Shown: piece after piece, positions 1 to 64,000 of the stretch | How the letters are laid out: each line of letters opens with the position of its first letter | Position numbering within the stretch: position 1 is the stretch's first letter | Source: Leptolyngbya sp. Heron Island J | GTDB taxonomy: Bacteria; Cyanobacteriota; Cyanobacteriia; Phormidesmidales; Phormidesmidaceae | Assembly: GCF_000482245.1 (NCBI RefSeq) | Contig: NZ_AWNH01000024.1 | Location: 1 to 64,000, forward strand | Direction of reading: 5' to 3' | DNA length: 64,000 nucleotides | The notes under the pieces: model-generated | The model's database searches: none | What the model saw: only the letters and a program-made list of their open reading frames with translations | Told to the model about the DNA's origin: nothing | Translations under genes and position numbers: made by a program

Positions 1-1
1 C

Positions 2-1090
2 CTCGGGTATGTACAGATCGACACTATATCGGTGGTAGAACGAGCACACCATCATGTCTTCTACTCTAGAGTGCCGAAATTTAAGCCCGCCATGACCAAT
101 CAAATGTTGCTCAATGGCGACATTTTTGAGTATTGGGCCCACGCGGCAGCTTTTCTCCCCATTACCGATTTTCGCTTCTCCTTACCCTACAAACACGCCA
201 TTAAAAGCGGCCAAACCCATTGGTATAGAAACCGTGATACAAAGCTCATGGGAGAGCTGTTGGCCCGCATCCGTTCAGATGGCCCGATACGAGCCCGAGA
301 TATCGAAACGAACACCACAAAACGTGCAGGTTGGTGGGACTGGAAGCCTGCCAAAAAAGCACTCGAACAGTTGTATATGGAGGGCGACCTCATGGTCAGC
401 AACCGTGAAGGTTTCCAGAAAACCTATGACCTGACCGAGCGGGTACTACCATCTCACGTAAATTCACAAATGCCCAGCATGGAAGAATTTGCGGCGCATA
501 TTGTCGATCAACAGCTGCGCTGCCATGGTTTGGTTTCACTTAAAGGGCTGACCTACCAGCGTCGCAATGCTGAACTACGTAAGGCTGTAAAAGCTTTAGT
601 AAACGAACGGTTGGCGCAGGGCACTTTAGAACAAGTACAAGTGAGCAGTGGCGAAGTATTTATATTGGAAACGGGGGCGTTGGAACGTCCTCTTCCCCGG
701 TTGAACAGCCGCATGTTGATTCTTTCACCATTCGACAATAGTGTCATTCAGCGAGAACGGCTCAAAGCACTGTTTCAATACGACTACCGGATAGAATGTT
801 ATGTACCTGCAGCCAAACGTCAGTATGGCTACTTTTGCCTGCCGCTACTTTACCGCGATGAATTTATTGGGCGGATGGATTGTAAAGCCCATCGAAAAAT
901 TAGCCATTTAGAGATCAAATCACTCCATTGGGAACAACATAATTTTGATGAAGATTTAGTCATTGCTGCATTTGTAGACGCTATTACACAATTCTGTCAT
1001 TTTCAACAATGTGACTCAGTGGCTTTGACTAAAGCTCACCCAAAACATCTAACTCAACGTTTGCACAGTGCGCTCAAACCTCTAGGGTGA
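2..1090 (+). CDS. YcaQ/AlkX-like DNA glycosylase (winged-helix), 5' end outside window
   Basis: The reading frame is open to the left edge, so only the last 362 codons are seen. The in-frame codons before the first internal GTG (position 32) read LGYVQIDTISVVERAHHH, matching the QID motif region of the YcaQ/AlkZ family (DUF1006, HTH_42), so translation does not begin at the GTG. Further hallmarks are the EYWAHAA block, the GWWDWKPAKKALE block of the winged-helix region, LSPFDN, and the RIECYVPAAKRQYGYF stretch followed by GRMDCKAHR. E. coli YcaQ is known to unhook DNA interstrand crosslinks; the same repair role here is inferred from family membership. The family is about 400 residues long, so roughly 40 residues are missing upstream. 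Confidence 0.88.
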   Translation, partial: LGYVQIDTISVVERAHHHVFYSRVPKFKPAMTNQMLLNGDIFEYWAHAAAFLPITDFRFSLPYKHAIKSGQTHWYRNRDTKLMGELLARIRSDGPIRARDIETNTTKRAGWWDWKPAKKALEQLYMEGDLMVSNREGFQKTYDLTERVLPSHVNSQMPSMEEFAAHIVDQQLRCHGLVSLKGLTYQRRNAELRKAVKALVNERLAQGTLEQVQVSSGEVFILETGALERPLPRLNSRMLILSPFDNSVIQRERLKALFQYDYRIECYVPAAKRQYGYFCLPLLYRDEFIGRMDCKAHRKISHLEIKSLHWEQHNFDEDLVIAAFVDAITQFCHFQQCDSVALTKAHPKHLTQRLHSALKPLG

Positions 1091-1092
1091 TA

Positions 1093-1290
1093 TCAAGCCA
1101 AACAGGCTAAGAAGTCAATCAGGCCGTTTTTGGCCTTTGCCCGTAGCTTGCCAGGATTCTTCGTCCAGTCGCTGACCAGTTCCACCCAGTCAGAGGCTTC
1201 GATCACCCGATAGGTTTTGCCGTCATTTGCTTTGATTTCTGACACCCTATCGGTAAGGGTTTGAGCCGGTATATTCGTATGGTGGCTCAT
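1093..1290 (-). CDS. small hypothetical protein (65 aa)
   Basis: A short frame converging tail to tail on the glycosylase gene, with only two bases between the stop codons. I chose the ATG at 1290 (MSHHTNIPAQ), which has GGGGGA about 7 bases upstream, over an in-frame codon five residues earlier. The product is soluble and lysine-rich with a central KTYRVIEASDWVELV segment; no family is recognised. Compact spacing and a possible ribosome site favour a real gene, but length and lack of homology knowledge leave this uncertain. Confidence 0.35.
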   Translation of the reverse strand: MSHHTNIPAQTLTDRVSEIKANDGKTYRVIEASDWVELVSDWTKNPGKLRAKAKNGLIDFLACLA

Positions 1291-1518
1291 GGTGCGATCC
1301 CCCACTTGGCCCGCTAGTTCTGGATACCATCGCCTACAGGTCGTCCACCAGTCGCCATCGAGAGCTTGCGTTCTGACCTGCTATAGCAAATGCGCCCCTT
1401 TCGGAGTCCATGGCATGTGAGGAACAATATTACAAGTTATCCTCGCGCCATCTCACCATGAAGAAAGATTCTTACTATAGGAATAGGGTGTCCTTATTGT
1501 TGAGCGGAGGTACTTATC

Positions 1519-2124
1519 GTGACAGCTACTTGCCACACTCCCATTAACTTAGATTTGCAAACACCCATTTGGGAACGGTTTTTCATCGTTTCTCCACTGG
1601 TCATTATCGGTACCCGTGAACCTGATGGGAACTGTGATCTGGCTCCTAAACATCGGGCTATACCCCTGGGGGACGGCAACTTTTTTGGGTTTATTTGCAC
1701 TCCACGTCACCATACCTATCAGAATATTCGACGAGAACAGGCATTTACAGTTAGTTTTTTGAATCCTAGTCAAATTCTGTCGGCAAGTCTGGCTGCGACT
1801 CCTCGTGATGCTCATGATCAAAAACCAGCCCTTAATACGTTGCCCACTATCCCGGCAACGGTGATAGAGGGTGAGTTGCTGACTGATATTACCTTAGGTT
1901 TAGAATGTGAGCTTTTCAAAATTGTCGATGGCTTTGGTGATAATAGTTTGATTGCTGGCAAAATTGTCGCAGCCCAGGTCAAGGAGGCCGCTTTGCGTAC
2001 CAATGCCGAAGACGATCAAGATATTTTGCTGCGCTCACCATTGTTGGCCTATTTATCCCCAGGTCGCTACGCCAAAATTGATCATAGCTACTCGTTTCCC
2101 TTTCACGTTGGTTCGCATCTATGA
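1519..2124 (+). CDS. flavin reductase-like FMN-binding split-barrel protein
   Basis: 201 residues beginning at a GTG preceded by GAGCGGAGG at good spacing. The sequence has the look of the flavin reductase-like domain (PF01613 family): an N-terminal SPLVIIGTREPDG strand-loop, APKHRAIPLGDGNFFGF, and the HHTYQNIRREQAFTVSF region that in the family lines the FMN pocket. Members bind FMN and often serve as the reductase of a two-component oxygenase or a related redox step. The stop codon overlaps the start of the M20 peptidase gene (ATGA at 2121-2124), so the two are translationally coupled. No partner oxygenase is seen nearby, so the actual substrate is unknown. Confidence 0.8.
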   Translation: MTATCHTPINLDLQTPIWERFFIVSPLVIIGTREPDGNCDLAPKHRAIPLGDGNFFGFICTPRHHTYQNIRREQAFTVSFLNPSQILSASLAATPRDAHDQKPALNTLPTIPATVIEGELLTDITLGLECELFKIVDGFGDNSLIAGKIVAAQVKEAALRTNAEDDQDILLRSPLLAYLSPGRYAKIDHSYSFPFHVGSHL

Positions 2125-3302
2125 CTCTGACTCCCATACCTGCTCAGACTGGTCGGTTACTTCTAGATTATTTTTATCAGCACCGCAACACTATGGTTGA
2201 AACGGTGCAAGCACTGGCTAAGATAGAGTCTCCTTCTACTGTGCCCGCTTCGCAACAACCGTTACTCGATCGGTTACAGACAGAATTTGAACGGCGGGGG
2301 CTACGGGTACGGCGATTGTCAGGTGAGCGTACAGGCGGGCATCTGTTAGCTATCTCTAAGCAGAGTTCTCCGGAACAGCCGAAACAGCTAATGCTGGGAC
2401 ACTGTGATACGGTCTGGCCTTTAGAAACCCTAGCGACTATGCCCATTAAGCGGCACCAGGGTAAACTCTATGGTCCGGGGGTCTATGATATGAAGGCAGG
2501 CATCACTATGATGCTGTTTGCTCTAGAAGCACTGCAGGTTTTAGACCTCAAACCACAGGTATTGCCATTAGTATTGCTTAACTCCGATGAGGAGATTGGC
2601 AGCTTTGAATCGACCCGCCATGTGAGAAGACTGGCTAAGATTTGCGATCGCACCTTTGTGCTGGAACCCTCTCTAGGTCCCCGTGGTCATCTCAAAACTG
2701 CACGCAAGGGGGTGGGGCATTTTACCATTGAAGTCATCGGTCAGGCCGCCCATGCTGGATTAGAACCTGATAAAGGTGCTAGCGCCATTTTGGAACTCTC
2801 CTTTATCATCCAAAAACTATTTGACCTCAACGATCCTGAAGCCGGTATCACGGTCAATGTCGGTACCATTGATGGTGGCATTCGCCCCAATGTCATCGCT
2901 CCCGTCAGCCGCGCCGAAGTGGATGTGCGGGTGTTGCACCAAAGTGACGTTCATCGTATTGAGCAGGCAATTCTTACCCTGCAGCCCAATACGGTCGGCA
3001 CTCAGCTAAAAATAAAGGGCAAAATTGGCCGGGCTCCCTTAGAAAAGACTCCCCGCAATCAACAGCTTTGGCAGCTGGCTCAACAAACAGCGACAGATCT
3101 GGGGTTTGACTTAGAAGAACGCACCGTAGGCGGTGGCTCAGATGGCAATACCACCAGCTTATATACCGCCACCCTGGATGGCATGGGGGCCGTTGGAGAC
3201 AGTGCCCATGCCCCCGGTGAATTTATTTACATTGACCCCTTGGTTGAACGCACTGCCCTACTGACACAACTGTTACTCGCTCCTGCCCTGCCTCTCCTCT
3301 GA
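2121..3302 (+). CDS. M20 family zinc peptidase/deacylase (carboxypeptidase G2-like)
   Basis: 393 residues with the metal ligands of the M20 family: GHCDTVW, GVYDMKAG, SDEEIGS, FVLEPS and the C-terminal SAHAPGE. The dimerisation domain occupies the middle (starting around KGVGHFTIEV). The family hydrolyses the amide of N-acyl or N-terminal glutamyl-type substrates in the cytoplasm. It is the middle gene of a three-gene operon, overlapping the upstream flavin reductase by four bases and followed 37 bases later by the DUF1611 gene. The pairing with a DUF1611 protein suggests amino-acid derivative metabolism, for example removal of an N-acyl group; the substrate itself cannot be read from the sequence. 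Confidence 0.88.
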   Translation: MTLTPIPAQTGRLLLDYFYQHRNTMVETVQALAKIESPSTVPASQQPLLDRLQTEFERRGLRVRRLSGERTGGHLLAISKQSSPEQPKQLMLGHCDTVWPLETLATMPIKRHQGKLYGPGVYDMKAGITMMLFALEALQVLDLKPQVLPLVLLNSDEEIGSFESTRHVRRLAKICDRTFVLEPSLGPRGHLKTARKGVGHFTIEVIGQAAHAGLEPDKGASAILELSFIIQKLFDLNDPEAGITVNVGTIDGGIRPNVIAPVSRAEVDVRVLHQSDVHRIEQAILTLQPNTVGTQLKIKGKIGRAPLEKTPRNQQLWQLAQQTATDLGFDLEERTVGGGSDGNTTSLYTATLDGMGAVGDSAHAPGEFIYIDPLVERTALLTQLLLAPALPLL

Positions 3303-3339
3303 GGCAAGTCCGCTATTAAATCTCCATCAGGAGGCCATT

Positions 3340-4371
3340 ATGGAACGACGATATATATTGGGTGCCCTCACACGCATTAGTGATTTAGACACTGTGCCGT
3401 TTACAGTTAGGCACCTGGCTAGAGATAATTGGGCTACTGGTGACTATGTGGTGGGGGAAGTGCTCTCAGCCCATCGACAGCCTGATGCCATTGAACTAAC
3501 AACGGGTCGCATGGCTCGCGTGATGCCAGGAGACTGGGTTGTAGGTGCCTTTGGCGTGCGCCGCGCGACATTAGAAGCTGTAGGAGATTGGCAATCTATC
3601 CAGAAGGATAACCTGATGGAAGATATGACCAATGCCGGTTTCTTTGGTCGGATTACCTCGCAATCGGTGTTAATCGCTCCGCAGCCTGTTTTAAGGTATT
3701 GCGGCCATGTGATCCGTGAGGGACATAAGATTTGTATGCAAGATTTTGTTCCTAGGGTAGAGTGGCAATCCTATACGTGTCCCACCATTATGATCATCGG
3801 CACCTCTATGTCAGCCGGTAAGACAACAGCAGCACGAGTGATTATCCATTTACTCAAAGAGATGGGGTTACGGGTGATTGGCACAAAGCTGACAGGGGCT
3901 GGCCGCTATCGCGATATTCTGTCAATGCATGATGCGGGCGCTGATGCCATCTTTGACTTTGTAGATGCGGGGCTACCCTCTTCTGTGGTACCACCGGAAG
4001 AATTTCGGCAGTCCCTACGCCAGCTGCTATCGACAATTATGGCCCAACATCCCGATGTGGTAGTCGCTGAGGCTGGAGCCTCTCCCTTTGAACCTTACAA
4101 TGGTGCCGTTGTCCTAGAAGAGGTGGCAGATCAAGTTGTATTCACCGTATTATGTGCCTCTGATCCCTATGCTGTCATTGGCGTTAGCCAAAGCTTTGGC
4201 ATCACTCCCGACATTGTTAGTGGCATTACCACTAATACAACAGCTGGCATTCAGCTAGTGGAAAAATTAGCGAAGGTACCTGCCCTCAGTCTCACAACCG
4301 ATGAATCTATAAATAGGCTGCGGTCATTACTCAAAAATTGTTTGGCTGAGCACCCATTAGGGATCGCTTAA
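3340..4371 (+). CDS. DUF1611 family P-loop protein (DgcN-like)
   Basis: 343 residues; start codon preceded by AGGAGG at 3329-3334. An N-terminal domain (about 1-140) is followed by a P-loop domain with Walker A GTSMSAGKTTAARV at roughly residue 152, then GAGRYRDIL and VAEAGASPFEPYNG, which are characteristic of DUF1611. One characterised relative, DgcN, is reported as a D-glutamate N-acetyltransferase in marine bacteria. If that holds, the upstream M20 enzyme could act on the N-acyl product, but this is inference. It is the last gene of the 1519-4371 operon and converges on the N-ATPase operon. Confidence 0.8.
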   Translation: MERRYILGALTRISDLDTVPFTVRHLARDNWATGDYVVGEVLSAHRQPDAIELTTGRMARVMPGDWVVGAFGVRRATLEAVGDWQSIQKDNLMEDMTNAGFFGRITSQSVLIAPQPVLRYCGHVIREGHKICMQDFVPRVEWQSYTCPTIMIIGTSMSAGKTTAARVIIHLLKEMGLRVIGTKLTGAGRYRDILSMHDAGADAIFDFVDAGLPSSVVPPEEFRQSLRQLLSTIMAQHPDVVVAEAGASPFEPYNGAVVLEEVADQVVFTVLCASDPYAVIGVSQSFGITPDIVSGITTNTTAGIQLVEKLAKVPALSLTTDESINRLRSLLKNCLAEHPLGIA

Positions 4372-4451
4372 GTAGTTCGGGAGTATGGGAGATCAGGCTG
4401 GTTACCCTTTTTGTAGTAATGCTGAACACATAAAAATACGGTCATAAGCTA

Positions 4452-5354
4452 TCACGGATCTAATGCCTCAAAACCAGAAACAATATCCAGGAGTTCTTCT
4501 GTGATAGCATCTTGGCGTTGCTGCTGATAGGCTACTCTAAGGGTTTGTAAACGCTCATCAATATTCTTTTCAGCAACTTGCATGGCTGCCAGACGGCTAG
4601 CATTTTCACTTGCCAATGATTCAGCACAGGCCCGATATAGACCACTAAAGAAGTGCTGTTGAAAAATAGCTGTAAATAGACGCTCATAATCCATCATCAC
4701 CTGGGGCCGACAGCGAGCAGGCCAGGGCTTCTGCTCTAACTGCTTTAGGTAGAGATAGCTCAGGGGAAATAATTGTAATAATGTTGGGGATGACATCATG
4801 CCCCCCGTCGGTCGATTATGAAATACCCAAATATGATCAACTTGAGATTTTTGTCGCCAGCTTTCTAACTGCAACACAATTTGCTGTATCAATGGGGTGA
4901 TTCCCCCTAGTGAACAGGGCACTGATAGACATTGATTGACCTCATATCCAGCTGCAGTCAAACTATCTCCCACACGAGAGCCAACAGCTAAAAATGTGGG
5001 GGATTTTAACTCTGCCTCAGACCTAGCCTGAAAGCGATATAATCGTTCCAGACGGCGATTCATAAACTCAACCAGCTGTGGATTAAAACGTCCACACATG
5101 CCTTGATCGCTACCAAAGATAACAATGCCTAAACACTGAGGAACTCCGGGTTTTTGGGTACTAAGTACCCCTGGCAAATTAATCATGAGTACTTGCATAG
5201 CCATAGCCAAAACCTGACTATGGTCAGCCAAGGAAAGTACAGCATCCTCATATTGATGAATATTGACTACTGCTAGGGATTTCATCATTTTGACAATCGA
5301 CTGTAAATCATCCGCAGTGCTAATTTTTCGTTGCAGAGATTCTAATGTCTTCAT
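4452..5354 (-). CDS. atpG: N-type ATP synthase gamma subunit
   Basis: 300 residues, beginning MKTLESLQRKISTADDL, the N-terminal helix of F1 gamma that runs into the alpha3beta3 hexamer; the C-terminal helix (near EKNIDERLQTLRVAYQQQRQDAI) completes the coiled-coil rotor shaft. GSDQGMCGRFN is the typical glycine-rich segment. Last gene of the N-ATPase operon, 19 bases after atpA. It is more diverged from the usual cyanobacterial gamma and I do not see the long photosynthetic-type regulatory insertion, as expected for the N-type enzyme. Confidence 0.93.
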   Translation of the reverse strand: MKTLESLQRKISTADDLQSIVKMMKSLAVVNIHQYEDAVLSLADHSQVLAMAMQVLMINLPGVLSTQKPGVPQCLGIVIFGSDQGMCGRFNPQLVEFMNRRLERLYRFQARSEAELKSPTFLAVGSRVGDSLTAAGYEVNQCLSVPCSLGGITPLIQQIVLQLESWRQKSQVDHIWVFHNRPTGGMMSSPTLLQLFPLSYLYLKQLEQKPWPARCRPQVMMDYERLFTAIFQQHFFSGLYRACAESLASENASRLAAMQVAEKNIDERLQTLRVAYQQQRQDAITEELLDIVSGFEALDP

Positions 5355-5373
5355 CGGTTCTCTTAGACTAAAG

Positions 5374-6909
5374 TTATCCAGAAACTAAATGCAGAGACTG
5401 TCTGGCTATCTCTAATAATGCTTGACAGTCTTCGTTAGACAGCTTTTCGCCGAGTACAATCCGCTGACATACATCCGGGAGTTGTTGCTCTACTGTTCGA
5501 CACAGTAACGCTTCTATGTCAGGAATTTTAGCAAGTGGCACTTCATCTAATAAGCCGATATTGGCAGCCAGCAGCAGAGCAATCTGTTGGCTAACGGTGA
5601 GTGGATGCTGCTGGTCTTGCCGCAGTACAGCCCTAATCCGACGCCCCCGCACCAGCGATTGTTGGGTCGATTCATCCAACCGGGTACCAAAACGGGCAAA
5701 GGATTCTAGTTCTTGAAACTGGGAATACATTAATCGTAAATCCCCTGCTACGGCCCGATAGGCCGATAATTGGGCTTTGCCACCTACACGAGAAACCGAC
5801 CGACCGACATCCACAGCCGGTAATACTCCCTTTTGAAAGAGTGTGGGTGTGAGATAAATTTGCCCGTCCGTAATTGATACTAAATTAGTCGGAATATAGG
5901 CCGATAAGTTTCCAGCTTCGGTTTCTACAATTGGTAACGCTGTCAAAGATCCTCCCCCCAAGTCTGACCGGAGACAGGTAGAGCGCTCCAGCAAGCGAGA
6001 GTGAAGATAAAAAATATCGCCGGGAAACGCTTCTCGTCCTGGGGGGCGACGTAACAATAACGAGAGTTCTCGGTAAGCCCGAGCATGGTGGATTAGGTCA
6101 TCATAGACAATTAAGACATCACGCCCTTTATCCATAAAATATTCGGCCATAGCCGTTGCAGTATAGGGGGTAATATACTGAAGAGCTGGGGTTTCTTCAC
6201 CACTGGCCACCACCACAATGCAATGGTCCATGGCTCCTTCGTGACGCAGTGTGGCAATGAGCTGGGCGACGGCATCACTCCGCTGGCCAATGGCGCAATA
6301 AATGCAGATCACATTATGCTTTTTTTGGTTGAGTATCGTGTCTAAAGCAATGGCAGTTTTGCCGGTCTGACGATCGCCCACAATCAGCTGTCGTTGTCCA
6401 CGGCCAATTGGTACTAGCGCGTCGATTACCTTAATACCGGTCTGTAGAGGCACACGTACAGGAGCCCGTTCCATAATGGTAGGCGCTGGTCGTTCAATCG
6501 GTCGTCGCTCTAATAAAGGTAGGGGTCCACCTTGATCTAACGGTGTCCCAAGCGCGGTCACTACTCGACCTAACAAGCTTTCTCCCACAGATGTATCTAA
6601 TACCCGACCAGTGCGCTGTACCTGGCTGCCTGCCTTGATGTCCGTATGGTTATTTAGTAACACCACACCGACTTCGTTTGGGTCCAGGTTGAAGGCCAAA
6701 CCGATAGAGCCATCGGCAAACTTAACTTGTTCTTGCGATCGCACATTTGGTAACCCCACCACCCGTGCAATGCTATTTCCCAAAAAGGTAACTGTGCCAA
6801 CTTCCCGACAGGTCAACTCCAGAGTAGTTTGTGTTCGCGCTTGGGCAAAGGATGCCAGCGTCTGGTCCAATGCTGTTGTTAGTGAAGTTGATGACTTAGT
6901 GTTTTGCAT
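5374..6909 (-). CDS. atpA: N-type ATP synthase alpha subunit
   Basis: 511 residues from the ATG at 6909, one base after the atpF stop; a longer frame reaches a TTG at 6948 inside atpF but lacks support. The non-catalytic nucleotide-binding subunit has a P-loop [13 protein letters not shown], the Walker B region DVLIVYDDL and the [23 protein letters not shown] block typical of alpha. The early part carries the beta-barrel ([18 protein letters not shown]). It belongs to the N-ATPase operon and would sit in the F1 head with atpD. Confidence 0.95.
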
Positions 6910-6910
6910 A

Positions 6911-7699
6911 TCATTGCCCAGCTGGTCCACTCGATACTTGCCGATCAACTTGTCGATCTAGCATTTGAGTAAGATTCTGTTCCAGGGTCTCTAAATACCT
7001 CGCCAGGTTCCAATCTAAACAATAACCAGGAACATTCAGCTCCAGGCCACATACCAGGGCCGGATTTATGTCGTATTGGATGTGGGAGAACGGTCCAATG
7101 GTATGCAGTGCCTCTGTAATTGCTTGCTCTGTCACAGCTGATAAAGGAAAGCTACTATACAGCTGCACTGACGCTGCATCTGTGAGAGCTGTACGGAGCT
7201 TGGTACGCTCTACCTCTGGTAGCTGAGCCAGGCGAGCGAGAAAGCGATTAACAATCTGATGCTCCAGAGAAGCATCAGCCAGTTCCGTCAGTACCTGACG
7301 CAGGGTTTGGGTAACCTGATAGGTAGTTTGTTGTTGACAAGTCCGCAATACGGTTGCCTTTTCCTGAGCAATCCCTCGGTACCAGCGATCTCTGGCGGCT
7401 GCGACTTCATCTTTGGTTCTCTCTAGAAGCGTCAGGCGTTCGTCTTCTAGCTGCGATCGTAGTTCAGCTATGCGCTGTTCTCGATGGGCGGCAAAATCCT
7501 GCTGCATCTGTTGTAACCGCTGAGTCTCTTGTTGAGCTAAGGTCTCCCGCTGCTCTGCTCGTTCTAGCTGATCTAGAATGGTCTTTTTGCGCTCCTCCAT
7601 AGCACGAGTAATTGGCCCATAGAGAAATCGTTGTAACAACCAAACCAAAATTAAAAAGTTAATGATTTGCACTACCACGATGCGGTAATCAATCAGCAT
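6911..7699 (-). CDS. atpF: N-type ATP synthase b subunit with delta-like C-terminus
   Basis: 262 residues: an N-terminal membrane helix ([20 protein letters not shown]), a long charged coiled coil (about 35-140), then a C-terminal 120 residues with hallmarks of subunit delta ([20 protein letters not shown]-like region, [11 protein letters not shown]). N-ATPase operons lack a separate atpH, and this operon has none, so the C-terminal part probably supplies delta's role in holding F1 to the stalk. This is inferred from length and pattern. Three bases separate it from atpE. Confidence 0.9.
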
Positions 7700-7702
7700 G
7701 GC

Positions 7703-7981
7703 CTACCCTCCCAATTGGGTTGTCACGTAAGACCAAAATGGATTGGCAAAAATCAAAATCAGCGTAATCACAAAGCAATAAATTGCAGTGGATTCTACTA
7801 ATGCCATACCCACAAATAGAGTACGGGTAATGGTATTCGCCTCATCGGGTTGTTGGGCCAGGGCACTGAGAGCTTGGGCCAGGGCACGACCTTCCCCTAA
7901 CGCAGGAGCGATTGAGCCTACCGCAATAGTTAACCCAGCCACCACGATCGAAGCCATGCCAATAAGCGCAACATTATCCAT
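7703..7981 (-). CDS. atpE: N-type ATP synthase c subunit (rotor ring)
   Basis: 92 residues from the ATG at 7981, which has AGGAG nine bases upstream; the start overlaps the atpB end by eight bases. Two membrane helices form the hairpin, joined by the polar loop ALAQQPDE. The ion site in helix 2 is VESTAIY (E63, S64, T65, Y68), the ligand set seen in sodium-binding c subunits. Helix 1 carries GEGRA (E30), where the sodium enzyme of Ilyobacter has Gln, giving a double-carboxylate site as reported for the Burkholderia N-type ring. The transported ion is therefore uncertain. Confidence 0.94.
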   Translation of the reverse strand: MDNVALIGMASIVVAGLTIAVGSIAPALGEGRALAQALSALAQQPDEANTITRTLFVGMALVESTAIYCFVITLILIFANPFWSYVTTQLGG

Positions 7982-8699
7982 GAGAAACGTCTCCTGAAGA
8001 ATTAGATGAATCCGGGGATGAAAGATGGGAAGATGGGGTTTGAACCTCAGTGGCCGAGGCAATAAATACCATGGCCAAAATGGCAAAGATGTAGGCCTGA
8101 AGTAACCCAGTTACCAGGGCAAATGCCTGCATGACCACAGGAAAAAATAGCGGGGCAATAGACAGCAAAATCGCCCCGATCATGGTGCCACTCATGACAT
8201 TGCCAAATAGCCGTACCGACAATGAAATAATACGAGATACATCGCCGATCAGGTTGAACGGTAACATGATCGGCGTAGGTTCTAAATATTGCTGTAGGTA
8301 GGCTCGCCATCCCTTCCGGCGGATGCCAAACCATGGTACGGCCCCAAAAACACAGATGGCTAAAGCTACCGTAGTAGAGAGTGAACCAGTGGGTGGTTGA
8401 TACCCCGGCAAAATGGTGAGTAAATTTGAAGTGGCAATAAAAATAAACAACGATCCGACAAAAGGTAAATAGGGGGCCGGATCTTGCTGACTGATATCTC
8501 GAATTTGGTTGGTTACCCCCAGTACTAGCACCTCCAATAGGTTTTGCCCTGGCGAAATCTGCGTTGCTGCTGACAGTTTACGGGTTATCCACCAGGACCC
8601 TAAGACCAACAATCCCATCACAAACCAGGTAAACACCAATGTGGCATTAAGAGTAATCGGCCCAAAGTATATCAAGATTTGATCAGGAGTGAGTTTCAC
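7974..8699 (-). CDS. atpB: N-type ATP synthase a subunit
   Basis: 241 residues from a GTG start, 12 bases after atpR. Five to six membrane helices; the essential stator arginine is in ISLSVRLFGNVMSG, and LLQAYIFAILAMVFIA is the usual last helix. The polar tail after the last helix (serine-rich, about 20 residues) overlaps the atpE start. It forms the two ion half-channels next to the c ring and is longest conserved in the last two helices. Confidence 0.93.
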   Translation of the reverse strand: MKLTPDQILIYFGPITLNATLVFTWFVMGLLVLGSWWITRKLSAATQISPGQNLLEVLVLGVTNQIRDISQQDPAPYLPFVGSLFIFIATSNLLTILPGYQPPTGSLSTTVALAICVFGAVPWFGIRRKGWRAYLQQYLEPTPIMLPFNLIGDVSRIISLSVRLFGNVMSGTMIGAILLSIAPLFFPVVMQAFALVTGLLQAYIFAILAMVFIASATEVQTPSSHLSSPDSSNSSGDVSHG

Positions 8700-8711
8700 A
8701 AGCCCAGTTCC

Positions 8712-9050
8712 TTACTGGTGAGACAATATTTGAGAATCTTTGGTAGGGTAAGTAATTTTCACAGATCGTTCTACAGCTGCTAGCAACCAGACGATCAATA
8801 ACGTGCGGCTAAACAACACGCCGGCACTCAGTAACAAAATCACCAACAGCGGTGGCATAGCCGTCTGTTTTAATAACCAAACACCACCTCCCAACAATAT
8901 AGTTAAACGGACTAACCAGCTCACGCCCATCCCTAAGACTGGCTGTCGCCAGTGGCGAAGGCGACGCAGAGTAAACCAAAGACCACCAAAGTAAATACTT
9001 CCTAGGCCCAAACCTGCTAAGAAGAACCCTAACCAACCGATAACGCTCAT
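8712..9050 (-). CDS. atpR: N-ATPase accessory membrane protein AtpR
   Basis: 112 residues with three predicted membrane helices: residues about 3-25, 38-58 and 68-92. The helix-2 start has a conserved-looking RLTILLGG with a charged Arg. AtpR is a component specific to N-ATPase operons, placed between atpQ and atpB as here; its arginine/helix arrangement has been proposed to assist c-ring assembly or interact with the c-ring ion site, but the biochemical role is poorly known. Its ATG overlaps the stop of the 34-codon ORF upstream by four bases. Confidence 0.85.
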   Translation of the reverse strand: MSVIGWLGFFLAGLGLGSIYFGGLWFTLRRLRHWRQPVLGMGVSWLVRLTILLGGGVWLLKQTAMPPLLVILLLSAGVLFSRTLLIVWLLAAVERSVKITYPTKDSQILSHQ

Positions 9051-9151
9051 ACTAAAATCCTCAGTGCGATCGCATCCTTGCTCACCATCGCTACTACAAC
9101 CGTAATCTCCACCAACAGGGTCAAGATCATCAGCTCTGACTCATCAATCAT
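9047..9151 (-). CDS. 34-aa hydrophobic protein wedged between atpQ and atpR
   Basis: A short frame starting MIDESELMILTLLVEITVVV and ending KDAIALRILV. Its ATG lies inside the end of atpQ (eight-base overlap) and its TGA overlaps the ATG of atpR (ATGA), the pattern expected of a translated, coupled gene. The product would be a single short membrane helix with acidic residues before it (DESE) and a glutamate within it. Without it, there would be a 93-base gap in an otherwise gapless stretch of the operon. No family is recognised; it may be a tiny extra N-ATPase subunit, or only a coupling ORF for atpR. Confidence 0.5.
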   Translation of the reverse strand: MIDESELMILTLLVEITVVVAMVSKDAIALRILV

Positions 9152-9443
9152 GCCGACTCTCCTTGGTCACCCAGTACCAGGCATTCCAACAGCCTAGCCC
9201 CAAGCCGAGAACTAACAGCATCAGGGTCCAGGAATATTGCCCCTGGTCACGACGATCTAGCCAGATACCTAAACCAAGACCCATCAGCGTTGGTAATGTG
9301 ACGGCCCAACCCACCATGCCAAACATGCCCACGGCAAACCATACAGATTTTTGACTATGACGCGCCTTCAGTTTACGATGAGCTTTTTTGCCAATCTTAC
9401 CTGAAAAAGAATGATTTTCTGGAGGTGGATGAGATGACGGCAT
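9144..9443 (-). CDS. atpQ: N-ATPase accessory protein AtpQ (AtpI/AtpZ-like)
   Basis: 99 residues. A basic, histidine-rich N-terminal segment precedes two membrane helices separated by the short polar loop WLDRRDQGQYSW; the first helix holds LPTLMGLGLGIWLDRR, resembling AtpI/AtpZ-type F-ATPase accessory proteins. The second helix is glycine-rich. Position directly after atpC and before atpR fits the canonical N-ATPase order. AtpZ-like proteins have been linked to c-ring assembly or Mg/Ca handling; the function in this system is inferred only. Confidence 0.85.
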   Translation of the reverse strand: MPSSHPPPENHSFSGKIGKKAHRKLKARHSQKSVWFAVGMFGMVGWAVTLPTLMGLGLGIWLDRRDQGQYSWTLMLLVLGLGLGCWNAWYWVTKESRHD

Positions 9444-9445
9444 AT

Positions 9446-9832
9446 TTACTCCACAGATAAGGCCGTAAATTGACGAGCTAGACTCGATTCCATGCGAGCA
9501 ATGGCTGTGCGGGCCTGACGCTCTTGTTCATCAATGGCATAAAACTGTTGTGTCACATCCTGTTTTAATACCTCTAAACTTTGTCCCTGAAATGCATTGC
9601 GGGTGGAAACGAGTACTTCCGGTCCACATTTAATCAGAATGCCTCCCTCTACGGCTAAAAATGTTTCATCGCCGTTGGTCGTTTGGAAGGTTAGAATGCC
9701 AGGCACCAGAGCCGTTAACATATCAATATGACGTGGTAATAGGCAAAAGCTCCCATTGGCTGCTTCAGCCACAACTTTGGTCACGGGCTGGTCGATGAGA
9801 ATTTGAGTGGGAAGCAGAATTTTGAGATGCAT
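9446..9832 (-). CDS. atpC: N-type ATP synthase epsilon subunit
   Basis: 128 residues. The N-terminal beta sandwich is clear: ILLPTQILIDQPVTKVVAEAANGSFCLLPRH region with the HIDMLTALVPG motif and FLAVEGGILIKCGPEVLV. The C-terminal helical pair is present but shortish, ending MESSLARQFTALSVE. It contacts gamma and the c ring and may restrain hydrolysis. Six bases downstream of atpD and three bases before atpQ. Confidence 0.9.
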   Translation of the reverse strand: MHLKILLPTQILIDQPVTKVVAEAANGSFCLLPRHIDMLTALVPGILTFQTTNGDETFLAVEGGILIKCGPEVLVSTRNAFQGQSLEVLKQDVTQQFYAIDEQERQARTAIARMESSLARQFTALSVE

Positions 9833-9838
9833 CAGAGC

Positions 9839-11361
<1,523 letters not shown>

Positions 11362-11604
11362 GATAAAGCTCCTTGAATTAACTTAACCCTGTTTTCCTTA
11401 CTGCCATAGTTCTAGAACAGTTTGCCGGTTTCTATCAAGCAGTAGTTGATTCAGATAACGCCTAGAAGTATTCCAAAACACTTGAAGTGAGCTTTCCAGA
11501 TAAACATTGGTTGACACTCCCTAACTGGTCCCTATCGAACTCTTTTTAGAGTACGAGGAAAGTTTGGGGATATTATGAGGAAGGAAAATAAACGGGACTA
11601 CTAT
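11362..11604. promoter_or_regulatory. intergenic region likely holding the N-ATPase operon promoter
   Basis: About 240 bases between the leader ORF of the ATPase operon (minus strand) and the end of the upstream response regulator gene (also minus strand). The promoter of the ATPase operon is expected here. A short inverted repeat (ACTCT-TTTT-AGAGT near 11538-11553) could be the regulator's terminator. No confident -10/-35 pair was identified. Confidence 0.4.
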
Positions 11605-11985
11605 TTACTCGTTCCAACCCAGAAAACCAGATACTTGACTTGCCAAAGTAGTGGGATCAAAGGGTTTACTAATTACCCCCTTCGCACCCAAACGATAAAA
11701 CTCACGACGATGGGTTGCTTGAGTTTTGGCTGTAAAGAAAATTACAGGAATATCTTTTGTCTCAGGGGATGATTGTAAAATCTCTAATGTTTCCGTACCT
11801 CCTTGTTGAGGCATCATAGCATCTAATAAAATAGCATCTGGATGCTGCTTGTGGGCAATCTCTACGCCTTCAATCCCTGATGACGCCGTTAGAACTGTCC
11901 AGCCGGTTTCTAATGTTAGTCCTATTTGGGCAACAGTGTGAATATCAGTTTCGTCATCAATGATGAGAATGCATTTATTAGCCAC
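11605..11985 (-). CDS. single-domain response regulator (CheY-like)
   Basis: 126 residues from a GTG start. Receiver domain only: acidic pair IIDDE at the N-terminus, phosphoacceptor Asp in AILLDAMMP, the threonine switch in VIFFTAK, and conserved Lys in VISKPFDP. No output domain. It lies alone upstream of the N-ATPase operon and closely resembles the single-domain regulator at 58540-58917 (shared pattern GW-VL-A, VIF-TAK, GV-I-KPF-P, ending in an LGW/LHW motif), so the two are paralogues. In cyanobacteria such proteins often act as phosphorelay intermediates with multi-domain kinases. Confidence 0.92.
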   Translation of the reverse strand: MANKCILIIDDETDIHTVAQIGLTLETGWTVLTASSGIEGVEIAHKQHPDAILLDAMMPQQGGTETLEILQSSPETKDIPVIFFTAKTQATHRREFYRLGAKGVISKPFDPTTLASQVSGFLGWNE

Positions 11986-12189
11986 GGAAAATTCTTTCCA
12001 TTAATGCTCAGAATTCTAGCCTAAGACAACTAGTCCTCAGTAAGCTAATTATCTTATTAAAATAAGCTTAATAACTGATGGAAAGGAGTAAACTGAAATT
12101 GAACAGATTGAATCTCGATGGATTCAACTGGACTACCGTGGCCTTGATCTTTATTCCTTAGTGTCATTATCCATAACATGAAGCCCTAC

Positions 12190-14019
12190 TTATGCCTGCA
12201 CATGTTGCAAGCGACTTAAAATCCGCATCGGCAGCTCTGTCACCATTACAGATTTACTAATAAAATCATTGGCTCCCACCTTGAAGGCATCCTGTTTAGT
12301 TGGGATATCTTCATGGACAGTCAAAAATAAGATTGGTAGTTGTTGCCATCGATCATCAGCGCGTAAAACCTGACAAAGTTCTAACCCATTAACCTCGGGC
12401 ATCTCCACATCTAAAACGAGTAAGTTCGGTTGCACTGTCTCTAGGGCCTGCAATAGCTGAGTCGAATCAGTGAGAGTGGTTAATTGAAACCCCCAAGGAG
12501 ATAATATCGTTTTCAAAAAGTCCAGTACCTGAATATCATCGTCCACAATCATCACCTTGGCTGCTGTTTGATCCTCTTGAAGTAGCTGTTTCAATGCCTT
12601 AATTACCTGTTGCGGTGATGTAGACTTGGGCAAAATTCGATCTACTCCCTGTTGTACCCAGATTAACCGCTGGCGAAAATCCATTACATCAGAAATCACC
12701 AACAGTGGCTTATCTCCTATCTCTTTCGCTAAGTGCTCTAAAAAGTCTGTTAATCCAACGTTCGTTGGTTCTACTTCCGGTAGCCATATCACTAAGCCAT
12801 CGGATGGTTGTTCTTGTAATTTGGGTTTAGCTTGGGATAGGTCAGGGCAAGCTACAATACGCAATCCAGATGCTGCCCCTAACGTTATTAAAGACTGACT
12901 AAATTCTGTTCCAGCACCAAGCAGCAGAATCTGAGGTGTACTGGCCATTGCAGCGGAGACAGCTTGTTGACTCCCCCCAGACGCTAGATTCTGCTTCAAC
13001 CCCTCCACCAAACTGGTCATTTGAAATACCTGTTCATTGTCCAGCGGGACATCAAGCTGTAGCAACTGCTCTAGTTTACGGGCCAGCCGTGATCCCTCTG
13101 CAAACCCAAAACACCCTAAGGAACCGGCAAGTTTATGGGCTTGAGAACGCCCTGCATGTTGCAGTTCTGGACTCAACTGACCGTCGCTACCCAAAGCAGC
13201 CACAGCCGCTTCTAATACGGTCAGCCGCTCTTGCATCGTGTCTTGATGCATGACCCAAGCTTTTGCGATCGCAGCCTCCATATCTGCTTGGGTCAGTGAT
13301 TTAGAGTCTGGTACCGGCTTGTTTGCTTCAGACGGTACCATAGCTTCCAAGGCCCTCAAGCGATACCCTAAACCATAGACCGTTTCAATAAAATTCTTAG
13401 GCGCTCCGCCAGCCTTCAGCTTTTGCCTGACGCCCTTAATATGAGTCCTCACCGCATCTCCACTGGGTGGATCCTCAAATGCCCAGAGATTGTCAATAAT
13501 TGCATCTAGACTAAAGACGCGATTAGGGTGACGTATAAAAAGCTCTAGTAGTGCATATTCCTTCGGCGTTACATGAAGTTGATGGTTGCCATAAAAAATC
13601 TCAAAGGTTTCTGGAGCGATCGATAGATCCCCCCACTTAAGCGTCGGTGTTGCATCGTGACCATCACGTCTGAGTAGTGCCCGGATCCGGGCACATAGCT
13701 CCTCAAAATCAAACGGTTTGACCACATAGTCATCGGCCCCAGCATCTAAAGCCTTGACTTTGTCTTGGCTCTCATCCTTGGCAGTTAACATCAAAATGGG
13801 GCAGTTAACATGTTGTTGCCGACAGGTTTTACAGAGGGTGATCCCATCTATATCAGGCAACAACATATCTAGGACTATCAGATCATAGGCAAACAGATCT
13901 AAAAATTCCTGGGCCATCTCACCATTACTAGCAATATCAACGGCATAGCGCTGTTTGATGAGACGCGCTGCTAGCGTCTCCATCAAAACCTCGTCATCGT
14001 CAATCAGCAATAGGCGCAT
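12190..14019 (-). CDS. multidomain response regulator REC-wHTH-HPt-pseudoREC-REC
   Basis: 609 residues. Order: receiver (1-118, D51 in LIVLDMLLP), OmpR-type winged helix (about 125-225, with EYALLELFIRHPNRVFS and FIETVYGLGYRL), HPt domain (about 245-345, phospho-His in QAHKLAGSLGCFGFA), a receiver-like segment (about 365-480) whose acceptor region reads VIWLPEVEP and lacks the Asp, then a second intact receiver (about 490-605, LLVLDVEMP). The protein can thus take and pass phosphate internally and bind DNA. It is a paralogue of the regulator at 53827-55764, which lacks the pseudo-receiver and ends in a GGDEF domain. Confidence 0.92.
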   Translation of the reverse strand: MRLLLIDDDEVLMETLAARLIKQRYAVDIASNGEMAQEFLDLFAYDLIVLDMLLPDIDGITLCKTCRQQHVNCPILMLTAKDESQDKVKALDAGADDYVVKPFDFEELCARIRALLRRDGHDATPTLKWGDLSIAPETFEIFYGNHQLHVTPKEYALLELFIRHPNRVFSLDAIIDNLWAFEDPPSGDAVRTHIKGVRQKLKAGGAPKNFIETVYGLGYRLRALEAMVPSEANKPVPDSKSLTQADMEAAIAKAWVMHQDTMQERLTVLEAAVAALGSDGQLSPELQHAGRSQAHKLAGSLGCFGFAEGSRLARKLEQLLQLDVPLDNEQVFQMTSLVEGLKQNLASGGSQQAVSAAMASTPQILLLGAGTEFSQSLITLGAASGLRIVACPDLSQAKPKLQEQPSDGLVIWLPEVEPTNVGLTDFLEHLAKEIGDKPLLVISDVMDFRQRLIWVQQGVDRILPKSTSPQQVIKALKQLLQEDQTAAKVMIVDDDIQVLDFLKTILSPWGFQLTTLTDSTQLLQALETVQPNLLVLDVEMPEVNGLELCQVLRADDRWQQLPILFLTVHEDIPTKQDAFKVGANDFISKSVMVTELPMRILSRLQHVQA

Positions 14020-14270
14020 AACCCTCAGGCTAACTTACTAACTATCCACAGTCACAATTTTACGATAGGCCAAGTCAAGATTCACCTTGAGACCCCACAA
14101 AACGCTCAGACTAGCTGTTTAAAGTTATTAATTGCCCATACTCAAGGATTGAAGATGCAAATTGTCAGTGCTGGTTTTATTAAGATTCTATGCTTTTGAT
14201 TTAGAAATATGGAATAAAAGGTATGTCCTTGCCTATAACAAATCAATTATCTGACCTGTCTGGCTCTGAC

Positions 14271-14310
14271 AAAAACACGGTGGCCCGCCGATGAGCCCGG
14301 CTCATCGGCG
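14271..14310 (-). terminator. probable intrinsic terminator of the universal stress gene
   Basis: Perfect 11-bp stem (CGCCGATGAGC / GCTCATCGGCG) with a 3-base loop at 14286-14310. Read on the minus strand it is followed about ten bases later by GTTTTTG. It lies downstream of the minus-strand universal stress gene. The remainder of 14020-14364 holds no recognisable gene and includes the upstream region of the multidomain regulator. Confidence 0.5.
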
Positions 14311-14364
14311 TAATCCACAACTGCTAAATCCTAATGAATTCCAAGACGTCAAGTTGATGATTTT

Positions 14365-15453
14365 CTAGGAATTCACCAGCGCCATCTCACGAGATTTTTG
14401 GCTGATGTCAGATGATTTTTCCCTTGATGGTTTTGATCGCGTAACTAACACAGAACAGGATGCTCGATGGCTGACATAATAGCTAACACTACCGACCAAT
14501 AGCTCTTTTAGACCTGATAATCCACGAGAACCTATCACAATGAGATCAGCTTGCCAATCCTTGGCCACCTCACAAATACGTGGCCCTGTCCGCCCTTGCA
14601 TCACATCGCAGATGGCATCAATCTTTTCATGCTCAATATCTTGAACCTTCATCTGCAGTTGTCGCCACCAGCCGTCAATAAATTTATTCCAGTTACGCTG
14701 ATACTCCTCCAACAAAAGCCCATTGTGTTGCAGCATATACTGGCTATCGCTCAAAATAGGCTTTTGAGGAATATCATACTCATCCTCATCAATGACATGA
14801 ACTAGCTTAATTTCAGCACCATGAAGCTTGGCTAAATCAACCGCAGTTGCGATTGCCTGTCCTGTCATATCAGACTTATCCACGGGCACTAAAATATGTT
14901 GCAATATGTTTTGCGGATTCGTTTTACTAGCTGAACCAATGGGCTGAGTAGACATCTCCGTCTGTTCCGTCTGTTTACCTGCATGAACAATCAACACAGA
15001 ACAAGGGGCATGGTGCATCACATAATTACTGACACTCCCCATCCATAATTCACTTATCCCAGAGAAACCACGGCTGCCAACAATAATCAAATCTGCATTC
15101 CAGGTTTCAGCAAACTCACATAACTTTGCTCCCGGAGCACCATAAAGTAGACTTCCAGACGTATCAGTATAGGTCTTCTTACTATCAGAAACCTGCTGCC
15201 CTAACCAAGACTGAGAGTCATCAACATACTGATTCCAAGCTGTCTGGTAAGATTCTAGCGCTGTGGAATTCATCCCCGGATAGGGATAGCCATTAAAATA
15301 GGACCAAACTTGTGGTGCATCTGATTCATGACCAGACAAAACGCAAACTAGCTTGAGTTCAGCCTGATAGCCTTGAGCAAAGGCAAGTGCTTGCTGTAGC
15401 GCTTTTAGACTTAAATCAGATTTATCAAGACCAACCACAATTTTATGAATCAT
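14365..15453 (-). CDS. tandem universal stress protein (two UspA domains)
   Basis: 362 residues made of two UspA domains. The first starts MIHKIVVGLDKSDLSLKAL and ends with the nucleotide-binding pattern VGSRGFSGISELWMGSVSNYVMHHAPCSVLIV; the second starts HILVPVDKSDMTGQAI and ends IGSRGLSGLKELLVGSVSYYVSHRASCSVLV. Both keep the G-2x-G-9x-G(S/T) ATP-binding signature, so both are likely ATP-binding. A polar tail follows. In cyanobacteria and other bacteria, tandem Usp proteins commonly accompany energy or oxygen stress regulons. Divergent from the LOG gene at 15658. Confidence 0.93.
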   Translation of the reverse strand: MIHKIVVGLDKSDLSLKALQQALAFAQGYQAELKLVCVLSGHESDAPQVWSYFNGYPYPGMNSTALESYQTAWNQYVDDSQSWLGQQVSDSKKTYTDTSGSLLYGAPGAKLCEFAETWNADLIIVGSRGFSGISELWMGSVSNYVMHHAPCSVLIVHAGKQTEQTEMSTQPIGSASKTNPQNILQHILVPVDKSDMTGQAIATAVDLAKLHGAEIKLVHVIDEDEYDIPQKPILSDSQYMLQHNGLLLEEYQRNWNKFIDGWWRQLQMKVQDIEHEKIDAICDVMQGRTGPRICEVAKDWQADLIVIGSRGLSGLKELLVGSVSYYVSHRASCSVLVTRSKPSREKSSDISQKSREMALVNS

Positions 15454-15657
15454 TATTTTCCTCCTGCATCTTCCCTATGCACGTGAAGTCAAAAAATATC
15501 TGTTGCTAGATATGCCAACCAATTCAACAGAGAATAAAAGCAGCTGATATTTCTATCCCTTCTATCATCTAGTACATCACAATAGATTGAGAAACTTGTG
15601 GGGAATAGCCATTTATGCGGAAAATCTTTAGGATAGAGCTACCTCTGGAGATACACA

Positions 15658-16386
15658 ATGGCTGATTCGGAAAATTTCAGGAGTTTACCAACAGCCATAG
15701 AAACGGATAGCAAAGCCGTTTTTGAAGTAGTTGAAAAATCGGTCTTAGACCTTTGGGAGGTCGTTAACAACTTAACAGCCCTACGTCCACCTAAACGGGC
15801 CAGATATCGTGTCACTATTTTTGGTTCAGCCCGCATGAAACCGGGTAGTGAACTGTATGAAATTGTTAAACAGTTAGCAGGTGAATTAACCTTAATGGGC
15901 TGTGACATTGTCACCGGGGGTGGTCCGGGCTTAATGCAAGCCGCTAATGAGGGTAGTGTAATTGCCGACCCCGATGACCAAGTAAAATCCATTGGCATTC
16001 GAGTTGATTTAAAGCAGGAGCAGGAAACGAATCCATTTGTGGAAGAAGCCTACTGCCATCGTACTTTTTTCTCTCGATTGCATCATTTTGTCTTAATGTC
16101 AGATGCTTTTATTGTTATGCCAGGTGGCATTGGCACAACATTAGAAGCGCTCATGATTTGGCAACTCCTCCAAGTTCGAAAGCTAGATAAAACACCTTTT
16201 ATTCTGGTGGGTTCCATGTGGCAAGGACTCATGGATTGGGTAAACAAGCATATGCTGGATGGTAAAACACCGATGATTGATCCAGCAGATATTACCATTC
16301 CTCATTGTGTAGAGAGGTATGAAGATGCGATCGCAATTCTACAAACCTCCCACCAATACTGGCAGAATAGTCGAACAGAAGCGTAG
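15658..16386 (+). CDS. LOG-family protein (PGGxGT motif)
   Basis: 242 residues with the two signatures of the LOG/lysine-decarboxylase-like family: TGGGPGLMQAANEG and MPGGIGTTLEALMIWQLLQV. LOG enzymes are nucleoside 5'-monophosphate phosphoribohydrolases that release cytokinin-type bases; cyanobacterial relatives may have general nucleotide-hydrolysing roles, so the substrate is open. The N-terminal 45 residues are an extension ahead of the Rossmann core (RYRVTIFGSARMKPGSE). Neighbours are stress proteins; no obvious operon partner. Confidence 0.88.
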   Translation: MADSENFRSLPTAIETDSKAVFEVVEKSVLDLWEVVNNLTALRPPKRARYRVTIFGSARMKPGSELYEIVKQLAGELTLMGCDIVTGGGPGLMQAANEGSVIADPDDQVKSIGIRVDLKQEQETNPFVEEAYCHRTFFSRLHHFVLMSDAFIVMPGGIGTTLEALMIWQLLQVRKLDKTPFILVGSMWQGLMDWVNKHMLDGKTPMIDPADITIPHCVERYEDAIAILQTSHQYWQNSRTEA

Positions 16387-16413
16387 ATGGCAAAAACTGT
16401 TCTCAGCCAAAAC

Positions 16414-16626
16414 CTACACACCTAGCATTAGCAACGTAATCAACACAGCGATCAAAGCCGTAAAGACAAAGCCAGAAAAATTACGAGCAGCGGGCTTGCT
16501 TAAGTCTTCTTCATGATGACAATAAACACATTCAAAAATATCCTTATTATCACCACGATGTTCTAATCTAACAAGCCCCTGTTTTTGGCATTTAGGACAG
16601 ACTAAACCAGATTCATGAGAAAGCAT
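16414..16626 (-). CDS. small zinc-ribbon membrane protein (70 aa)
   Basis: From the ATG at 16626, which has AGGAGG at good spacing. Two CxxC pairs (CPKCQKQG and CVYCHHEE) form a zinc ribbon, followed by a C-terminal membrane helix (FVFTALIAVLITLLMLGV). A longer in-frame extension would run into the GerMN gene and has no ribosome site. The product would be a tail-anchored protein with a cytoplasmic zinc ribbon; function unknown. It probably shares a transcript with the GerMN gene upstream. Confidence 0.7.
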   Translation of the reverse strand: MLSHESGLVCPKCQKQGLVRLEHRGDNKDIFECVYCHHEEDLSKPAARNFSGFVFTALIAVLITLLMLGV

Positions 16627-16657
16627 CACAATACCTCCTGCTATCCCGTAAACAATC

Positions 16658-17338
16658 TTATAGATCAACTTCGTTATTCCTGAAAATCGAGAAGTCTTTA
16701 GCAAAGGTCTGACGCGTCACAGGCTGTTCTAGAATCAGGCCCTCACCTCCTAAGGGATAGGCTTCATCAATTAAATGTCCTGCTACCGATAGATAAACCG
16801 CTGCATCAGGATCCAGACTAGTCACCGTGTAAATAACTTGAGCTACGCGGTAAATTATTGAGCTAGAACCACCACCCTCCGCAAACTCCTGGGAAAGATT
16901 GATATAAATTCCCTTAGGAGTAATGGTTAAACTTAACAACTGGGTGTCTTTAGGAATAGTGGTAAAGGCATCATCGACCTTCACTGCACCTGATAGTAAA
17001 ATCTCTATTGTATTGGCAAGCATTGTCTCTGGAGCCACTTGAGTTTCCCACGACAGCGGTTGAGGCAATAACATTTCTTGCTGATCTACTATGCTTACCC
17101 AATAAGCCTGAGGCTGGACATTCACCAATACAGCCAGCTTTTCTGGCAACGATGATTTTAGTTTTGTGACCACATCAGATATATCAAACGACTGAACCGG
17201 TGTCGCTCCTTCTAGAGAATAAGTTTGTTGAGATGTCCACCAATATCCCCAGCCAGCAGCAGCCCCCAAAATGATGGCAGCTATATACATTTCTAGTGTC
17301 TTTAAACTAAAGTGGGGCAATGTTTTTTGTGCATTCAT
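16658..17338 (-). CDS. GerMN-domain membrane-anchored protein
   Basis: 226 residues from the ATG at 17338 (AGGT upstream); an in-frame TTG eight codons earlier is less likely. One N-terminal membrane helix (MYIAAIILGAAAGWGYWW) anchors a GerMN domain, recognised from GIYINLSQEFAEGGGSSS, YRVAQVIYTVTSLDP and PLGGEGLILEQPVTRQ. GerMN domains are found in spore germination and in peptidoglycan-associated proteins; cyanobacteria keep a widely distributed version of unknown exact role, likely in the periplasm at the cell wall. Confidence 0.85.
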   Translation of the reverse strand: MNAQKTLPHFSLKTLEMYIAAIILGAAAGWGYWWTSQQTYSLEGATPVQSFDISDVVTKLKSSLPEKLAVLVNVQPQAYWVSIVDQQEMLLPQPLSWETQVAPETMLANTIEILLSGAVKVDDAFTTIPKDTQLLSLTITPKGIYINLSQEFAEGGGSSSIIYRVAQVIYTVTSLDPDAAVYLSVAGHLIDEAYPLGGEGLILEQPVTRQTFAKDFSIFRNNEVDL

Positions 17339-17736
17339 TGCTGCTACCTGCTTCCGAAACAATCGTCTTTACACTGAGCCAAGACCAGGGTGAAGCAAAA
17401 CACATTCAAAAGCCTATCTCAGCTTGTGTCTTTAGGCTAACTTAACAGTTTGAGGATGTTGTGTAGATACCAATGTCACCTCAATTTGAGGAATCCCTCT
17501 GGGTGCTGGTGGTATGCCATCTAGATGGAATGTCCCTAGCACTTTTGACCAGTATGGCAACCAAGCCACAATCCTCATAACTTCCCCACATAGACCACCT
17601 AATCTAAGGTATGAGCTAGTTATGGGTATCCACTTAAACGGAGAAGTCCTGGTTGGTTAGGAATCCAGAATTCAGTCAAGATCTGGCTGCTGACTCCTAA
17701 CTTCTATCCTTCAAGCGGGGAAGTGAGATAAAGACA
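17339..17736. other. 398-base intergenic region between divergent genes
   Basis: No coding frame with support. It must hold the promoters for the GerMN gene (minus) and the CBS-pair gene (plus; CGGGGAAG lies about 20 bases before its ATG). No recognised operator or RNA structure. Confidence 0.4.
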
Positions 17737-18258
17737 ATGGATCAAACTTATCTTGTTAAAGACTTGATGACCCCAAACCCGGTCACTGTGAAACCATCTG
17801 ATTTAGTGGAGACCGTGTTGCAGCACTTGGAAAAAAATCATATCAGTGGACTGCCTGTTGTGGATGACGACGGTAAGGTAGTCGGCGTTATTTCAGAAGC
17901 TGATTTGCTCTTTAGAGAACGCCCTATTAAGCTACCGCTCTATCTAAATTTTCTAGGGAGCTTTTTTTACTTAGAGCCCCCTCGTAAGTTGAAGCAGCAG
18001 CTTCGCAAAACTCTGGGTGTCTTGGTACAGGATGTGATGACCGCCAATCCCATCACGGTTGCCCCGGACATGCCTATCGCCAAAGCCGCTAACTTCATGA
18101 TCGAAAAGCGAGTCAATCGTCTGCCCGTGATCGATAATCAGGGACAGTTAGTTGGCATTATCACCCGTGAAGACTTGCTAAAAGCATTAAGAACAGAGTC
18201 TGCTCCTGAGGTTGACGTGGCCTATACTCAACACAGTTTACCGGATTTGGGGCGATAG
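17737..18258 (+). CDS. CBS-domain pair protein
   Basis: 173 residues: two CBS domains, at about 5-60 (VKDLMTPNPVTVKPSDLV, GLPVVDDDGKVVGVISEADLL) and about 100-155 (VQDVMTANPITVAP, RLPVIDNQGQLVGIITREDLL), joined by a hydrophobic linker (LYLNFLGSFFYLEPP). Stand-alone CBS pairs (Bateman modules) bind adenine nucleotides and report energy state to partner proteins. The gene sits between stress-type genes and a DUF2267 gene; CBS, Usp and DUF2267 proteins commonly co-occur. A second CBS array is fused to the histidine kinase at 55937. Confidence 0.92.
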   Translation: MDQTYLVKDLMTPNPVTVKPSDLVETVLQHLEKNHISGLPVVDDDGKVVGVISEADLLFRERPIKLPLYLNFLGSFFYLEPPRKLKQQLRKTLGVLVQDVMTANPITVAPDMPIAKAANFMIEKRVNRLPVIDNQGQLVGIITREDLLKALRTESAPEVDVAYTQHSLPDLGR

Positions 18259-18433
18259 TTTGCCATCAATTAGAAACTGATCGACCAAGGTCTTTGCGGC
18301 TGCCCGTTCATGTAGAACCCACAGACGTAAGTGACTGGGAAGCTCATAAGATCCTCACACCTTTTACCTATGATTTTTGTTAGAGGCACAAGGACGTGAT
18401 GTGCCTGGAGGCAAGCTGGGAGTTTCTCAAAAA

Positions 18434-18850
18434 ATGAAGTACGACGAGTTTATCAAACATGTTCAGAGCTTTTCCCAAGTGGAGTCGCTGGATGAAGTGA
18501 AGCGAGCTGTTCGTGCCACCCTGCAGACGTTGGCTGAGCGTATTCCTGGGAATGAGGCTAGCAAGTTAGCTAAACAATTACCTGAAGAAATGTCAACCCA
18601 TTTCCAAGGTCGAGAGAACCAACCTGGCAGTGCGTTCTCACTAAAAGAGTTTTATCGGCGGGTCAGCGATAGAGAGAGCATTGATCCGGCGGCGGCTGTA
18701 GTACATGTTCGAGCAGTATTTGCTGTACTTAATTCAGCCATTGTCCCCGCTGATTTTGGTGAAGTGCAGACAACCCTTACAGAAGACTACGAAGAACTAT
18801 TTGCAGCTCCCAGTGTCACCGTTCCTGGCATCAGAATGATTAGCAGCTAA
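18434..18850 (+). CDS. DUF2267 family protein
   Basis: 138 residues from the ATG at 18434 (MKYDEFIKHVQSF), with GGGAG upstream; a longer frame begins with a TTG 19 codons earlier. Two helical repeats typical of DUF2267: RAVRATLQTLAERIPGNEA with LAKQLPEEMS, and AVVHVRAVFAVLNSAI with FGEVQTTLTEDYEELF. The family often occurs beside Usp and CBS genes in low-oxygen or stress islands, as here. Biochemical role unknown. Confidence 0.82.
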   Translation: MKYDEFIKHVQSFSQVESLDEVKRAVRATLQTLAERIPGNEASKLAKQLPEEMSTHFQGRENQPGSAFSLKEFYRRVSDRESIDPAAAVVHVRAVFAVLNSAIVPADFGEVQTTLTEDYEELFAAPSVTVPGIRMISS

Positions 18851-18898
18851 TAGATAGCTGTCTGCGGATAGCTATCCAGCTCAAGCTCAACAAGAGGC

Positions 18899-21637
18899 TT
18901 ACGGTAGCGTTTCAACCTGTTGGCTTAGCTGCTGTAAGAGATTGCCTAAATTTTGTAGGGATTGACCATAGCTGTTCCAATCACGTCGATCCAAGGCGTC
19001 CTGGGACTGTTGATAGGCGGCTTGCGCAGCTTTAATCAGGGCTTTAAGATCTCTAGTATCAGCACTGACTTGTTGTGTTAGAGGTGGGCTGTCTCCAAAA
19101 ATGTCAGCCAGAGCATCTTCCAAAGATGCTGCCATCACGATCTGATCACCATACGCCACAATAATTCGTTTCAGCTCGGGCAGCTCACCCTGTTCAGCCC
19201 GCAGATAGACTGGCTCAACGTAGAGAAGCGACTCCTGGATAGGAATCACTAGCAAATCGCCTCGAATCACCCGCGACCCCTTCTGACTCCACAGGGTCAA
19301 GCGCTCGGAAATTTCTGGATTCTGGTCGATTCGAGCTTCCACTTGGTGGGGACCATAGACCAGTTCTTGTTTGGGAAATTCATACAACAATAGTTTGCCA
19401 TAGTGTTCACCGTCCGAGCGAGCTGCCATCCAGGCAATCATGTTGTCTTTGTTAGCGGGTGTAAACGGCAAGATCAGGATAAATTCTTCCCTCGCCTCTG
19501 CCGGTAGCCGCATGATCACATAGTAGGGCTCCATCAGCTGCTCATTTTCCTCGTACACCTCCGTGGGAAAACGCCACAGATCCTCTCGGTTGTAAAACAC
19601 GTCTGGATTGCTCATGTGGTAGGCCAGATACATCTGTGCCTGAATTTTGAAGAAATCGATGGGATAGCGAAAATGGGCTCTGATTTCAGGGGGTACTGCC
19701 TGAACTGGTTCGAACAGGTTAGGAAAGATTTTGCGGTAGGTGGCCAGTAATGGATCCTGGGGATCAACCACGAAGAAACGCATATCACCATTGAAGGCAT
19801 CGACAACTACCTTGACTGAATTACGGATGTAGTTGCCATTCCAACCTAAAATCTGCCTGATATTGCCCTGCAGGATGACATTAGCATTATTGCTGCGAGC
19901 AACGGGTTCAGAATAGGGGTAGCGATCGCTAACCGTATAGGCATCGATGATCCACTTCAGCTGACCGTTGATCACCGTGATATAGGGGTTGTGGTCGAAC
20001 CGGAGAAACGGCGCTACATGCTGAACCCGTTGCCGAATCTGGCGATAGTAGTGGATGCGTGAGTCTTGGGTAAAGTAGTTAGAGATTAAAATCTTAAGAC
20101 TGCCCAGGTCATAGGCATAGGCCAACCGATGCCAGATTGATGGGATCGGAACACCGCCTGTACCCTCATATAGGGTGAAGGCGTTCTCGCTGCCTCTGGG
20201 ATAGTCAAATTCTTCGGTATTGGTGCCAGTGAAAATATAGTGATTGGTGGCCTCCCCATAATAAATGGCGGGTTCACTCACCTGTCGATCGGTGTTGGAG
20301 ACCGGTGGAATATCCTTAATCAACAGATCCGGTAAGCCTTGGGGTGTTACCCGGTTCACGGAACTCATCACCAGACCATAGCCGTGGGTATACTTCAAAC
20401 GCTGGTTCACCCAGGTTTGGGCCTCGGATGGTACTTGGGAATAGGCCAGTTCCCTTGCTGCCAGCATCACCTGTCGATAGTCGCCATCCAGGGTATAGCG
20501 GTCCACATCTACATCTCTAAAGCGGTAGTAAAGTCGAATCTCCTGGAGTTGGTGATAGGTGCTCAGCAAAGGGCGGTAGTCCCACAGCCGAATGTTACCG
20601 ACCGTTGCCTGGTTTGCTTGCAAAATCTCGTGATTGAGCTGGCCTTTTGCTGGATAACGCTCTCGTTGCACCTGCTCTAAACCATAGGCTTCACGAGTGA
20701 AGTCAATGTTGTAGGCCACATAGGGACGCTCTTTATCCAATTCGTTAGGTTCAACGATGAAGAGCTGCTGAAACCAGGGGTAAATGCCGCTTACCAGGAC
20801 CAAAATCACAAGGTACAGCCCTATCCCATAGATCGGTAAAGCAAACCCGCGTCGCCAAATAGCCAGGAGGAACAACCCGGCTAATGCCAGGGTGACAAAT
20901 GTCATGGTCCAGTAGGCAGACAGCCGAGCACGAACGTCAGTGTAACCAGCTCCGAAGACGACGCCTTCTGGCGAGTATAGAAGCTCGTAACGTTGGAGCC
21001 AGAAGCCGACGGCAACCAGGATGGCACTAGCTGCTAGCAGTAGACTCAAATGGCCTTTGACCTTGCCTGTCAGGATGTTTTTCCAGTTTCCTTGTGGGGT
21101 GATAACACCTTTCAGTCCATAGAGTACGGTTGATAGGACGAGTGCCAAAATGGTCAGGGTCAACAACCAGGCCTGGATGCCTTCGTATAGGGGGAGTTTA
21201 AAAATATAGAAGCCGATGTCGTTCTGATAAATAGGATCGGCACTACCAAAATTACTAGAGTTTAGAAATTTTAAGACAGTCTCCCAGGCTGAGATACTTG
21301 CTCCTGCTGAAATTAAAGCAACAAGAGTAATTATGATTAGCGCAACATAGTTAGACGTACTTGGGACAGGTGTCTCCCAACCATTGTCCTCTAAAAAGTG
21401 AAACGGATGACTGCGGGTAAGACGCATTGCCAGCCGATAGTTTCCCCAGAGGAATAGCCCATACAAGACGAACGTTGCCAGCCAGATTAGAATTTGCCAG
21501 GTTAGTTTGGTCCAAAAGACCTCAACGAATCCAACTGCATCAAACCACCACACCTCAGTAAGAATATGGACCAGGCTGCCGGAAGCTGCCAGTGTCCCAA
21601 CAAGGACAACAATCCATATAATTGGTAGACGCTTCAT
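18899..21637 (-). CDS. UPF0182 family large membrane protein
   Basis: 912 residues. The first about 290 contain seven membrane helices (LPIIWIVVLVGTLAASGSLV, IWLATFVLYGLFLWGNYRL and others); the rest is a large extracytoplasmic domain containing the family blocks DFTREAYGL, LLSTYHQLQEIRLYY, ESLLYVEPVYLRAE and ELKRIIVAYGDQIVMA. The last 70 residues form an amphipathic helical tail with DRRDWNSYGQSLQNLGNLL. UPF0182 (COG1615) proteins are widespread in actinobacteria and cyanobacteria; function unknown. Single gene, divergent from the conflict-type locus at 22098. Confidence 0.92.
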   Translation of the reverse strand: MKRLPIIWIVVLVGTLAASGSLVHILTEVWWFDAVGFVEVFWTKLTWQILIWLATFVLYGLFLWGNYRLAMRLTRSHPFHFLEDNGWETPVPSTSNYVALIIITLVALISAGASISAWETVLKFLNSSNFGSADPIYQNDIGFYIFKLPLYEGIQAWLLTLTILALVLSTVLYGLKGVITPQGNWKNILTGKVKGHLSLLLAASAILVAVGFWLQRYELLYSPEGVVFGAGYTDVRARLSAYWTMTFVTLALAGLFLLAIWRRGFALPIYGIGLYLVILVLVSGIYPWFQQLFIVEPNELDKERPYVAYNIDFTREAYGLEQVQRERYPAKGQLNHEILQANQATVGNIRLWDYRPLLSTYHQLQEIRLYYRFRDVDVDRYTLDGDYRQVMLAARELAYSQVPSEAQTWVNQRLKYTHGYGLVMSSVNRVTPQGLPDLLIKDIPPVSNTDRQVSEPAIYYGEATNHYIFTGTNTEEFDYPRGSENAFTLYEGTGGVPIPSIWHRLAYAYDLGSLKILISNYFTQDSRIHYYRQIRQRVQHVAPFLRFDHNPYITVINGQLKWIIDAYTVSDRYPYSEPVARSNNANVILQGNIRQILGWNGNYIRNSVKVVVDAFNGDMRFFVVDPQDPLLATYRKIFPNLFEPVQAVPPEIRAHFRYPIDFFKIQAQMYLAYHMSNPDVFYNREDLWRFPTEVYEENEQLMEPYYVIMRLPAEAREEFILILPFTPANKDNMIAWMAARSDGEHYGKLLLYEFPKQELVYGPHQVEARIDQNPEISERLTLWSQKGSRVIRGDLLVIPIQESLLYVEPVYLRAEQGELPELKRIIVAYGDQIVMAASLEDALADIFGDSPPLTQQVSADTRDLKALIKAAQAAYQQSQDALDRRDWNSYGQSLQNLGNLLQQLSQQVETLP

Positions 21638-22097
21638 AGAAAATCAGAGCTGAAACTGTTCATGCTTTACTTGCTTGGACTAACCCATTCATAAGAAAAC
21701 CAAGTGAGCATTTAAAGGACAGCCTGTTAACAAGACTCTCAATCAGAATAGAGCAAGAAATTGAGGAACTCGTGAGGATTTGGAGATGAAATCCCTGAAA
21801 TATGTGCCGAGAATAGTAAGTTTTGTTTTAAGAAAACATACTTTTATTACTGAAAAATTTTTGTTGAAGATGGATAAATATACTGGGAGTGTCAGCGAAG
21901 TTGCCTAATATATCGTTAGTCTTTAGACGTTTTCAAACTCTGAAGACTAACACTAAGTGGTGAAGAATTTGTAAGGTTGTTGAACTTTGCAAAAGAAGTT
22001 GTAGTTTATTTCCAGTCATCGGAAATAAACTACAACTTCCTTGCGAATTAGTCATGAAGAAGGATTGAGTAGAAGCATTTTTTGATAGGAGGCTTCT
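21638..22097. promoter_or_regulatory. 460-base divergent upstream region with strong hairpins
   Basis: Separates the UPF0182 gene from the 22098 membrane protein. Two inverted repeats lie close together: a 9-bp pair (GTTAGTCTT at 21915-21923 and AAGACTAAC at 21943-21951) and a perfect 19-bp pair described separately. AGGAGG precedes the ATG at 22098. No protein-coding frame is credible. Confidence 0.5.
21995..22039. repeat. perfect 19-bp inverted repeat with 7-base loop
   Basis: Arms GAAGTTGTAGTTTATTTCC (21995-22013) and GGAAATAAACTACAACTTC (22021-22039), loop AGTCATC. It ends 58 bases before the start of the 4TM gene. No T-run follows on either strand within a few bases, so a classical terminator is unlikely. 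It could be a protein-binding palindrome, an RNA structure in the leader, or an attenuator. Confidence 0.85.
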
Positions 22098-22658
22098 ATG
22101 GTTGCAGAGCAGCACAAATTGCTGGCGGTATATCTTCAGGAATACGAAAAACTGAAAGATGAGCAAGCACAGCGGATCGGTTTCCGTGATAATTTACCAT
22201 ATGTAATGCTGGCTTTATGTGGCACAGTTCTAGCGTTTGCTTTAGGCGAGAAGACGAATCTCTATGGATTCTTGGTGCTTCCTTGGTTGAGTCTAGTTTT
22301 AGGGTGGACTTATCTGGTAAATGGTCAGAAGATTTCAGCGATTGGCCGATATATCCGCTATCAGCTGGTGACTAAAGTTAGCAACAGCATCGATAAAACG
22401 AATATAGATATTGAGTCTATATTTGGCTGGGAAATCTCCCATAGAAGCGATGTGCAGCGAAAGCGATGCAAGATAGAGCAGTTAATCATTGATGAGATTG
22501 CATTTGTATTTTCAGGGTTAGCGGCACTCACGGTCTTCAGATATCTGGTGTTAGAACCAGTTGTTGCCATTCGGCTTCTTTGCTTAGTAGAGTTTCTTCT
22601 CTTGATGGCTTTTGGAATCGAGCTTTTGTTATATGCGGATCTGGCTAAGAGGCGGTAG
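22098..22658 (+). CDS. four-helix membrane protein of STAND/PNP-associated type
   Basis: 186 residues; AGGAGG nine bases before the ATG. An N-terminal amphipathic helix with LLAVYLQEYEKLKDEQAQR, then the conserved-looking RIGFRDNLPYVMLALCG leading to membrane helices at about 35-52 and 54-71, a cytoplasmic stretch, and two more helices at about 131-150 and 154-178. Similar short membrane proteins with an 'E-QA-RI-FRDN' start are found beside nucleoside phosphorylase or NACHT/STAND genes in other bacteria, from memory. It may be the membrane-acting effector or the anchor of the locus; this is inference. Confidence 0.8.
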   Translation: MVAEQHKLLAVYLQEYEKLKDEQAQRIGFRDNLPYVMLALCGTVLAFALGEKTNLYGFLVLPWLSLVLGWTYLVNGQKISAIGRYIRYQLVTKVSNSIDKTNIDIESIFGWEISHRSDVQRKRCKIEQLIIDEIAFVFSGLAALTVFRYLVLEPVVAIRLLCLVEFLLLMAFGIELLLYADLAKRR

Positions 22659-22723
22659 AACCTGAATGGTCTAATTTTATTTTTTAATGGTCATCACAGT
22701 ATCGATGAAGCGGGGGGAGCGAT

Positions 22724-24661
22724 ATGGAAGAATCCAAAGTTGACTTTGCAATTATTACAGCCATTGAGCTAGAACGTCAGGCTGTTTGTCAGGCTTTTGG
22801 CATCGGTGACCAGCACCGGATCCGCGAAGGTGATCGTACCTATTGGAAAATTCAGTTAGATCTTGTTGAGCGTCAATTCTATGAAATCGTTGTTACTCAA
22901 TTACCTGACGTAGCCAGTATTGATGCAGCTCTTGCGGCGCAAGCTCTTATCACTACATGGAGTCCAGAAGCTGTTCTAATGGTTGGAATTGCAGGAGCAG
23001 CTAAAGACAAGATGCAATTGGGTGATCTGGTGCTTGGAAAGGAAGTCTACTACTACGAGCGAGGTAAAGATACGCTGACGGGTCGATTAACAGAGCATAA
23101 GCAGTATCCTGCTGATTCAAAGTTGTGGGATAGAGCGACAAAGATGGCTATGGAGAAGTTGGCCAGCTGGAAATTATCATTACCCAAAAAACCGGATGGG
23201 ACAGATACTTATCCCAATAAACATGAAGGAGTGATTGCATCAGGTGAACGTGTGATTGCCCACACTGAAATCCGGAATGAGATCGCAGCGAAAAATCGAA
23301 AAATTGACGCCATTGAAATGGAAGGCTATGGCGTCAGTTCTGCTGCCTGGAAGCAAGACAGACCCGTACGTTGTCTGGTAATTAGAGCCATCAGTGATCG
23401 AGCAGATACTCAAAAAAATGATGTTTGGCAACCTTATGCAGCAGCAGTTGCAGCAGAATTTACTAAGCATTTCTTATTAGATCGACCGCTTCCTCCTCGG
23501 AACTCTCCGCATCGCGTGCCTCGTCCTCAAAATGCTTCGGTTACTTCTCCTTGCCGATTAATTGCTGATGATCTGAAGAGTGGAAACCTGATTCCTTTCT
23601 TAGGTCCAGGAATCAACTCAAGTTTCTATATCGATTTGGCGTTTGATCTGGCTGATCTTGTTCAGGATGATTTAGTTCCCAGAAATGGAGAGAATAACTT
23701 CCAAAATGAGAACTTGATTCATACCCTCATTGGCATTCCCAGTCCGACTTGTCACTACTGGCCTCCGGATGAATCCATAGAGTGCCCAATGCTGAAAAAG
23801 ATGGCAGAGAAAAAAAACTGTCCACGTCATATTGAGCAAGGATTAAGATTAGCTGTCTCACAAATCAACCTCCGATATATCTCTCAGTACTACATTTTAA
23901 GAAATAACTTAGAGTCTCTTTATGATAATCTCTATGCGGTTTTGGAGAGGCTTGATAAAAAACATCGACCGAGTTCATTACATCAGTTTCTGGCAAAACT
24001 ACCCCATCTTATGTCTGTTCATAACTATCCTAGACGTAGTCCTGGCTTGCCATTTCAGCTAATTGTGACCACTAACTATGACGATCTCCTGGAGAGAGCT
24101 TTTTTAGATGCTCAACAACCATTTGATGTTGTCTTTTATATCGCTGATGGGCTAGAGAAAGGTAAGTTTAAGCATAAGCCCTATCAAGGAGACGTCCAGA
24201 CAATCGGGGCTAACGATTCTGACCGATTGCCTTTGCGTAGCCCTTGGGGGCACTCACCTCACCCGCATCCCATTATTTTGAAGTTATTTGGTACTTGGAA
24301 AGAATCATGGGAAAACAACTTTGTCGCGACTGAACAGCAGATGGCTCATTTGATCAGTACCCTAGAACACAATTTACCAACAAGTCTTGTTACCATTCTA
24401 AAGAAAGGCAATATCTTATTTATGGGATACAGCCCTAGTGACTCAGATCTACAGCTCCTCATGCATTGTTTCTGGCCAGCCAATAGGATTACGGGTAAAT
24501 CTTGGTTACTCCATCAAGCCAAGCCGGGTGATTTGGAACAAGAACTTTGGAAGAGTCGTAACGTAGCACTTTTAAACATGGCATCTTCAGAAGATGAACC
24601 TTCCTCAGAAGACGAATTTGTCAAACAACTCCAGAGGACAATTGAGGCACGCTTTCATTAA
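22724..24661 (+). CDS. nucleoside phosphorylase-SIR2-like fusion protein
   Basis: 645 residues. N-terminal PNP/MTAN fold (about 6-255): IITAIELERQAV, VGIAGAAKDKMQLGDLVLG, ASGERVIA, IEMEGYGVSSA and RAISDRAD, so the ribose-binding and catalytic positions of the fold are kept. C-terminal SIR2-like domain (about 280-610): NLIPFLGPGINSS replaces the usual GAGxS loop, VTTNYDDLLERAF is the NAD-site strand, and ILFMGYSPSDSDLQLL the end. The catalytic His normally found in a KLHG motif reads KLFGTW here, so NADase activity is doubtful. Such fusions act as sensor or effector parts of prokaryotic conflict systems. It lies 65 bases after the 4TM gene and 19 bases before the nSTAND gene. Confidence 0.88.
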   Translation: MEESKVDFAIITAIELERQAVCQAFGIGDQHRIREGDRTYWKIQLDLVERQFYEIVVTQLPDVASIDAALAAQALITTWSPEAVLMVGIAGAAKDKMQLGDLVLGKEVYYYERGKDTLTGRLTEHKQYPADSKLWDRATKMAMEKLASWKLSLPKKPDGTDTYPNKHEGVIASGERVIAHTEIRNEIAAKNRKIDAIEMEGYGVSSAAWKQDRPVRCLVIRAISDRADTQKNDVWQPYAAAVAAEFTKHFLLDRPLPPRNSPHRVPRPQNASVTSPCRLIADDLKSGNLIPFLGPGINSSFYIDLAFDLADLVQDDLVPRNGENNFQNENLIHTLIGIPSPTCHYWPPDESIECPMLKKMAEKKNCPRHIEQGLRLAVSQINLRYISQYYILRNNLESLYDNLYAVLERLDKKHRPSSLHQFLAKLPHLMSVHNYPRRSPGLPFQLIVTTNYDDLLERAFLDAQQPFDVVFYIADGLEKGKFKHKPYQGDVQTIGANDSDRLPLRSPWGHSPHPHPIILKLFGTWKESWENNFVATEQQMAHLISTLEHNLPTSLVTILKKGNILFMGYSPSDSDLQLLMHCFWPANRITGKSWLLHQAKPGDLEQELWKSRNVALLNMASSEDEPSSEDEFVKQLQRTIEARFH

Positions 24662-24680
24662 TATCTAGGGAGAAATAACA

Positions 24681-27600
24681 ATGGGAGACGACACAAATGT
24701 TGCTAAGACCATCACTCATAATAGTAGAAACCCAGATATTTTGAAGAACGAGGCCGATATTTTTGAAGTATCTCAGGTCACTCCCCATTCTGACGATACA
24801 AAGTATTTAAAGATACCGTATAAAGGTCTGAATCCTTATACTGAAAACGACACTAGCATCTTTTTTGGCAGAGAGAGTGATATCCAGGAAATGGTCAACA
24901 ACCTGTTGGCCTGGCGTTTAACCATTCTATATGGCAAGAGTGGCGTAGGTAAAAGCTCAATTTTGCGGGCAGGGGTCACCCATATCTTACATGAAGAAGC
25001 TCAACAAAATAGAATCGACTATGATGGGATACCTAAGCTGGCGGTGGTAGTGTTTCCATCTCTGGAAAGAGACTTCTCCTGGAGGGATGATCCCCTAGCA
25101 AGTTTAATTCAGCAAATTGAAGTGACGATTGCCCAAAGAGGTTGGGATATTCAACCTCCTGAATCTGGATTATCCTTCATTGAGACATTAAGTTCTTGGA
25201 CAGATGCCTTAGGTGGGGAAGATTATGATGGAGAGCTTTACTTGATCCTCGACCAGTTTGAAGAATATTTTCTATATCACGCCAACGAAAAAGCAGATGG
25301 TACCTTCTATACTGAGTTTCCGCGCGCTGTTAATTGTCCTAGCTTACGAGTTAATTTTTTGATTTCGACTCGTAAGGATTCACTCGCAGCTCTTGATCGC
25401 TTTAAGTCACTGATCCCTGGATTATTAGAACATCGCCTGGAAATGGGCCATTTAAGGGGTGAAGCTGCAGAAGAGGCAATTACAAAGCCAATTGACTACT
25501 ACAACAGGCAATACAACACAAATATTTCTATTGAGCAATCATTGGTGAATGCGATTTTAGAGGAGGTGCAAGTTGGTAAAGTCATTCTTGGAGATAGTGG
25601 TCTGGGGGGAGTTGAGGCGAAGCATAAAGTACTTTCGGAAATGCAGATTGAAACTCCTTATCTGCAACTAGTAATGGAACGGTTATGGAAGGAGGAACAT
25701 GATAGAGAGTCTAATCTTCTACGACTAGAAACCTTCAAAGCTCTGGGGCAGGCCGATCAGATCGTGAAAGACCACCTGAATCATCAGATGGAACTGTTGA
25801 CAGAGGAGGAAAGACAAATTGCTGCCAGCATCTTTCAGTATCTGGTAACTTTGTCAGGGATGAAGTGTGCTTGCTCGGTGTTTGAGCTAGCAACCCATAC
25901 TAGATGCAACAGTATTCGACTTAAACAGTTGTTAGAGAAATTGGCCAGCGGAAAACAGCGGATTGTACGACCTGAGGGAAAAGCCAAGTCCGATCAACCC
26001 GATACCCAGCGCTACGAAATTTTTCATGATGCCTTGGCTAACCCTATTCTTGACTGGCGCAGACGCTATCTAGAGCAACAAAAGCTTGAGGTTGAAAAAG
26101 CGAAATTAGAGGAAAAGCGACGTCAAGAAACTGAAAAACTACAAATTGAAGTTGAGCAACAACGGCTTGAGTCTGACAAGCAGCGGCTTGAAATTCAAAG
26201 GCAACAAACAAAGAGTGAGAAAAAAATAGGAAGAGCTTTAATCACAACTGGTTTATTTGCATTAGGAATAGTTGGCTGGCTGTGCTCTTGGCTATTTATC
26301 AAAGATCGAGAGATACAGATAAATCGATTGAATCTTCAAGGAAGTAAAGCATTGGTTGAGTTTCAGTTAAATACTGCTAGTGAACTGGAATCTGTAAAGT
26401 CGGCTATGCGATTAGGTCATATTGCGCAAGAAAAGAATTTAGCTGAAGAAGAGGTGCCAAGTTTAAGTTTGTCTTTGCAACAAATCCTTCACCGCATCCG
26501 TGCAAAAAATCAATTGACTTTTACTCAAGGTATTCCGACTAGACGTGGAATTGCTCAGAGTGCCAATGGGCAGTGGATAGCCCTGGGTACGATTGATGGC
26601 ATGGTCTATCGAAGAAATTTAAATATACTTGGATGGTCAAAATTCAAGGCTACCGACAACTCAGTAAGCAATCTTGATATAAGTGATGATGGACAGAGAA
26701 TAGCTACAGCTACGACCGAGGGCGAAGTCAAAGTATGGGATGCCACTACGGGCCAGTTAATTAGAGACTTTACTCCCGACGCTGTATATGAGCACTTGAG
26801 GATCCGTCTCAGTCCAGATGGGCAGAAACTGGTAGTGATAAGTTCTAGCATTCCACATTTGTGGGAGATCGACAGCGGTGAACGTTTAGTTATACCTTTT
26901 CACAACTCCAGAGACATCATTCAACAAATTATTTTTAGCCCGGATGGACAAAAAATGGCTATGGTAAGCTCTAATGTAGAGAAAATATTCTCAATTAGTC
27001 TATTAGACCTGAGAGGCAACGTAATCAATTCCTGGCAAGTACCGTCTGATATTTTGAACCTTCGCTTTAGTCCTGACAGTGAACAGTTAGTCTCTTCTTC
27101 TGGTAACAGCGCCACTTTATGGAATTTACAGGGAGACGAGTTGACAACTTTTCAAGGTCACTGGAGCTCTATTAGGGCTTTGGCTTTTAGCCCAGATGGA
27201 AAAGAACTTGCTACAGGAGCAGAAGATGGCTTTGTGCGAGTCTGGGATCTCAACGGTCAGGAGAAATTTTCTCTAAAGGGTCATGACAGCTGGATTGCTG
27301 CTATTAGATTTGGTTCAGATATTCGAAATTTTACCACAATAACAAACTTAGGAACAATTAGGCTATGGGATGTTACATCAAAATCCTGTGATAGCGCAGA
27401 GAATTTGTGCACAACATTCATAAATACTTATAAATTTTCTGGGTTTAGATATCAGGCTGAAGTCGTTTTTAGCCAAGATGGTCATATGGCTACTGTCTCT
27501 GGGAATGGGACAGCCTATTTGTGGCCTCCAAACCAAACCAAACCATCTAAACCCTTCATGGGTGGGGGTAAGAGAACTTTTCGCGTCAAGCCCAGGGTTT

Positions 27601-28415
27601 TTCTAAGCCCAGATGCTAAACGACTGGCAACGATAGCATCTGATGGCACAGCTCGTTTATGGTCTACTCAGAATGAAAATTCTGCAACACAGTTATTTAA
27701 AGGGCATTCTGGCGAAAAGGCTGTAGCCATAGCTCTAGGGATGGATCGCTCCCTACTAGTTACGGCTTCAGAGGATGGTATCTTTCGTCTTAAAGATTTT
27801 CGACGTAACATAATTGCTGAATTTTCAGGTTACAAAGGAAGATCTTCCCAAGCTATTTTCAGCCCAAATGGAAAATTAATTGCAACAGTATCTGGAAAAA
27901 ATAATATTCTCCAAATATGGAACTTGCAGGGACAGCTCTTGAATGAGTTTGATGGTTACTCAGGAGCGGTATCAGCTATTCGCTTTAGTCCAGATAGTCG
28001 TAAGTTGGCTACAGCATTTCTGGATGGCAATGTTTATTTAAGAAATGTGCGTAGAAAAGAACGATCTCTGAAACCGCTGTTCTCAACTGGTAGTTCTATT
28101 CTTAATATTCGCTTTAGTGCAGATGGCCAAAAACTGGCTACTGCTTCCTTCGATGGTAAGGCTCAAATTCGGAGCATCCAGGGAGAAAAGCTGATAGAAT
28201 TTCAGACTCTCAATGGTCTTTGGGATGTTAATTTTACCTCCAATGGGCAACGGTTAGCCGCTGTTGGCTGGCGAGAAAAAGGGTATCTGTGGCAGATAGA
28301 AGATCTGAATCAATTGCTTCAGAAAGGCTGTGACTGGATGCGGGACTATCTTGAAACCCACCCTGATGAGGCCAAAGAGTTCGTTTTTTGTAATGACTTA
28401 TCTGTCTCTCGCTGA
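24681..28415 (+). CDS. nSTAND NTPase with coiled coil, membrane helix and WD40 repeats
   Basis: 1244 residues. Order: short N-terminus; nSTAND1-type NTPase beginning YKGLNPYTENDTSIFFGRE, with Walker A GKSGVGKSS (K91) and Walker B LILDQFEE (D191); winged-helix/helical region to about 450 ending RYEIFHDALANPILDWRRRYLE; coiled coil (about 455-515, LEEKRRQETEKLQIEVEQQ); one membrane helix (about 518-540); then about a dozen WD40 repeats (about 620-1215) with repeated FSPDGQKLAT-type strands and RVWDL-type ends. STAND proteins assemble on ligand recognition and switch on effectors; here the propeller would be the sensor. Third gene of the 22098-28415 operon. Confidence 0.93.
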   Translation: MGDDTNVAKTITHNSRNPDILKNEADIFEVSQVTPHSDDTKYLKIPYKGLNPYTENDTSIFFGRESDIQEMVNNLLAWRLTILYGKSGVGKSSILRAGVTHILHEEAQQNRIDYDGIPKLAVVVFPSLERDFSWRDDPLASLIQQIEVTIAQRGWDIQPPESGLSFIETLSSWTDALGGEDYDGELYLILDQFEEYFLYHANEKADGTFYTEFPRAVNCPSLRVNFLISTRKDSLAALDRFKSLIPGLLEHRLEMGHLRGEAAEEAITKPIDYYNRQYNTNISIEQSLVNAILEEVQVGKVILGDSGLGGVEAKHKVLSEMQIETPYLQLVMERLWKEEHDRESNLLRLETFKALGQADQIVKDHLNHQMELLTEEERQIAASIFQYLVTLSGMKCACSVFELATHTRCNSIRLKQLLEKLASGKQRIVRPEGKAKSDQPDTQRYEIFHDALANPILDWRRRYLEQQKLEVEKAKLEEKRRQETEKLQIEVEQQRLESDKQRLEIQRQQTKSEKKIGRALITTGLFALGIVGWLCSWLFIKDREIQINRLNLQGSKALVEFQLNTASELESVKSAMRLGHIAQEKNLAEEEVPSLSLSLQQILHRIRAKNQLTFTQGIPTRRGIAQSANGQWIALGTIDGMVYRRNLNILGWSKFKATDNSVSNLDISDDGQRIATATTEGEVKVWDATTGQLIRDFTPDAVYEHLRIRLSPDGQKLVVISSSIPHLWEIDSGERLVIPFHNSRDIIQQIIFSPDGQKMAMVSSNVEKIFSISLLDLRGNVINSWQVPSDILNLRFSPDSEQLVSSSGNSATLWNLQGDELTTFQGHWSSIRALAFSPDGKELATGAEDGFVRVWDLNGQEKFSLKGHDSWIAAIRFGSDIRNFTTITNLGTIRLWDVTSKSCDSAENLCTTFINTYKFSGFRYQAEVVFSQDGHMATVSGNGTAYLWPPNQTKPSKPFMGGGKRTFRVKPRVFLSPDAKRLATIASDGTARLWSTQNENSATQLFKGHSGEKAVAIALGMDRSLLVTASEDGIFRLKDFRRNIIAEFSGYKGRSSQAIFSPNGKLIATVSGKNNILQIWNLQGQLLNEFDGYSGAVSAIRFSPDSRKLATAFLDGNVYLRNVRRKERSLKPLFSTGSSILNIRFSADGQKLATASFDGKAQIRSIQGEKLIEFQTLNGLWDVNFTSNGQRLAAVGWREKGYLWQIEDLNQLLQKGCDWMRDYLETHPDEAKEFVFCNDLSVSR

Positions 28416-29032
28416 ACTCAGTGCAAAGTTTAGCTAAGTGTTTCTCAACCTATAACCACAGTTATGATGTTTGTACCCACAACGTCTTCTATAATTTTTC
28501 AGTGCCCTAAAATTTCTTATTTAGTGCGATCGCACCCGTAATCCAAACGGCCTCCACTGCACATCGGGCCGAAATATCTAGACATCGGCAAATGACTACT
28601 CATTGCTCCTAAAAACAGCTGTAAACACCAATAGAGCATCTCATTTGGCCAAATTGCCCTAAACACTGACTTTTCAAAAGACTAGCCTGCTGAATTGCTC
28701 CATAGTGACACAAGAAATGGGTTAACGACAGGCACTGGCAAAGAAGGCATATTTTTAATAGATGAGATCGTACCAGATCTTTAAATCAGTGGTAATGTTA
28801 AAAAATCATTGGCTTTCAACTAGAATATCCTGGCCCTTGGGACTTTTTAATTGCAACATTTTTGTAGCTTTACCATGTGTACTACATGACTGTTGCGTCA
28901 GGGGTTTGTAGCTTTAGATATAGTTACCAGTCTAAGATTTCAGCTCAAACCTGACCAGGTTTCCCATGGCCAGATGTTCGTAAATAAAAACTAATACTCT
29001 AAATCGCGACAGTCTATCGAGGAACTGCCGTT
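28416..29032. other. 617-base intergenic region
   Basis: Between the nSTAND gene and the membrane glycosyltransferase gene, both on the plus strand. One HIP1-type GCGATCGC octamer at about 28527. No credible coding frame, RNA gene or clear terminator was seen. GAGGAAC precedes the next ATG. Confidence 0.4.
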
Positions 29033-30667
29033 ATGTATCCCTCCAGATCGAAGATATCCCTGGATGTTAAGTTCTCATGGCTGATTATCTTGGTCGGCAT
29101 TCTATTTACCCTCAGTCTGCAGAAATATACCCAAGGGGGTGTATTTTTTAGTGGCGATGGTGGCCTTAAAGCCTTGCTTTCCCAACAACTGGCTGCAGGA
29201 AATTGGCATTTTGATTTACGCTTATCGGCCCCAGACTGGGTTGTTGAACTATGGAAACAAGGGCTGTATCCCTTCACGCCTCCCTATGTATATGAACGAT
29301 TTGATCACTATTTCATTACTTTTCCGTTTCCCTTTCCAGCACTGACATCTATTTTTTACAGTGTTCTAGGCTACTGGGGGCTGTATGTTGTTCCTTTACT
29401 AGCCCTATGGCTAATCTGGCTAAGACTTTTTCAGATTGGACGACAACTGAAGTGGAGAGCAGATGTGCTGGCGATCGCACTCAGTATCCTCATTTTTGCC
29501 TCTCCCTTAACCTTGTATGGAGCCATGTACTGGGAGCATACCCTAGCCGTAAGTTTAGCCTTTTGGGGGATAACCATACTACTGTGGCCAAAGGGTGCTA
29601 CAACCTCCAATATTCAGGTGTTTTTATCCGGTAGCCTTATCGGCTTTGCCGTTTGGTTTCGCTCTGAATTTATATGTTTGGCCGCAATTGTAGTGGGACT
29701 TACACTTTGGCAATGGGTGAGTCCAAAAATGTTGTCTTGGCTACCAATACTTCACGGCAAAGGCCACTTGTTTATCAGTGGCCTTTTGTTAAGTATGTTG
29801 GCGTTTTTTGGGCTTAATCAAATGATTTATGGCCATTTTCTAGGTATTCATGCCCTGCAGGTGGTCGAAGAATCTTCCATTAGTCAGCAACTGTCCCAAG
29901 CAATGGCTAACTACCAACAGTTGCTCAATGCGTTAATCAAGTACTTCCCATTTACCCTGTGGGTACTGACGATTGCTGTTTTAACCGGATTTAGCAAGCC
30001 TCGAGACTTTCGTTATCAGATCATCACCATATGGTTAATTCTTCTGCTATTTACCCTGGCTGTCCCTCTGATTATTCCGCCTGGGGCTGGCGGCAAGCAG
30101 TGGGGTGCTCGTTTCTACCTAATCCTGGTGCCACTGCTTACTCTGATTGGCGGCACCTATATCAATCAAGTGCTAACTCGCTTGAGGGGCTGGCGATATT
30201 ATTTAACAATTAGCAGCCTAACCATCGTATTTTTAGCGGGTGCTTATCTCAATGTTTACAACGGTACCGTCGCCAACTATAGAGATCGTGCCACTACCTC
30301 TGTTTCTCTCAGTCGCAACTATGGGCCGATCGCACCGGCTATTACTGCTATTACTGGGCATTCCAGCCCTTACATTGCTATGTCCCATCAGTTTGTAGCT
30401 CAGCAACTTTGGGTGGCGACCCCTGAAAAAACTTTTTTTCTAACCGAATCAACGTCTGACGTTCAACAGTTGGCAAATGGTCTTTACCAACAGGGATATA
30501 GCCAATTTTTATATGTCTGCTACCCCCATCGCCCCTGCCCTACCCCCGAAGAACCTGCTGAGAATTTAGTGGTTTCCTCGAAGAAAACGCTATTACAGCT
30601 TAAATTCTCTTCGTTAGGGACATTTGGGAAGTACCCTGTGTACGATGTCATGATCTCACAACTTTGA
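29033..30667 (+). CDS. multi-spanning GT-C-like membrane protein (putative glycosyltransferase)
   Basis: 544 residues with about eleven membrane helices and a C-terminal soluble portion containing CYPHRPCPTPEEP. The first extracytoplasmic loop carries FFSGDGGLKALLSQQLAAG, an acidic-residue loop position as in the GT-C superfamily and in the LA_3751-type putative glycosyltransferases. Such enzymes use lipid-linked sugars (dolichyl/undecaprenyl phosphate type) on the outer side of the membrane. It shares overall plan with the protein at 39815-41383. A GT2-GtrA protein at 43271 could supply the donor lipid; this link is inferred. Confidence 0.75.
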   Translation: MYPSRSKISLDVKFSWLIILVGILFTLSLQKYTQGGVFFSGDGGLKALLSQQLAAGNWHFDLRLSAPDWVVELWKQGLYPFTPPYVYERFDHYFITFPFPFPALTSIFYSVLGYWGLYVVPLLALWLIWLRLFQIGRQLKWRADVLAIALSILIFASPLTLYGAMYWEHTLAVSLAFWGITILLWPKGATTSNIQVFLSGSLIGFAVWFRSEFICLAAIVVGLTLWQWVSPKMLSWLPILHGKGHLFISGLLLSMLAFFGLNQMIYGHFLGIHALQVVEESSISQQLSQAMANYQQLLNALIKYFPFTLWVLTIAVLTGFSKPRDFRYQIITIWLILLLFTLAVPLIIPPGAGGKQWGARFYLILVPLLTLIGGTYINQVLTRLRGWRYYLTISSLTIVFLAGAYLNVYNGTVANYRDRATTSVSLSRNYGPIAPAITAITGHSSPYIAMSHQFVAQQLWVATPEKTFFLTESTSDVQQLANGLYQQGYSQFLYVCYPHRPCPTPEEPAENLVVSSKKTLLQLKFSSLGTFGKYPVYDVMISQL

Positions 30668-31154
30668 TCAAGCCACTAGACTTTATGAGAGTTCTTTCAT
30701 CTTTTTAAGGTTGTCAAATCTGTAGCTGAAAGCCATGCCCTCACTAGGCTTAAGCGCCTAAATAGTGTGGAGCTATACTCTTCTCATGACGTACTACTAA
30801 CCAACTACAATGGCTTGCTTCAGTGGATGCACTTAGATCACAAAGAACTTTATATTAGAAAAAACTGTATGTTTTTTGTGTGAAGAGCTTTCATGTTTCT
30901 GTGCTCTTTCTCTAATGTTCGTGCGATTATGACACCAGTATTTTCTCGCAGCAACCAACAGTATAAGGTCTTACATTAGTTGATTCCGTCATCCAGGTTC
31001 TAGATCAAGAACATGCTGGTTGCCTCTAATCTGCATAGTCGATTCTAAACTTCGCACCGCTATCTTTGTGCTGATAGCTTTTACAACTTTTTAAGTGCGA
31101 TCTCTCTAAGCATCATTTTTATCAAATTCTTATTTGGAGCTCTGCTACATTGCC
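30668..31154. promoter_or_regulatory. 487-base region upstream of the fatty acyl-AMP ligase operon
   Basis: Expected to hold the promoter of the operon 31155-39677. AT-rich; includes a run TTAGAAAAAACTG near 30855 and a GTGCGATC near 31097. No coding frame, operator or riboswitch was recognised. Confidence 0.35.
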
Positions 31155-32981
31155 ATGTTTCAGCTCTCTGTATCCCCAAAGCTTACTACCCTGATTGATC
31201 TGTTACGCTATCGGGCTGATCGCCAACCCGATCAGCTGGCCTATCAGTTTCTTGAGGATGGTAAGACTGAAGCCGCTTGCTACACCTATCAACAACTTGA
31301 TCAACAGGCTCGGGCAATTGCCGCCTGTCTCCAACAGGCTAAGGGAGAGCGAGCATTGTTGCTCTATCCCCAGGGAGTTGAGGTCGTTGCCGCTTTCTGT
31401 GGCTGTCTATATGCTGGGGTGATTGCTATTCCGGTTCCTCCTCCAGACGCTGGGCGTATGAAGCGAGCACTGCCTCGTCTACTGGAGATTGTGAAGGATG
31501 CTGATGCTAGTTTAGTGTTGAGTACTCAACGCATCATCGATCTTCTGAAGAATAATAAGGATGTAGTATCTCCTCAGTTTGAACAGATGACCTGGTTCAA
31601 CACCGAGCAGGTAGATTTACATTTGGCGGAGCAATGGCAAGACCCCCAGGTAGATCAGCAGGCGTTGGCTTATCTACAGTACACCTCAGGCTCGACATCG
31701 GTGCCTAAAGGGGTAATGCTGAGCCACAAAAACTTAATGCATCATTCTGCCTATTTGCAACGGGCCTGTGGGTATACGCCCGATGGGGCAACAGTTACCT
31801 GGATGCCCTATTTCCATGACTATGGCTTGGTGGAAGGATTAATCCAACCACTGTATACTGGGGTGCCTTGCTATGTGATGTCGCCCCTGGCGTTTGTAAA
31901 GCGACCTCAGCGTTGGCTGGAAGCTATTTCTAAATATCGGGCTACCCACAGCCAGGCTCCTAACTTTGCCTATGACCAGTGTGTCCGTCGGGTCAAGCCC
32001 ATCAAGCGCGAAGGGTTAGATCTGAGCTGTTGGAAAGCAGCAGGTAATGCGGCAGAACCCATTAACCCTCGCGTTATGCGCGAGTTTTTGGATGCCTATG
32101 CACCCCATGGTTTTCGGTGGACAACATTTGCCCCAGCCTACGGTTTAGCAGAGGCCACTCTCCTGGTCTCTAGTAAACGGGTGGGGACAGAGCCGATGAT
32201 TTTGTCGCTGAATGCCACCGCTTTGGAGAAGGGGGTTGTCGCTCCTGTCCAGGAAGATGCTCTCCAGCGAGATATTGTCAGTTGCGGCCAATTAGTCTGT
32301 GAGACTGAGGTTGTCATTGCTAATCCAGATACGTTAACTCGATGTGATCATGACGAAGTTGGAGAGATCTGGGTGGCTGATCCGGGTGTTGCTGGTGGAT
32401 ATTGGCAACGAGCTGATGCCACCGAAGAAACATTTGGAGCAAGGCTCAAGGATACGCCTCAGGTTGGCCCCTACCTGCGCACAGGAGATTTAGGCTTTAT
32501 ACGAGCAGGGGAGCTTTATATCACCGGACGTATTAAGGATCTGATTATTATTCGCGGTACCAACCATTATCCTCAAGATATTGAGTGGACGGTGCAGCAG
32601 CTGCATCCGGCTCTTCGTCCGAACTATGGCGCTGCCTTTTCCATCATTGATGAAGGAGAAGAAAGGCTAGTAGTAGTGCAAGAAGTGGAGCGTCAGTATC
32701 AGTTAACCCTGGCAGCGGACGACATTTTGGCAGATATTCGGCAGGCTATTGCCGAAGCCCATGAATTACAGGTGAGTGCGATCGCACTAGTCAAATCCGG
32801 CAATGTTCTCAAGACGTCCAGTGGCAAAATCCAACGTCGGGCCTGCCGCGATAGCTTTTTAGTCGGTACCCTAGAGGTCATTGCCGACTGGAGTGAGCAT
32901 CCTCAGCTGACGGCCAGGATGAGGAGCTTTAAAAATGATGTTGACGCCCTGGAACACCAGGTACAAATGGCATCTTCTTGA
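31155..32981 (+). CDS. fatty acyl-AMP ligase (FAAL)
   Basis: 608 residues from the ATG at 31155 (an in-frame TTG lies 7 codons upstream). Adenylate-forming fold: YLQYTSGSTSVPKGVMLSH (ATP loop), MPYFHDYGLVEGLIQPLY (FAAL-type block), PAYGLAEATLLVS, YLRTGDLGFIRAGELYITGR and IIIRGTNHYPQDIEWTV. The presence of the last two and of the DYGLVEG block point to FAAL rather than CoA ligase. FAALs activate a free fatty acid as acyl-AMP and load it on an acyl carrier protein. An ACP, an acyl-CoA dehydrogenase and an MBOAT acyltransferase follow, so this enzyme likely starts the relay. Confidence 0.93.
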   Translation: MFQLSVSPKLTTLIDLLRYRADRQPDQLAYQFLEDGKTEAACYTYQQLDQQARAIAACLQQAKGERALLLYPQGVEVVAAFCGCLYAGVIAIPVPPPDAGRMKRALPRLLEIVKDADASLVLSTQRIIDLLKNNKDVVSPQFEQMTWFNTEQVDLHLAEQWQDPQVDQQALAYLQYTSGSTSVPKGVMLSHKNLMHHSAYLQRACGYTPDGATVTWMPYFHDYGLVEGLIQPLYTGVPCYVMSPLAFVKRPQRWLEAISKYRATHSQAPNFAYDQCVRRVKPIKREGLDLSCWKAAGNAAEPINPRVMREFLDAYAPHGFRWTTFAPAYGLAEATLLVSSKRVGTEPMILSLNATALEKGVVAPVQEDALQRDIVSCGQLVCETEVVIANPDTLTRCDHDEVGEIWVADPGVAGGYWQRADATEETFGARLKDTPQVGPYLRTGDLGFIRAGELYITGRIKDLIIIRGTNHYPQDIEWTVQQLHPALRPNYGAAFSIIDEGEERLVVVQEVERQYQLTLAADDILADIRQAIAEAHELQVSAIALVKSGNVLKTSSGKIQRRACRDSFLVGTLEVIADWSEHPQLTARMRSFKNDVDALEHQVQMASS

Positions 32982-33072
32982 TGGTTGTTGGTGCTACAGA
33001 ATCTAGTTGTCCTGTTTTATGACGATAAGGCCTTATTGCCTAGATTAAGTTCTCAATCCTAGTAACCGTTCT

Positions 33073-34887
33073 ATGAAATCTCTTAAGCAATACTGGGTGG
33101 CGGAAGCCCTGGAGCGCTCCCTAGGCAGCCCTTTTACTCCAGAAAACCCTCTTTCTTTTCAGCACACGGCTACCCTTGATGAACAAGAGGTCTTCCCTGA
33201 GGCTGAAATTAAGGGGCTCTATGACTGGGGATTACAACACTATTACATTCCCACTGACTGCGGTGGCAAATTTACCTCTTTTGAGGAGTTTGTTGCATTT
33301 GTGCGGGTGCTCTCTCGTCGCGATCTGAATACTGCGATCGCATTTACCACCATGTTTTGGTCTTTCCTCACCTGGATGGCAGGTACGGAAACACAAAAAC
33401 AACAGCTGGCTCGGTTTATGAAAGATGATTACGGCACCATGTGCCTGGCCTATTCTGAACGGGAGCACGGCAGTGATCTAGTCGGTGGCAGTTTGGTGGG
33501 AGAAAAAGTGCCTGGTGGCTATCGCCTCACTGGTGAGAAATGGCCCATTAACCGGGCGACTCGCTCGGGAATCACCTTTGTGTTGGCCCGTACTGACAAA
33601 GCAGGCGGTAATCGAGGGCTGTCCCTGTTTATGCTAGACAAACGGGCACTTGATCCCACTAGTTTTGGCAACAACCCTAAAATCAAAACCCACGGTATTC
33701 GTGGAGCCGACATGAGCGGTATTTATTTTGAAGACTGTTTTGTCCCTGATGAAATGCTTTTAGGCAAAGAGGGGCAAGGATTAGAGCTAGCCCTAAAAGG
33801 ATTTCAGATTACTCGGGCCTTGTGTGCAGCATTTTCCCAGGGCTCTGCCGATACTTGTCTGCGCACCACCCTCAATTTTGCCCTGAATCGTCAGCTCTAC
33901 GGCAAGACCGTCTGGGATATGCCTCACCCCCGCCGTGTGTTGGTGAATGGATTCCTTGATATCCTGGCCTGTGACTGTGTGAATATTGCGGCGGCGCGAG
34001 GATTTCACGTTGCTCCCCGGCAGTTTAGCGTCTGGTCTGCGGTGGACAAGTATTTTGTGCCTGTCACCCTAGAAAAAATGCAGCAGGATATTTCAGTTGT
34101 ACTGGGTGCAAGGTTCTATATGCGCGATGAGCACGACTATGGTGTGTTCCAAAAAATGTTGCGAGACAGTTCTATTATCAGTGTGTTTGATGGCAGCTCG
34201 GTCGTTAATCTCCATTCCTTAATCCTGCAGCGACGGCAGCTAGCCAAAGCTCGCAGTCGTCGTAAACCCAAGGATTTAGTCGCTCTCCAGGCACGTTTAC
34301 GCAACAGCTTTGATCTAACGACAGAGCTACCCGCCTTCGCTCCCAGCCAGCTCGATCTGATCGCTCGGGGAACCGATGATGTGTCCCAGGGATTAGAATC
34401 CGCCCTGGCTACCCTAGAGGCTCTTGGCAAACCTCTAGATATCGATGCCAATGTCCTGGACTGTCTCAAGCAGCAGTACCAACAATTTCTGCAAGTCTTA
34501 GATGAACAGGATGAAGCCATTGCGGATGGTGCTTTTGAACATGGTCACGATCAGTCCTTTGAATCCTTTGAAGAGGCCAAGGGATACTGTTATATTCATG
34601 CTGCAGCGGCTTGTCTGCACATGTGGCTGCACAATCGCAGCCAGCTGGGAGATTTCTTTGCTCAAGGGAAATGGCTGGTGCTGTGCGCAGATCGATTGTT
34701 AGCCCAGCTCACCCCTGAGCAGCCAGCCATACCGTTGGCTTACTACGAAACCGTAGCGGAGGAACTGTTACGGCTCCATAGAGCTGACAAAATGTTGTCA
34801 ATTGTGCCATTTCAATTGGCATCTAGGACAAATTCTGTTAGCGCTTCTGCTCCGATCAAATCCCCTGCTCCAATTTTGCAGGTTTAG
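33073..34887 (+). CDS. acyl-CoA dehydrogenase-like flavoenzyme acting in FAAL/ACP cluster
   Basis: 604 residues. Acyl-CoA dehydrogenase core in the first 410: LAYSEREHGSDLVGGSL (flavin-binding loop), GEKWPINRATRSGITFVLAR, KTHGIRGADMSGIYFEDCFVP, GEGQG-like GKEGQGLELALKG and FDGSSVVNLHSLILQRR. The catalytic base usually a Glu in this last motif (YEGT) is an Asp here (D373). The C-terminal 190 residues are a helical extension. In FAAL-ACP clusters such enzymes desaturate the acyl chain on the carrier protein at the alpha-beta position; applied here, this is inference. No start-site ambiguity is apparent. Confidence 0.88.
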   Translation: MKSLKQYWVAEALERSLGSPFTPENPLSFQHTATLDEQEVFPEAEIKGLYDWGLQHYYIPTDCGGKFTSFEEFVAFVRVLSRRDLNTAIAFTTMFWSFLTWMAGTETQKQQLARFMKDDYGTMCLAYSEREHGSDLVGGSLVGEKVPGGYRLTGEKWPINRATRSGITFVLARTDKAGGNRGLSLFMLDKRALDPTSFGNNPKIKTHGIRGADMSGIYFEDCFVPDEMLLGKEGQGLELALKGFQITRALCAAFSQGSADTCLRTTLNFALNRQLYGKTVWDMPHPRRVLVNGFLDILACDCVNIAAARGFHVAPRQFSVWSAVDKYFVPVTLEKMQQDISVVLGARFYMRDEHDYGVFQKMLRDSSIISVFDGSSVVNLHSLILQRRQLAKARSRRKPKDLVALQARLRNSFDLTTELPAFAPSQLDLIARGTDDVSQGLESALATLEALGKPLDIDANVLDCLKQQYQQFLQVLDEQDEAIADGAFEHGHDQSFESFEEAKGYCYIHAAAACLHMWLHNRSQLGDFFAQGKWLVLCADRLLAQLTPEQPAIPLAYYETVAEELLRLHRADKMLSIVPFQLASRTNSVSASAPIKSPAPILQV

Positions 34888-34981
34888 ATCTGAAAGGTTG
34901 TCTCATTTTCAGACTAGTTAAAGCTGTTGCCGTTTAGTTAGCTCTCGTTAACAGTTTTGCATCTTACATTAACTAAAACCT

Positions 34982-35281
34982 ATGACATTTTCTACTACTC
35001 AAAACCCAACGGTTACCTCTCCGGTTGAAGCTATCCAGACCTGGCTGGTTAAGCAGCTGGCTGATGTACTTTCCTTAGATCCAACGACGGTAGACGTCAC
35101 TCAACCTCTGACTCGCTATGGGTTAGATTCCATCGATGCTGTGACCCTAGTTGCCGATTTAGAGGACTGGCTTGACCTGGAGCTACCGTCTACATTGTTT
35201 TGGGACTATCCCACTATTGCCAAAGCCTCTACCTACTTAGTCAATGAATTTGAGGTCTCGATAGATCCCAAGGATCTGTAG
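34982..35281 (+). CDS. acyl carrier protein
   Basis: 99 residues, with the phosphopantetheine attachment Ser at position 50 in RYGLDSIDAVTLVADLE, and the helix-2/3 pattern LFWDYPTIAKAS typical of PKS/NRPS-type carriers. It has a 15-residue threonine-rich N-terminal extension. Located between the dehydrogenase and the MBOAT gene, it presumably carries the fatty acyl chain from the FAAL to the MBOAT. No condensation or ketosynthase domain is present in the locus, so chain extension on it seems unlikely. Confidence 0.95.
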   Translation: MTFSTTQNPTVTSPVEAIQTWLVKQLADVLSLDPTTVDVTQPLTRYGLDSIDAVTLVADLEDWLDLELPSTLFWDYPTIAKASTYLVNEFEVSIDPKDL

Positions 35282-35308
35282 GGCAAATGCTACTAAGGAG
35301 ACACCGTT

Positions 35309-36769
35309 TTGAATTTCTCTGAGTTTTCCTTTTGGTGGATTTTGCTGCTGTTCTGTGTCCCGTTTTTTACGGTGCGCTTGATTGGACAGGTTTTGAACCT
35401 TTGGCGTGGCGTTTTTGATACGATGGGGATTGCGGCCCTGTCACTACTGCTGTTTTTTAATGCCAGTGCCACCAGTTTTGTTGTCTTTTTGATCCAAATC
35501 CTGTTTAACTATTGGATGGTGCGGTGGATGATCACCCGCCCACCCCAACAGGAACGACTCATTGCCACGTTGCTGATTATTTTTGACGTGGGTGTGCTGG
35601 TTTATTTTAAGTATTTAACCTTTTTTGTTGAGGATATTTTAGGATTGGCGGTTGTGGTGCCGGGAAATTGGCGATCGCAATTTCCACTGCCGGTCTTTGG
35701 AGGAATTCCGCCTGGGGTTTCGTTTTACACCTTTCAGATGGTGGCGTTTGTGGTGGATTCCCTCAAGGCCCGCCGTAAAAAGCCGATTGAGTTCATGGAC
35801 TATGTGAACTTTGTTGCCTTTTTCCCTCAAATTGTGGCGGGTCCCATTGAGCGACGGTCGGCCCTATTACCTCAAATTTCTAGTTTTAGATTTAAGTTCA
35901 CAGCGGATAACTGGGACTGGGGGCTGCGGTGGTTGTCCCTGGGCTTGTTTATGAAGTTTGTCCTCGCCGATAACATTGCGCCCTACATTGATCTGCAAGA
36001 GGCGGGGAATGCTTGGCTGGTTTGGTTTTATGCCTTCTTGTTTACGCTGCGGATTTATTTTGATTTTGCCGGCTATAGCTTTATGGCTGTGGGTATTGCC
36101 CGGGTGCTAGGGGTGCGTTTAACTGTAAATTTTCTAGCCCCCTATACATCTCAGAGCATCAATGAGTTTTGGCGACGTTGGCATGTTTCCCTAAGCACCT
36201 GGTTTCGTGACTATGTGTTTTTACCGCTCATGGGATCGCGTAAAGCCTGGGCTCCTGCTTTTCTGTTTGCTACGTTTACCCTCTCGGGATTCTGGCATGG
36301 AGCATCTTGGAACTTTATTCTCTGGGGCGCTTATCACGGTGCTCTCCTGTTACTGCTGCGCTATGCTGGTCGACCCTTTCAGAGAGTTGTTAACAAGTAT
36401 GTCAAGCGACCTCAAATTATGTCGTGGGCATTAACCTTTGGCTCAGTGGTGCTGGGCTGTTTGTTCTTTATGGAGTTGAATACAGCTCGGCTCGTCACTA
36501 AGTTGACCACACTGATCACACCCTGGGCCTATTCGTTAGCTAATCTCGGCAGTGCATTTAGTCAGTTTAGCCTGAATGAAGCTATGGCGCTGGGGCTGAT
36601 TTTGTTGTTAGCTGCAGGATTTTTACTAGTAGAGCATATTGCAGTTTGGCAAGAACGGTCTTTAGAATATGAGCTTTTTTTGGTCCCCTGGGTTTCTAAA
36701 GCCTTATTAGTGCTAACAATTCTCTTTGCTGCCAATATTCCATCTGAATTTATTTATTTTGAGTTTTAG
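35309..36769 (+). CDS. MBOAT-family acyltransferase (AlgI/DltB type)
   Basis: 486 residues from a TTG start supported by AAGGAG at proper spacing. About eleven membrane helices. Family motifs: IPPGVSFYTFQMVAFVVDSL, FFPQIVAGPIERRS, FWRRWHVSLSTWFRDYVFLPLMG (H292) and SGFWHGASWNFILWGAYHG (H330, the expected catalytic histidine). DltB and AlgI move D-alanyl or acetyl groups across the membrane to outer-face acceptors. Here, an ACP-bound fatty acid is the likely donor. It lies 27 bases after the ACP gene and 34 bases before the SGNH-like gene. Confidence 0.95.
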   Translation: MNFSEFSFWWILLLFCVPFFTVRLIGQVLNLWRGVFDTMGIAALSLLLFFNASATSFVVFLIQILFNYWMVRWMITRPPQQERLIATLLIIFDVGVLVYFKYLTFFVEDILGLAVVVPGNWRSQFPLPVFGGIPPGVSFYTFQMVAFVVDSLKARRKKPIEFMDYVNFVAFFPQIVAGPIERRSALLPQISSFRFKFTADNWDWGLRWLSLGLFMKFVLADNIAPYIDLQEAGNAWLVWFYAFLFTLRIYFDFAGYSFMAVGIARVLGVRLTVNFLAPYTSQSINEFWRRWHVSLSTWFRDYVFLPLMGSRKAWAPAFLFATFTLSGFWHGASWNFILWGAYHGALLLLLRYAGRPFQRVVNKYVKRPQIMSWALTFGSVVLGCLFFMELNTARLVTKLTTLITPWAYSLANLGSAFSQFSLNEAMALGLILLLAAGFLLVEHIAVWQERSLEYELFLVPWVSKALLVLTILFAANIPSEFIYFEF

Positions 36770-36803
36770 AGCCTAGGGATTATACAAGAGGGGAGTCAGT
36801 CAG

Positions 36804-37730
36804 ATGCAAGAGTCACTCAAGTTATTACGCTGGGCTGCGATCGCAAGTTTAGCTTGGGGCGCTGGCAGCCTGTATAACGTTTACGGCGGTGGTGAAACCA
36901 GCTGGCTGCGGTCTATGTATCAGCGCAAAATCGCCCTGGCGCAAACCATCGAATCTCCTAAGCTGATTGTCACCGGGGGGTCAGGAGCCCACTACACGAT
37001 CAATGCTGAGGTGCTGGAGGCAGATCTGGGGCTACCGGTGATCAATATGGGCATTGATGGTCCAGTGGGGTTGAACCTGATCTTGCCCAGTGTTTTACCT
37101 CAGGTAGAACCGGGTGACACTGTTATGTTAATTCCGGAATATCTGTTGTTAAACCATGAAAATGGTTTAGGTGAACGCTCTGGGGCCTTTGCCCTGGCAA
37201 CGGGGCAGCCGTTGACCGGTAATATTCCACCCAAACAGTTGGCACAAAGTGTGTTGATGTTGGGGGTGCCTTCACTGCGGGCAGTGGTGAAGTCTTCTAT
37301 AGATTTGGCCACCTTGGGACGAGTGACGGGTTACTACGATGATCCCCTCACCGAGCAAGGAGATCCAACCATCACCAAGGTACGCACTGGGGAATGGTGG
37401 CAGATGAAAATCAAACAGCCTGCCACACCCTATGCCCTTGACCGTATTGCTGAGTTTCGTCAGGAGGTGGAGGCCAAAGGAGCTACGTTGTTGCTAGCGA
37501 TGCCCTGGGTCTATGCTGATGCCGACGATTTAGAAACACAGAACAATGTTGAGGCCACAGCGACAGCATTATCGGAAATTGCTCCTTTGATATACGACCC
37601 TGAGACTTTCAATATTCAGTCTGACTCTACTCTGTTCGCGGATACCCATTATCATCTGATGCCTGAGGCGCGCAGGTTGCGATCTCAAACCCTAGCCCAA
37701 CAACTTCAACCGTTACTAGCTAACCCATAG
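36804..37730 (+). CDS. SGNH-like protein (DltD/AlgJ-AlgX analogue)
   Basis: 308 residues with GAGGGGAG upstream of the ATG. N-terminal membrane anchor/signal (LLRWAAIASLAWGAGSLY), then an SGNH-type fold: nucleophile loop IVTGGSGAHYTIN (Ser60), INMGIDGPVG (block II), and C-terminal DTHYH (D280, H282), matching the Asp-x-His signature of alginate acetyltransferases. In the Dlt and alginate systems an SGNH protein receives or passes the acyl group after the MBOAT step. The same role is inferred here from gene order and motifs. Confidence 0.82.
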   Translation: MQESLKLLRWAAIASLAWGAGSLYNVYGGGETSWLRSMYQRKIALAQTIESPKLIVTGGSGAHYTINAEVLEADLGLPVINMGIDGPVGLNLILPSVLPQVEPGDTVMLIPEYLLLNHENGLGERSGAFALATGQPLTGNIPPKQLAQSVLMLGVPSLRAVVKSSIDLATLGRVTGYYDDPLTEQGDPTITKVRTGEWWQMKIKQPATPYALDRIAEFRQEVEAKGATLLLAMPWVYADADDLETQNNVEATATALSEIAPLIYDPETFNIQSDSTLFADTHYHLMPEARRLRSQTLAQQLQPLLANP

Positions 37731-37829
37731 GTCTAGCTAATAGAGCCAGCAAAATTGAACTTATGAATCCACCTCCAAACTCCCTTACCCCTTAAACAGT
37801 CTCTTTGTCCTCCTTGCCCCCATTGTTCC

Positions 37830-39677
37830 ATGGCCGACACTGTTCCCCGCCCCGGATTTCTAGAAAAGCGCTATGGCCTAGATTTAAGGTCTTTGGCATT
37901 GTTACGCATGGGTCTGGCTTTAGTTATCCTGGCAGATCTGTTGACTCGTATGGGTGATTTAGTTGCCCACTATAGCGATGCGGGAGTGTTACCCAGGCAG
38001 GCAGCCGCCGAAATCTTACCCGATGGGTACTGGTCGCTTCACCTGATCAGTGGTCAAGCCTGGGTACAGGCCCTGATATTTCTGGTGGCGGTGATCTTGG
38101 CCTTGGCTCTGTTGGTGGGGTACAAAACCCGTTTAGCGACTATTGCCTCCTGGGCATTGATTGTCTCTCTCCATAATCGCAATCCAGCCCTGATCTTCGC
38201 GGCCGATGATGTTTTGCGGGCGGTCATGTTTTGGGCGATGTTTCTCCCAATGGGGGCCAAGTACTCCATTGACAGTGCTCTCAATACCGCTGCCCAAAGT
38301 CTACCAAAACGTTTCTTTGGGGCTGCTAGCGTCGCTTTTATGGTTCAGCAGTGTTACATATACATGTTCTCCGCCTTCTTCAAAACAACCAGTTCTACCT
38401 GGTGGCCTGAAGGCAGTGCAGTCTATTATTCCTTAAGCTTTGACCAATATGTCACCCCCCTAGGAGCATGGCTCTTAAATCTGGGTGCTTTGCTCCCCAT
38501 ATTGACCTTTTTTACCCTGGTGTTGGAGTGGATCGGTCCGCTGTTTATATTTGTGCCTATCCGTACCGATCTGTTTCGCAATATCGCTATCGTCACCTTT
38601 ATTTTGCTGCACCTGGGCTTTGGTTTTACCCTTAACCTTGGCATTTTTCCAGCTCTGAGTATTGTTACCTGGCTTGCGTTTATTCCCACCTCTACCTGGG
38701 AACGGTGGGCTAAGAGTTGTTATGGTCGGGAGCACCATGGCCTGGTGATTCACTATGATGCTGACTGTGGCTTCTGTAAAAAAGTCGTGCACCTGATCCG
38801 CACGTTTTTACTATTGCCAGATACTCCTCTCCGTACTACGCAGAGCGATCCTGATATCTTCGCGGCCATGGAGCGCCATAATTCCTGGGTAGTCGTTGAT
38901 TGGGAAGGCAAGTATCACTATAAGTTTGAAGCGATCGCCTATGTGTGTAGCGTATCCCCTGTCTTTTGGTTTTTAGCCCCGGTGCTGCGTTGGTTGCCCA
39001 TGATGAACGTGGGTACTCGGTTTTATGATGCGATCGCCAACAACCGCCGCAGGGCTGGTTTAGTCACACGTCCCTTTAAATTTAAGGCTTTTTCTGTCAG
39101 TGCTTCGTGGTTTGGCAACAGCCTGGCGGCAATTCTGCTAATTCTTACCTCTATCTGGAACTTCCGCAGCATTACCCATCACCATGCCTTTATTGATAAT
39201 CCCCATCCAGCAATTCGTGTTCTCCGGCGCGTGACCAATAGCCGTACCGTCAATCGGCTTCAAATTCCAATACAAGCTGCACGACTAGATCAGTCCTGGA
39301 GTATCTTTTCACCCAGTCCTCCCCGTGATGATGGCTGGTATTCTGTAGTAGGCACTTTGGCAGATGGTCATACCGTGAACTTACTGCAGCCCAATCAGCC
39401 TATATCTGCAGATAAACCCACCCTGGCTCAACGACAGGCAATCTACAAAAATCTCCAGTGGCGCACCTATTTTATTAATCTCAACCGAGCGCTAGGCAAA
39501 CAACTCTATCCTTACTATGGAAAGTATGTTTGCCACAGCTGGAACCACAACTACTCAAGCAATCAGCGTCTCAAAAGCTTTAATGTATCTTTTGTAGATG
39601 AGCGCACCTTGCCTCCTGGAGAAAGCCAAACGATGGCAGCAACCCAACCCTGGAGCCAGTCTTGTAACCCTAATTGA
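37830..39677 (+). CDS. HTTM-domain membrane protein fused to DCC1-type thiol redox domain
   Basis: 615 residues. The first about 290 contain the HTTM domain (related to vitamin K-dependent gamma-carboxylase membrane regions): LLRMGLALVILADLLTR, FAADDVLRAVMFWAMFLPMG, FMVQQCYIYMFSAFFKT and HLGFGFTLNLGIFPALSIVTWLAFIP. A DUF393/DCC1 domain follows (about 308-420), with YDADCGFCKKVVHLIRTFLLL providing the DxDCxFC redox pair. The C-terminal 180 residues include one more membrane helix and an SWSIFSPSPPRDDGW motif. HTTM-DCC proteins are common but largely uncharacterised. Separated by about 100 bases from the SGNH-like gene; may or may not belong to the acyl relay. Confidence 0.85.
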   Translation: MADTVPRPGFLEKRYGLDLRSLALLRMGLALVILADLLTRMGDLVAHYSDAGVLPRQAAAEILPDGYWSLHLISGQAWVQALIFLVAVILALALLVGYKTRLATIASWALIVSLHNRNPALIFAADDVLRAVMFWAMFLPMGAKYSIDSALNTAAQSLPKRFFGAASVAFMVQQCYIYMFSAFFKTTSSTWWPEGSAVYYSLSFDQYVTPLGAWLLNLGALLPILTFFTLVLEWIGPLFIFVPIRTDLFRNIAIVTFILLHLGFGFTLNLGIFPALSIVTWLAFIPTSTWERWAKSCYGREHHGLVIHYDADCGFCKKVVHLIRTFLLLPDTPLRTTQSDPDIFAAMERHNSWVVVDWEGKYHYKFEAIAYVCSVSPVFWFLAPVLRWLPMMNVGTRFYDAIANNRRRAGLVTRPFKFKAFSVSASWFGNSLAAILLILTSIWNFRSITHHHAFIDNPHPAIRVLRRVTNSRTVNRLQIPIQAARLDQSWSIFSPSPPRDDGWYSVVGTLADGHTVNLLQPNQPISADKPTLAQRQAIYKNLQWRTYFINLNRALGKQLYPYYGKYVCHSWNHNYSSNQRLKSFNVSFVDERTLPPGESQTMAATQPWSQSCNPN

Positions 39678-39814
39678 GTTCACAACGATACTGATATTCA
39701 TCATCAATGAGTACGAGCTGTTGTCTGTATAAAATGGCAGAACCTTAAAGAGAGAGTTGCCTGCCTCTGTCCAATATCTGAATAGGCCAAAAATGCTACA
39801 GGTTATTGTCTGAC

Positions 39815-41383
39815 ATGAAGTTACTTATAAAGCTTATTTTAATTACATTTTTATGGCTTGCTGTCATAAATCCCGGCACATATATCGGCCTAGATACTGC
39901 GTTAAGGCTTCAAATGACCCATTCCTGGTGGCAAGGGCAGGAAGAAGTGCTTGTGTCTTCCGAAACGCAGCCTAAACGACGGGGAGACATCCGATTTGGC
40001 GTTCAAGGCAGAGATAACAAACGGTATATTGCCTATGATGTTGGGCAGTCTCTGCTGATGTTGCCTGGTGACTGGGTAGGGACGCAGTTAGGTCGTTTAT
40101 TTCCCTCCATTGGAGAAACTGTGTTTCGAAATTTAGCCGTTCAGTTTTTAGTGTTTATACCTTTGAATGTAGCAGCTATCATCGCTTGCTTTTGGCTACT
40201 CAGGTTATTTCAGTTTAAACAGCATGTAGCAGCTTTGTCGAGCATTGGCTGGTTACTAAGTTCGACGGTGCTTCACTATGCTCAAATTCCCCAGCAAAAT
40301 AATCAGATCCTGTTGTTTGTGACCATTGGATATGCATCTGCCCTAGCTGGTGTACGTTTTAATAAACTCTCCTATGTATTTTTAAGTGGCTTATCCTTGG
40401 GGCTCGCCATGCTCATTCGCACAACCAGCATTTTCCACGCTTTGACGGTCTTTTTGTTTTTAAGTGGCTGCGTTCTCTATCAAAAGCGACACCTACCCAA
40501 CCTGTTTAGATTCTCAGCGGTTTGGATCTTAGGACTGATTCCATTTACTCTTCTAGGCCGTTTTGTTGATTATCTGAGATATGGCAGTTTATGGGCAACG
40601 TCAAACAGTGAAATCTTAAAGCAGCTTGGAACAGATCCCATGTGGTCTGGCTTACCGCAACTTCCTGCAAATTATCCCTTTGTCAATCCGCCTTGGATCG
40701 GCATTCTGGATACATTATTCTCGCCAGCGAGAAGTATTTTTATATACGATCCGCTATTTTTACCCTGTCTGATACTGACCATTGTCATCTGGAAAAAGAT
40801 TGCTCCCTATGTCCAGCTGTACCTATTAACTGGGCTGCTAAATCTAGCGTTACACATATTGCTGACCAGTAAACTGGTGTGGACGGGTGGTACAGCCTGG
40901 GGAGCAAGATTTCATGTTACCTCTGTTCATTTGTTGTTAATACCCCTGTTGGCTCTACTTGTACAACTGCTTTTATCATCCAGGCAATTGAAAAGATACT
41001 TAATTCAGGGTGTGCTTGTAATCGCTATTATGACCCAGTTTGCTTCTGTGCTTATGCAACCCAACTTAGAAATATATCAAAAAAAAGTTGGTTTTCCCGG
41101 AACGCGCTTTGATTTTCGTTTGATGCAGCGAGTTGCGAATATTGCTTGTCTTGTAGATGACTCCATCTACAAGGGATGTATTGGGCAAAATCCTGAAAAG
41201 AGGCAATATGTAGACAATTTAGATCATATCTTTATGTCGCCCTTTGTTTTAAGCCACCAAGCGACAGATGATAATAACGTTGCTTTAAGCAAGCTATCGT
41301 CCATCGTTTTTGTACTTTGGCTACTAGCCCTCGTGACAGCTATTGGCCTCACATTTTGTTCTGGATGGCTATATGAGATTTAA
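39815..41383 (+). CDS. multi-spanning membrane protein, putative GT-C glycosyltransferase
   Basis: 522 residues from the ATG at 39815. Around eleven membrane helices. An extracytoplasmic first loop with LDTALRLQMTHSWWQGQEE fits the acidic-loop position of GT-C enzymes, and VWTGGTAWGARFHVTSVHLLLIPLLAL is the later conserved block, also similar to the GGKQWGARFYLILVPLLTL block in the protein at 29033-30667. Thus the two are related. It overlaps the next gene by 11 bases, so they are co-translated. Confidence 0.75.
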   Translation: MKLLIKLILITFLWLAVINPGTYIGLDTALRLQMTHSWWQGQEEVLVSSETQPKRRGDIRFGVQGRDNKRYIAYDVGQSLLMLPGDWVGTQLGRLFPSIGETVFRNLAVQFLVFIPLNVAAIIACFWLLRLFQFKQHVAALSSIGWLLSSTVLHYAQIPQQNNQILLFVTIGYASALAGVRFNKLSYVFLSGLSLGLAMLIRTTSIFHALTVFLFLSGCVLYQKRHLPNLFRFSAVWILGLIPFTLLGRFVDYLRYGSLWATSNSEILKQLGTDPMWSGLPQLPANYPFVNPPWIGILDTLFSPARSIFIYDPLFLPCLILTIVIWKKIAPYVQLYLLTGLLNLALHILLTSKLVWTGGTAWGARFHVTSVHLLLIPLLALLVQLLLSSRQLKRYLIQGVLVIAIMTQFASVLMQPNLEIYQKKVGFPGTRFDFRLMQRVANIACLVDDSIYKGCIGQNPEKRQYVDNLDHIFMSPFVLSHQATDDNNVALSKLSSIVFVLWLLALVTAIGLTFCSGWLYEI

Positions 41384-42998
41384 GCTGATATTGGGATACA
41401 TTTTTATACTTTTAGCAGTTGCAATTGGCTTATCAACACGGCTGTTTGCAGTATTTCAGTATGTGACATTTGATATTGGTCCTGATCCCGATCAAATCAG
41501 AGATGCATTTGCCGTCATAAAAATGTGGCAAGGCTCTTTTCCTACGCTCGGGCCTCAAAGTAGTATCGGTAGACATCATATTTTACCTCTGTACTATTAT
41601 CTTTTCTTTCCTTTTACTCTTTTAGGACCCGATCCAGTATTTCAAGCATTACCCAATGCACTATTTTCTTTTTTGTCGATCCCTCTTTTTATTTGCTTAT
41701 TACATCAGCTCTTAGAAAATATCAAAAACTCAACTAGAGTTTTTCTGAGTGGTTTAGGGGGATTGTGGTATAGCCTTCTTTTTGGAGATATTTTTATCAA
41801 CAATTTTCAATGGAATCCCAGCTCAATACCATTTTTTATTATGGTTCTAACCTTGCTTTATAAGCTGCAGATGCAAGGGAAGTTTTCTTTTTTGGTGCAA
41901 GCACTGCTATGGATCTTCTCCGGAGTTATTTTAGCTATTTTAGTTAGCTTGCACTCTTCAACACTATTTATAATGCCAGTTGTTGTTGCCATCACCTCTT
42001 CAGTATTTATATATAAAGTGATTAGGAGAAAACGAAACCTTTTACTGATCTCTTTGCCGATTATAAGCGTCCTGTCAGCTGGAATTATATTATTACCTTA
42101 TTGGATAGGCGAAATTGGACGAAACTTTCAAAATACAAAAGCAGTTTTAAAGACAGTACTTAATTCTAATCACAACTCAGGTGGCCACTTTTTGGTTGGT
42201 TTATATACTAAAATTAGCGGTTTTTTTCTTGGTTATCTCACGCTCAATCAACAAGCTTATTTTTGGAATTCCTCATTGTTTTACCTTGTGGTATCCATAG
42301 TATTTTTGTCTCTAGTCAGTTGGTGGGGGATTTTTAAATTTAAAGGGAATCGACCTATTTGGTTGATGTGGTGTTCTATATGGATAATTTACTTACTGGC
42401 CGCTGCAAATATCAATTCTATGGCAACGCCTCTGCACTACAGATTGCCCATCCTTTTTGCTCCTATTGTGCTGACACTCACCTCACTGGCATATCTGGAT
42501 TGTTCACCAAGTAAGAAGAGACTTTTTTCAATTGCTGTTGGTGTGCTGATTATAGGCTCAATGTTCGTTAATTCACTCCACGATTATCAATTTATACTCA
42601 GCAAATATGGCACAAACCGTTTGATGAGTACAAGTGATGTAACTCAAATACTAGCCCAGCTACCTGCTGGTTCGATTATTTGTGATCCTAGAATAAAGCG
42701 TAAAAGAGAGGTTAATAATCAGTACAATTATATTGATACATATATTACTCATAAGGGGATAACGGCTTTAGCTGATTGTCAAACAGATAGTTTTGTTATA
42801 CATCCTAAGAGGGTCCTGTTCATAGAGAATAATTTTCTCAATAGAGGTACTTATCAAGAAACTTATTTTGTCAGGTCTGTGCCCAAATCGCCAATAAATC
42901 TATTTCCCATATTCAAGGTTGTTGAAAATGAAGCCATGGAGAAACCACACAAGCTTTTCTTAGAAACGGATACAGCTTATGTCTATCGTTTAGATTAG
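41373..42998 (+). CDS. PMT/ArnT-like GT-C membrane glycosyltransferase
   Basis: 541 residues from the ATG at 41373 overlapping the previous stop. About eleven membrane helices and a C-terminal soluble tail. The first loop has FDIGPDPDQIRDAFAVIKMWQG, with acidic residues in the position that binds metal and lipid-linked sugar in PMT-type enzymes, then LGPQSSIGRHHILPLYYYLFFPF. AT-richer than its neighbours (long stretches of TTTT/ATAT codons), suggesting separate acquisition. The sugar and acceptor are unknown. Confidence 0.75.
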   Translation: MRFKLILGYIFILLAVAIGLSTRLFAVFQYVTFDIGPDPDQIRDAFAVIKMWQGSFPTLGPQSSIGRHHILPLYYYLFFPFTLLGPDPVFQALPNALFSFLSIPLFICLLHQLLENIKNSTRVFLSGLGGLWYSLLFGDIFINNFQWNPSSIPFFIMVLTLLYKLQMQGKFSFLVQALLWIFSGVILAILVSLHSSTLFIMPVVVAITSSVFIYKVIRRKRNLLLISLPIISVLSAGIILLPYWIGEIGRNFQNTKAVLKTVLNSNHNSGGHFLVGLYTKISGFFLGYLTLNQQAYFWNSSLFYLVVSIVFLSLVSWWGIFKFKGNRPIWLMWCSIWIIYLLAAANINSMATPLHYRLPILFAPIVLTLTSLAYLDCSPSKKRLFSIAVGVLIIGSMFVNSLHDYQFILSKYGTNRLMSTSDVTQILAQLPAGSIICDPRIKRKREVNNQYNYIDTYITHKGITALADCQTDSFVIHPKRVLFIENNFLNRGTYQETYFVRSVPKSPINLFPIFKVVENEAMEKPHKLFLETDTAYVYRLD

Positions 42999-43036
42999 AA
43001 TTTTCTAAAACTCTTGCCAGCCCTTGAGATATTGCC

Positions 43037-43138
43037 CTAGTACTCTGTGGCGTAAGTTTGCCCACTGTCCAATGTGGATGAGTCGATGGGTGGATGGGTA
43101 GATGAAATAGCTGCCAAATTTCTGCCATCGGGTACTAG
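43037..43138. mobile_element. MITE-like element, copy 1
   Basis: 102 bases starting CTAGTACTCTGTGGC and ending GCCATCGGGTACTAG: imperfect terminal inverted repeats (outer seven bases perfect). The inside has GTAAGTTTGCCCACTGTCC, a GGATGGGT tandem and AGCTGCCAAATTTCTGCCAT. No coding capacity. Homologous copies are at 52220-52305 and, less complete, at 59711-59814. Confidence 0.7.
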
Positions 43139-43270
43139 ATCGCTAGATATCTACAGTCAGGTCGGAGAGATAGGATCTCATCTATATGAAGCGGTAAATT
43201 CTTTGCCAATCAAGGGATGTAGCTATCTAGGGACTAACTTTGATTAACTCACTACTGAGAAATATTAGCT

Positions 43271-44563
43271 ATGGATCACGTAACATCTACTACGGAAACT
43301 CATAGGATGCAGCAATCTTCTCTGGTAGCTGTTCCGGTAGGACCGCTGATCATTCCTGCGATATTAACACCAACCGTGTATCAAGGAGAGCCGGTGAGTT
43401 TTTCATTACTTACCTCTACTAAACCGCCATTATTATCGTTGGTAATTCCAACCTATAACGAAAGTAGAAATGTTAGAGCAATTGTTGAGCAGCTAACCAC
43501 TCTATTAGATCGCAAAATCCCTGGTAATTATGAGCTAATTTTAGTGGATGATGATAGCCCTGATGGCACCTGGGAAGTTGCTTCTGCTCTGAGCAAAGCC
43601 TGTCCGCAGCTGCGAGTCATGAGACGACAGCAAGAGAGAGGGCTATCGTCTGCTGTTATTCGAGGCTGGCAAGTTGCGCGGGGAGAAATCTTAGGCGTGA
43701 TTGATGGTGATTTGCAGCATCCGCCAGAAGTGCTGCTGGATATGCTATCTGCAGTGCGAAATGGAGCAGATTTAGCGGTTGCCAGCCGTCATGTGGGTGG
43801 GGGTGGTGTGAGTGACTGGAGTGTTGTTCGGCGCTTCCTATCGCGTGGGGCTCAGTTTCTAGGGTTGCTGATTTTACCCAATGTCGTGGGGCGAGTCACC
43901 GATCCCATGAGTGGCTATTTTATGGTGCAACGTTATGCAATCCAAAATCATTCTCTTAATCCTAAAGGCTACAAAATTCTTTTAGAAGTCATTGGTCGGG
44001 GACAGGTCAAGACTATTGCGGAAGTGGGGTATGTATTTCAAGAGCGGACAGCGGGTGAAAGCAAAGTCACCTGGAGACAGTATGTCGATTATCTCCATCA
44101 CTTAGTCCGGTTACGCTCACGGGGGCGAGTGGCTCGTTTACGTCAAAAATTTCCACTAAAACGTTTCCTCAGGTTCGGTATTGTTGGCTTAAGTGGTGTG
44201 TTTGTGGATATGGCGGTTTTATATTTGCTGCATACAACTTTGGGCTTAAACTTGACCCGTAGTAAGATTTTGGCAGCAGAAGTTGCTATTATTAATAATT
44301 TCATCTGGAATGATGCGTGGACATTTTCTGATGTTGTTCAAAAACAACAAGGGTGGGGAGCAAGGCTAAGACGGTTTTTGAAGTTCAATCTGGTTTGCCT
44401 ATCAGGGTTAGTCTTAAATGTGTTGGTTCTAAATGTCATCTACAATATTGTTTTTGGTCAACGCTATGCCTATCTGGCCAACCTGATTGCGATCGCACTG
44501 GTCACCCTATGGAACTTCTGGCTAAATTTAAAGCTCAGCTGGCGGGTTACCAAGGTAAAGTAG
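43271..44563 (+). CDS. polyprenyl-phosphate glycosyltransferase (GT2) fused to GtrA domain
   Basis: 430 residues. An N-terminal extension (about 55) is followed by a GT2 domain (about 56-285): LSLVIPTYNESRNVRAIVEQL, LILVDDDSPDGTWEVA, VIDGDLQHPPEVLLDML and DPMSGYFMVQR. A GtrA-type membrane domain with four helices ends the protein (about 298-425, KRFLRFGIVGLSGVFVDMAVLY). This architecture is that of dolichol-phosphate mannose synthase-like enzymes with flippase-type domains: it makes sugar-phosphate lipid and may help move it outward. It would supply donors to the GT-C proteins upstream. Sits just before the oppositely oriented ABC operon. Confidence 0.92.
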   Translation: MDHVTSTTETHRMQQSSLVAVPVGPLIIPAILTPTVYQGEPVSFSLLTSTKPPLLSLVIPTYNESRNVRAIVEQLTTLLDRKIPGNYELILVDDDSPDGTWEVASALSKACPQLRVMRRQQERGLSSAVIRGWQVARGEILGVIDGDLQHPPEVLLDMLSAVRNGADLAVASRHVGGGGVSDWSVVRRFLSRGAQFLGLLILPNVVGRVTDPMSGYFMVQRYAIQNHSLNPKGYKILLEVIGRGQVKTIAEVGYVFQERTAGESKVTWRQYVDYLHHLVRLRSRGRVARLRQKFPLKRFLRFGIVGLSGVFVDMAVLYLLHTTLGLNLTRSKILAAEVAIINNFIWNDAWTFSDVVQKQQGWGARLRRFLKFNLVCLSGLVLNVLVLNVIYNIVFGQRYAYLANLIAIALVTLWNFWLNLKLSWRVTKVK

Positions 44564-44597
44564 CGCCCTGTCTGGCTTAGGTTTGCCTGATAGTCTA

Positions 44598-45725
44598 CTA
44601 GCTCACCTGATGTCGAAATTGATTGGTGCTAATGGTGACTAAAATCGCTGCAAATACCAGCAGAGCGATCGCATGGGGCCAGATCACCTCCAAACCTACG
44701 CCCCGCAGCAATACAGCCCGTAAAATTGCTACATAGTGACGCAGGGGATTCAACAATGACAAATAGCGGAAAACCGCAGGCATGCTTTCGATGGGTGCGA
44801 TCGCACCCGACAGCTGAATCAACGGCATATTGATAAAAAACGAGGTCAATATTACCTGCTGTTGATTGCGACAGAGTGTGGCCAACATCATACCAATGCC
44901 AATACCGACAAAGACATATAACCCCGACATCACTAAAAAGAGCAACAAGCTGCCCCGCAACGGCACGTTAAAAATGATATTGGCCACACTGAGCGCCAAC
45001 AGCGCATCCCCTAGCAACAGCACGAATAACGGCACAACTTTTGCTAGCAAAATCTCCCCGGCTGACGCTGGAGTCATCAAGAGCTGCTCCAAGGTGCCCG
45101 TATCTTTTTCTCGAATCAGGGCAGACGAAGAGACGATTGACCCAATTAACGTCAGGACGACACCCATCATGGCAGGTACAAAAAACCAGCTACTGATGAG
45201 TCCAGGATTGTACAGGAAGGTAATCTGTGGTTCAACAATACTGGGTATTTCAATAGTATTCAATTGACGATTATATTGCTGGATAATCTGGGTAAAGTAG
45301 CCACTGGCAATGCCTGCCGTATTGGCGTCCACGCCATCCACCATCACCTGGATCTCAGCTGATTTATCCTGGGACAAGTTGCGATTAAAGTCAGGCGGAA
45401 AGACTACCCCCAAGGTGATGTCTCCCCGTCGCACCTGTTCCCCCAGGCTCTGTTGACTGGCACTATAGCGATCGACAACAAACACATCATTCTCGGTCAA
45501 GGCGGCCACCAGTTCGCGGCTGGCCCCAACATTAACCTGATCCACAATTCCTAATTTCAGGTATTGCACATCTGGGTTTAAGATCAAGCCATAGAGCAAC
45601 AGCTGCACCGTCGGTGGAAAAACTAACATAAACAGTAGCTTCTTATCTCGCAAGATCTGCTGAACCTCCTTTATGGCTAAGGCCCAGAAGCGACTGTTAA
45701 GTAAACGCTGGAACAACTTAAACAT
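44598..45725 (-). CDS. ABC-2 type permease (second of pair)
   Basis: 375 residues from the ATG at 45725. ABC2_membrane family: N-terminal helix after KEVQQILRDKKLLFMLVFPPTVQLLLYGLI, a large extracytoplasmic loop (about 55-170), then five helices with REKDTGTLEQLLMTPASAGEILLAK. Six helices in total. Last gene of the operon 50098-44598; follows the first permease by a few bases. With that permease it forms the YbhS/YbhR-like pair of an exporter. Confidence 0.92.
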   Translation of the reverse strand: MFKLFQRLLNSRFWALAIKEVQQILRDKKLLFMLVFPPTVQLLLYGLILNPDVQYLKLGIVDQVNVGASRELVAALTENDVFVVDRYSASQQSLGEQVRRGDITLGVVFPPDFNRNLSQDKSAEIQVMVDGVDANTAGIASGYFTQIIQQYNRQLNTIEIPSIVEPQITFLYNPGLISSWFFVPAMMGVVLTLIGSIVSSSALIREKDTGTLEQLLMTPASAGEILLAKVVPLFVLLLGDALLALSVANIIFNVPLRGSLLLFLVMSGLYVFVGIGIGMMLATLCRNQQQVILTSFFINMPLIQLSGAIAPIESMPAVFRYLSLLNPLRHYVAILRAVLLRGVGLEVIWPHAIALLVFAAILVTISTNQFRHQVS

Positions 45726-45728
45726 CAA

Positions 45729-46829
45729 TCAGTCCGGTAACTGCATCCGACGCAGACCACGCCAGGCGGCTGCAAAAAATAACAATACCAGCAGCGCAAT
45801 GGCCACCAGGGCAACCCAAATGCCTTCCCACCCGGTCCCCCTGACAAAGGCATCGCGAGTCACATCAATGTAATAGCGAGCTGGCACAATATTAGAAATG
45901 AGTGAAATGGGAAACGGAATATTACTCAACGGGTAGATAAAGCCCGAAAACAAAAAAGAGGCTAGAAAACCAGTAAATGCCACCCCCTGCACCGCCGCAA
46001 TGCGATTACTAGAGCGTACGCCGATCAAAAGACCATAAAGAACACTGGCTGTCGCAAATAAGCAGGTCCCTAGCATCAATGGTAGAGGATTACCGGCCAA
46101 CCCAATCCTAAACAGAAGCGATCCCAAACCCATGATGCAAAGGGCTTCACCCATGGCCACAATAAAGTAGGCTAACCCTTTACCCAGCAGCAGCTCAGTC
46201 GCACTCAAGTTAGAGGCATAAACCTGCACAATCGTGCCTTGCTCCTTCTCACGCACCATGGCGAGAGTTGCCAGTAAGGCCGGAAAGATAGCCAAGATAA
46301 CAGCATAAAGACCTGGCACGATGAAGAGAGATTCCTTGCGACCCGGATTGAACCAGAGGCGAATGCGGGCAACCACCTTAACTGTTCTAGATTGAAGTCC
46401 TTGATCCTGCACAAAGAAGTTAGTCGTTGCCCGTATGCTGTTGCGAATCACGCGGGCATTGTTCACATCGGTACCGTCCACCAGCACCTGGATAGGGCTG
46501 GATTTCTGGTCTTTGATGCGACGGGAAAAATCTGGTGGAATAATCACTGCCGCTTTAGCGCGTCCTTGATCAATGATCTCAATGGGCTCTCCCGACCCTG
46601 GGACAGGCTGAAACTGATTAGTGGCAAAGAGTCGTTCTACATAGCTACGACTGAGGGGAGTCATGTTAAAGTCCTGGATCGCCAGGGGAATATTTTTTGT
46701 CTCCAGTCGGATGGCATAGCCAAAAATCAGTAGCATCCCCAACGGCAGGATAAAGGCCAGGGCAAACGTCAAGCGATCGCGACGAAATTGAGCCAATTCT
46801 TTGATGCACTGAGACCAGATGCGCTTCAT
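45729..46829 (-). CDS. ABC-2 type permease (first of pair)
   Basis: 366 residues, beginning MKRIWSQCIKELAQFRRDRL, with the same plan as its neighbour: helix 1 (LTFALAFILPLGMLLIFGYAI), extracytoplasmic domain, and REKEQGTIVQVYASNLSATELLLGKGLAYF before the helix bundle. Its start overlaps the end of the ATPase gene by four bases (ATGA). Confidence 0.92.
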   Translation of the reverse strand: MKRIWSQCIKELAQFRRDRLTFALAFILPLGMLLIFGYAIRLETKNIPLAIQDFNMTPLSRSYVERLFATNQFQPVPGSGEPIEIIDQGRAKAAVIIPPDFSRRIKDQKSSPIQVLVDGTDVNNARVIRNSIRATTNFFVQDQGLQSRTVKVVARIRLWFNPGRKESLFIVPGLYAVILAIFPALLATLAMVREKEQGTIVQVYASNLSATELLLGKGLAYFIVAMGEALCIMGLGSLLFRIGLAGNPLPLMLGTCLFATASVLYGLLIGVRSSNRIAAVQGVAFTGFLASFLFSGFIYPLSNIPFPISLISNIVPARYYIDVTRDAFVRGTGWEGIWVALVAIALLVLLFFAAAWRGLRRMQLPD

Positions 46830-48778
46830 GGCTGACCTCCCTGGGCTCGTTGGATAATGCCAATAAAGGCATCTTCCAGAGAGAATGGCACAGCCTGGAT
46901 GGATTGAATGTCGAATTCTGCTGTGCTCAGTAATGAGCGTAGACGAGGCACGTCTATATCCGGCTGATCCAGAACAATGTGGAGACGGGCACCAAATAAG
47001 GATACTCGCCAGTCATCAAAATACTGTTTGAGTAAGTCGGAGACAACCTGAGGCTGGGGAATCTGCACCTCAAACAGCTGTCCCGGCTGGCTGGCCTTAA
47101 TTTGACTTGGAGACCCATGGGCAACAATCTCCCCAGCCGCCATAAATGCCATGCGATTGCAATGTTCAGCTTCTTCTAGATAGTGGGTGGTTACCAGCAC
47201 TGCTGTGCCCTGATGGGTTAAGTCTTCGATTAATCGCCAGAACTGACGGCGAGCTAACGGATCCACACCGGATGTGGGCTCGTCTAAAAACAAAATTTCA
47301 GGTTCGTGCATAACTGATGCCCCAAAAGCTACGCGCTGTTTCCACCCACCTGGCAGCTGCCCCGTAATCAGGTCTGCTTTGCCGGTCAATCCACAAATGT
47401 CTAAAACCCAATTGATTTTGGCGGAGCGCTGACGACGGGGGACACCATATACCCCACAGTAAAATTCCAAATTCTGTTGAATAGATAAGTCATCATAGAG
47501 AGTGAATTTCTGACTCATGTAGCCCATCCGCTGACGTAGAGCACTGCTACGCAAATTGCGGGTTTGACCGGCTAGTGTGACTTCACCTTGGGTAATCCCC
47601 AACAACCCACACAGCATCTTGATGGTGGTGGTTTTGCCAGCGCCATTAGCTCCCAACAATCCATAAATTTCACCATAGTGAATATCCAGGTTGACCGCTT
47701 TAACCGCCTGAAAATTGCCAAATGTCTTACTGAGGTCACGGGCACCAATGGCAATGTCATCACTGCTGTGGACTGGCAATGACCGCAGCCGAGGCAATGG
47801 CACAAAAGCAGGGTCCGACCCCTGTTGGCGCAGCTGGTTGACAAAGACATTTTCCAGGGTAGGCGCTGCTGGACGAATCGTGTCGATTACTAGCTGATGC
47901 TGTCCCAGGAGAGCACGGACCTGGGTTTCACCAGTCTCTGCATCGTTAACCAGTACATCCAGGCGATCGCCAAAGGTTTGTACATCCACAATCGGAGTAG
48001 ACGGTTGAGCGAGTAACCCCTGTTCAGCGGTTTTGAGGTTGCTAGCGCGCACCTCTAAGCGTTGGAGCCCCAGATTATCTCGCAGCTGAGCCGGTGTTCC
48101 CATTTGCTGAATCTGGCCATCATACATCAGGGCAACACGATGGCAGCGCTCAGCCTCATCCATATAGGGTGTGGCCACCACAATGGTGACGCCCTGATGG
48201 GAGAGGGTGGCCAGCACATCCCAAAACTCACGCCTGGAAACAGGATCTACACCCGTTGTCGGCTCATCCAGAAGTAATATCTGAGGTTGAGCAATCAGGG
48301 CACAGCACAGGGCCAACTTCTGTTTCATGCCACCAGACAGTTGACCGGCTAAACGATCTGAGAACGGCTCCAGATTCATCAGCCTGAGATATTGGTTGCG
48401 CCGCTGTTCAAAACGCTGGGGCGGCACTTCATGGAGACCAGCCACATAGCGCAGATTCTCATCCAGGCTGAGATCCAGATAGAGCGAAAAGTGTTGGGTG
48501 AGATAGCCGGTTTGCAAGCGAGCATCCCGAGGCGCACGCTCCAGAATGATGACATTGCCCGAGGTTGCTTCCATAACACCTGCTAAGATTTGAAACAGGG
48601 TGGTCTTGCCAGCACCATCGGGACCAATGAGACCAAAGATTTCGCCCCGCTGCACCGTAAACGTCACCTCGTTTACAGCGGTTAGCTTGCCATAGCGTTT
48701 ACATAACGTATCTACCTGAATGGCAGGGATTTCGAGCGCTGTCTCTGGCTGATAAATCTGATTAGTCGTTGAATACAT
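46826..48778 (-). CDS. ABC transporter with two fused ATPase domains (YbhF-like)
   Basis: 650 residues with two nucleotide-binding domains. First: GLIGPDGAGKTTLFQILAG, signature LSGGMKQKLALCCAL, Walker B ILLLDEPTTGVDP. Second: GLLGANGAGKTTTIKMLCG, signature LPGGWKQRVAFGASV (Ser replaced by Pro), Walker B ILFLDEPTSGVDP. Such fused ATPases pair with two ABC-2 permeases and an HlyD adaptor (YbhFGRS type) to export lipids or drugs. The gene lies 42 bases after the adaptor gene. The adjacent glycolipid genes suggest, without proof, a surface-lipid substrate. Confidence 0.94.
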   Translation of the reverse strand: MYSTTNQIYQPETALEIPAIQVDTLCKRYGKLTAVNEVTFTVQRGEIFGLIGPDGAGKTTLFQILAGVMEATSGNVIILERAPRDARLQTGYLTQHFSLYLDLSLDENLRYVAGLHEVPPQRFEQRRNQYLRLMNLEPFSDRLAGQLSGGMKQKLALCCALIAQPQILLLDEPTTGVDPVSRREFWDVLATLSHQGVTIVVATPYMDEAERCHRVALMYDGQIQQMGTPAQLRDNLGLQRLEVRASNLKTAEQGLLAQPSTPIVDVQTFGDRLDVLVNDAETGETQVRALLGQHQLVIDTIRPAAPTLENVFVNQLRQQGSDPAFVPLPRLRSLPVHSSDDIAIGARDLSKTFGNFQAVKAVNLDIHYGEIYGLLGANGAGKTTTIKMLCGLLGITQGEVTLAGQTRNLRSSALRQRMGYMSQKFTLYDDLSIQQNLEFYCGVYGVPRRQRSAKINWVLDICGLTGKADLITGQLPGGWKQRVAFGASVMHEPEILFLDEPTSGVDPLARRQFWRLIEDLTHQGTAVLVTTHYLEEAEHCNRMAFMAAGEIVAHGSPSQIKASQPGQLFEVQIPQPQVVSDLLKQYFDDWRVSLFGARLHIVLDQPDIDVPRLRSLLSTAEFDIQSIQAVPFSLEDAFIGIIQRAQGGQP

Positions 48779-48820
48779 GGTTTGATTTGTCCATCTGTGG
48801 CTAAGACAAAATCGGCATGA

Positions 48821-50098
48821 TCATTCAAAATAAATTTCACCATCGGCAGGCATGCCAGGTTTGGCAAATCCTCCGGGATTCTCAATACCAAGTCTCACAC
48901 CAAACACCTGCTGCACTCGGTCTTCTCGAAAGTAAATATTTTCAGGCGTAAAGGAGGCCTGGGTGTCGATGCTGATAACACGAGCGGTCAGGGGTTGAGC
49001 AGGGGCTGAATCTAGAAAGATACTAGCCGTTTGACCGACCCGGACCTTACCGATGTCGCCCTCAGGAATAAAGCCCCGGAGATAAACAGTATCGAGGTCA
49101 ATGAGAGAAAGCAGCGTCCTGCCTGTCGTGACCACTTCTCCTGGTTCTGCACTGCGGGCGGTGACCACGCCGTTTAAGGGGCTAGCGATGGTGAGATAGC
49201 TCATACGAGCTTCAATTTCTCGCTGAACGGCTTCAGCCCTGGCCACATTGTCCTGTGCGGCGACTGCCTGGGATTGTGCTTGAATCAGTTGTTTTTGCAA
49301 AACGTCTAGCTCAGCCGTACGAAGATCTGGATTGAGCCGGGTGGTTTGGGCCTGGGTCAAGCGACCTGCTGCGGCATCAACCTGTCTTTGAGCGGCGACA
49401 ACGGCGGCTTCACGTACACCCAGCCGGGCTTGGGTGGTTTCAAAAGTCGTTTGGGCCTGATCGGCGCGCTCTTGGGTCGCGGCACCGACTTGGGCCAGTT
49501 GGATGTAGCGATCGCGTTCCACCCTGGCCAGATCTAAGTCTGATTTAGCCGCAATCAGCTGTGCCTTTGCTTCCGCCAGCTGTGCCTGAGCCGTAGCAAG
49601 ATTAGCCTCGGCCTGGTTGACCTGACCAACTGTATCCCCCTGGGATTGTTCCAGACTCACCTGAGCTCGCCGAATTTGGCTTTGCAACACCTCAATCTGC
49701 AATCGCGCCTGTCGTTCCTGCTGTTGGGCTGAGGCCAGCTGTGCTTTAGCCTCGTCTAATTGAGCCTGAACTTCTTCATCATCGAGCCGAACAATCACTT
49801 GACCATCATTGACCGGGTCGCCTTCTCTGACAGCTACAAACTCCACTCGCCCTGATACCTTTGCGCCCACGTCTGTCTCGTAGCCCTCAATGCGGCCACT
49901 CAACTGCAGCTTGTCTGTGGGGGAGCGCGATAAGAAGTAGGTCACGGAGAGACCCCCACCCACCACCAAAAGACCTAACGGGAGCAAGACACGCAGCCTG
50001 TTTTTATGTTTACTTTTCGATACGTCAGAGGCAGTGGAATGGGGCTTAAACCGAGTAACTAATTGGTTGAGATTCAGCCGTGAACCTGGCAAATGCAT
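48821..50098 (-). CDS. HlyD-family membrane fusion protein
   Basis: 425 residues with an N-terminal membrane helix (about 33-55, RVLLPLGLLVVGGGLSVTYFL), a lipoyl-like half motif (ETDVGAKVSGRVEFVAVREGD), a long alpha-helical hairpin of about 170 residues (AQLDEAKAQLASAQQQ ... ), the second lipoyl half (LTIASPLNGVVTARSAEPGEV) and the beta-barrel domain (VRVGQTASIFLDSAP). It links the inner-membrane exporter to the periplasm or outer membrane. First gene of the exporter operon; GAGG precedes the ATG. Confidence 0.94.
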   Translation of the reverse strand: MHLPGSRLNLNQLVTRFKPHSTASDVSKSKHKNRLRVLLPLGLLVVGGGLSVTYFLSRSPTDKLQLSGRIEGYETDVGAKVSGRVEFVAVREGDPVNDGQVIVRLDDEEVQAQLDEAKAQLASAQQQERQARLQIEVLQSQIRRAQVSLEQSQGDTVGQVNQAEANLATAQAQLAEAKAQLIAAKSDLDLARVERDRYIQLAQVGAATQERADQAQTTFETTQARLGVREAAVVAAQRQVDAAAGRLTQAQTTRLNPDLRTAELDVLQKQLIQAQSQAVAAQDNVARAEAVQREIEARMSYLTIASPLNGVVTARSAEPGEVVTTGRTLLSLIDLDTVYLRGFIPEGDIGKVRVGQTASIFLDSAPAQPLTARVISIDTQASFTPENIYFREDRVQQVFGVRLGIENPGGFAKPGMPADGEIYFE

Positions 50099-50222
50099 AG
50101 ACAGACCTCATGGTTACAAGACCGAGAAGGTTTGACTTTAACTACGGTAAAGTCAGCTCTATTTTGAACTTAGGAGATAGATATGAGGAAGTTATGAGTA
50201 CCCCACCAAGCATCGCTTAGCG

Positions 50223-50441
50223 ATGCTGATGCCAATGTTGTGGGCGTTTCTTTATGATTTCTGCAAAGTTGTTGCTGCCCTATTTGGGCTATGGGTATTG
50301 ATTGACTGTGCTACTCAAGAAGCAAGTGAGGGCAATACTAAAATTGTTTGGACTATTATTATCTTGTTCTTGAATTTTATTGGTGCACTGATCTATGTCG
50401 TTGTGAGACGACCACAGCGTCGTCGAGAGCTTGCACAGTGA
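50223..50441 (+). CDS. small membrane protein with PLD nuclease N-terminal-like fold
   Basis: 72 residues, two membrane helices with a polar loop (CATQEASEGNTK) between. The second helix ends IYVVVRRPQRRRE, matching the small PLDc_N family of membrane proteins. Start choice is unclear: the first ATG (50223) lies inside a perfect 8-bp hairpin (AGCATCGC TTA GCGATGCT, 50209-50227), with other ATGs at codons 3 and 5. No strong ribosome site. Divergent from the ABC operon. Confidence 0.6.
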   Translation: MLMPMLWAFLYDFCKVVAALFGLWVLIDCATQEASEGNTKIVWTIIILFLNFIGALIYVVVRRPQRRRELAQ

Positions 50442-50485
50442 AGTCTAGAAGATTCAGCCAAAATCCATGGGCAATTTTAATGTCA

Positions 50486-50734
50486 TCACTCACTGCTAGC
50501 TGTGTCAGGCATACTGCCGTAGTTAAAATTATTTCGCCAGTAAAGCTCTAATTGCTGACGATTTTTTTCAATCACATAATCTCTGGTCCAGCACCGTTCT
50601 AAGAGTTTGGACCTGTAGGACACAGTAAACATGAGAGGATTCCATTCAAATCTAGCGTCCCTATCAAACAAGGGCTGATTGAGATAATCCCAGATGGCCA
50701 ATAGGAGAGAAAATTTTCGGGATGGTGTAGTCAT
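50486..50734 (-). CDS. hypothetical protein (82 aa)
   Basis: From the ATG at 50734 with GGGAGG upstream. Mostly soluble with a hydrophobic LLLAIWDYLNQPLFD segment and aromatic, basic features (RFEWNPLMFTVSYRSKLLERC, YWRNNF). No family is recognised. A longer frame begins with TTG 13 codons upstream but the ribosome site supports this start. Confidence 0.5.
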   Translation of the reverse strand: MTTPSRKFSLLLAIWDYLNQPLFDRDARFEWNPLMFTVSYRSKLLERCWTRDYVIEKNRQQLELYWRNNFNYGSMPDTASSE

Positions 50735-50916
50735 GAACCAAAGACCTCCCAAGGAGTCGACATTAAAATTCAATGCCAGTAGATGGGGAGCAAGGTAAGA
50801 AAAAACAAGAAGAAGACAACTGGTTTAAGTAGCCAGCCCCCTATATCTACTCTGAGAGTGAATTGCCTCAGATAGTTTCTAAAAAGAAATTATCAGTTTC
50901 CTGAGCCTTCTTCTAG

Positions 50917-50950
50917 TGTTGATAAGCAAAGGTACCTTTGCTTATCAACA
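50917..50950. repeat. perfect 34-bp palindrome
   Basis: TGTTGATAAGCAAAGGT followed at once by its exact reverse complement. It contains GGTACC at the centre. Lies 27 bases beyond the stop of the DUF4278 gene (minus strand), where a terminator would be expected, but there is no T-run. Confidence 0.85.
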
Positions 50951-50977
50951 TTTCGGCATTAGAGCTTCACAGCCAAA

Positions 50978-51169
50978 TTAGGCAGCTGAACCACCAGTAT
51001 GATATGAAACTCCACGATACTTCAGGTCAAAAACTGGTAAAGACAGTGCTTTAACCAATTTATGGAAGTGGAACGTAGCACCTCGATATTTACCAACTTC
51101 TTCACTCTCGGCAATTGCGATCTCAGGAACCTTATATTCATAACTAACGCCGCGATACTTGAGTTTCAT
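50978..51169 (-). CDS. DUF4278 family protein
   Basis: 63 residues, opening MKLKYRGVSYEYKVPE, the DUF4278 signature common in cyanobacteria. The motif recurs twice more: KYRGATFHF near residue 28 and LKYRGVSYHTG near the C-terminus, so the protein has three KYRG repeats. Function unknown; small soluble protein. AGGGGGA lies upstream of the ATG. Confidence 0.85.
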   Translation of the reverse strand: MKLKYRGVSYEYKVPEIAIAESEEVGKYRGATFHFHKLVKALSLPVFDLKYRGVSYHTGGSAA

Positions 51170-51471
51170 AGTGTCCCCCTGAAATTGTTAGATATTGGGA
51201 TACCCTCATCCCACTTTGATGTTAGATAAAGAGTTTGAGAATCTTATGAAGCCTGTGGGATATCCTAGGGCATGAAGGATCAACTATTTGGAACCACTGG
51301 CCAATACCACTTTGTTAGCATGGAGCCAATCGGAGCAAGCAAGGTGCGACTAATCAGCACTGATATATCAGTCTGTGACCCTAACGGCAACAAAGGACTA
51401 TATTGCATTTCTCAATCACGAGGTGCTGTGTCAGAGTAGTCAACGGTTTGGCAGCAGTAACAGCAAATTTT
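51170..51471. other. 302-base divergent intergenic region
   Basis: Between the DUF4278 gene (minus) and the TIGR02206-like membrane gene (plus). Contains a short GGGAT/ATCCC inverted repeat near 51197-51214. No other structure recognised. Confidence 0.35.
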
Positions 51472-52176
51472 ATGTTGCAGGCATCGCTTCATCAGTTTCA
51501 ATCATTTTCACTGACTCATGTCATCGTCGTTGGCGTTCTGGCTGCAATGTGGGGATGCATTATTGCCTGGGGCTTACACTACCAGGGCACACAGCTGTTG
51601 CTGCAATTGGAGAAAAGATTAGCCAAGCTATATCTGCTCTTGTGGATGGTTGTTCATGGTTGGTGGTTGCTGCCTGCCCACTTTGACCCAGCAAGTTCAT
51701 TGCCCATTCATATCTGCGATCTTGTCGGCCTGATACTGCCGTTAGCACTGATCTGGCGCAAACGTTGCCTGATCGCATTACTCTATTTCTGGGGCCTCGG
51801 TTTTAGCCTACAAGGTCTATTAACTCCAGATTTGCACATGGGCCTACTTAGCCCGCTGTTTTGGATCTTTTGGCTTTATCACACCACCATTGTCGGTACT
51901 GCCATTTATATGGTGATAGTCCATCGATTTCAACCAACACGACGAGATTATCGTTGGGCGATCAAGGCAGGGCTGATCTATGTAGCTTGTATTTTCCCAA
52001 TTAACGCTATCTTTGGTTTTAACTATGGCTATCTAGGTAACCAACGCCCCGGTCAACCTTCATTGATTGATTGGCTGGGGCCCTGGCCCTGGCGAGTGGG
52101 CATGATGATTGCTCTTGCCTGGGTTGGGATGACTCTGCTCCTGATACCCTGGGAATGGCTGCATCAGAAGCATTAG
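51472..52176 (+). CDS. TIGR02206/YwaF-like membrane protein
   Basis: 234 residues from the ATG at 51472; the frame is open further to a TTG at 51403 but without support. Seven or so membrane helices. Recognised from PIHICDLVGLILPLALIWRKR, FSLQGLLTPDLHMGLLSPLFWIFWLYHTTIVG, GLIYVACIFPINAIFGFNYGYL and LGPWPWRVGMM. Family of bacterial integral membrane proteins related to TMEM164; biochemical function largely unknown. Single gene, followed at once by a MITE-like copy. Confidence 0.85.
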   Translation: MLQASLHQFQSFSLTHVIVVGVLAAMWGCIIAWGLHYQGTQLLLQLEKRLAKLYLLLWMVVHGWWLLPAHFDPASSLPIHICDLVGLILPLALIWRKRCLIALLYFWGLGFSLQGLLTPDLHMGLLSPLFWIFWLYHTTIVGTAIYMVIVHRFQPTRRDYRWAIKAGLIYVACIFPINAIFGFNYGYLGNQRPGQPSLIDWLGPWPWRVGMMIALAWVGMTLLLIPWEWLHQKH

Positions 52177-52219
52177 GCATCCAGCTTTAAAGACCACACG
52201 AGCCAGGCAGCTGGGCCAC

Positions 52220-52305
52220 CTAGTACTCTGTGGCGTAAGTTTGCCCACTATCAAATGTGGATGGGTAGATACAATAGCTGCCAAATTTCTGCCATTGGGT
52301 ACTAG
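52220..52305. mobile_element. MITE-like element, copy 2
   Basis: 86 bases, starting CTAGTACTCTGTGGCG and ending GCCATTGGGTACTAG. Shares with copy 1 the GTAAGTTTGCCCACT and AGCTGCCAAATTTCTGCC blocks; the central GGATGGGT tandem is shorter. Located 43 bases after the stop codon of the membrane gene. Confidence 0.7.
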
Positions 52306-52454
52306 GTGGGTAGCGCTGTTGCCAGTGCTTGATAAGCTTGTTCAATGTTTTATTAGTTGAGTTAAATAAGACATGGCAACACCTCAAGTCAGGAATGCAA
52401 ATCTGACATAGGATGCGCTGCTTTGATCTGGGTGTAAGGAATTGTCAGCAATTG

Positions 52455-52946
52455 TTAGAGTCTACTCCGAGCTGGCAACTGTCCTTTTATTGCCAGATAG
52501 TCGTGCAGTTCATGGGGCTTTAGATGACATAGATCTCGGGCTAATTCGTTTAGCTTCAATTGCTTGGGGGATAGTGGGGTAAACACTTCTCGCATCAACC
52601 CAAGAATCTGAGGAGTCGCAATGATAGTGAGTTGTCGAACTTGATGGGTCTGAGCCAAATCCATCAAGTGTGTAGCAATGGACTTAGCGAATCGTCGTTC
52701 AAATTCAAGTTTATGGTTCTGCCGATGATCATCATATCTGTGAGCCTTGCCGCTAGCACCACGGTTGCGTCCCGATTGAACGTTGGTCCACAGGGCCTTA
52801 CCAGATAGTTCTCCCTCAGCACTCGAAATACTCTCATGCTCAACTAAAATCTGCTCGTCTGAATCAGACTCAGATAAGGTTGCTGCTTCCAATGTGAAGA
52901 AGCGAGCGATGGCTCTATTAATTGTGACAACAAGGAGTTTACTCAT
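52455..52946 (-). CDS. host attachment family protein
   Basis: 163 residues with GGAGACA upstream of the ATG. Recognised as the Host_attach family (PF10116, AtsE-like): SKLLVVTINRAIARFFTLE at the start, a serine/acidic-rich middle, and the KSIATHLMDLAQTHQVRQLTIIATPQILGLMREVFTPL block near the end. The fold resembles the eRF1/archaeal release factor domain; the family was named after an Agrobacterium host attachment gene, but the function in cyanobacteria is unclear and may be RNA- or translation-related. Confidence 0.85.
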   Translation of the reverse strand: MSKLLVVTINRAIARFFTLEAATLSESDSDEQILVEHESISSAEGELSGKALWTNVQSGRNRGASGKAHRYDDHRQNHKLEFERRFAKSIATHLMDLAQTHQVRQLTIIATPQILGLMREVFTPLSPKQLKLNELARDLCHLKPHELHDYLAIKGQLPARSRL

Positions 52947-53090
52947 AGATTGTCTCCATTACTATATGAAGTTCTATGTCACTAGGTGGGACTGATCGTA
53001 AGGGGATTGCACCAAAATCAAGTCCCAGATTGAGGCTGTAGATGGGGGGATGAGTGATGGGGCAACGGGGGAATTATTTAAGCCCATGAG

Positions 53091-53129
53091 CCTATACCTT
53101 GCCAAAAGCACATCTTGGCAAGGTATAGG
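53091..53129. repeat. perfect 15-bp inverted repeat
   Basis: Arms CCTATACCTTGCCAA (53091-53105) and TTGGCAAGGTATAGG (53115-53129), loop AAGCACATC. Upstream of the host-attachment gene on the minus strand (145 bases from its start). No T-run on either side, so not a clear terminator. Confidence 0.8.
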
Positions 53130-53222
53130 TCAACCCCAAACTAACTGCAAATCGGAAAGCCTCATATCTAAATTATATTTCAGGCTTTGTCGGCATCTCA
53201 CATTTCGGAAGAAGTTGTGATT

Positions 53223-53459
53223 CTAGTCAATGTTCAAGCCGGGTGATTCTTTCTGTGGACTATGATGCCACATGGGCAATCCTTGCCCATCGCGTAAGCT
53301 CAAAACGTGCTCCCCTTTTGTTCCTTTTAGGGCTGTGATGCTTGACTGTTGGATTTTGCGAGTTCTCTTGCCCTCAATGTTGATAAAATCTTCTTCACCC
53401 TTCTGGGTGATTAAGGTTTCCGCAGTCTCGCTATCATCGGGGACATTATATAAGAGTAC
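53223..53459 (-). pseudogene. possible coding remnant without start codon
   Basis: An open frame of 78 codons that follows a TAG and has no ATG, GTG or TTG near its beginning. The translation has protein-like composition: YNVPDDSETAETLITQKG, FINIEGKRTRKIQQSSI, then GEHVLSLRDGQGLPMWHH and a stop after SPGLNID. It may be a decayed fragment of a gene. No family is recognised and chance openness is possible. Confidence 0.25.
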
Positions 53460-53528
53460 CTAAGTTAGCACTTTGAGAACAATAGGATGGGTGGCCAGAT
53501 CCAAAGTAATCAGCCCCATGAGGAACTT

Positions 53529-53717
53529 ATGAGGAGTGATCCGGTGCGTGACTATTTGAAGATCATGCCTACAAAAGACTACAAGTTTCCAACCTATGTC
53601 TATTGGTGGATTCGGTCAGCTATTATGTGTGCGATCGCAACCCAAGCTCGCTCCATTCACTGGTTAGCTATTAATCCAGCCAATAATTTCCCTAACGCCT
53701 TGACAGCCGCAAAATAA
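53529..53717 (+). pseudogene. sigma-70 factor remnant with internal deletion
   Basis: 62 codons. The start, RSDPVRDYLK, resembles sigma region 1.2 (DxVRxYL), then, without the usual ~80 intervening residues, TKDYKFPTYVYWWIRSAIM followed by AIATQARSIHWLAINPANN, which matches region 2.3-2.4 of group 1/2 cyanobacterial sigma factors (consensus KFSTYAYWWIRQAIT...AIATQxRTIRLP). Several conserved residues are changed and all later regions are missing. It is therefore a gene piece left after deletion, probably not functional. Confidence 0.6.
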
Positions 53718-53826
53718 AATTAATAATTACCATAAATAAAACAATGTGTCAACCGCAACTTAGCTGAATCCAATTAGCATTTAAGCTAAAGTAGTCCTTA
53801 TATTGGCGCTATTTGGTGAAGCTTGC

Positions 53827-55764
53827 GTGAAGTTTTTGCTGGTAGAAGACGATAACCAGTTTGCTGAAGCACTTGTAGAGGTGTTGGCAGATCATCGTTA
53901 CCTCGTCGATCGGGCAACGAATGGTGAAATGGGTCGGGAAATGGCTAAGGCTTTTCCCTACGACTTGCTCTTGCTCGATTGGATGCTGCCTAAGATAGAT
54001 GGCATCAAGGTCTGCCAAGAACTAAGAGCTACAGGCAATGGCACACCGATTATTTTGATGACAGCTCGCGATACTGGCACCGATAAGGTGGCTGGGCTAG
54101 ATGCTGGAGCAGACGATTATTTGGTTAAACCTTTTGGCTTTGAGGAACTGTTAGCGCGGATTCGGGCCTTACTGCGGCGGTCAGAAGGAAATGCCTCGCC
54201 GATCTTGCAATGGGGTGAACTACAGCTTGATCCTCGTAGTGCCGAGGTTAGCTATCGCCATGTCCCTATTGCGCTCACACGCAAAGAGTATCTCTTGCTG
54301 GAGCTATTTTTACGCAACCCCAGTCGGATTTTTAGTCTGGATGATTTGCTAGATAAGATTTGGTCCTTTGAAAAGGCACCCCATGTGAATGCTGTACGCA
54401 CCCAAGTCAAGGGGCTACGCAAAAAATGTAAGCAGGCAGGCCTCAACAATGTGATCGAAACGGTCTACGGGTTGGGCTATCGGTTAGCTGCGGCTAACTT
54501 AACTAAACAGCTCAAGCAGCACACTAATCATCAGACGATGGCTGCATCATCTAGGGTCGATAGCCAGTTAGATTTGACCGCCCTTTGGCAATCTGTAGAG
54601 GAGATCTACACCCAGCGTGTAACTAATTTGGCCAATACTCTACATGAGCTACAACCAGGAGCATTTAACGAAACCGTGCGAAAGCAGTTGGTCGCAGATG
54701 CCCATGCTCTGAAGGGATCACTAAGCAGCTTTGGATTCTCAACAGTATTAACTCCTTTTCAAGAGATAGAAAACATTCTGCTGGGCAATAGCCGTCTTGA
54801 GGCTCGGCACTTAACTCAGTTAAGACTGTTGATTGCTACTGTGAAAGAGGCGCTAAAAGCGCCTGAGACGTTACCTGAGACGGCTTCGGAACTAGCAAAA
54901 TTGGCGGCAAAAGATACATCGTCGTCTGCCACTTTGTTAATAGTGGATGATGATCCGGAAATGCTCAACCTGCTAAAAACTCTATTACAGCCCTGGGGAT
55001 TTCGGCTGCAGCTGTTGGATAAGCCGCAATACTTTTTGGAAACCCTGGATCAGGTGATGCCCGATTTAATAATTCTTGATGTAGACATGCCTCACGTCAG
55101 TGGTTTTGATCTGTGTCAGATACTACGTAATGATCTTCGCTGGCGTGAGTTACCGATACTTTTGTTGTCGGCCCATACAGAAGCAGAAACGATTCAGCAG
55201 GTATTTTCGGTCGGTGGAGATGACTATATCCGTAAGCCTATCGTGGCTCCAGAACTGGTGATGCGTGTTTTCAATTGGCTAGAACGCGCCTCTACTCAGA
55301 AACTGCGGGAAAATATTGATAGCCTGACAAAGTTAGCGAATCGACAAAAATCAATCCAGGACTTAAGTCGACTCCTCAGGTTGGCTCACCGTCAAAAGCA
55401 AACATTTTGTTTTGCAGTTATCAAACTTGATAACTTTCAACACATCAAGGATGAGTATGGCCAAGAGCTGAGTAATCTTATCCTGCAGCGCTTAGGTGAG
55501 TCTTTAGGTAGAGAGTTTAGGGAGGAAGATGTGGTTGCCCGTTGGGGTGAAGAAGAGTTTGTGGTTGGACTGTATGGAGTCAACCTCAAGACAGGAACAC
55601 AAAGATTGCTGCAGTTGTTGCAAACCTGTAAGCATGAACAATTTACTAGTGATCACCACAGGATTCAGATGACCCTCTCGGTTGGAGTAGCTGTTTTCCC
55701 TCAGGATGCAATGGATTTGCAAGGACTATACCAGGTGGCGAGCGAGGTGTTGTTGCCTGGCTAA
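53827..55764 (+). CDS. multidomain response regulator REC-wHTH-HPt-REC-GGDEF
   Basis: 645 residues, from a GTG at 53827 (VKFLLVEDDNQF); the frame extends to a TTG at 53803. Order: receiver (1-118; phospho-Asp in LLLLDWMLP), winged helix (about 125-225, EYLLLELFLRNPSRIFS, VIETVYGLGYRL), HPt (about 245-345, phospho-His in DAHALKGSLSSFGFS), second receiver (about 370-490, LIILDVDMP), GGDEF-like domain (about 495-645). The GGDEF motif reads RWGEEEF instead of RWGGEEF, so cyclase activity is doubtful. It probably works with the CBS-PAS kinase and single receiver downstream. Paralogue of 12190-14019. Confidence 0.92.
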   Translation: MKFLLVEDDNQFAEALVEVLADHRYLVDRATNGEMGREMAKAFPYDLLLLDWMLPKIDGIKVCQELRATGNGTPIILMTARDTGTDKVAGLDAGADDYLVKPFGFEELLARIRALLRRSEGNASPILQWGELQLDPRSAEVSYRHVPIALTRKEYLLLELFLRNPSRIFSLDDLLDKIWSFEKAPHVNAVRTQVKGLRKKCKQAGLNNVIETVYGLGYRLAAANLTKQLKQHTNHQTMAASSRVDSQLDLTALWQSVEEIYTQRVTNLANTLHELQPGAFNETVRKQLVADAHALKGSLSSFGFSTVLTPFQEIENILLGNSRLEARHLTQLRLLIATVKEALKAPETLPETASELAKLAAKDTSSSATLLIVDDDPEMLNLLKTLLQPWGFRLQLLDKPQYFLETLDQVMPDLIILDVDMPHVSGFDLCQILRNDLRWRELPILLLSAHTEAETIQQVFSVGGDDYIRKPIVAPELVMRVFNWLERASTQKLRENIDSLTKLANRQKSIQDLSRLLRLAHRQKQTFCFAVIKLDNFQHIKDEYGQELSNLILQRLGESLGREFREEDVVARWGEEEFVVGLYGVNLKTGTQRLLQLLQTCKHEQFTSDHHRIQMTLSVGVAVFPQDAMDLQGLYQVASEVLLPG

Positions 55765-55936
55765 GCCATTGGTGTAACTAAAGCTTGGTAGCGGTTGCAT
55801 CACCCATGACTATTCCACCCCATCCCATAAAATCGTCATAATTGTCGGTTAGGTTGAGTTTAGAGCGTTCAACTCAGTGCAGACTGAAAATTCTTCGTCG
55901 GCCTGTTGACATATCTCTGAAAATATCTAAAGGCAG

Positions 55937-58420
55937 ATGATGTCTACTGATTCACGTGATCCACATTCACATGCTTTTGCTGGTCGAGCTGTGATCTCCG
56001 CTCCGCTCACGGTAACACCGGAGACGTTGATTGATGACGCGATCGCACGCATGCATCAGACCCAAGCCAGCTGTGTACTCATTATCGATCAGCAACGCCG
56101 GGTCGGTATTTTTACCGAGCGAGATCTGGTCAGACTGGTGGCCTCAGGGCAACCGACCGCAGATGTTGTCATCGCAGCGGTGATGACCCAGCAGGTGAGG
56201 ACGATTCTAGCTGACCAGGTCAAAGACACCCCGTCTCTCTTTAACCTGATGCGGCAGTATCAGGTGCGTCATTTACCTGTAGTTGATAACGAGGGTCAAC
56301 TACAGGGCATGATCACCCAACAAAGCTTACGACAAGCACTCAAAACCACCACCTTATTAAAATTTAAGTCTGTGGCAGAAGCCATGGAAACCCAGGTGAT
56401 TTGTACACCGCAATCATCATCGGTGCTACAGGTTGCTCAACTGATGGCAGCCCACACGGTTAGCTGTGTGGTGATCACAGAACGCGATAGTCAACCCACA
56501 GGTATCATCACCGAACGAGACATTGTGCAGTTTCAGAGCCTTGGGATTGATGTTCACCAAACCCTGGCCCAGACGGTAATGAGTACGCCTCTATTGCCTA
56601 TCCATCCCTACGACTCCCTCTGGCTGGCCCATCAGCAGATGACCCAGCACCATGTGCGACGTTTGGTGGTGTGCGCTCCTACCGGTGCGCTGGTGGGGGT
56701 GATTACTCAAAGCAGTATTTTGCAAACCTTAAACCCTGCTGAAATCCAGCAGTTGGTTGAGCTGCTACAGCAAGAGCTGGAGCAGTTACGTTCGGAAAAT
56801 CAGATATTATTGGCAGCGAAGAATCGAGAGCTAGAACAAGCTCAAATTCGCCTGAGTGAACAGCTAGCAGCTGAGCAGATAGAAAAAAATCAGGCTGAGA
56901 CGCACATTCAGTTTCAAGCAGGGCTCTTAGACGCGGTGGCCCAAGCGGTCATTGCCACCGATCTTGATGGCCAGATTCTCTACTGGAATCGCTTTGCCGA
57001 AAGTCTCTACGGCTGGTTCGCAGATGAGGTAGTAGGCCGTTCTATTTTGGAGATCATACCAGCTGATACCACCCGAGAACAGGCTACTGAAATTATGACT
57101 TACCTGCGGCAGAGTGAGCAGTGGTCTGGGGAGATTTTGGTGCAGCGCCAGGATGGTACTTTCTTTCCGGCCTGGGTCATCGGTTCTCCGATTTATGATC
57201 ATCGAGATGCCTTAGTGGGGTTTGTGGGAGTTTCGAGTGATATTAGCGATCGCAAACGCATCGAAACCGAACGCCAGCAGGCCGAACAAGCTCTTCAGCA
57301 GTCCTATGCCGATCTAGAAGCTCGGGTCGAAGCCCGTACCGCTGACCTGCGTCAGGCTGAGCAACGTTGGCGTAGTCTGCTCGACAATGTGCATCTGGCA
57401 GTTGTCGGTCTTGATTTTGATGGTAAAGTAACCTACGCCAATCCGTTTTTATTAAACCTGACGGACTACACTGCGGCTGAAGTATTGGGCCAAGACTGGT
57501 TCTCCAAATTTGTGCCCACATCCCAGCAATCGTTGGTCAAAAAGTATTTTCAGCAGTTACTCAGTCAGGAAGACACTTCCCTAACCTGTCAGAACCCTAT
57601 CCTGACTCAGTCAGGGTCACAGCGCATCATTGCCTGGAACAACACCGTACTGCATAACGGTCAGGATCACACCATTGGCACTATGAGCATCGGTGAAGAT
57701 ATCACCCAGCGCTTTGCCATTGAACGCATGAAAGCTGAGTTTATTTCCGTTGTTAGCCATGAGTTGCGCACACCGCTAACAGCAATTCATGGCGGGCTCA
57801 AGCTCTTAGCCAAGGGGCTGGTGCCAATTCAGTCTGAGCAAGGGCTGCAACTATTACGGCTAGCCGCTGAACAATCTCAGCGGCTAGTACGACTAGTAAA
57901 CGACATTTTAGAACTCGAACGGTTGGCGTCAGGTAAAAGTTCGCTACACAAACACCTCTTTAACACCCAAGAGCTGACCGGGCAAGTCGCCGACCTGTTT
58001 CGGCTGACCGCAAAGCAAGCAGGCATTACCCTTAAGGTCTCTGATCCCGGCTTAGCCATTGTGGCGGATAGCGATCGGCTCAATCAGGTGCTAACCAACC
58101 TGATTGATAATGCCATTAAGTTCTCACCTGCAGATACCACCATTTGGCTCACTGTTGAATCCAGGGAGAGCATGATTGATAACGCCCCTGCCATACTTTT
58201 CAGATTGCGGGATCAGGGTCGAGGTATTCCCCCAGAAAAGTGCGCAATTATTTTTGATCGTTTTGTCCAGGTTGATGCTTCTGACTCGCGAGAAAAAGGG
58301 GGGACTGGTCTGGGCCTTACTATTTGTCAAAGTATTATTGAGCAGCACAGCGGCAGCATTTGGGTTGAGAGTACTCCTGGTGAAGGCAGCTGCTTTTGTT
58401 TCTCATTGCCCGTTAGCTGA
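55937..58420 (+). CDS. sensor histidine kinase with four CBS and two PAS domains
   Basis: 827 residues. Two CBS pairs (about 12-130 and 140-270; for example GIFTERDLVRLVASG and GIITERDIVQFQSLG), coiled coil (about 275-320), PAS-PAC (about 325-440, QAVIATDLDGQILYWNRFAE), second coil, PAS (about 480-590, HLAVVGLDFDGKVTYANPF), HisKA with H-box VVSHELRTPLTAIHGGL, and HATPase with NLIDNAIKFSP, DQGRGIPPEK and GGTGLGLTICQSI. No membrane helix, so cytosolic. CBS domains imply adenine-nucleotide sensing. The regulators on both sides are likely partners. Confidence 0.94.
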   Translation: MMSTDSRDPHSHAFAGRAVISAPLTVTPETLIDDAIARMHQTQASCVLIIDQQRRVGIFTERDLVRLVASGQPTADVVIAAVMTQQVRTILADQVKDTPSLFNLMRQYQVRHLPVVDNEGQLQGMITQQSLRQALKTTTLLKFKSVAEAMETQVICTPQSSSVLQVAQLMAAHTVSCVVITERDSQPTGIITERDIVQFQSLGIDVHQTLAQTVMSTPLLPIHPYDSLWLAHQQMTQHHVRRLVVCAPTGALVGVITQSSILQTLNPAEIQQLVELLQQELEQLRSENQILLAAKNRELEQAQIRLSEQLAAEQIEKNQAETHIQFQAGLLDAVAQAVIATDLDGQILYWNRFAESLYGWFADEVVGRSILEIIPADTTREQATEIMTYLRQSEQWSGEILVQRQDGTFFPAWVIGSPIYDHRDALVGFVGVSSDISDRKRIETERQQAEQALQQSYADLEARVEARTADLRQAEQRWRSLLDNVHLAVVGLDFDGKVTYANPFLLNLTDYTAAEVLGQDWFSKFVPTSQQSLVKKYFQQLLSQEDTSLTCQNPILTQSGSQRIIAWNNTVLHNGQDHTIGTMSIGEDITQRFAIERMKAEFISVVSHELRTPLTAIHGGLKLLAKGLVPIQSEQGLQLLRLAAEQSQRLVRLVNDILELERLASGKSSLHKHLFNTQELTGQVADLFRLTAKQAGITLKVSDPGLAIVADSDRLNQVLTNLIDNAIKFSPADTTIWLTVESRESMIDNAPAILFRLRDQGRGIPPEKCAIIFDRFVQVDASDSREKGGTGLGLTICQSIIEQHSGSIWVESTPGEGSCFCFSLPVS

Positions 58421-58539
58421 CTAGGCAGCCAGCACCTGCATTGCAGGTTCCACATCAATTTGCCTGCATTATCTTGTTTACAGTGATTGGCCAGGTGTAA
58501 AGTGCTACATATCTAACTGAACCTTCGCCAAAGCTCGTT

Positions 58540-58917
58540 GTGACTCGACGTATTTTAGTAATTGATGATGAAAAAGCAATTCATATCATTGTCAAGGCAT
58601 CATTAGAAGTCACAGCAGGTTGGGAAGTATTAGTTGCTGATTCGGCCAGAGCTGGAATTGCGATCGCAGAGACCGACCAGCCTGGTACCATCTTGCTGGA
58701 TGTGATGATGCCTGAATTAGATGGCCCAGCTGTGTTACGTAAACTTCAGACTAAGCCAGCCACCCAAAACATTCCCGTTATCTTTCTGACTGCTAAGGCC
58801 CGCAACGGCGAGAAACGATTATTTGAATCGATGGGCGTAGCCGGGGTGATCACCAAACCGTTTGAACCAGACCAGCTGGCGAACCAAATCAAAACCTTAC
58901 TGCATTGGCCCGATTAG
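58540..58917 (+). CDS. single-domain response regulator (CheY-like)
   Basis: 125 residues from a GTG. Receiver domain with ILVIDDE, phosphoacceptor Asp in TILLDVMMP, IPVIFLTAKA and GVITKPFEP. Follows the CBS-PAS kinase by about 120 bases, so probably its phosphate acceptor. Paralogue of the receiver at 11605-11985. Ends at LLHWPD. Confidence 0.92.
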   Translation: MTRRILVIDDEKAIHIIVKASLEVTAGWEVLVADSARAGIAIAETDQPGTILLDVMMPELDGPAVLRKLQTKPATQNIPVIFLTAKARNGEKRLFESMGVAGVITKPFEPDQLANQIKTLLHWPD

Positions 58918-58950
58918 ATATCCGGCTATTTCAGCGTATAGATAGCCTTA

Positions 58951-58972
58951 TCAACACAAAATCCACACATTT
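58951..58972 (+). promoter_or_regulatory. repeated upstream motif, copy 1
   Basis: TCAACACAAAATCCACACAT, nearly the same as copy 2 at 59955. It contains two ACACA-type half sites 11 bases apart, the spacing favoured by OmpR-family regulators. It lies 168 bases before the ATG of the small gene at 59119. Confidence 0.4.
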
Positions 58973-59118
58973 CTCCCATAAGATAGAGACTTATAAAAGG
59001 TCTTTAATCATTCCTCTTCGATAAAGAGCGTCGAACTTACACAGGATAATTGTGTGAGCGATTTGCCATCGAGATTTTCTATTAAGTTCAGTCAATTTTC
59101 AAACCTCAACCTGAAAGA

Positions 59119-59460
59119 ATGAGCAACTGTGACAGGTATCGTCAAGCTAAAATCGGTCTTAACCTCTTGAGCGCTATTGGCATAAATTCTTTACCATTGA
59201 TGTTAGGCGTGAGGCCTAAAGCGTACGCCCTAGCAATTGAGCAAAACTTTATTGGTTTCAGTAAAGAGTTTCCGACTGATCCCAGTGTTGCCAAAAAGAA
59301 AAGACCCGATACAAGCGCTAATCATGGTGTAAATAGAATCCGTCCTGCTACCAGCGTTCGAGAGGATACTATCTTCGAGGATTTAAACGAAACACTTAAT
59401 TTTGGTGGCCTTTTAGTTCTTTTATTGGACCTTCTGATCGTAATAGCGATCTTATTGTAG
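59119..59460 (+). CDS. hypothetical protein with C-terminal membrane helix (113 aa)
   Basis: 113 residues. Polar, basic middle (KEFPTDPSVAKKKRPD) and a C-terminal hydrophobic helix (FGGLLVLLLDLLIVIAILL). N-terminal MSNCDRYRQAKIGLNLLSAIG may be a weak signal or amphipathic helix. No family recognised. Weak ribosome site. The upstream region shares a motif with that of the gene at 60100. Confidence 0.45.
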   Translation: MSNCDRYRQAKIGLNLLSAIGINSLPLMLGVRPKAYALAIEQNFIGFSKEFPTDPSVAKKKRPDTSANHGVNRIRPATSVREDTIFEDLNETLNFGGLLVLLLDLLIVIAILL

Positions 59461-59710
59461 GAGTTTCGTCGTGATTAATTAAGACTCTCCCGGTCAACAC
59501 ATAATGGTCTAAATAGAGTTCACACATTGTCACTCTAACGTCAGCACGTGATAGATGCGCACTCTATATAGACACTTTGCACTGCCACAGCTTTGACTTT
59601 CCCAACATGTAAGTCTTTAGGCTGTGGCTTTTCCTGCAAAAAAATCATTGATAATTTGAACTAAGTCGGTGGTCTCAATAACTACCTACTTTTCATCTGT
59701 CTTTTAACAG

Positions 59711-59814
59711 TATTAGCCGTAATCTTGTGGATGGGAGGATGGGGGATGAGTGGATGGGTGGATGGGTAGGTGGGGGGATGAGACAGCTGCCAAATTTCTG
59801 CCATCGGGTATTAG
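59711..59814. mobile_element. MITE-like element, degenerate copy 3
   Basis: About 104 bases; the right end AGCTGCCAAATTTCTGCCATCGGGTATTAG matches copies 1 and 2 closely, while the left end is altered (TATTAGCC). The inner part is an expanded GGATGGGT/GGATGGG tandem, strongly G-rich on the plus strand. Confidence 0.55.
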
Positions 59815-59954
59815 CCGATTAGATTGTCTGATTACTGGAGCTAACACAACATTATCGGATAGCTCTCTTTTTATTTGTGAGCTTAAATTTATAAGGCAAG
59901 GCCTTCAAAGCATTGCCTTAGGGAGCTTTATCATTTATTCAAATAAAAATGTTG

Positions 59955-59975
59955 TCAACACAAAATCAACACATT
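59955..59975 (+). promoter_or_regulatory. repeated upstream motif, copy 2
   Basis: TCAACACAAAATCAACACATT, with AACACA repeated at an 11-base step. Lies 145 bases before the ATG at 60100. See copy 1. Confidence 0.45.
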
Positions 59976-60099
59976 CTTACTTTAAGGTAAGCAACTGTAG
60001 ATAAGCGTTCTACAAGGAAAGCATATATGGCCGCAGTGTGGAGTTTGCCAAGATAGCTAAACTTCATACTGTGGCTTTCTCCCATTTGAGTGTTTAACG

Positions 60100-60471
60100 A
60101 TGGTAGATAATAAAATGCCAAAACAAACAATTAACTTAACCCAGCGTGGAACCAGGATATGGATTGACCAGATTTGGGCTACCTATCCTGAAAGTCTACA
60201 CCAAACGACCTCTAAGGAGCCTGACTCACACAACAAACTGATGCTGTCTGTACTAAGCCGTGTTCCCGATAGCCGTGTTGCTGTTAATTCAATGCAGCAA
60301 GGCTTTCTGTCTCAAAGCGTCTCGCAGTTGTATCTAGAGCAACAACAACAAAATAAAAACTTGAGTCATGATGGTATCAGTTACTGGTTACCTGTGGATG
60401 TCATACAGCACATATATCGTCCTCCTGACTCAGAGCCATTCAACGAAGACGTAACTCAATATATAGTCTGA
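60100..60471 (+). CDS. hypothetical protein (123 aa)
   Basis: 123 residues, soluble, glutamine-rich in the middle (LYLEQQQQNKNLS). Contains TQRGTRIWIDQIWATYP near the start and SYWLPVDVIQHIYRPPDSEPF near the end. No known domain. No clear ribosome site; a second ATG lies at codon 6. Its leader contains the hairpin 60030-60076. Followed within 20 bases by the 60491 gene. Confidence 0.5.
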   Translation: MVDNKMPKQTINLTQRGTRIWIDQIWATYPESLHQTTSKEPDSHNKLMLSVLSRVPDSRVAVNSMQQGFLSQSVSQLYLEQQQQNKNLSHDGISYWLPVDVIQHIYRPPDSEPFNEDVTQYIV

Positions 60472-60490
60472 TGCATGCGATCTTAAACAT

Positions 60491-60688
60491 ATGGACTGGC
60501 AACCTGGTCAATGGGTTGAGTGCCCCCATACGCAAGAAAAAGGCAAAATTCTATTCTACAACGGTCGCTCTATCTGCATCTCTTTAGGAACTGGGATTAC
60601 CCTCTATGCCTCCCCCGACTTACTAGAAATCTTAGGGTGGCGACCGATACAAAGTTATTGTTTGGCTTACGAGGAGAAGAGCCTCTAA
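60491..60688 (+). CDS. small hypothetical protein (65 aa)
   Basis: 65 residues: MDWQPGQWVECPHTQEKGKI, then ISLGTGITLYASPDLLEILGW. The pattern of short beta strands with QWV and GKI suggests a small SH3-like barrel. It lies between two other small genes on the same strand and only five bases before the DUF2949 start. No family is recognised. Confidence 0.5.
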   Translation: MDWQPGQWVECPHTQEKGKILFYNGRSICISLGTGITLYASPDLLEILGWRPIQSYCLAYEEKSL

Positions 60689-60693
60689 TAATC

Positions 60694-60900
60694 ATGTCCC
60701 CCACACCTTTATTGCTGAATTTTTTAAAAAATGAGCTGGCTGTTTCAGAACAATCTATTGAATCGGCGTTACAGCGCAGCGGTCAAGATGCCAATTTATT
60801 TCCTATTGTCTTGTGGCAATATGGCCTCATCACCCTAGAACAACTCGACCAAGTTTTTGATTGGCTGGCCACTAACCCAACCCGTCAAGATTATGCTTAA
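60694..60900 (+). CDS. DUF2949 family protein
   Basis: 68 residues from the ATG at 60694. It matches the cyanobacterial DUF2949 pattern: LLNFLKNELAVSEQSIESAL, then PIVLWQYGLITLEQLDQVFDWL. Small helical protein of unknown function. Probably co-transcribed with 60491. Confidence 0.8.
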   Translation: MSPTPLLLNFLKNELAVSEQSIESALQRSGQDANLFPIVLWQYGLITLEQLDQVFDWLATNPTRQDYA

Positions 60901-61177
60901 AAAGCACACTAACCGCCACCCCAAACCTTAACTTAGGAATGAGGATTTAATTAGGTCCTATCTTTTGCCCTACAGGCGTTCCATAGAACGCCTCTGCAGA
61001 CAACATTTTTGGATCTGATCAAATCTTGATCCCTTAGTGCTTAAATCGTTCTTAGCAGCTGACGATCTCAACAAAATCTTTGCCAAACGCTGTGGTGATT
61101 ATATGAAGCCGCTTCAGCACAGTAAAAAAGCAACAGTAAAAAAGAACCTGGTCTAAAAAACAAAGGAATTGATCCCG

Positions 61178-61444
61178 ATGAAAACCCTCCTGCATGATCT
61201 CAAAGGCATATTTCTCAAAGATTGGTGGATTGAGATATTAACAAATACACCTGACTGCATCTACTATTTTGGTCCTTTTAAGGATGAAGCTGAAGCAAGT
61301 AAAGCGAAAGCAGGATATATCGAAGATTTGACACAAGAGGGAGCGATCGTCAGCCAGATATCAGTAATGAAACGGCCAACACCTGCTCAATTGACATTTG
61401 AGTATTCGAGTGATTTTTCTACTGCTAGTGTTGCAGAGAGCTAG
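61178..61444 (+). CDS. DUF1816 family protein
   Basis: 88 residues from the ATG at 61178, AAGGAA ten bases upstream. Signature: DWWIEILTNTPDCIYYFGPF, followed by GYIEDLTQEGA and the end ISVMKRPTPAQLT, which are the DUF1816 blocks. The family is nearly restricted to cyanobacteria and tends to occur in stress or light-related contexts; function unknown. The preceding gap (60901-61177) has an 8-bp hairpin AGGCGTTC/GAACGCCT at 60974-60993. Confidence 0.82.
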   Translation: MKTLLHDLKGIFLKDWWIEILTNTPDCIYYFGPFKDEAEASKAKAGYIEDLTQEGAIVSQISVMKRPTPAQLTFEYSSDFSTASVAES

Positions 61445-61611
61445 TAAAGTTATTCCACTTGCTGAAACCGTGCGAGATGTTAGTGAAAGAACTCGCAAGT
61501 GGATGCTCTGGTAAATGCTTAATCGCTTACGTCCTTTATCCTTAGGCAAGAAAACTCACAGTTGAGGTATTTGACTGATTAGTTAAGACACTTACAAATA
61601 AAGACAGCCTG

Positions 61612-61655
61612 TCAGCAAACGCGATTGATGTTGTGATATCAATCGCGTTTGCTGA
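61612..61655. repeat. perfect 18-bp inverted repeat at the cupin fragment boundary
   Basis: Arms TCAGCAAACGCGATTGAT (61612-61629) and ATCAATCGCGTTTGCTGA (61638-61655), loop GTTGTGAT. It spans the point where the truncated cupin frame begins. Confidence 0.85.
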
Positions 61656-62007
61656 GCGCCGTGCTGTTTATAGTAAGGTCTATCCAGACAATCCAGATTT
61701 GAAAGCATTTCCAAAATTCAAATCTGCCATGCCTCATCGGATTGATGTCACCCTGCAGCTGGGAGACATGCTCTTTATTCCGGCCGGTTGGTGGCATGAG
61801 GTGACCTCTGTGGGAGATGACATGGTTTGTGCTATCAATCGCTGGTGGAATGTACCACTTCAAAGAGCGCTTTCGAATTGGAGTAAGCTACGTGCCCATA
61901 TTGGTAGCCTGTTGGGAATGCCACATACGCTTCTAGACTTGTTAGACGCTATGGCCTCATCAGATTGTCGCCAACAAAAGCTGAGGGCGTTGGTGCAGCG
62001 CTTTTAG
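61633..62007 (+). pseudogene. truncated cupin/JmjC-domain (Cupin_8) gene fragment
   Basis: 124 codons. The segment RIDVTLQLGDMLFIPAGWWHEVTSVGDDMVCAINRWWN is the C-terminal half of a cupin-8/JmjC domain, including the third metal histidine (WWHEV). The N-terminal half with the HxD metal pair and 2-oxoglutarate residues is missing, and no in-frame ATG is seen before it. A full protein would be about 280-300 residues. It is therefore a 5'-deleted pseudogene; the loss point coincides with a perfect inverted repeat. Confidence 0.7.
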
Positions 62008-62054
62008 TCCTTGCCATATAAATCTGAAGGGAAACGGTATTGATACTCACACGG

Positions 62055-62465
62055 TCAGTAGACATATATGGCAAGCAGACCAAAAGAAATTCCTATCACT
62101 AGAACAGCTATATCCAATAACCACAATGAAATTCCTCCACGCTCTATGAAATCAACAAAAGCTGTGGAGGTCTGCTTCCAATTGAAAACAATATTGATTA
62201 ACTTGAGACCTGTGACGCTGACAGTTGCGGTCAAGATCCATCCGTGTTTTACATAATGAAAGTATGTTGCATACCAAGTAACAATGCACAACCCTATCCC
62301 ATAGGGTAGAAAAACAACAAAGCTAATCGGCCATCGCTTTGATAGATATTGTTTTCTATCCCATTCATAAAAGCGTTGATGGAACAATAGCCCAATCAGC
62401 GCTTTTACTGTGCAAGTTATTGACAAAACCCAAGACAATACCTGATACCACATTTGATGCTCCAT
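62055..62465 (-). CDS. four-helix membrane protein (136 aa), unknown
   Basis: 136 residues with four predicted membrane helices (about 8-25, 46-66, 75-92, 112-134); loops are short, with a basic patch YEWDRKQYLSKRWP before helix 2. No domain recognised. It converges tail to tail on the cupin fragment. The gene is AT-richer than its neighbours. Confidence 0.6.
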   Translation of the reverse strand: MEHQMWYQVLSWVLSITCTVKALIGLLFHQRFYEWDRKQYLSKRWPISFVVFLPYGIGLCIVTWYATYFHYVKHGWILTATVSVTGLKLINIVFNWKQTSTAFVDFIERGGISLWLLDIAVLVIGISFGLLAIYVY

Positions 62466-63083
62466 GTCCTTGTCAGCGGAATCTTTGGAGTGATTGTGTA
62501 ATCGAGGTGCTGAGGGTAGAGTTATTCTCTCCTCAACAGTTTCTTCCCACAGAACCGCCTATAAAGAATCACGCTGTTAGCGTAAAGAAAAAAACTGAGG
62601 AAATTATGAGGATACAAAAATTATTAGGCATAAACAGTTGGATTCTATCCAATCGCCTCTATCCAATTACTATAGTAATTTTGACAAGATTCTATAGTCA
62701 TTTTTAATTTGATAAAACTAATTTTTTAGTGGTTATTTTTAGTGGTTATATAGAGCTATTATTCATCAATTTTGCTTGAATCAATTATTTTTATAACTTG
62801 ATTTTACAGGCTAATTTAAATGATCTTGGCAATGAGATATAGCGGCACCCACGTAAATGAGGTGCATTAGAATTATTGATTGACAAGATTTTTAGCTTTA
62901 AGTATGTACCTCACCAGATGGAGAAACACTATATTTGTCGCTGAGTGGCTGTCAGAACAACTCACAAATTCCTCATATTTATCCCTTAGCTTTCAATGTG
63001 ACATTGATAGGAACTCACCACACAAGAGCTACAAGGTGGTGAACGGTTTTTAGCAGCAGGTAAATTCAATGCTGAGGTGGGAT
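62466..63083. other. 618-base AT-rich intergenic region
   Basis: Holds a tandem of TTTTAGTGGTTAT twice (about 62728-62755) and otherwise AT-rich sequence with no supported gene. The upstream region of the RND adaptor remnant ends here. Confidence 0.4.
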
Positions 63084-63745
63084 ATGAAATATGCCAGCCG
63101 GGCTTTACTCTCTAGCCATCTATTTTTGACGCTACTTCTTGCTGCTGTCTTGAACATTAGCTGTGGGGGAGGCAGTCGTTCCTCGGCAGCTGCAGATAGC
63201 CAGCCAACCATTCCAGTAAAACTACAGCCAGTAGAAGCTGGCACTGTTGAGGAGAGCTCTAAATTTGTCGGTACTCTAGAAGCTCAGGAGAGGGTTGCCC
63301 TCAAGCCAGAGATCGAGGGCAGAATTGTTGCTATCGCGGTTACGTCTGGGGGACGTGTTGAGGAAGGCGAAACGATTGTGCAGCTTCGTCCAGACAGAAC
63401 TCAAGCTCAATTGGAAAGTGCGATCGCTAACATCAATGCCGTCAGATCAGCCCGTGCTACTGCGCAAGCCGAGTTACAAGCAGCCGAAGCAGAGCGGGTT
63501 AAGACCGAGGCCGATTTAGCCTTACAGCAGTTGGAGTTCCCACGGACTGAACGGCTGGTGAAGGAAGGGGCTCAATCCCAAAATGAATTAGACATTGCCC
63601 ACAGAAATCTTGATTTTGCGATCGCCGCCCTCCGCGCCGCGGAGGATCGGGTCGAAGCCGCTAGATCCAGCTTCAATCAGATGGATGCCAGCCTCCAACA
63701 GGCTGAAGCTGAGGCAACGGTTGTGAATGAGACGCTTCAATACTC
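63084..63745 (+). pseudogene. RND efflux adaptor (MFP), C-terminus deleted
   Basis: From the ATG at 63084 (GAGGTGGGAT upstream). Lipoprotein-type signal ending LNISCGGG, half-lipoyl motif ERVALKPEIEGRIVAIAVTSGGRVEEGE, alpha-hairpin with LQQLEFPRTERLVKEGAQSQNELD. Homology ends at ETLQYS, where family members continue with the second lipoyl half and barrel domains. The frame then runs on in the wrong phase (WQREQAQ...) to a stop at 63812. The C-terminal ~180 residues are lost by a deletion that joins this gene to the end of an RND pump gene. Confidence 0.8.
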
Positions 63746-63940
63746 TTGGCAACGGGAGCAGGCGCAGCCAGTCGCTGGTCTCTTGGTACAACGGTCTTTG
63801 GTGGGTTATTGATAGCGACTTTTTTGAGTCTCTTGTTGGCACCAATTCTATACATTGTGATTAAGAATCTGGCGGAGTATGTCTTTTTAGGCAAGCCTCC
63901 ATCTCCAATCCTGCCCCCATCGTCTAAGCAGCCAGGTTAG
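63746..63940 (+). pseudogene. RND transporter (AcrB-like), C-terminal remnant
   Basis: About 64 codons of an RND pump: LATGAGAASRWSLGTTVFGG, then LLIATFLSLLLAPILYIVIKN, which is the last membrane helix region of AcrB/MexB-like proteins, and a short cytoplasmic tail. It lies immediately after the break in the adaptor, in another frame, so the whole ~970-residue body of the pump is gone. The fragment has no start codon of its own worth trusting. Confidence 0.8.
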
Positions 63941-64000
63941 TCAGCAATCACTAATTTCCAGGCTTGGTATACGTGCCATTGTTTTCAGAGTTTCTTTCTT

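Follow-up and report, generated by a model that had tools for sequence, protein, structure and literature searches.

A co-inherited cyanobacterial gene set proposed to form an acyl-carrier-protein-fed MBOAT-SGNH acylation system and fatty-acyl relay

Six adjacent genes of Leptolyngbya sp. Heron Island J, coding for a fatty acyl-AMP ligase (FAAL), an acyl-CoA-dehydrogenase-like enzyme (ACAD), an acyl carrier protein (ACP), an MBOAT acyltransferase, an SGNH-like protein and an HTTM-DCC membrane protein, are best read, with moderate confidence, as a trans-membrane fatty-acyl relay in which an ACP feeds MBOAT-SGNH acylation. This reading builds on the observed gene set, its co-inheritance and its sequence motifs, and on an SGNH fold in a predicted model. 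The genes lie in a window of 64,000 nucleotides (the whole stretch of DNA analysed; contig NZ_AWNH01000024.1) and form a single co-directional run on the forward strand, from 31155 to 39677, with gaps of 91, 94, 27, 34 and 99 bp from the FAAL to the HTTM-DCC gene (Table 1). Every gene named in a first-pass annotation of the window was found at its position and on the same strand. A scan for promoters and terminators gave counts equal to those in shuffled sequence.

Table 1. Features of the module and of the neighbouring glycosyltransferase genes (window coordinates)
Feature	Coordinates	Strand	Basis
FAAL, fatty acyl-AMP ligase	31155..32981	+	PF00501 + PF23024; NCBIfam FAAL models
ACAD, long acyl-CoA-dehydrogenase-like enzyme, 604 aa	33073..34887	+	PF02770, PF00441, PF02771
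Dedicated ACP, Ser50 of GLDSID	34982..35281	+	PF00550
MBOAT acyltransferase, TTG start after AAGGAG	35309..36769	+	PF03062
FIYFEF codons (FXYXXF motif), MBOAT C-terminus	36749..36766	+	Alignment of MBOAT homologues
SGNH-fold acyltransferase-like protein, N-terminal anchor helix	36804..37730	+	AlphaFold model, invariant residues
HTTM-DCC membrane protein, CGFC thiol motif	37830..39677	+	DCC1-like and HTTM (PF05090) matches among homologues
Two GT-C-like membrane glycosyltransferases, possible accessory genes	39806..42998	+	Subthreshold LA_3751-family match for first only
GT2-GtrA glycosyltransferase, possible accessory gene	43271..44563	+	PF00535, PF04138

In a survey of 386 cyanobacterial genomes, close homologues of the ACAD, MBOAT, SGNH and HTTM genes were each confined to one and the same set of 18 genomes, which span 12 genera and 6 families. 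FAAL and ACP orthologues occur in all of these genomes too, including those with the genes dispersed around the chromosome, such as G095, in which the module genes occupy four separate loci. FAAL orthologues of at least 61% identity were found in 18 of the 18 and, in a 339-genome sample, at that level in module genomes only; the ACP orthologue was likewise present in all 18. The dedicated ACP and FAAL are strictly co-inherited with the MBOAT-SGNH pair, whose acyl donor they may supply. One genome beyond the 18 (G385) carries the whole set in jointly decayed form. The gene set co-occurs far more often than expected by chance, by an estimate that ignores kinship, although a single genus contributes eight of the 18. 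The first-pass annotation had named MBOAT and SGNH genes occurring mostly without FAAL and ACP as the observation that would speak against a relay; none of the 386 genomes had an MBOAT or SGNH orthologue alone, though the loci are separate in some. The MBOAT-SGNH pair lies apart from ACAD-ACP in genus g31, and the SGNH-HTTM pair apart from ACAD-ACP-MBOAT in genomes G105 and G143. The ACP gene lies directly upstream of the MBOAT gene in most lineages, and the two remain adjacent in G105, G143 and G111 despite the relocation of other genes. In the lineages compared, the 6 kb around the module held no recurring NRPS/PKS gene or other known consumer of acyl-ACP, and no conserved KS, C-domain or AONS was found near it in any lineage. 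Since no other consumer of acyl-ACP is conserved near the module, the MBOAT is left as the candidate partner for FAAL, ACAD and ACP.

The first of these enzymes scored 417–548 bits with FAAL models, versus 159 bits for the highest-scoring general CoA-ligase model among those listed (NCBIfam) and 155.5 bits for the general amino-acid adenylation model, the latter under its cut-off of 317; its best PDB matches were FAALs such as FadD32 and FadD23. It is therefore predicted to activate a fatty acid and load it onto the ACP, in which the sequence PLTRYGLDSID (including GLDSID) was invariant among 24 homologues. Other FAALs of the module genomes are separate paralogues (45–52% identity), several of them in very long reading frames of NRPS/PKS size. 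The ACAD has three ACAD Pfam domains and is extended at its C-terminus by some 200 aa; its predicted role is desaturation of the acyl chain on the ACP. Its FDGS motif, invariant in 25–26 homologues, is shared by the first ACAD of FAAL-ACAD-ACAD-ACP NRPS clusters; relatives of 33–36% identity occur in clusters of this type in Streptomyces and Burkholderia. The α,β-unsaturation suggested in the first-pass annotation is an inference from such related gene clusters. In an alignment to MCAD-type structures, an invariant Asp373 replaces the usual catalytic Glu (MCAD E376), a swap that counts against an exact assignment as desaturase in the relay model. The nearest cyanobacterial relative of the ACAD outside the module (47% identity) belongs to a FAAL-FAAL-ACAD-ACP-AONS-SDR cluster in genome G229 (L067). 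In a 2024 survey of Microcystis metabolites, an ACAD domain appeared in a paracyclophane-like cluster only.

Two residues of the MBOAT, His292 and His330, were invariant among 24 homologues. Its C-terminus reads FIYFEF, an FXYXXF acyl-shuttle hexapeptide with Tyr483 that the first-pass annotation did not mention; FIYF-x-F was present in all 24 aligned homologues. In PatA, the acyl group is carried by the tyrosine of such a hexapeptide, and the intermediate has been demonstrated (PMC12148441). The MBOAT scored 185.7 bits with the DltB model, below the equivalog cut-off of 375; module MBOATs scored 176–186 bits with this model, versus 140–154 for the other MBOATs tested. DltB entries were the only matches in a PDB search with E values up to 0.1.

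The SGNH-like protein had no Pfam match, and a search by sequence found no solved homologue of it. Its predicted AlphaFold model (pLDDT 89) has an SGNH fold, and VIA-align gave Z scores of up to 13.5 to SGNH hydrolases, over 186 residues, and of 11.3 both to DltD (6o93, 226 residues) and to PatB (8tlb). Ser60, Asp280, His282 and His284 were invariant in 26 homologues (Asp280-x-His282), and the N-terminal segment was uncharged in 32 of 32. Judged by this model, the protein is a member of the SGNH hydrolase superfamily with Ser, Asp and His. A single match to the AlgX family (PF16822) among the 26 homologues (E 0.079) was not taken as evidence. The relay logic that the first-pass annotation had drawn from the Dlt and alginate systems is supported by the fused FXYXXF shuttle, the SGNH fold with its triad, the position of the ACP beside the MBOAT in most lineages and the co-inheritance.

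Of the 386 genomes, the 18 that carry the module were the only ones with full-length HTTM-DCC homologues of at least 47% identity, if decayed copies and a 48% match over part of the length, in genome G215, are set aside. A DCC1-like domain was recognized in 19 of 19 homologues and HTTM (PF05090) in two of the 19, with CGFC invariant. By its sequence distribution, then, the HTTM-DCC protein is an obligate partner of the module; the first-pass annotation had noted the gene correctly, as merely the next one along, and missed its role as an obligate member. A chemistry like that of vitamin-K carboxylase was considered for the HTTM part and is kept as speculation, because a PDB profile search was empty, AlphaFold gave a low-confidence model (pLDDT 62) and Foldseek gave no significant match. 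In most other lineages an NDH-2-like flavoprotein gene lies adjacent, and in three a PPTase gene is divergent from the FAAL gene; the flavoprotein and, in some lineages, the PPTase belong to the module, and the first-pass annotation named neither.

GT-C genes adjoin the module in several lineages (the window group, G143, G237, G111 and G235). The GT-C at 29033 had no homologue in five of 15 module-bearing genomes and lay away from the module in most others, and the one at 41343 had no homologue in six of the 15. In the pair downstream of the HTTM-DCC gene, the second member had no family match. Close copies of the GT2-GtrA gene lay beside the module in near relatives only. These genes are not constant members, so an acceptor glycan made by the GT-C and GT2-GtrA proteins of the window, as the first-pass annotation had suggested, was not borne out and is rejected as a general feature.

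From this evidence we infer the chemical steps of the relay, that the MBOAT carries fatty acyl groups, what accepts them and the part played by HTTM-DCC. The FAAL would adenylate a free fatty acid and load it onto the dedicated ACP, made holo by a PPTase. Oxidation by the ACAD of the chain on the ACP would most probably yield a 2,3- or 3,4-unsaturated acyl-ACP. At the cytoplasmic face, the MBOAT would accept the acyl group from the ACP onto its own Tyr483. The FIYFEF hexapeptide would then pass the group on to Ser60 of the SGNH protein; anchored in the membrane, this protein would esterify an acceptor on the outer side of the cytoplasmic membrane. A required redox or maturation step may come from HTTM-DCC and the NDH-2-like flavoprotein. 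A bolder version, which we rate as less likely than not, is an obligate module of seven or more genes in which a carrier protein feeds fatty acyl groups to a fused-shuttle MBOAT, while HTTM-DCC pairs with the NDH-2-like protein as a redox unit in the membrane that acts on the exported chain or the acceptor, in an undescribed desaturated envelope acylation.

Co-inheritance points to a shared pathway, which falls short of the MBOAT taking acyl-ACP; it could instead use acetyl-CoA to act on the product of FAAL, ACAD and ACP. Against the relay, MBOATs with the same motif act elsewhere on acetyl groups, and the MBOAT-SGNH genes are separate from FAAL-ACAD-ACP in several lineages. Both would suit an arrangement, in our view unlikely, of two functions serving one product, with FAAL, ACAD and ACP building a lipid through an unlinked enzyme while MBOAT and SGNH carry out O-acetylation from acetyl-CoA, as PatAB and AlgIJ do. 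The characterized fused-hexapeptide MBOAT-SGNH systems named in PMC12148441 are all acyl-CoA users, and the separations in g31, G105 and G143 agree with such a division; the ACP nevertheless adjoins the MBOAT in most lineages, G105, G143 and G111 included, no other acyl-ACP consumer is kept near the module, and among the MBOATs tested those of the module come closest to DltB.

It is rather improbable that FAAL, ACAD and ACP are the starter set of an NRPS/PKS lipopeptide or polyketide made elsewhere, with MBOAT, SGNH and HTTM tailoring or exporting it. The ACAD relatives in NRPS clusters of Streptomyces and Burkholderia, as in rotihibin (PMC8552735), would fit this, but an NRPS/PKS gene recurs beside the module in no lineage and the other FAALs of these genomes are separate paralogues. 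Lower still do we rate the SGNH protein as an acyl-ester hydrolase or thioesterase that frees a desaturated fatty acid or small-molecule ester instead of transferring an acyl group to the envelope. Its top structural matches were indeed SGNH esterases and TesA-type thioesterases (Z 12–13.5), slightly above DltD and PatB; its invariant pairing with a shuttle-motif MBOAT, an Asp-x-His as in envelope acyltransferases and the longest structural alignment listed, that to DltD, argue otherwise.

The relay set is probably a previously undescribed variant of MBOAT-SGNH acylation. Among open-access papers, none was found that pairs MBOAT with FAAL and cyanobacteria, or that brings MBOAT, SGNH and an acyl carrier protein together. 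A FAAL review describes cyanobacterial FAALs mainly as NRPS/PKS-type starters and does not mention MBOATs (PMC11837247), and a 2025 paper on PatAB treats the carrier-fed Dlt mode and the CoA-fed Pat/Alg mode separately (PMC12148441). The protein-to-protein hand-over of such relays is documented to date for acetate and D-alanine, not fatty acids. If the relay reading is right, bacteria apply this mechanism to carrier-delivered fatty acyl groups, joining the carrier-fed, separate-shuttle Dlt mode with the CoA-fed, fused-shuttle Pat/Alg mode. It would also predict that cyanobacteria scattered across the phylogeny share a novel acylated component of the envelope, assign HTTM-DCC proteins a role, add a use of cyanobacterial FAALs distinct from NRPS/PKS-type starting and open a set of orphan genes to direct testing as a pathway.

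Compared with known systems, the module shares with Dlt (DltA-DltC-DltB-DltX-DltD) the set of adenylating enzyme, carrier protein, MBOAT and SGNH genes, and DltB is the nearest relative of its MBOAT among solved structures. It differs from Dlt in using a FAAL, which did not classify as a D-Ala ligase, instead of the amino-acid ligase DltA, and in having extra ACAD, HTTM-DCC and NDH-2-like proteins. The gaps of 27–99 bp are too small for DltX, so there is no separate DltX gene among the six; the shuttle motif is instead fused to the MBOAT C-terminus. This fusion, the conserved His and the neighbouring SGNH protein with Ser and Asp-x-His are as in PatA-PatB and AlgI-AlgJ/X. PatA, however, is fed by acetyl-CoA without a carrier protein (PMC12148441), whereas the module has a co-inherited FAAL, ACAD and ACP. 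The same three components, FAAL, ACAD and stand-alone ACP, are an established route to desaturated acyl-ACP and make up the lipo-initiation sets of tambjamine (TamA/TamT), rotihibin (RthH-K) and the acinetin 505 cluster. There the acyl-ACP passes to an NRPS or a reductase/transaminase, whereas the module has no conserved enzyme of these kinds and its partner would be the MBOAT-SGNH relay. The G229 cluster resembles the module in its related ACAD, FAALs and an ACP; it has no orthologue of the module MBOAT, SGNH or HTTM, and its acyl-ACP presumably goes to an α-oxoamine synthase, as in sphingoid-base synthesis.

The six genes assigned by the first-pass annotation to one co-directional set were confirmed in the window, separated by gaps of 27–99 bp (see table). 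Family searches upheld the identities of the fatty acyl-AMP ligase (FAAL), the acyl-CoA-dehydrogenase-like enzyme (ACAD), the ACP and the MBOAT; the SGNH-like gene had no Pfam match in these searches. The window module holds neither an NDH-2-like flavoprotein gene nor a phosphopantetheinyl transferase (PPTase) gene.

Positions of the module genes and of other features discussed
Feature	Location	Coordinates	Strand
FAAL	window	31155-32981	+
ACAD	window	33073-34887	+
ACP	window	34982-35281	+
MBOAT	window	35309-36769	+
SGNH-like	window	36804-37730	+
HTTM-DCC	window	37830-39677	+
GT-C, FAAL side	window	29033	
GT-C, HTTM-DCC side	window	41343	
Candidate defence-type genes	window	22098-28415	
Decayed module	genome G385	L047:6000-16200	
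FAAL-FAAL-ACAD-ACP-alpha-oxoamine synthase-SDR	genome G229, contig C275	L067:6101-16110	
PPTase, NDH-2-like, broken HTTM, CemA	window's genome, contig C115	G000:C115:192100-196000; L081:7124-12140	
Second MBOAT plus DUF1574-like SGNH proteins	two unrelated lineages	L076:11131-16228; L058:18127-21748	

Co-inheritance of the FAAL-ACAD-ACP-MBOAT-SGNH set, proposed earlier to work as one relay, was examined in cyanobacterial genomes. Across 386 of them, orthologues of ACAD (at least 55% identity), MBOAT (at least 63%), SGNH (at least 47%) and full-length HTTM-DCC (at least 47%) all occurred in an identical 18, spanning 12 genera and six families; these 18 also hold the FAAL (at least 61%) and the ACP (at least 56%). 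Among 339 genomes sampled, FAALs at or above 61% identity were likewise confined to module genomes, the next best reaching 54–55%. Decayed copies aside, there were two exceptions: G229 has a more distant ACAD (47%), and genome G215 matches HTTM partially (48%, residues 11–382). Occurrence was uneven inside families and genera, G191 carrying the set while G019, G024 and G042 of the same genus lack it, and G111 carrying it while the same-genus G123 does not. Two unrelated 18/386 sets would coincide with a chance of 2.6e-31, a figure that ignores phylogeny, eight of the 18 genomes belonging to one genus. Judged by co-occurrence, HTTM-DCC is an obligate partner. In G385 the module, its NDH-2-like gene included, has decayed to pseudogene fragments.

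The commonest order was FAAL-ACAD-ACP-MBOAT-SGNH(-NDH2)-HTTM (genome G060, five genomes of family f7, Leptolyngbya, Phormidesmis and Xenococcaceae). The module was split in family f6 and in G111, and in genome G095 FAAL, ACAD-ACP, MBOAT-SGNH-NDH2 and HTTM occupied four sites on one chromosome; because of this scattering, linkage drag cannot account for the co-occurrence. In several lineages the NDH-2-like gene, which encodes a pyridine nucleotide-disulphide oxidoreductase, shares 1 or 4 bp with the end of MBOAT or SGNH, and at two further places it is paired with HTTM. The CGFC motif, invariant in HTTM-DCC, together with this partner suggests a redox step for HTTM-DCC, whose predicted model was of poor quality. 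In G060, Vasconcelosia and Phormidesmis, an Sfp-type PPTase gene is oriented divergently to FAAL. The window's genome carries on contig C115 a PPTase, an intact NDH-2-like gene that clusters with Phormidesmis/Leptolyngbya module copies (100/100), a broken HTTM and CemA, an apparent leftover of a second module site. In two unrelated lineages a second MBOAT and DUF1574-like SGNH proteins directly followed HTTM. Many module ACPs were extended at the C-terminus by a linker plus a short tail rich in Trp/Gly (e.g. KGWGGLWNKISGS; loci L032, L034-L037, L058-L061, L068, L069); Leptolyngbya-group ACPs, the window's included, lacked this extension.

Streptomyces and Burkholderia glumae harbour relatives of the long ACAD in FAAL-ACAD-ACAD-ACP-NRPS clusters (first ACAD, 33–36% identity). 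In all module ACADs, as in the first ACAD of those clusters, Asp replaces the catalytic Glu of MCAD. The rotihibin cluster has the same FAAL-ACAD-ACAD-ACP set, its ACADs being credited with desaturation as a prediction (PMC8552735); the same FAAL-ACAD-ACP logic, again with predicted desaturation, occurs in tambjamine TamA/TamT (PMC5939613) and in the acinetin cluster (PMC5376624). The G229 cluster uses the same long ACAD family; its alpha-oxoamine synthase and SDR point to a possible sphingoid-type lipid pathway. Since the triad occurs with various partners across systems, it would yield an acyl-ACP whose consumer is system-specific. Near the module, no NRPS, PKS, alpha-oxoamine synthase or other acyl-ACP consumer recurred among the lineages compared, and the MBOAT was the sole conserved acyltransferase; by elimination, which is our main argument, we infer the MBOAT to be the recipient of the fatty acyl group. 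The best reading, and one we hold to be moderately probable, is that the relay transfers a fatty acyl group. Its main rival is the transfer of acetyl onto a lipid built by the same gene set.

The first-pass annotation suggested that the acceptor could be a glycan made by the neighbouring glycosyltransferases, which found no support: these vary among lineages, homologues of the GT-C on the FAAL side being missing from 5 of 15 module genomes and lying far from the module in most others, and those of the GT-C on the HTTM-DCC side being missing from 6 of 15. A glycan is possible as acceptor. FkbM methyltransferases, CemA and others adjoin the module in a few lineages. Elsewhere in the window, the gene for a small unknown protein is followed by those for a 645-aa PNP-phosphorylase/SIR2-like fusion and a 1244-aa nSTAND-WD40 protein; the group looks like a phage-defence-type operon, with weak PADLOC matches.

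The AlphaFold model of the SGNH-like protein (mean pLDDT 89) has an SGNH fold, aligning (VIA-align) with the best hydrolase at Z 13.5 over 186 residues, with DltD (6o93) at Z 11.3 over 226 and with PatB (8tlb) at Z 11.3 over 169. Ser60, Asp280, His282 and His284 were invariant in 26 homologues. A hydrophobic stretch near the N-terminus (best hydropathy over 17 residues, 1.1–1.9) was present in all 32 homologues inspected for it, consistent with a putative membrane anchor. DltB was the sole match of the MBOAT profile among solved structures at E up to 0.1. On the full-length DltB model, three module MBOATs scored 176–186 bits against 140–154 for four other MBOATs tested; that of the window, at 185.7 bits, fell below the cut-off of 375 and is therefore not a DltB equivalog. 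It ends C-terminally in FIYFEF, overlooked in the first-pass annotation; FIYF-x-F, conserved in 24/24 aligned homologues, fits the FXYXXF acyl-shuttle hexapeptide. In PatA, the tyrosine of this motif is auto-acetylated and the acetyl then handed to the SGNH partner PatB (PMC12148441).

The proposed relay would be a new form of MBOAT-SGNH acylation. The open-access literature yielded no report joining MBOAT with FAAL and cyanobacteria, or with SGNH and ACP, although a description elsewhere is possible. In Dlt, FXYXXF sits on the separate microprotein DltX and a carrier protein is the donor, while MBOAT-SGNH pathways other than Dlt are said to have no carrier protein (PMC12148441). The window, unlike Dlt and PatAB, has both a fused shuttle and a dedicated carrier protein. 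The relay lies outside Dlt, three defining features of which it lacks; its donor side would be Dlt-like and its transfer side PatAB-like, with a lipopeptide-type starter set ahead.
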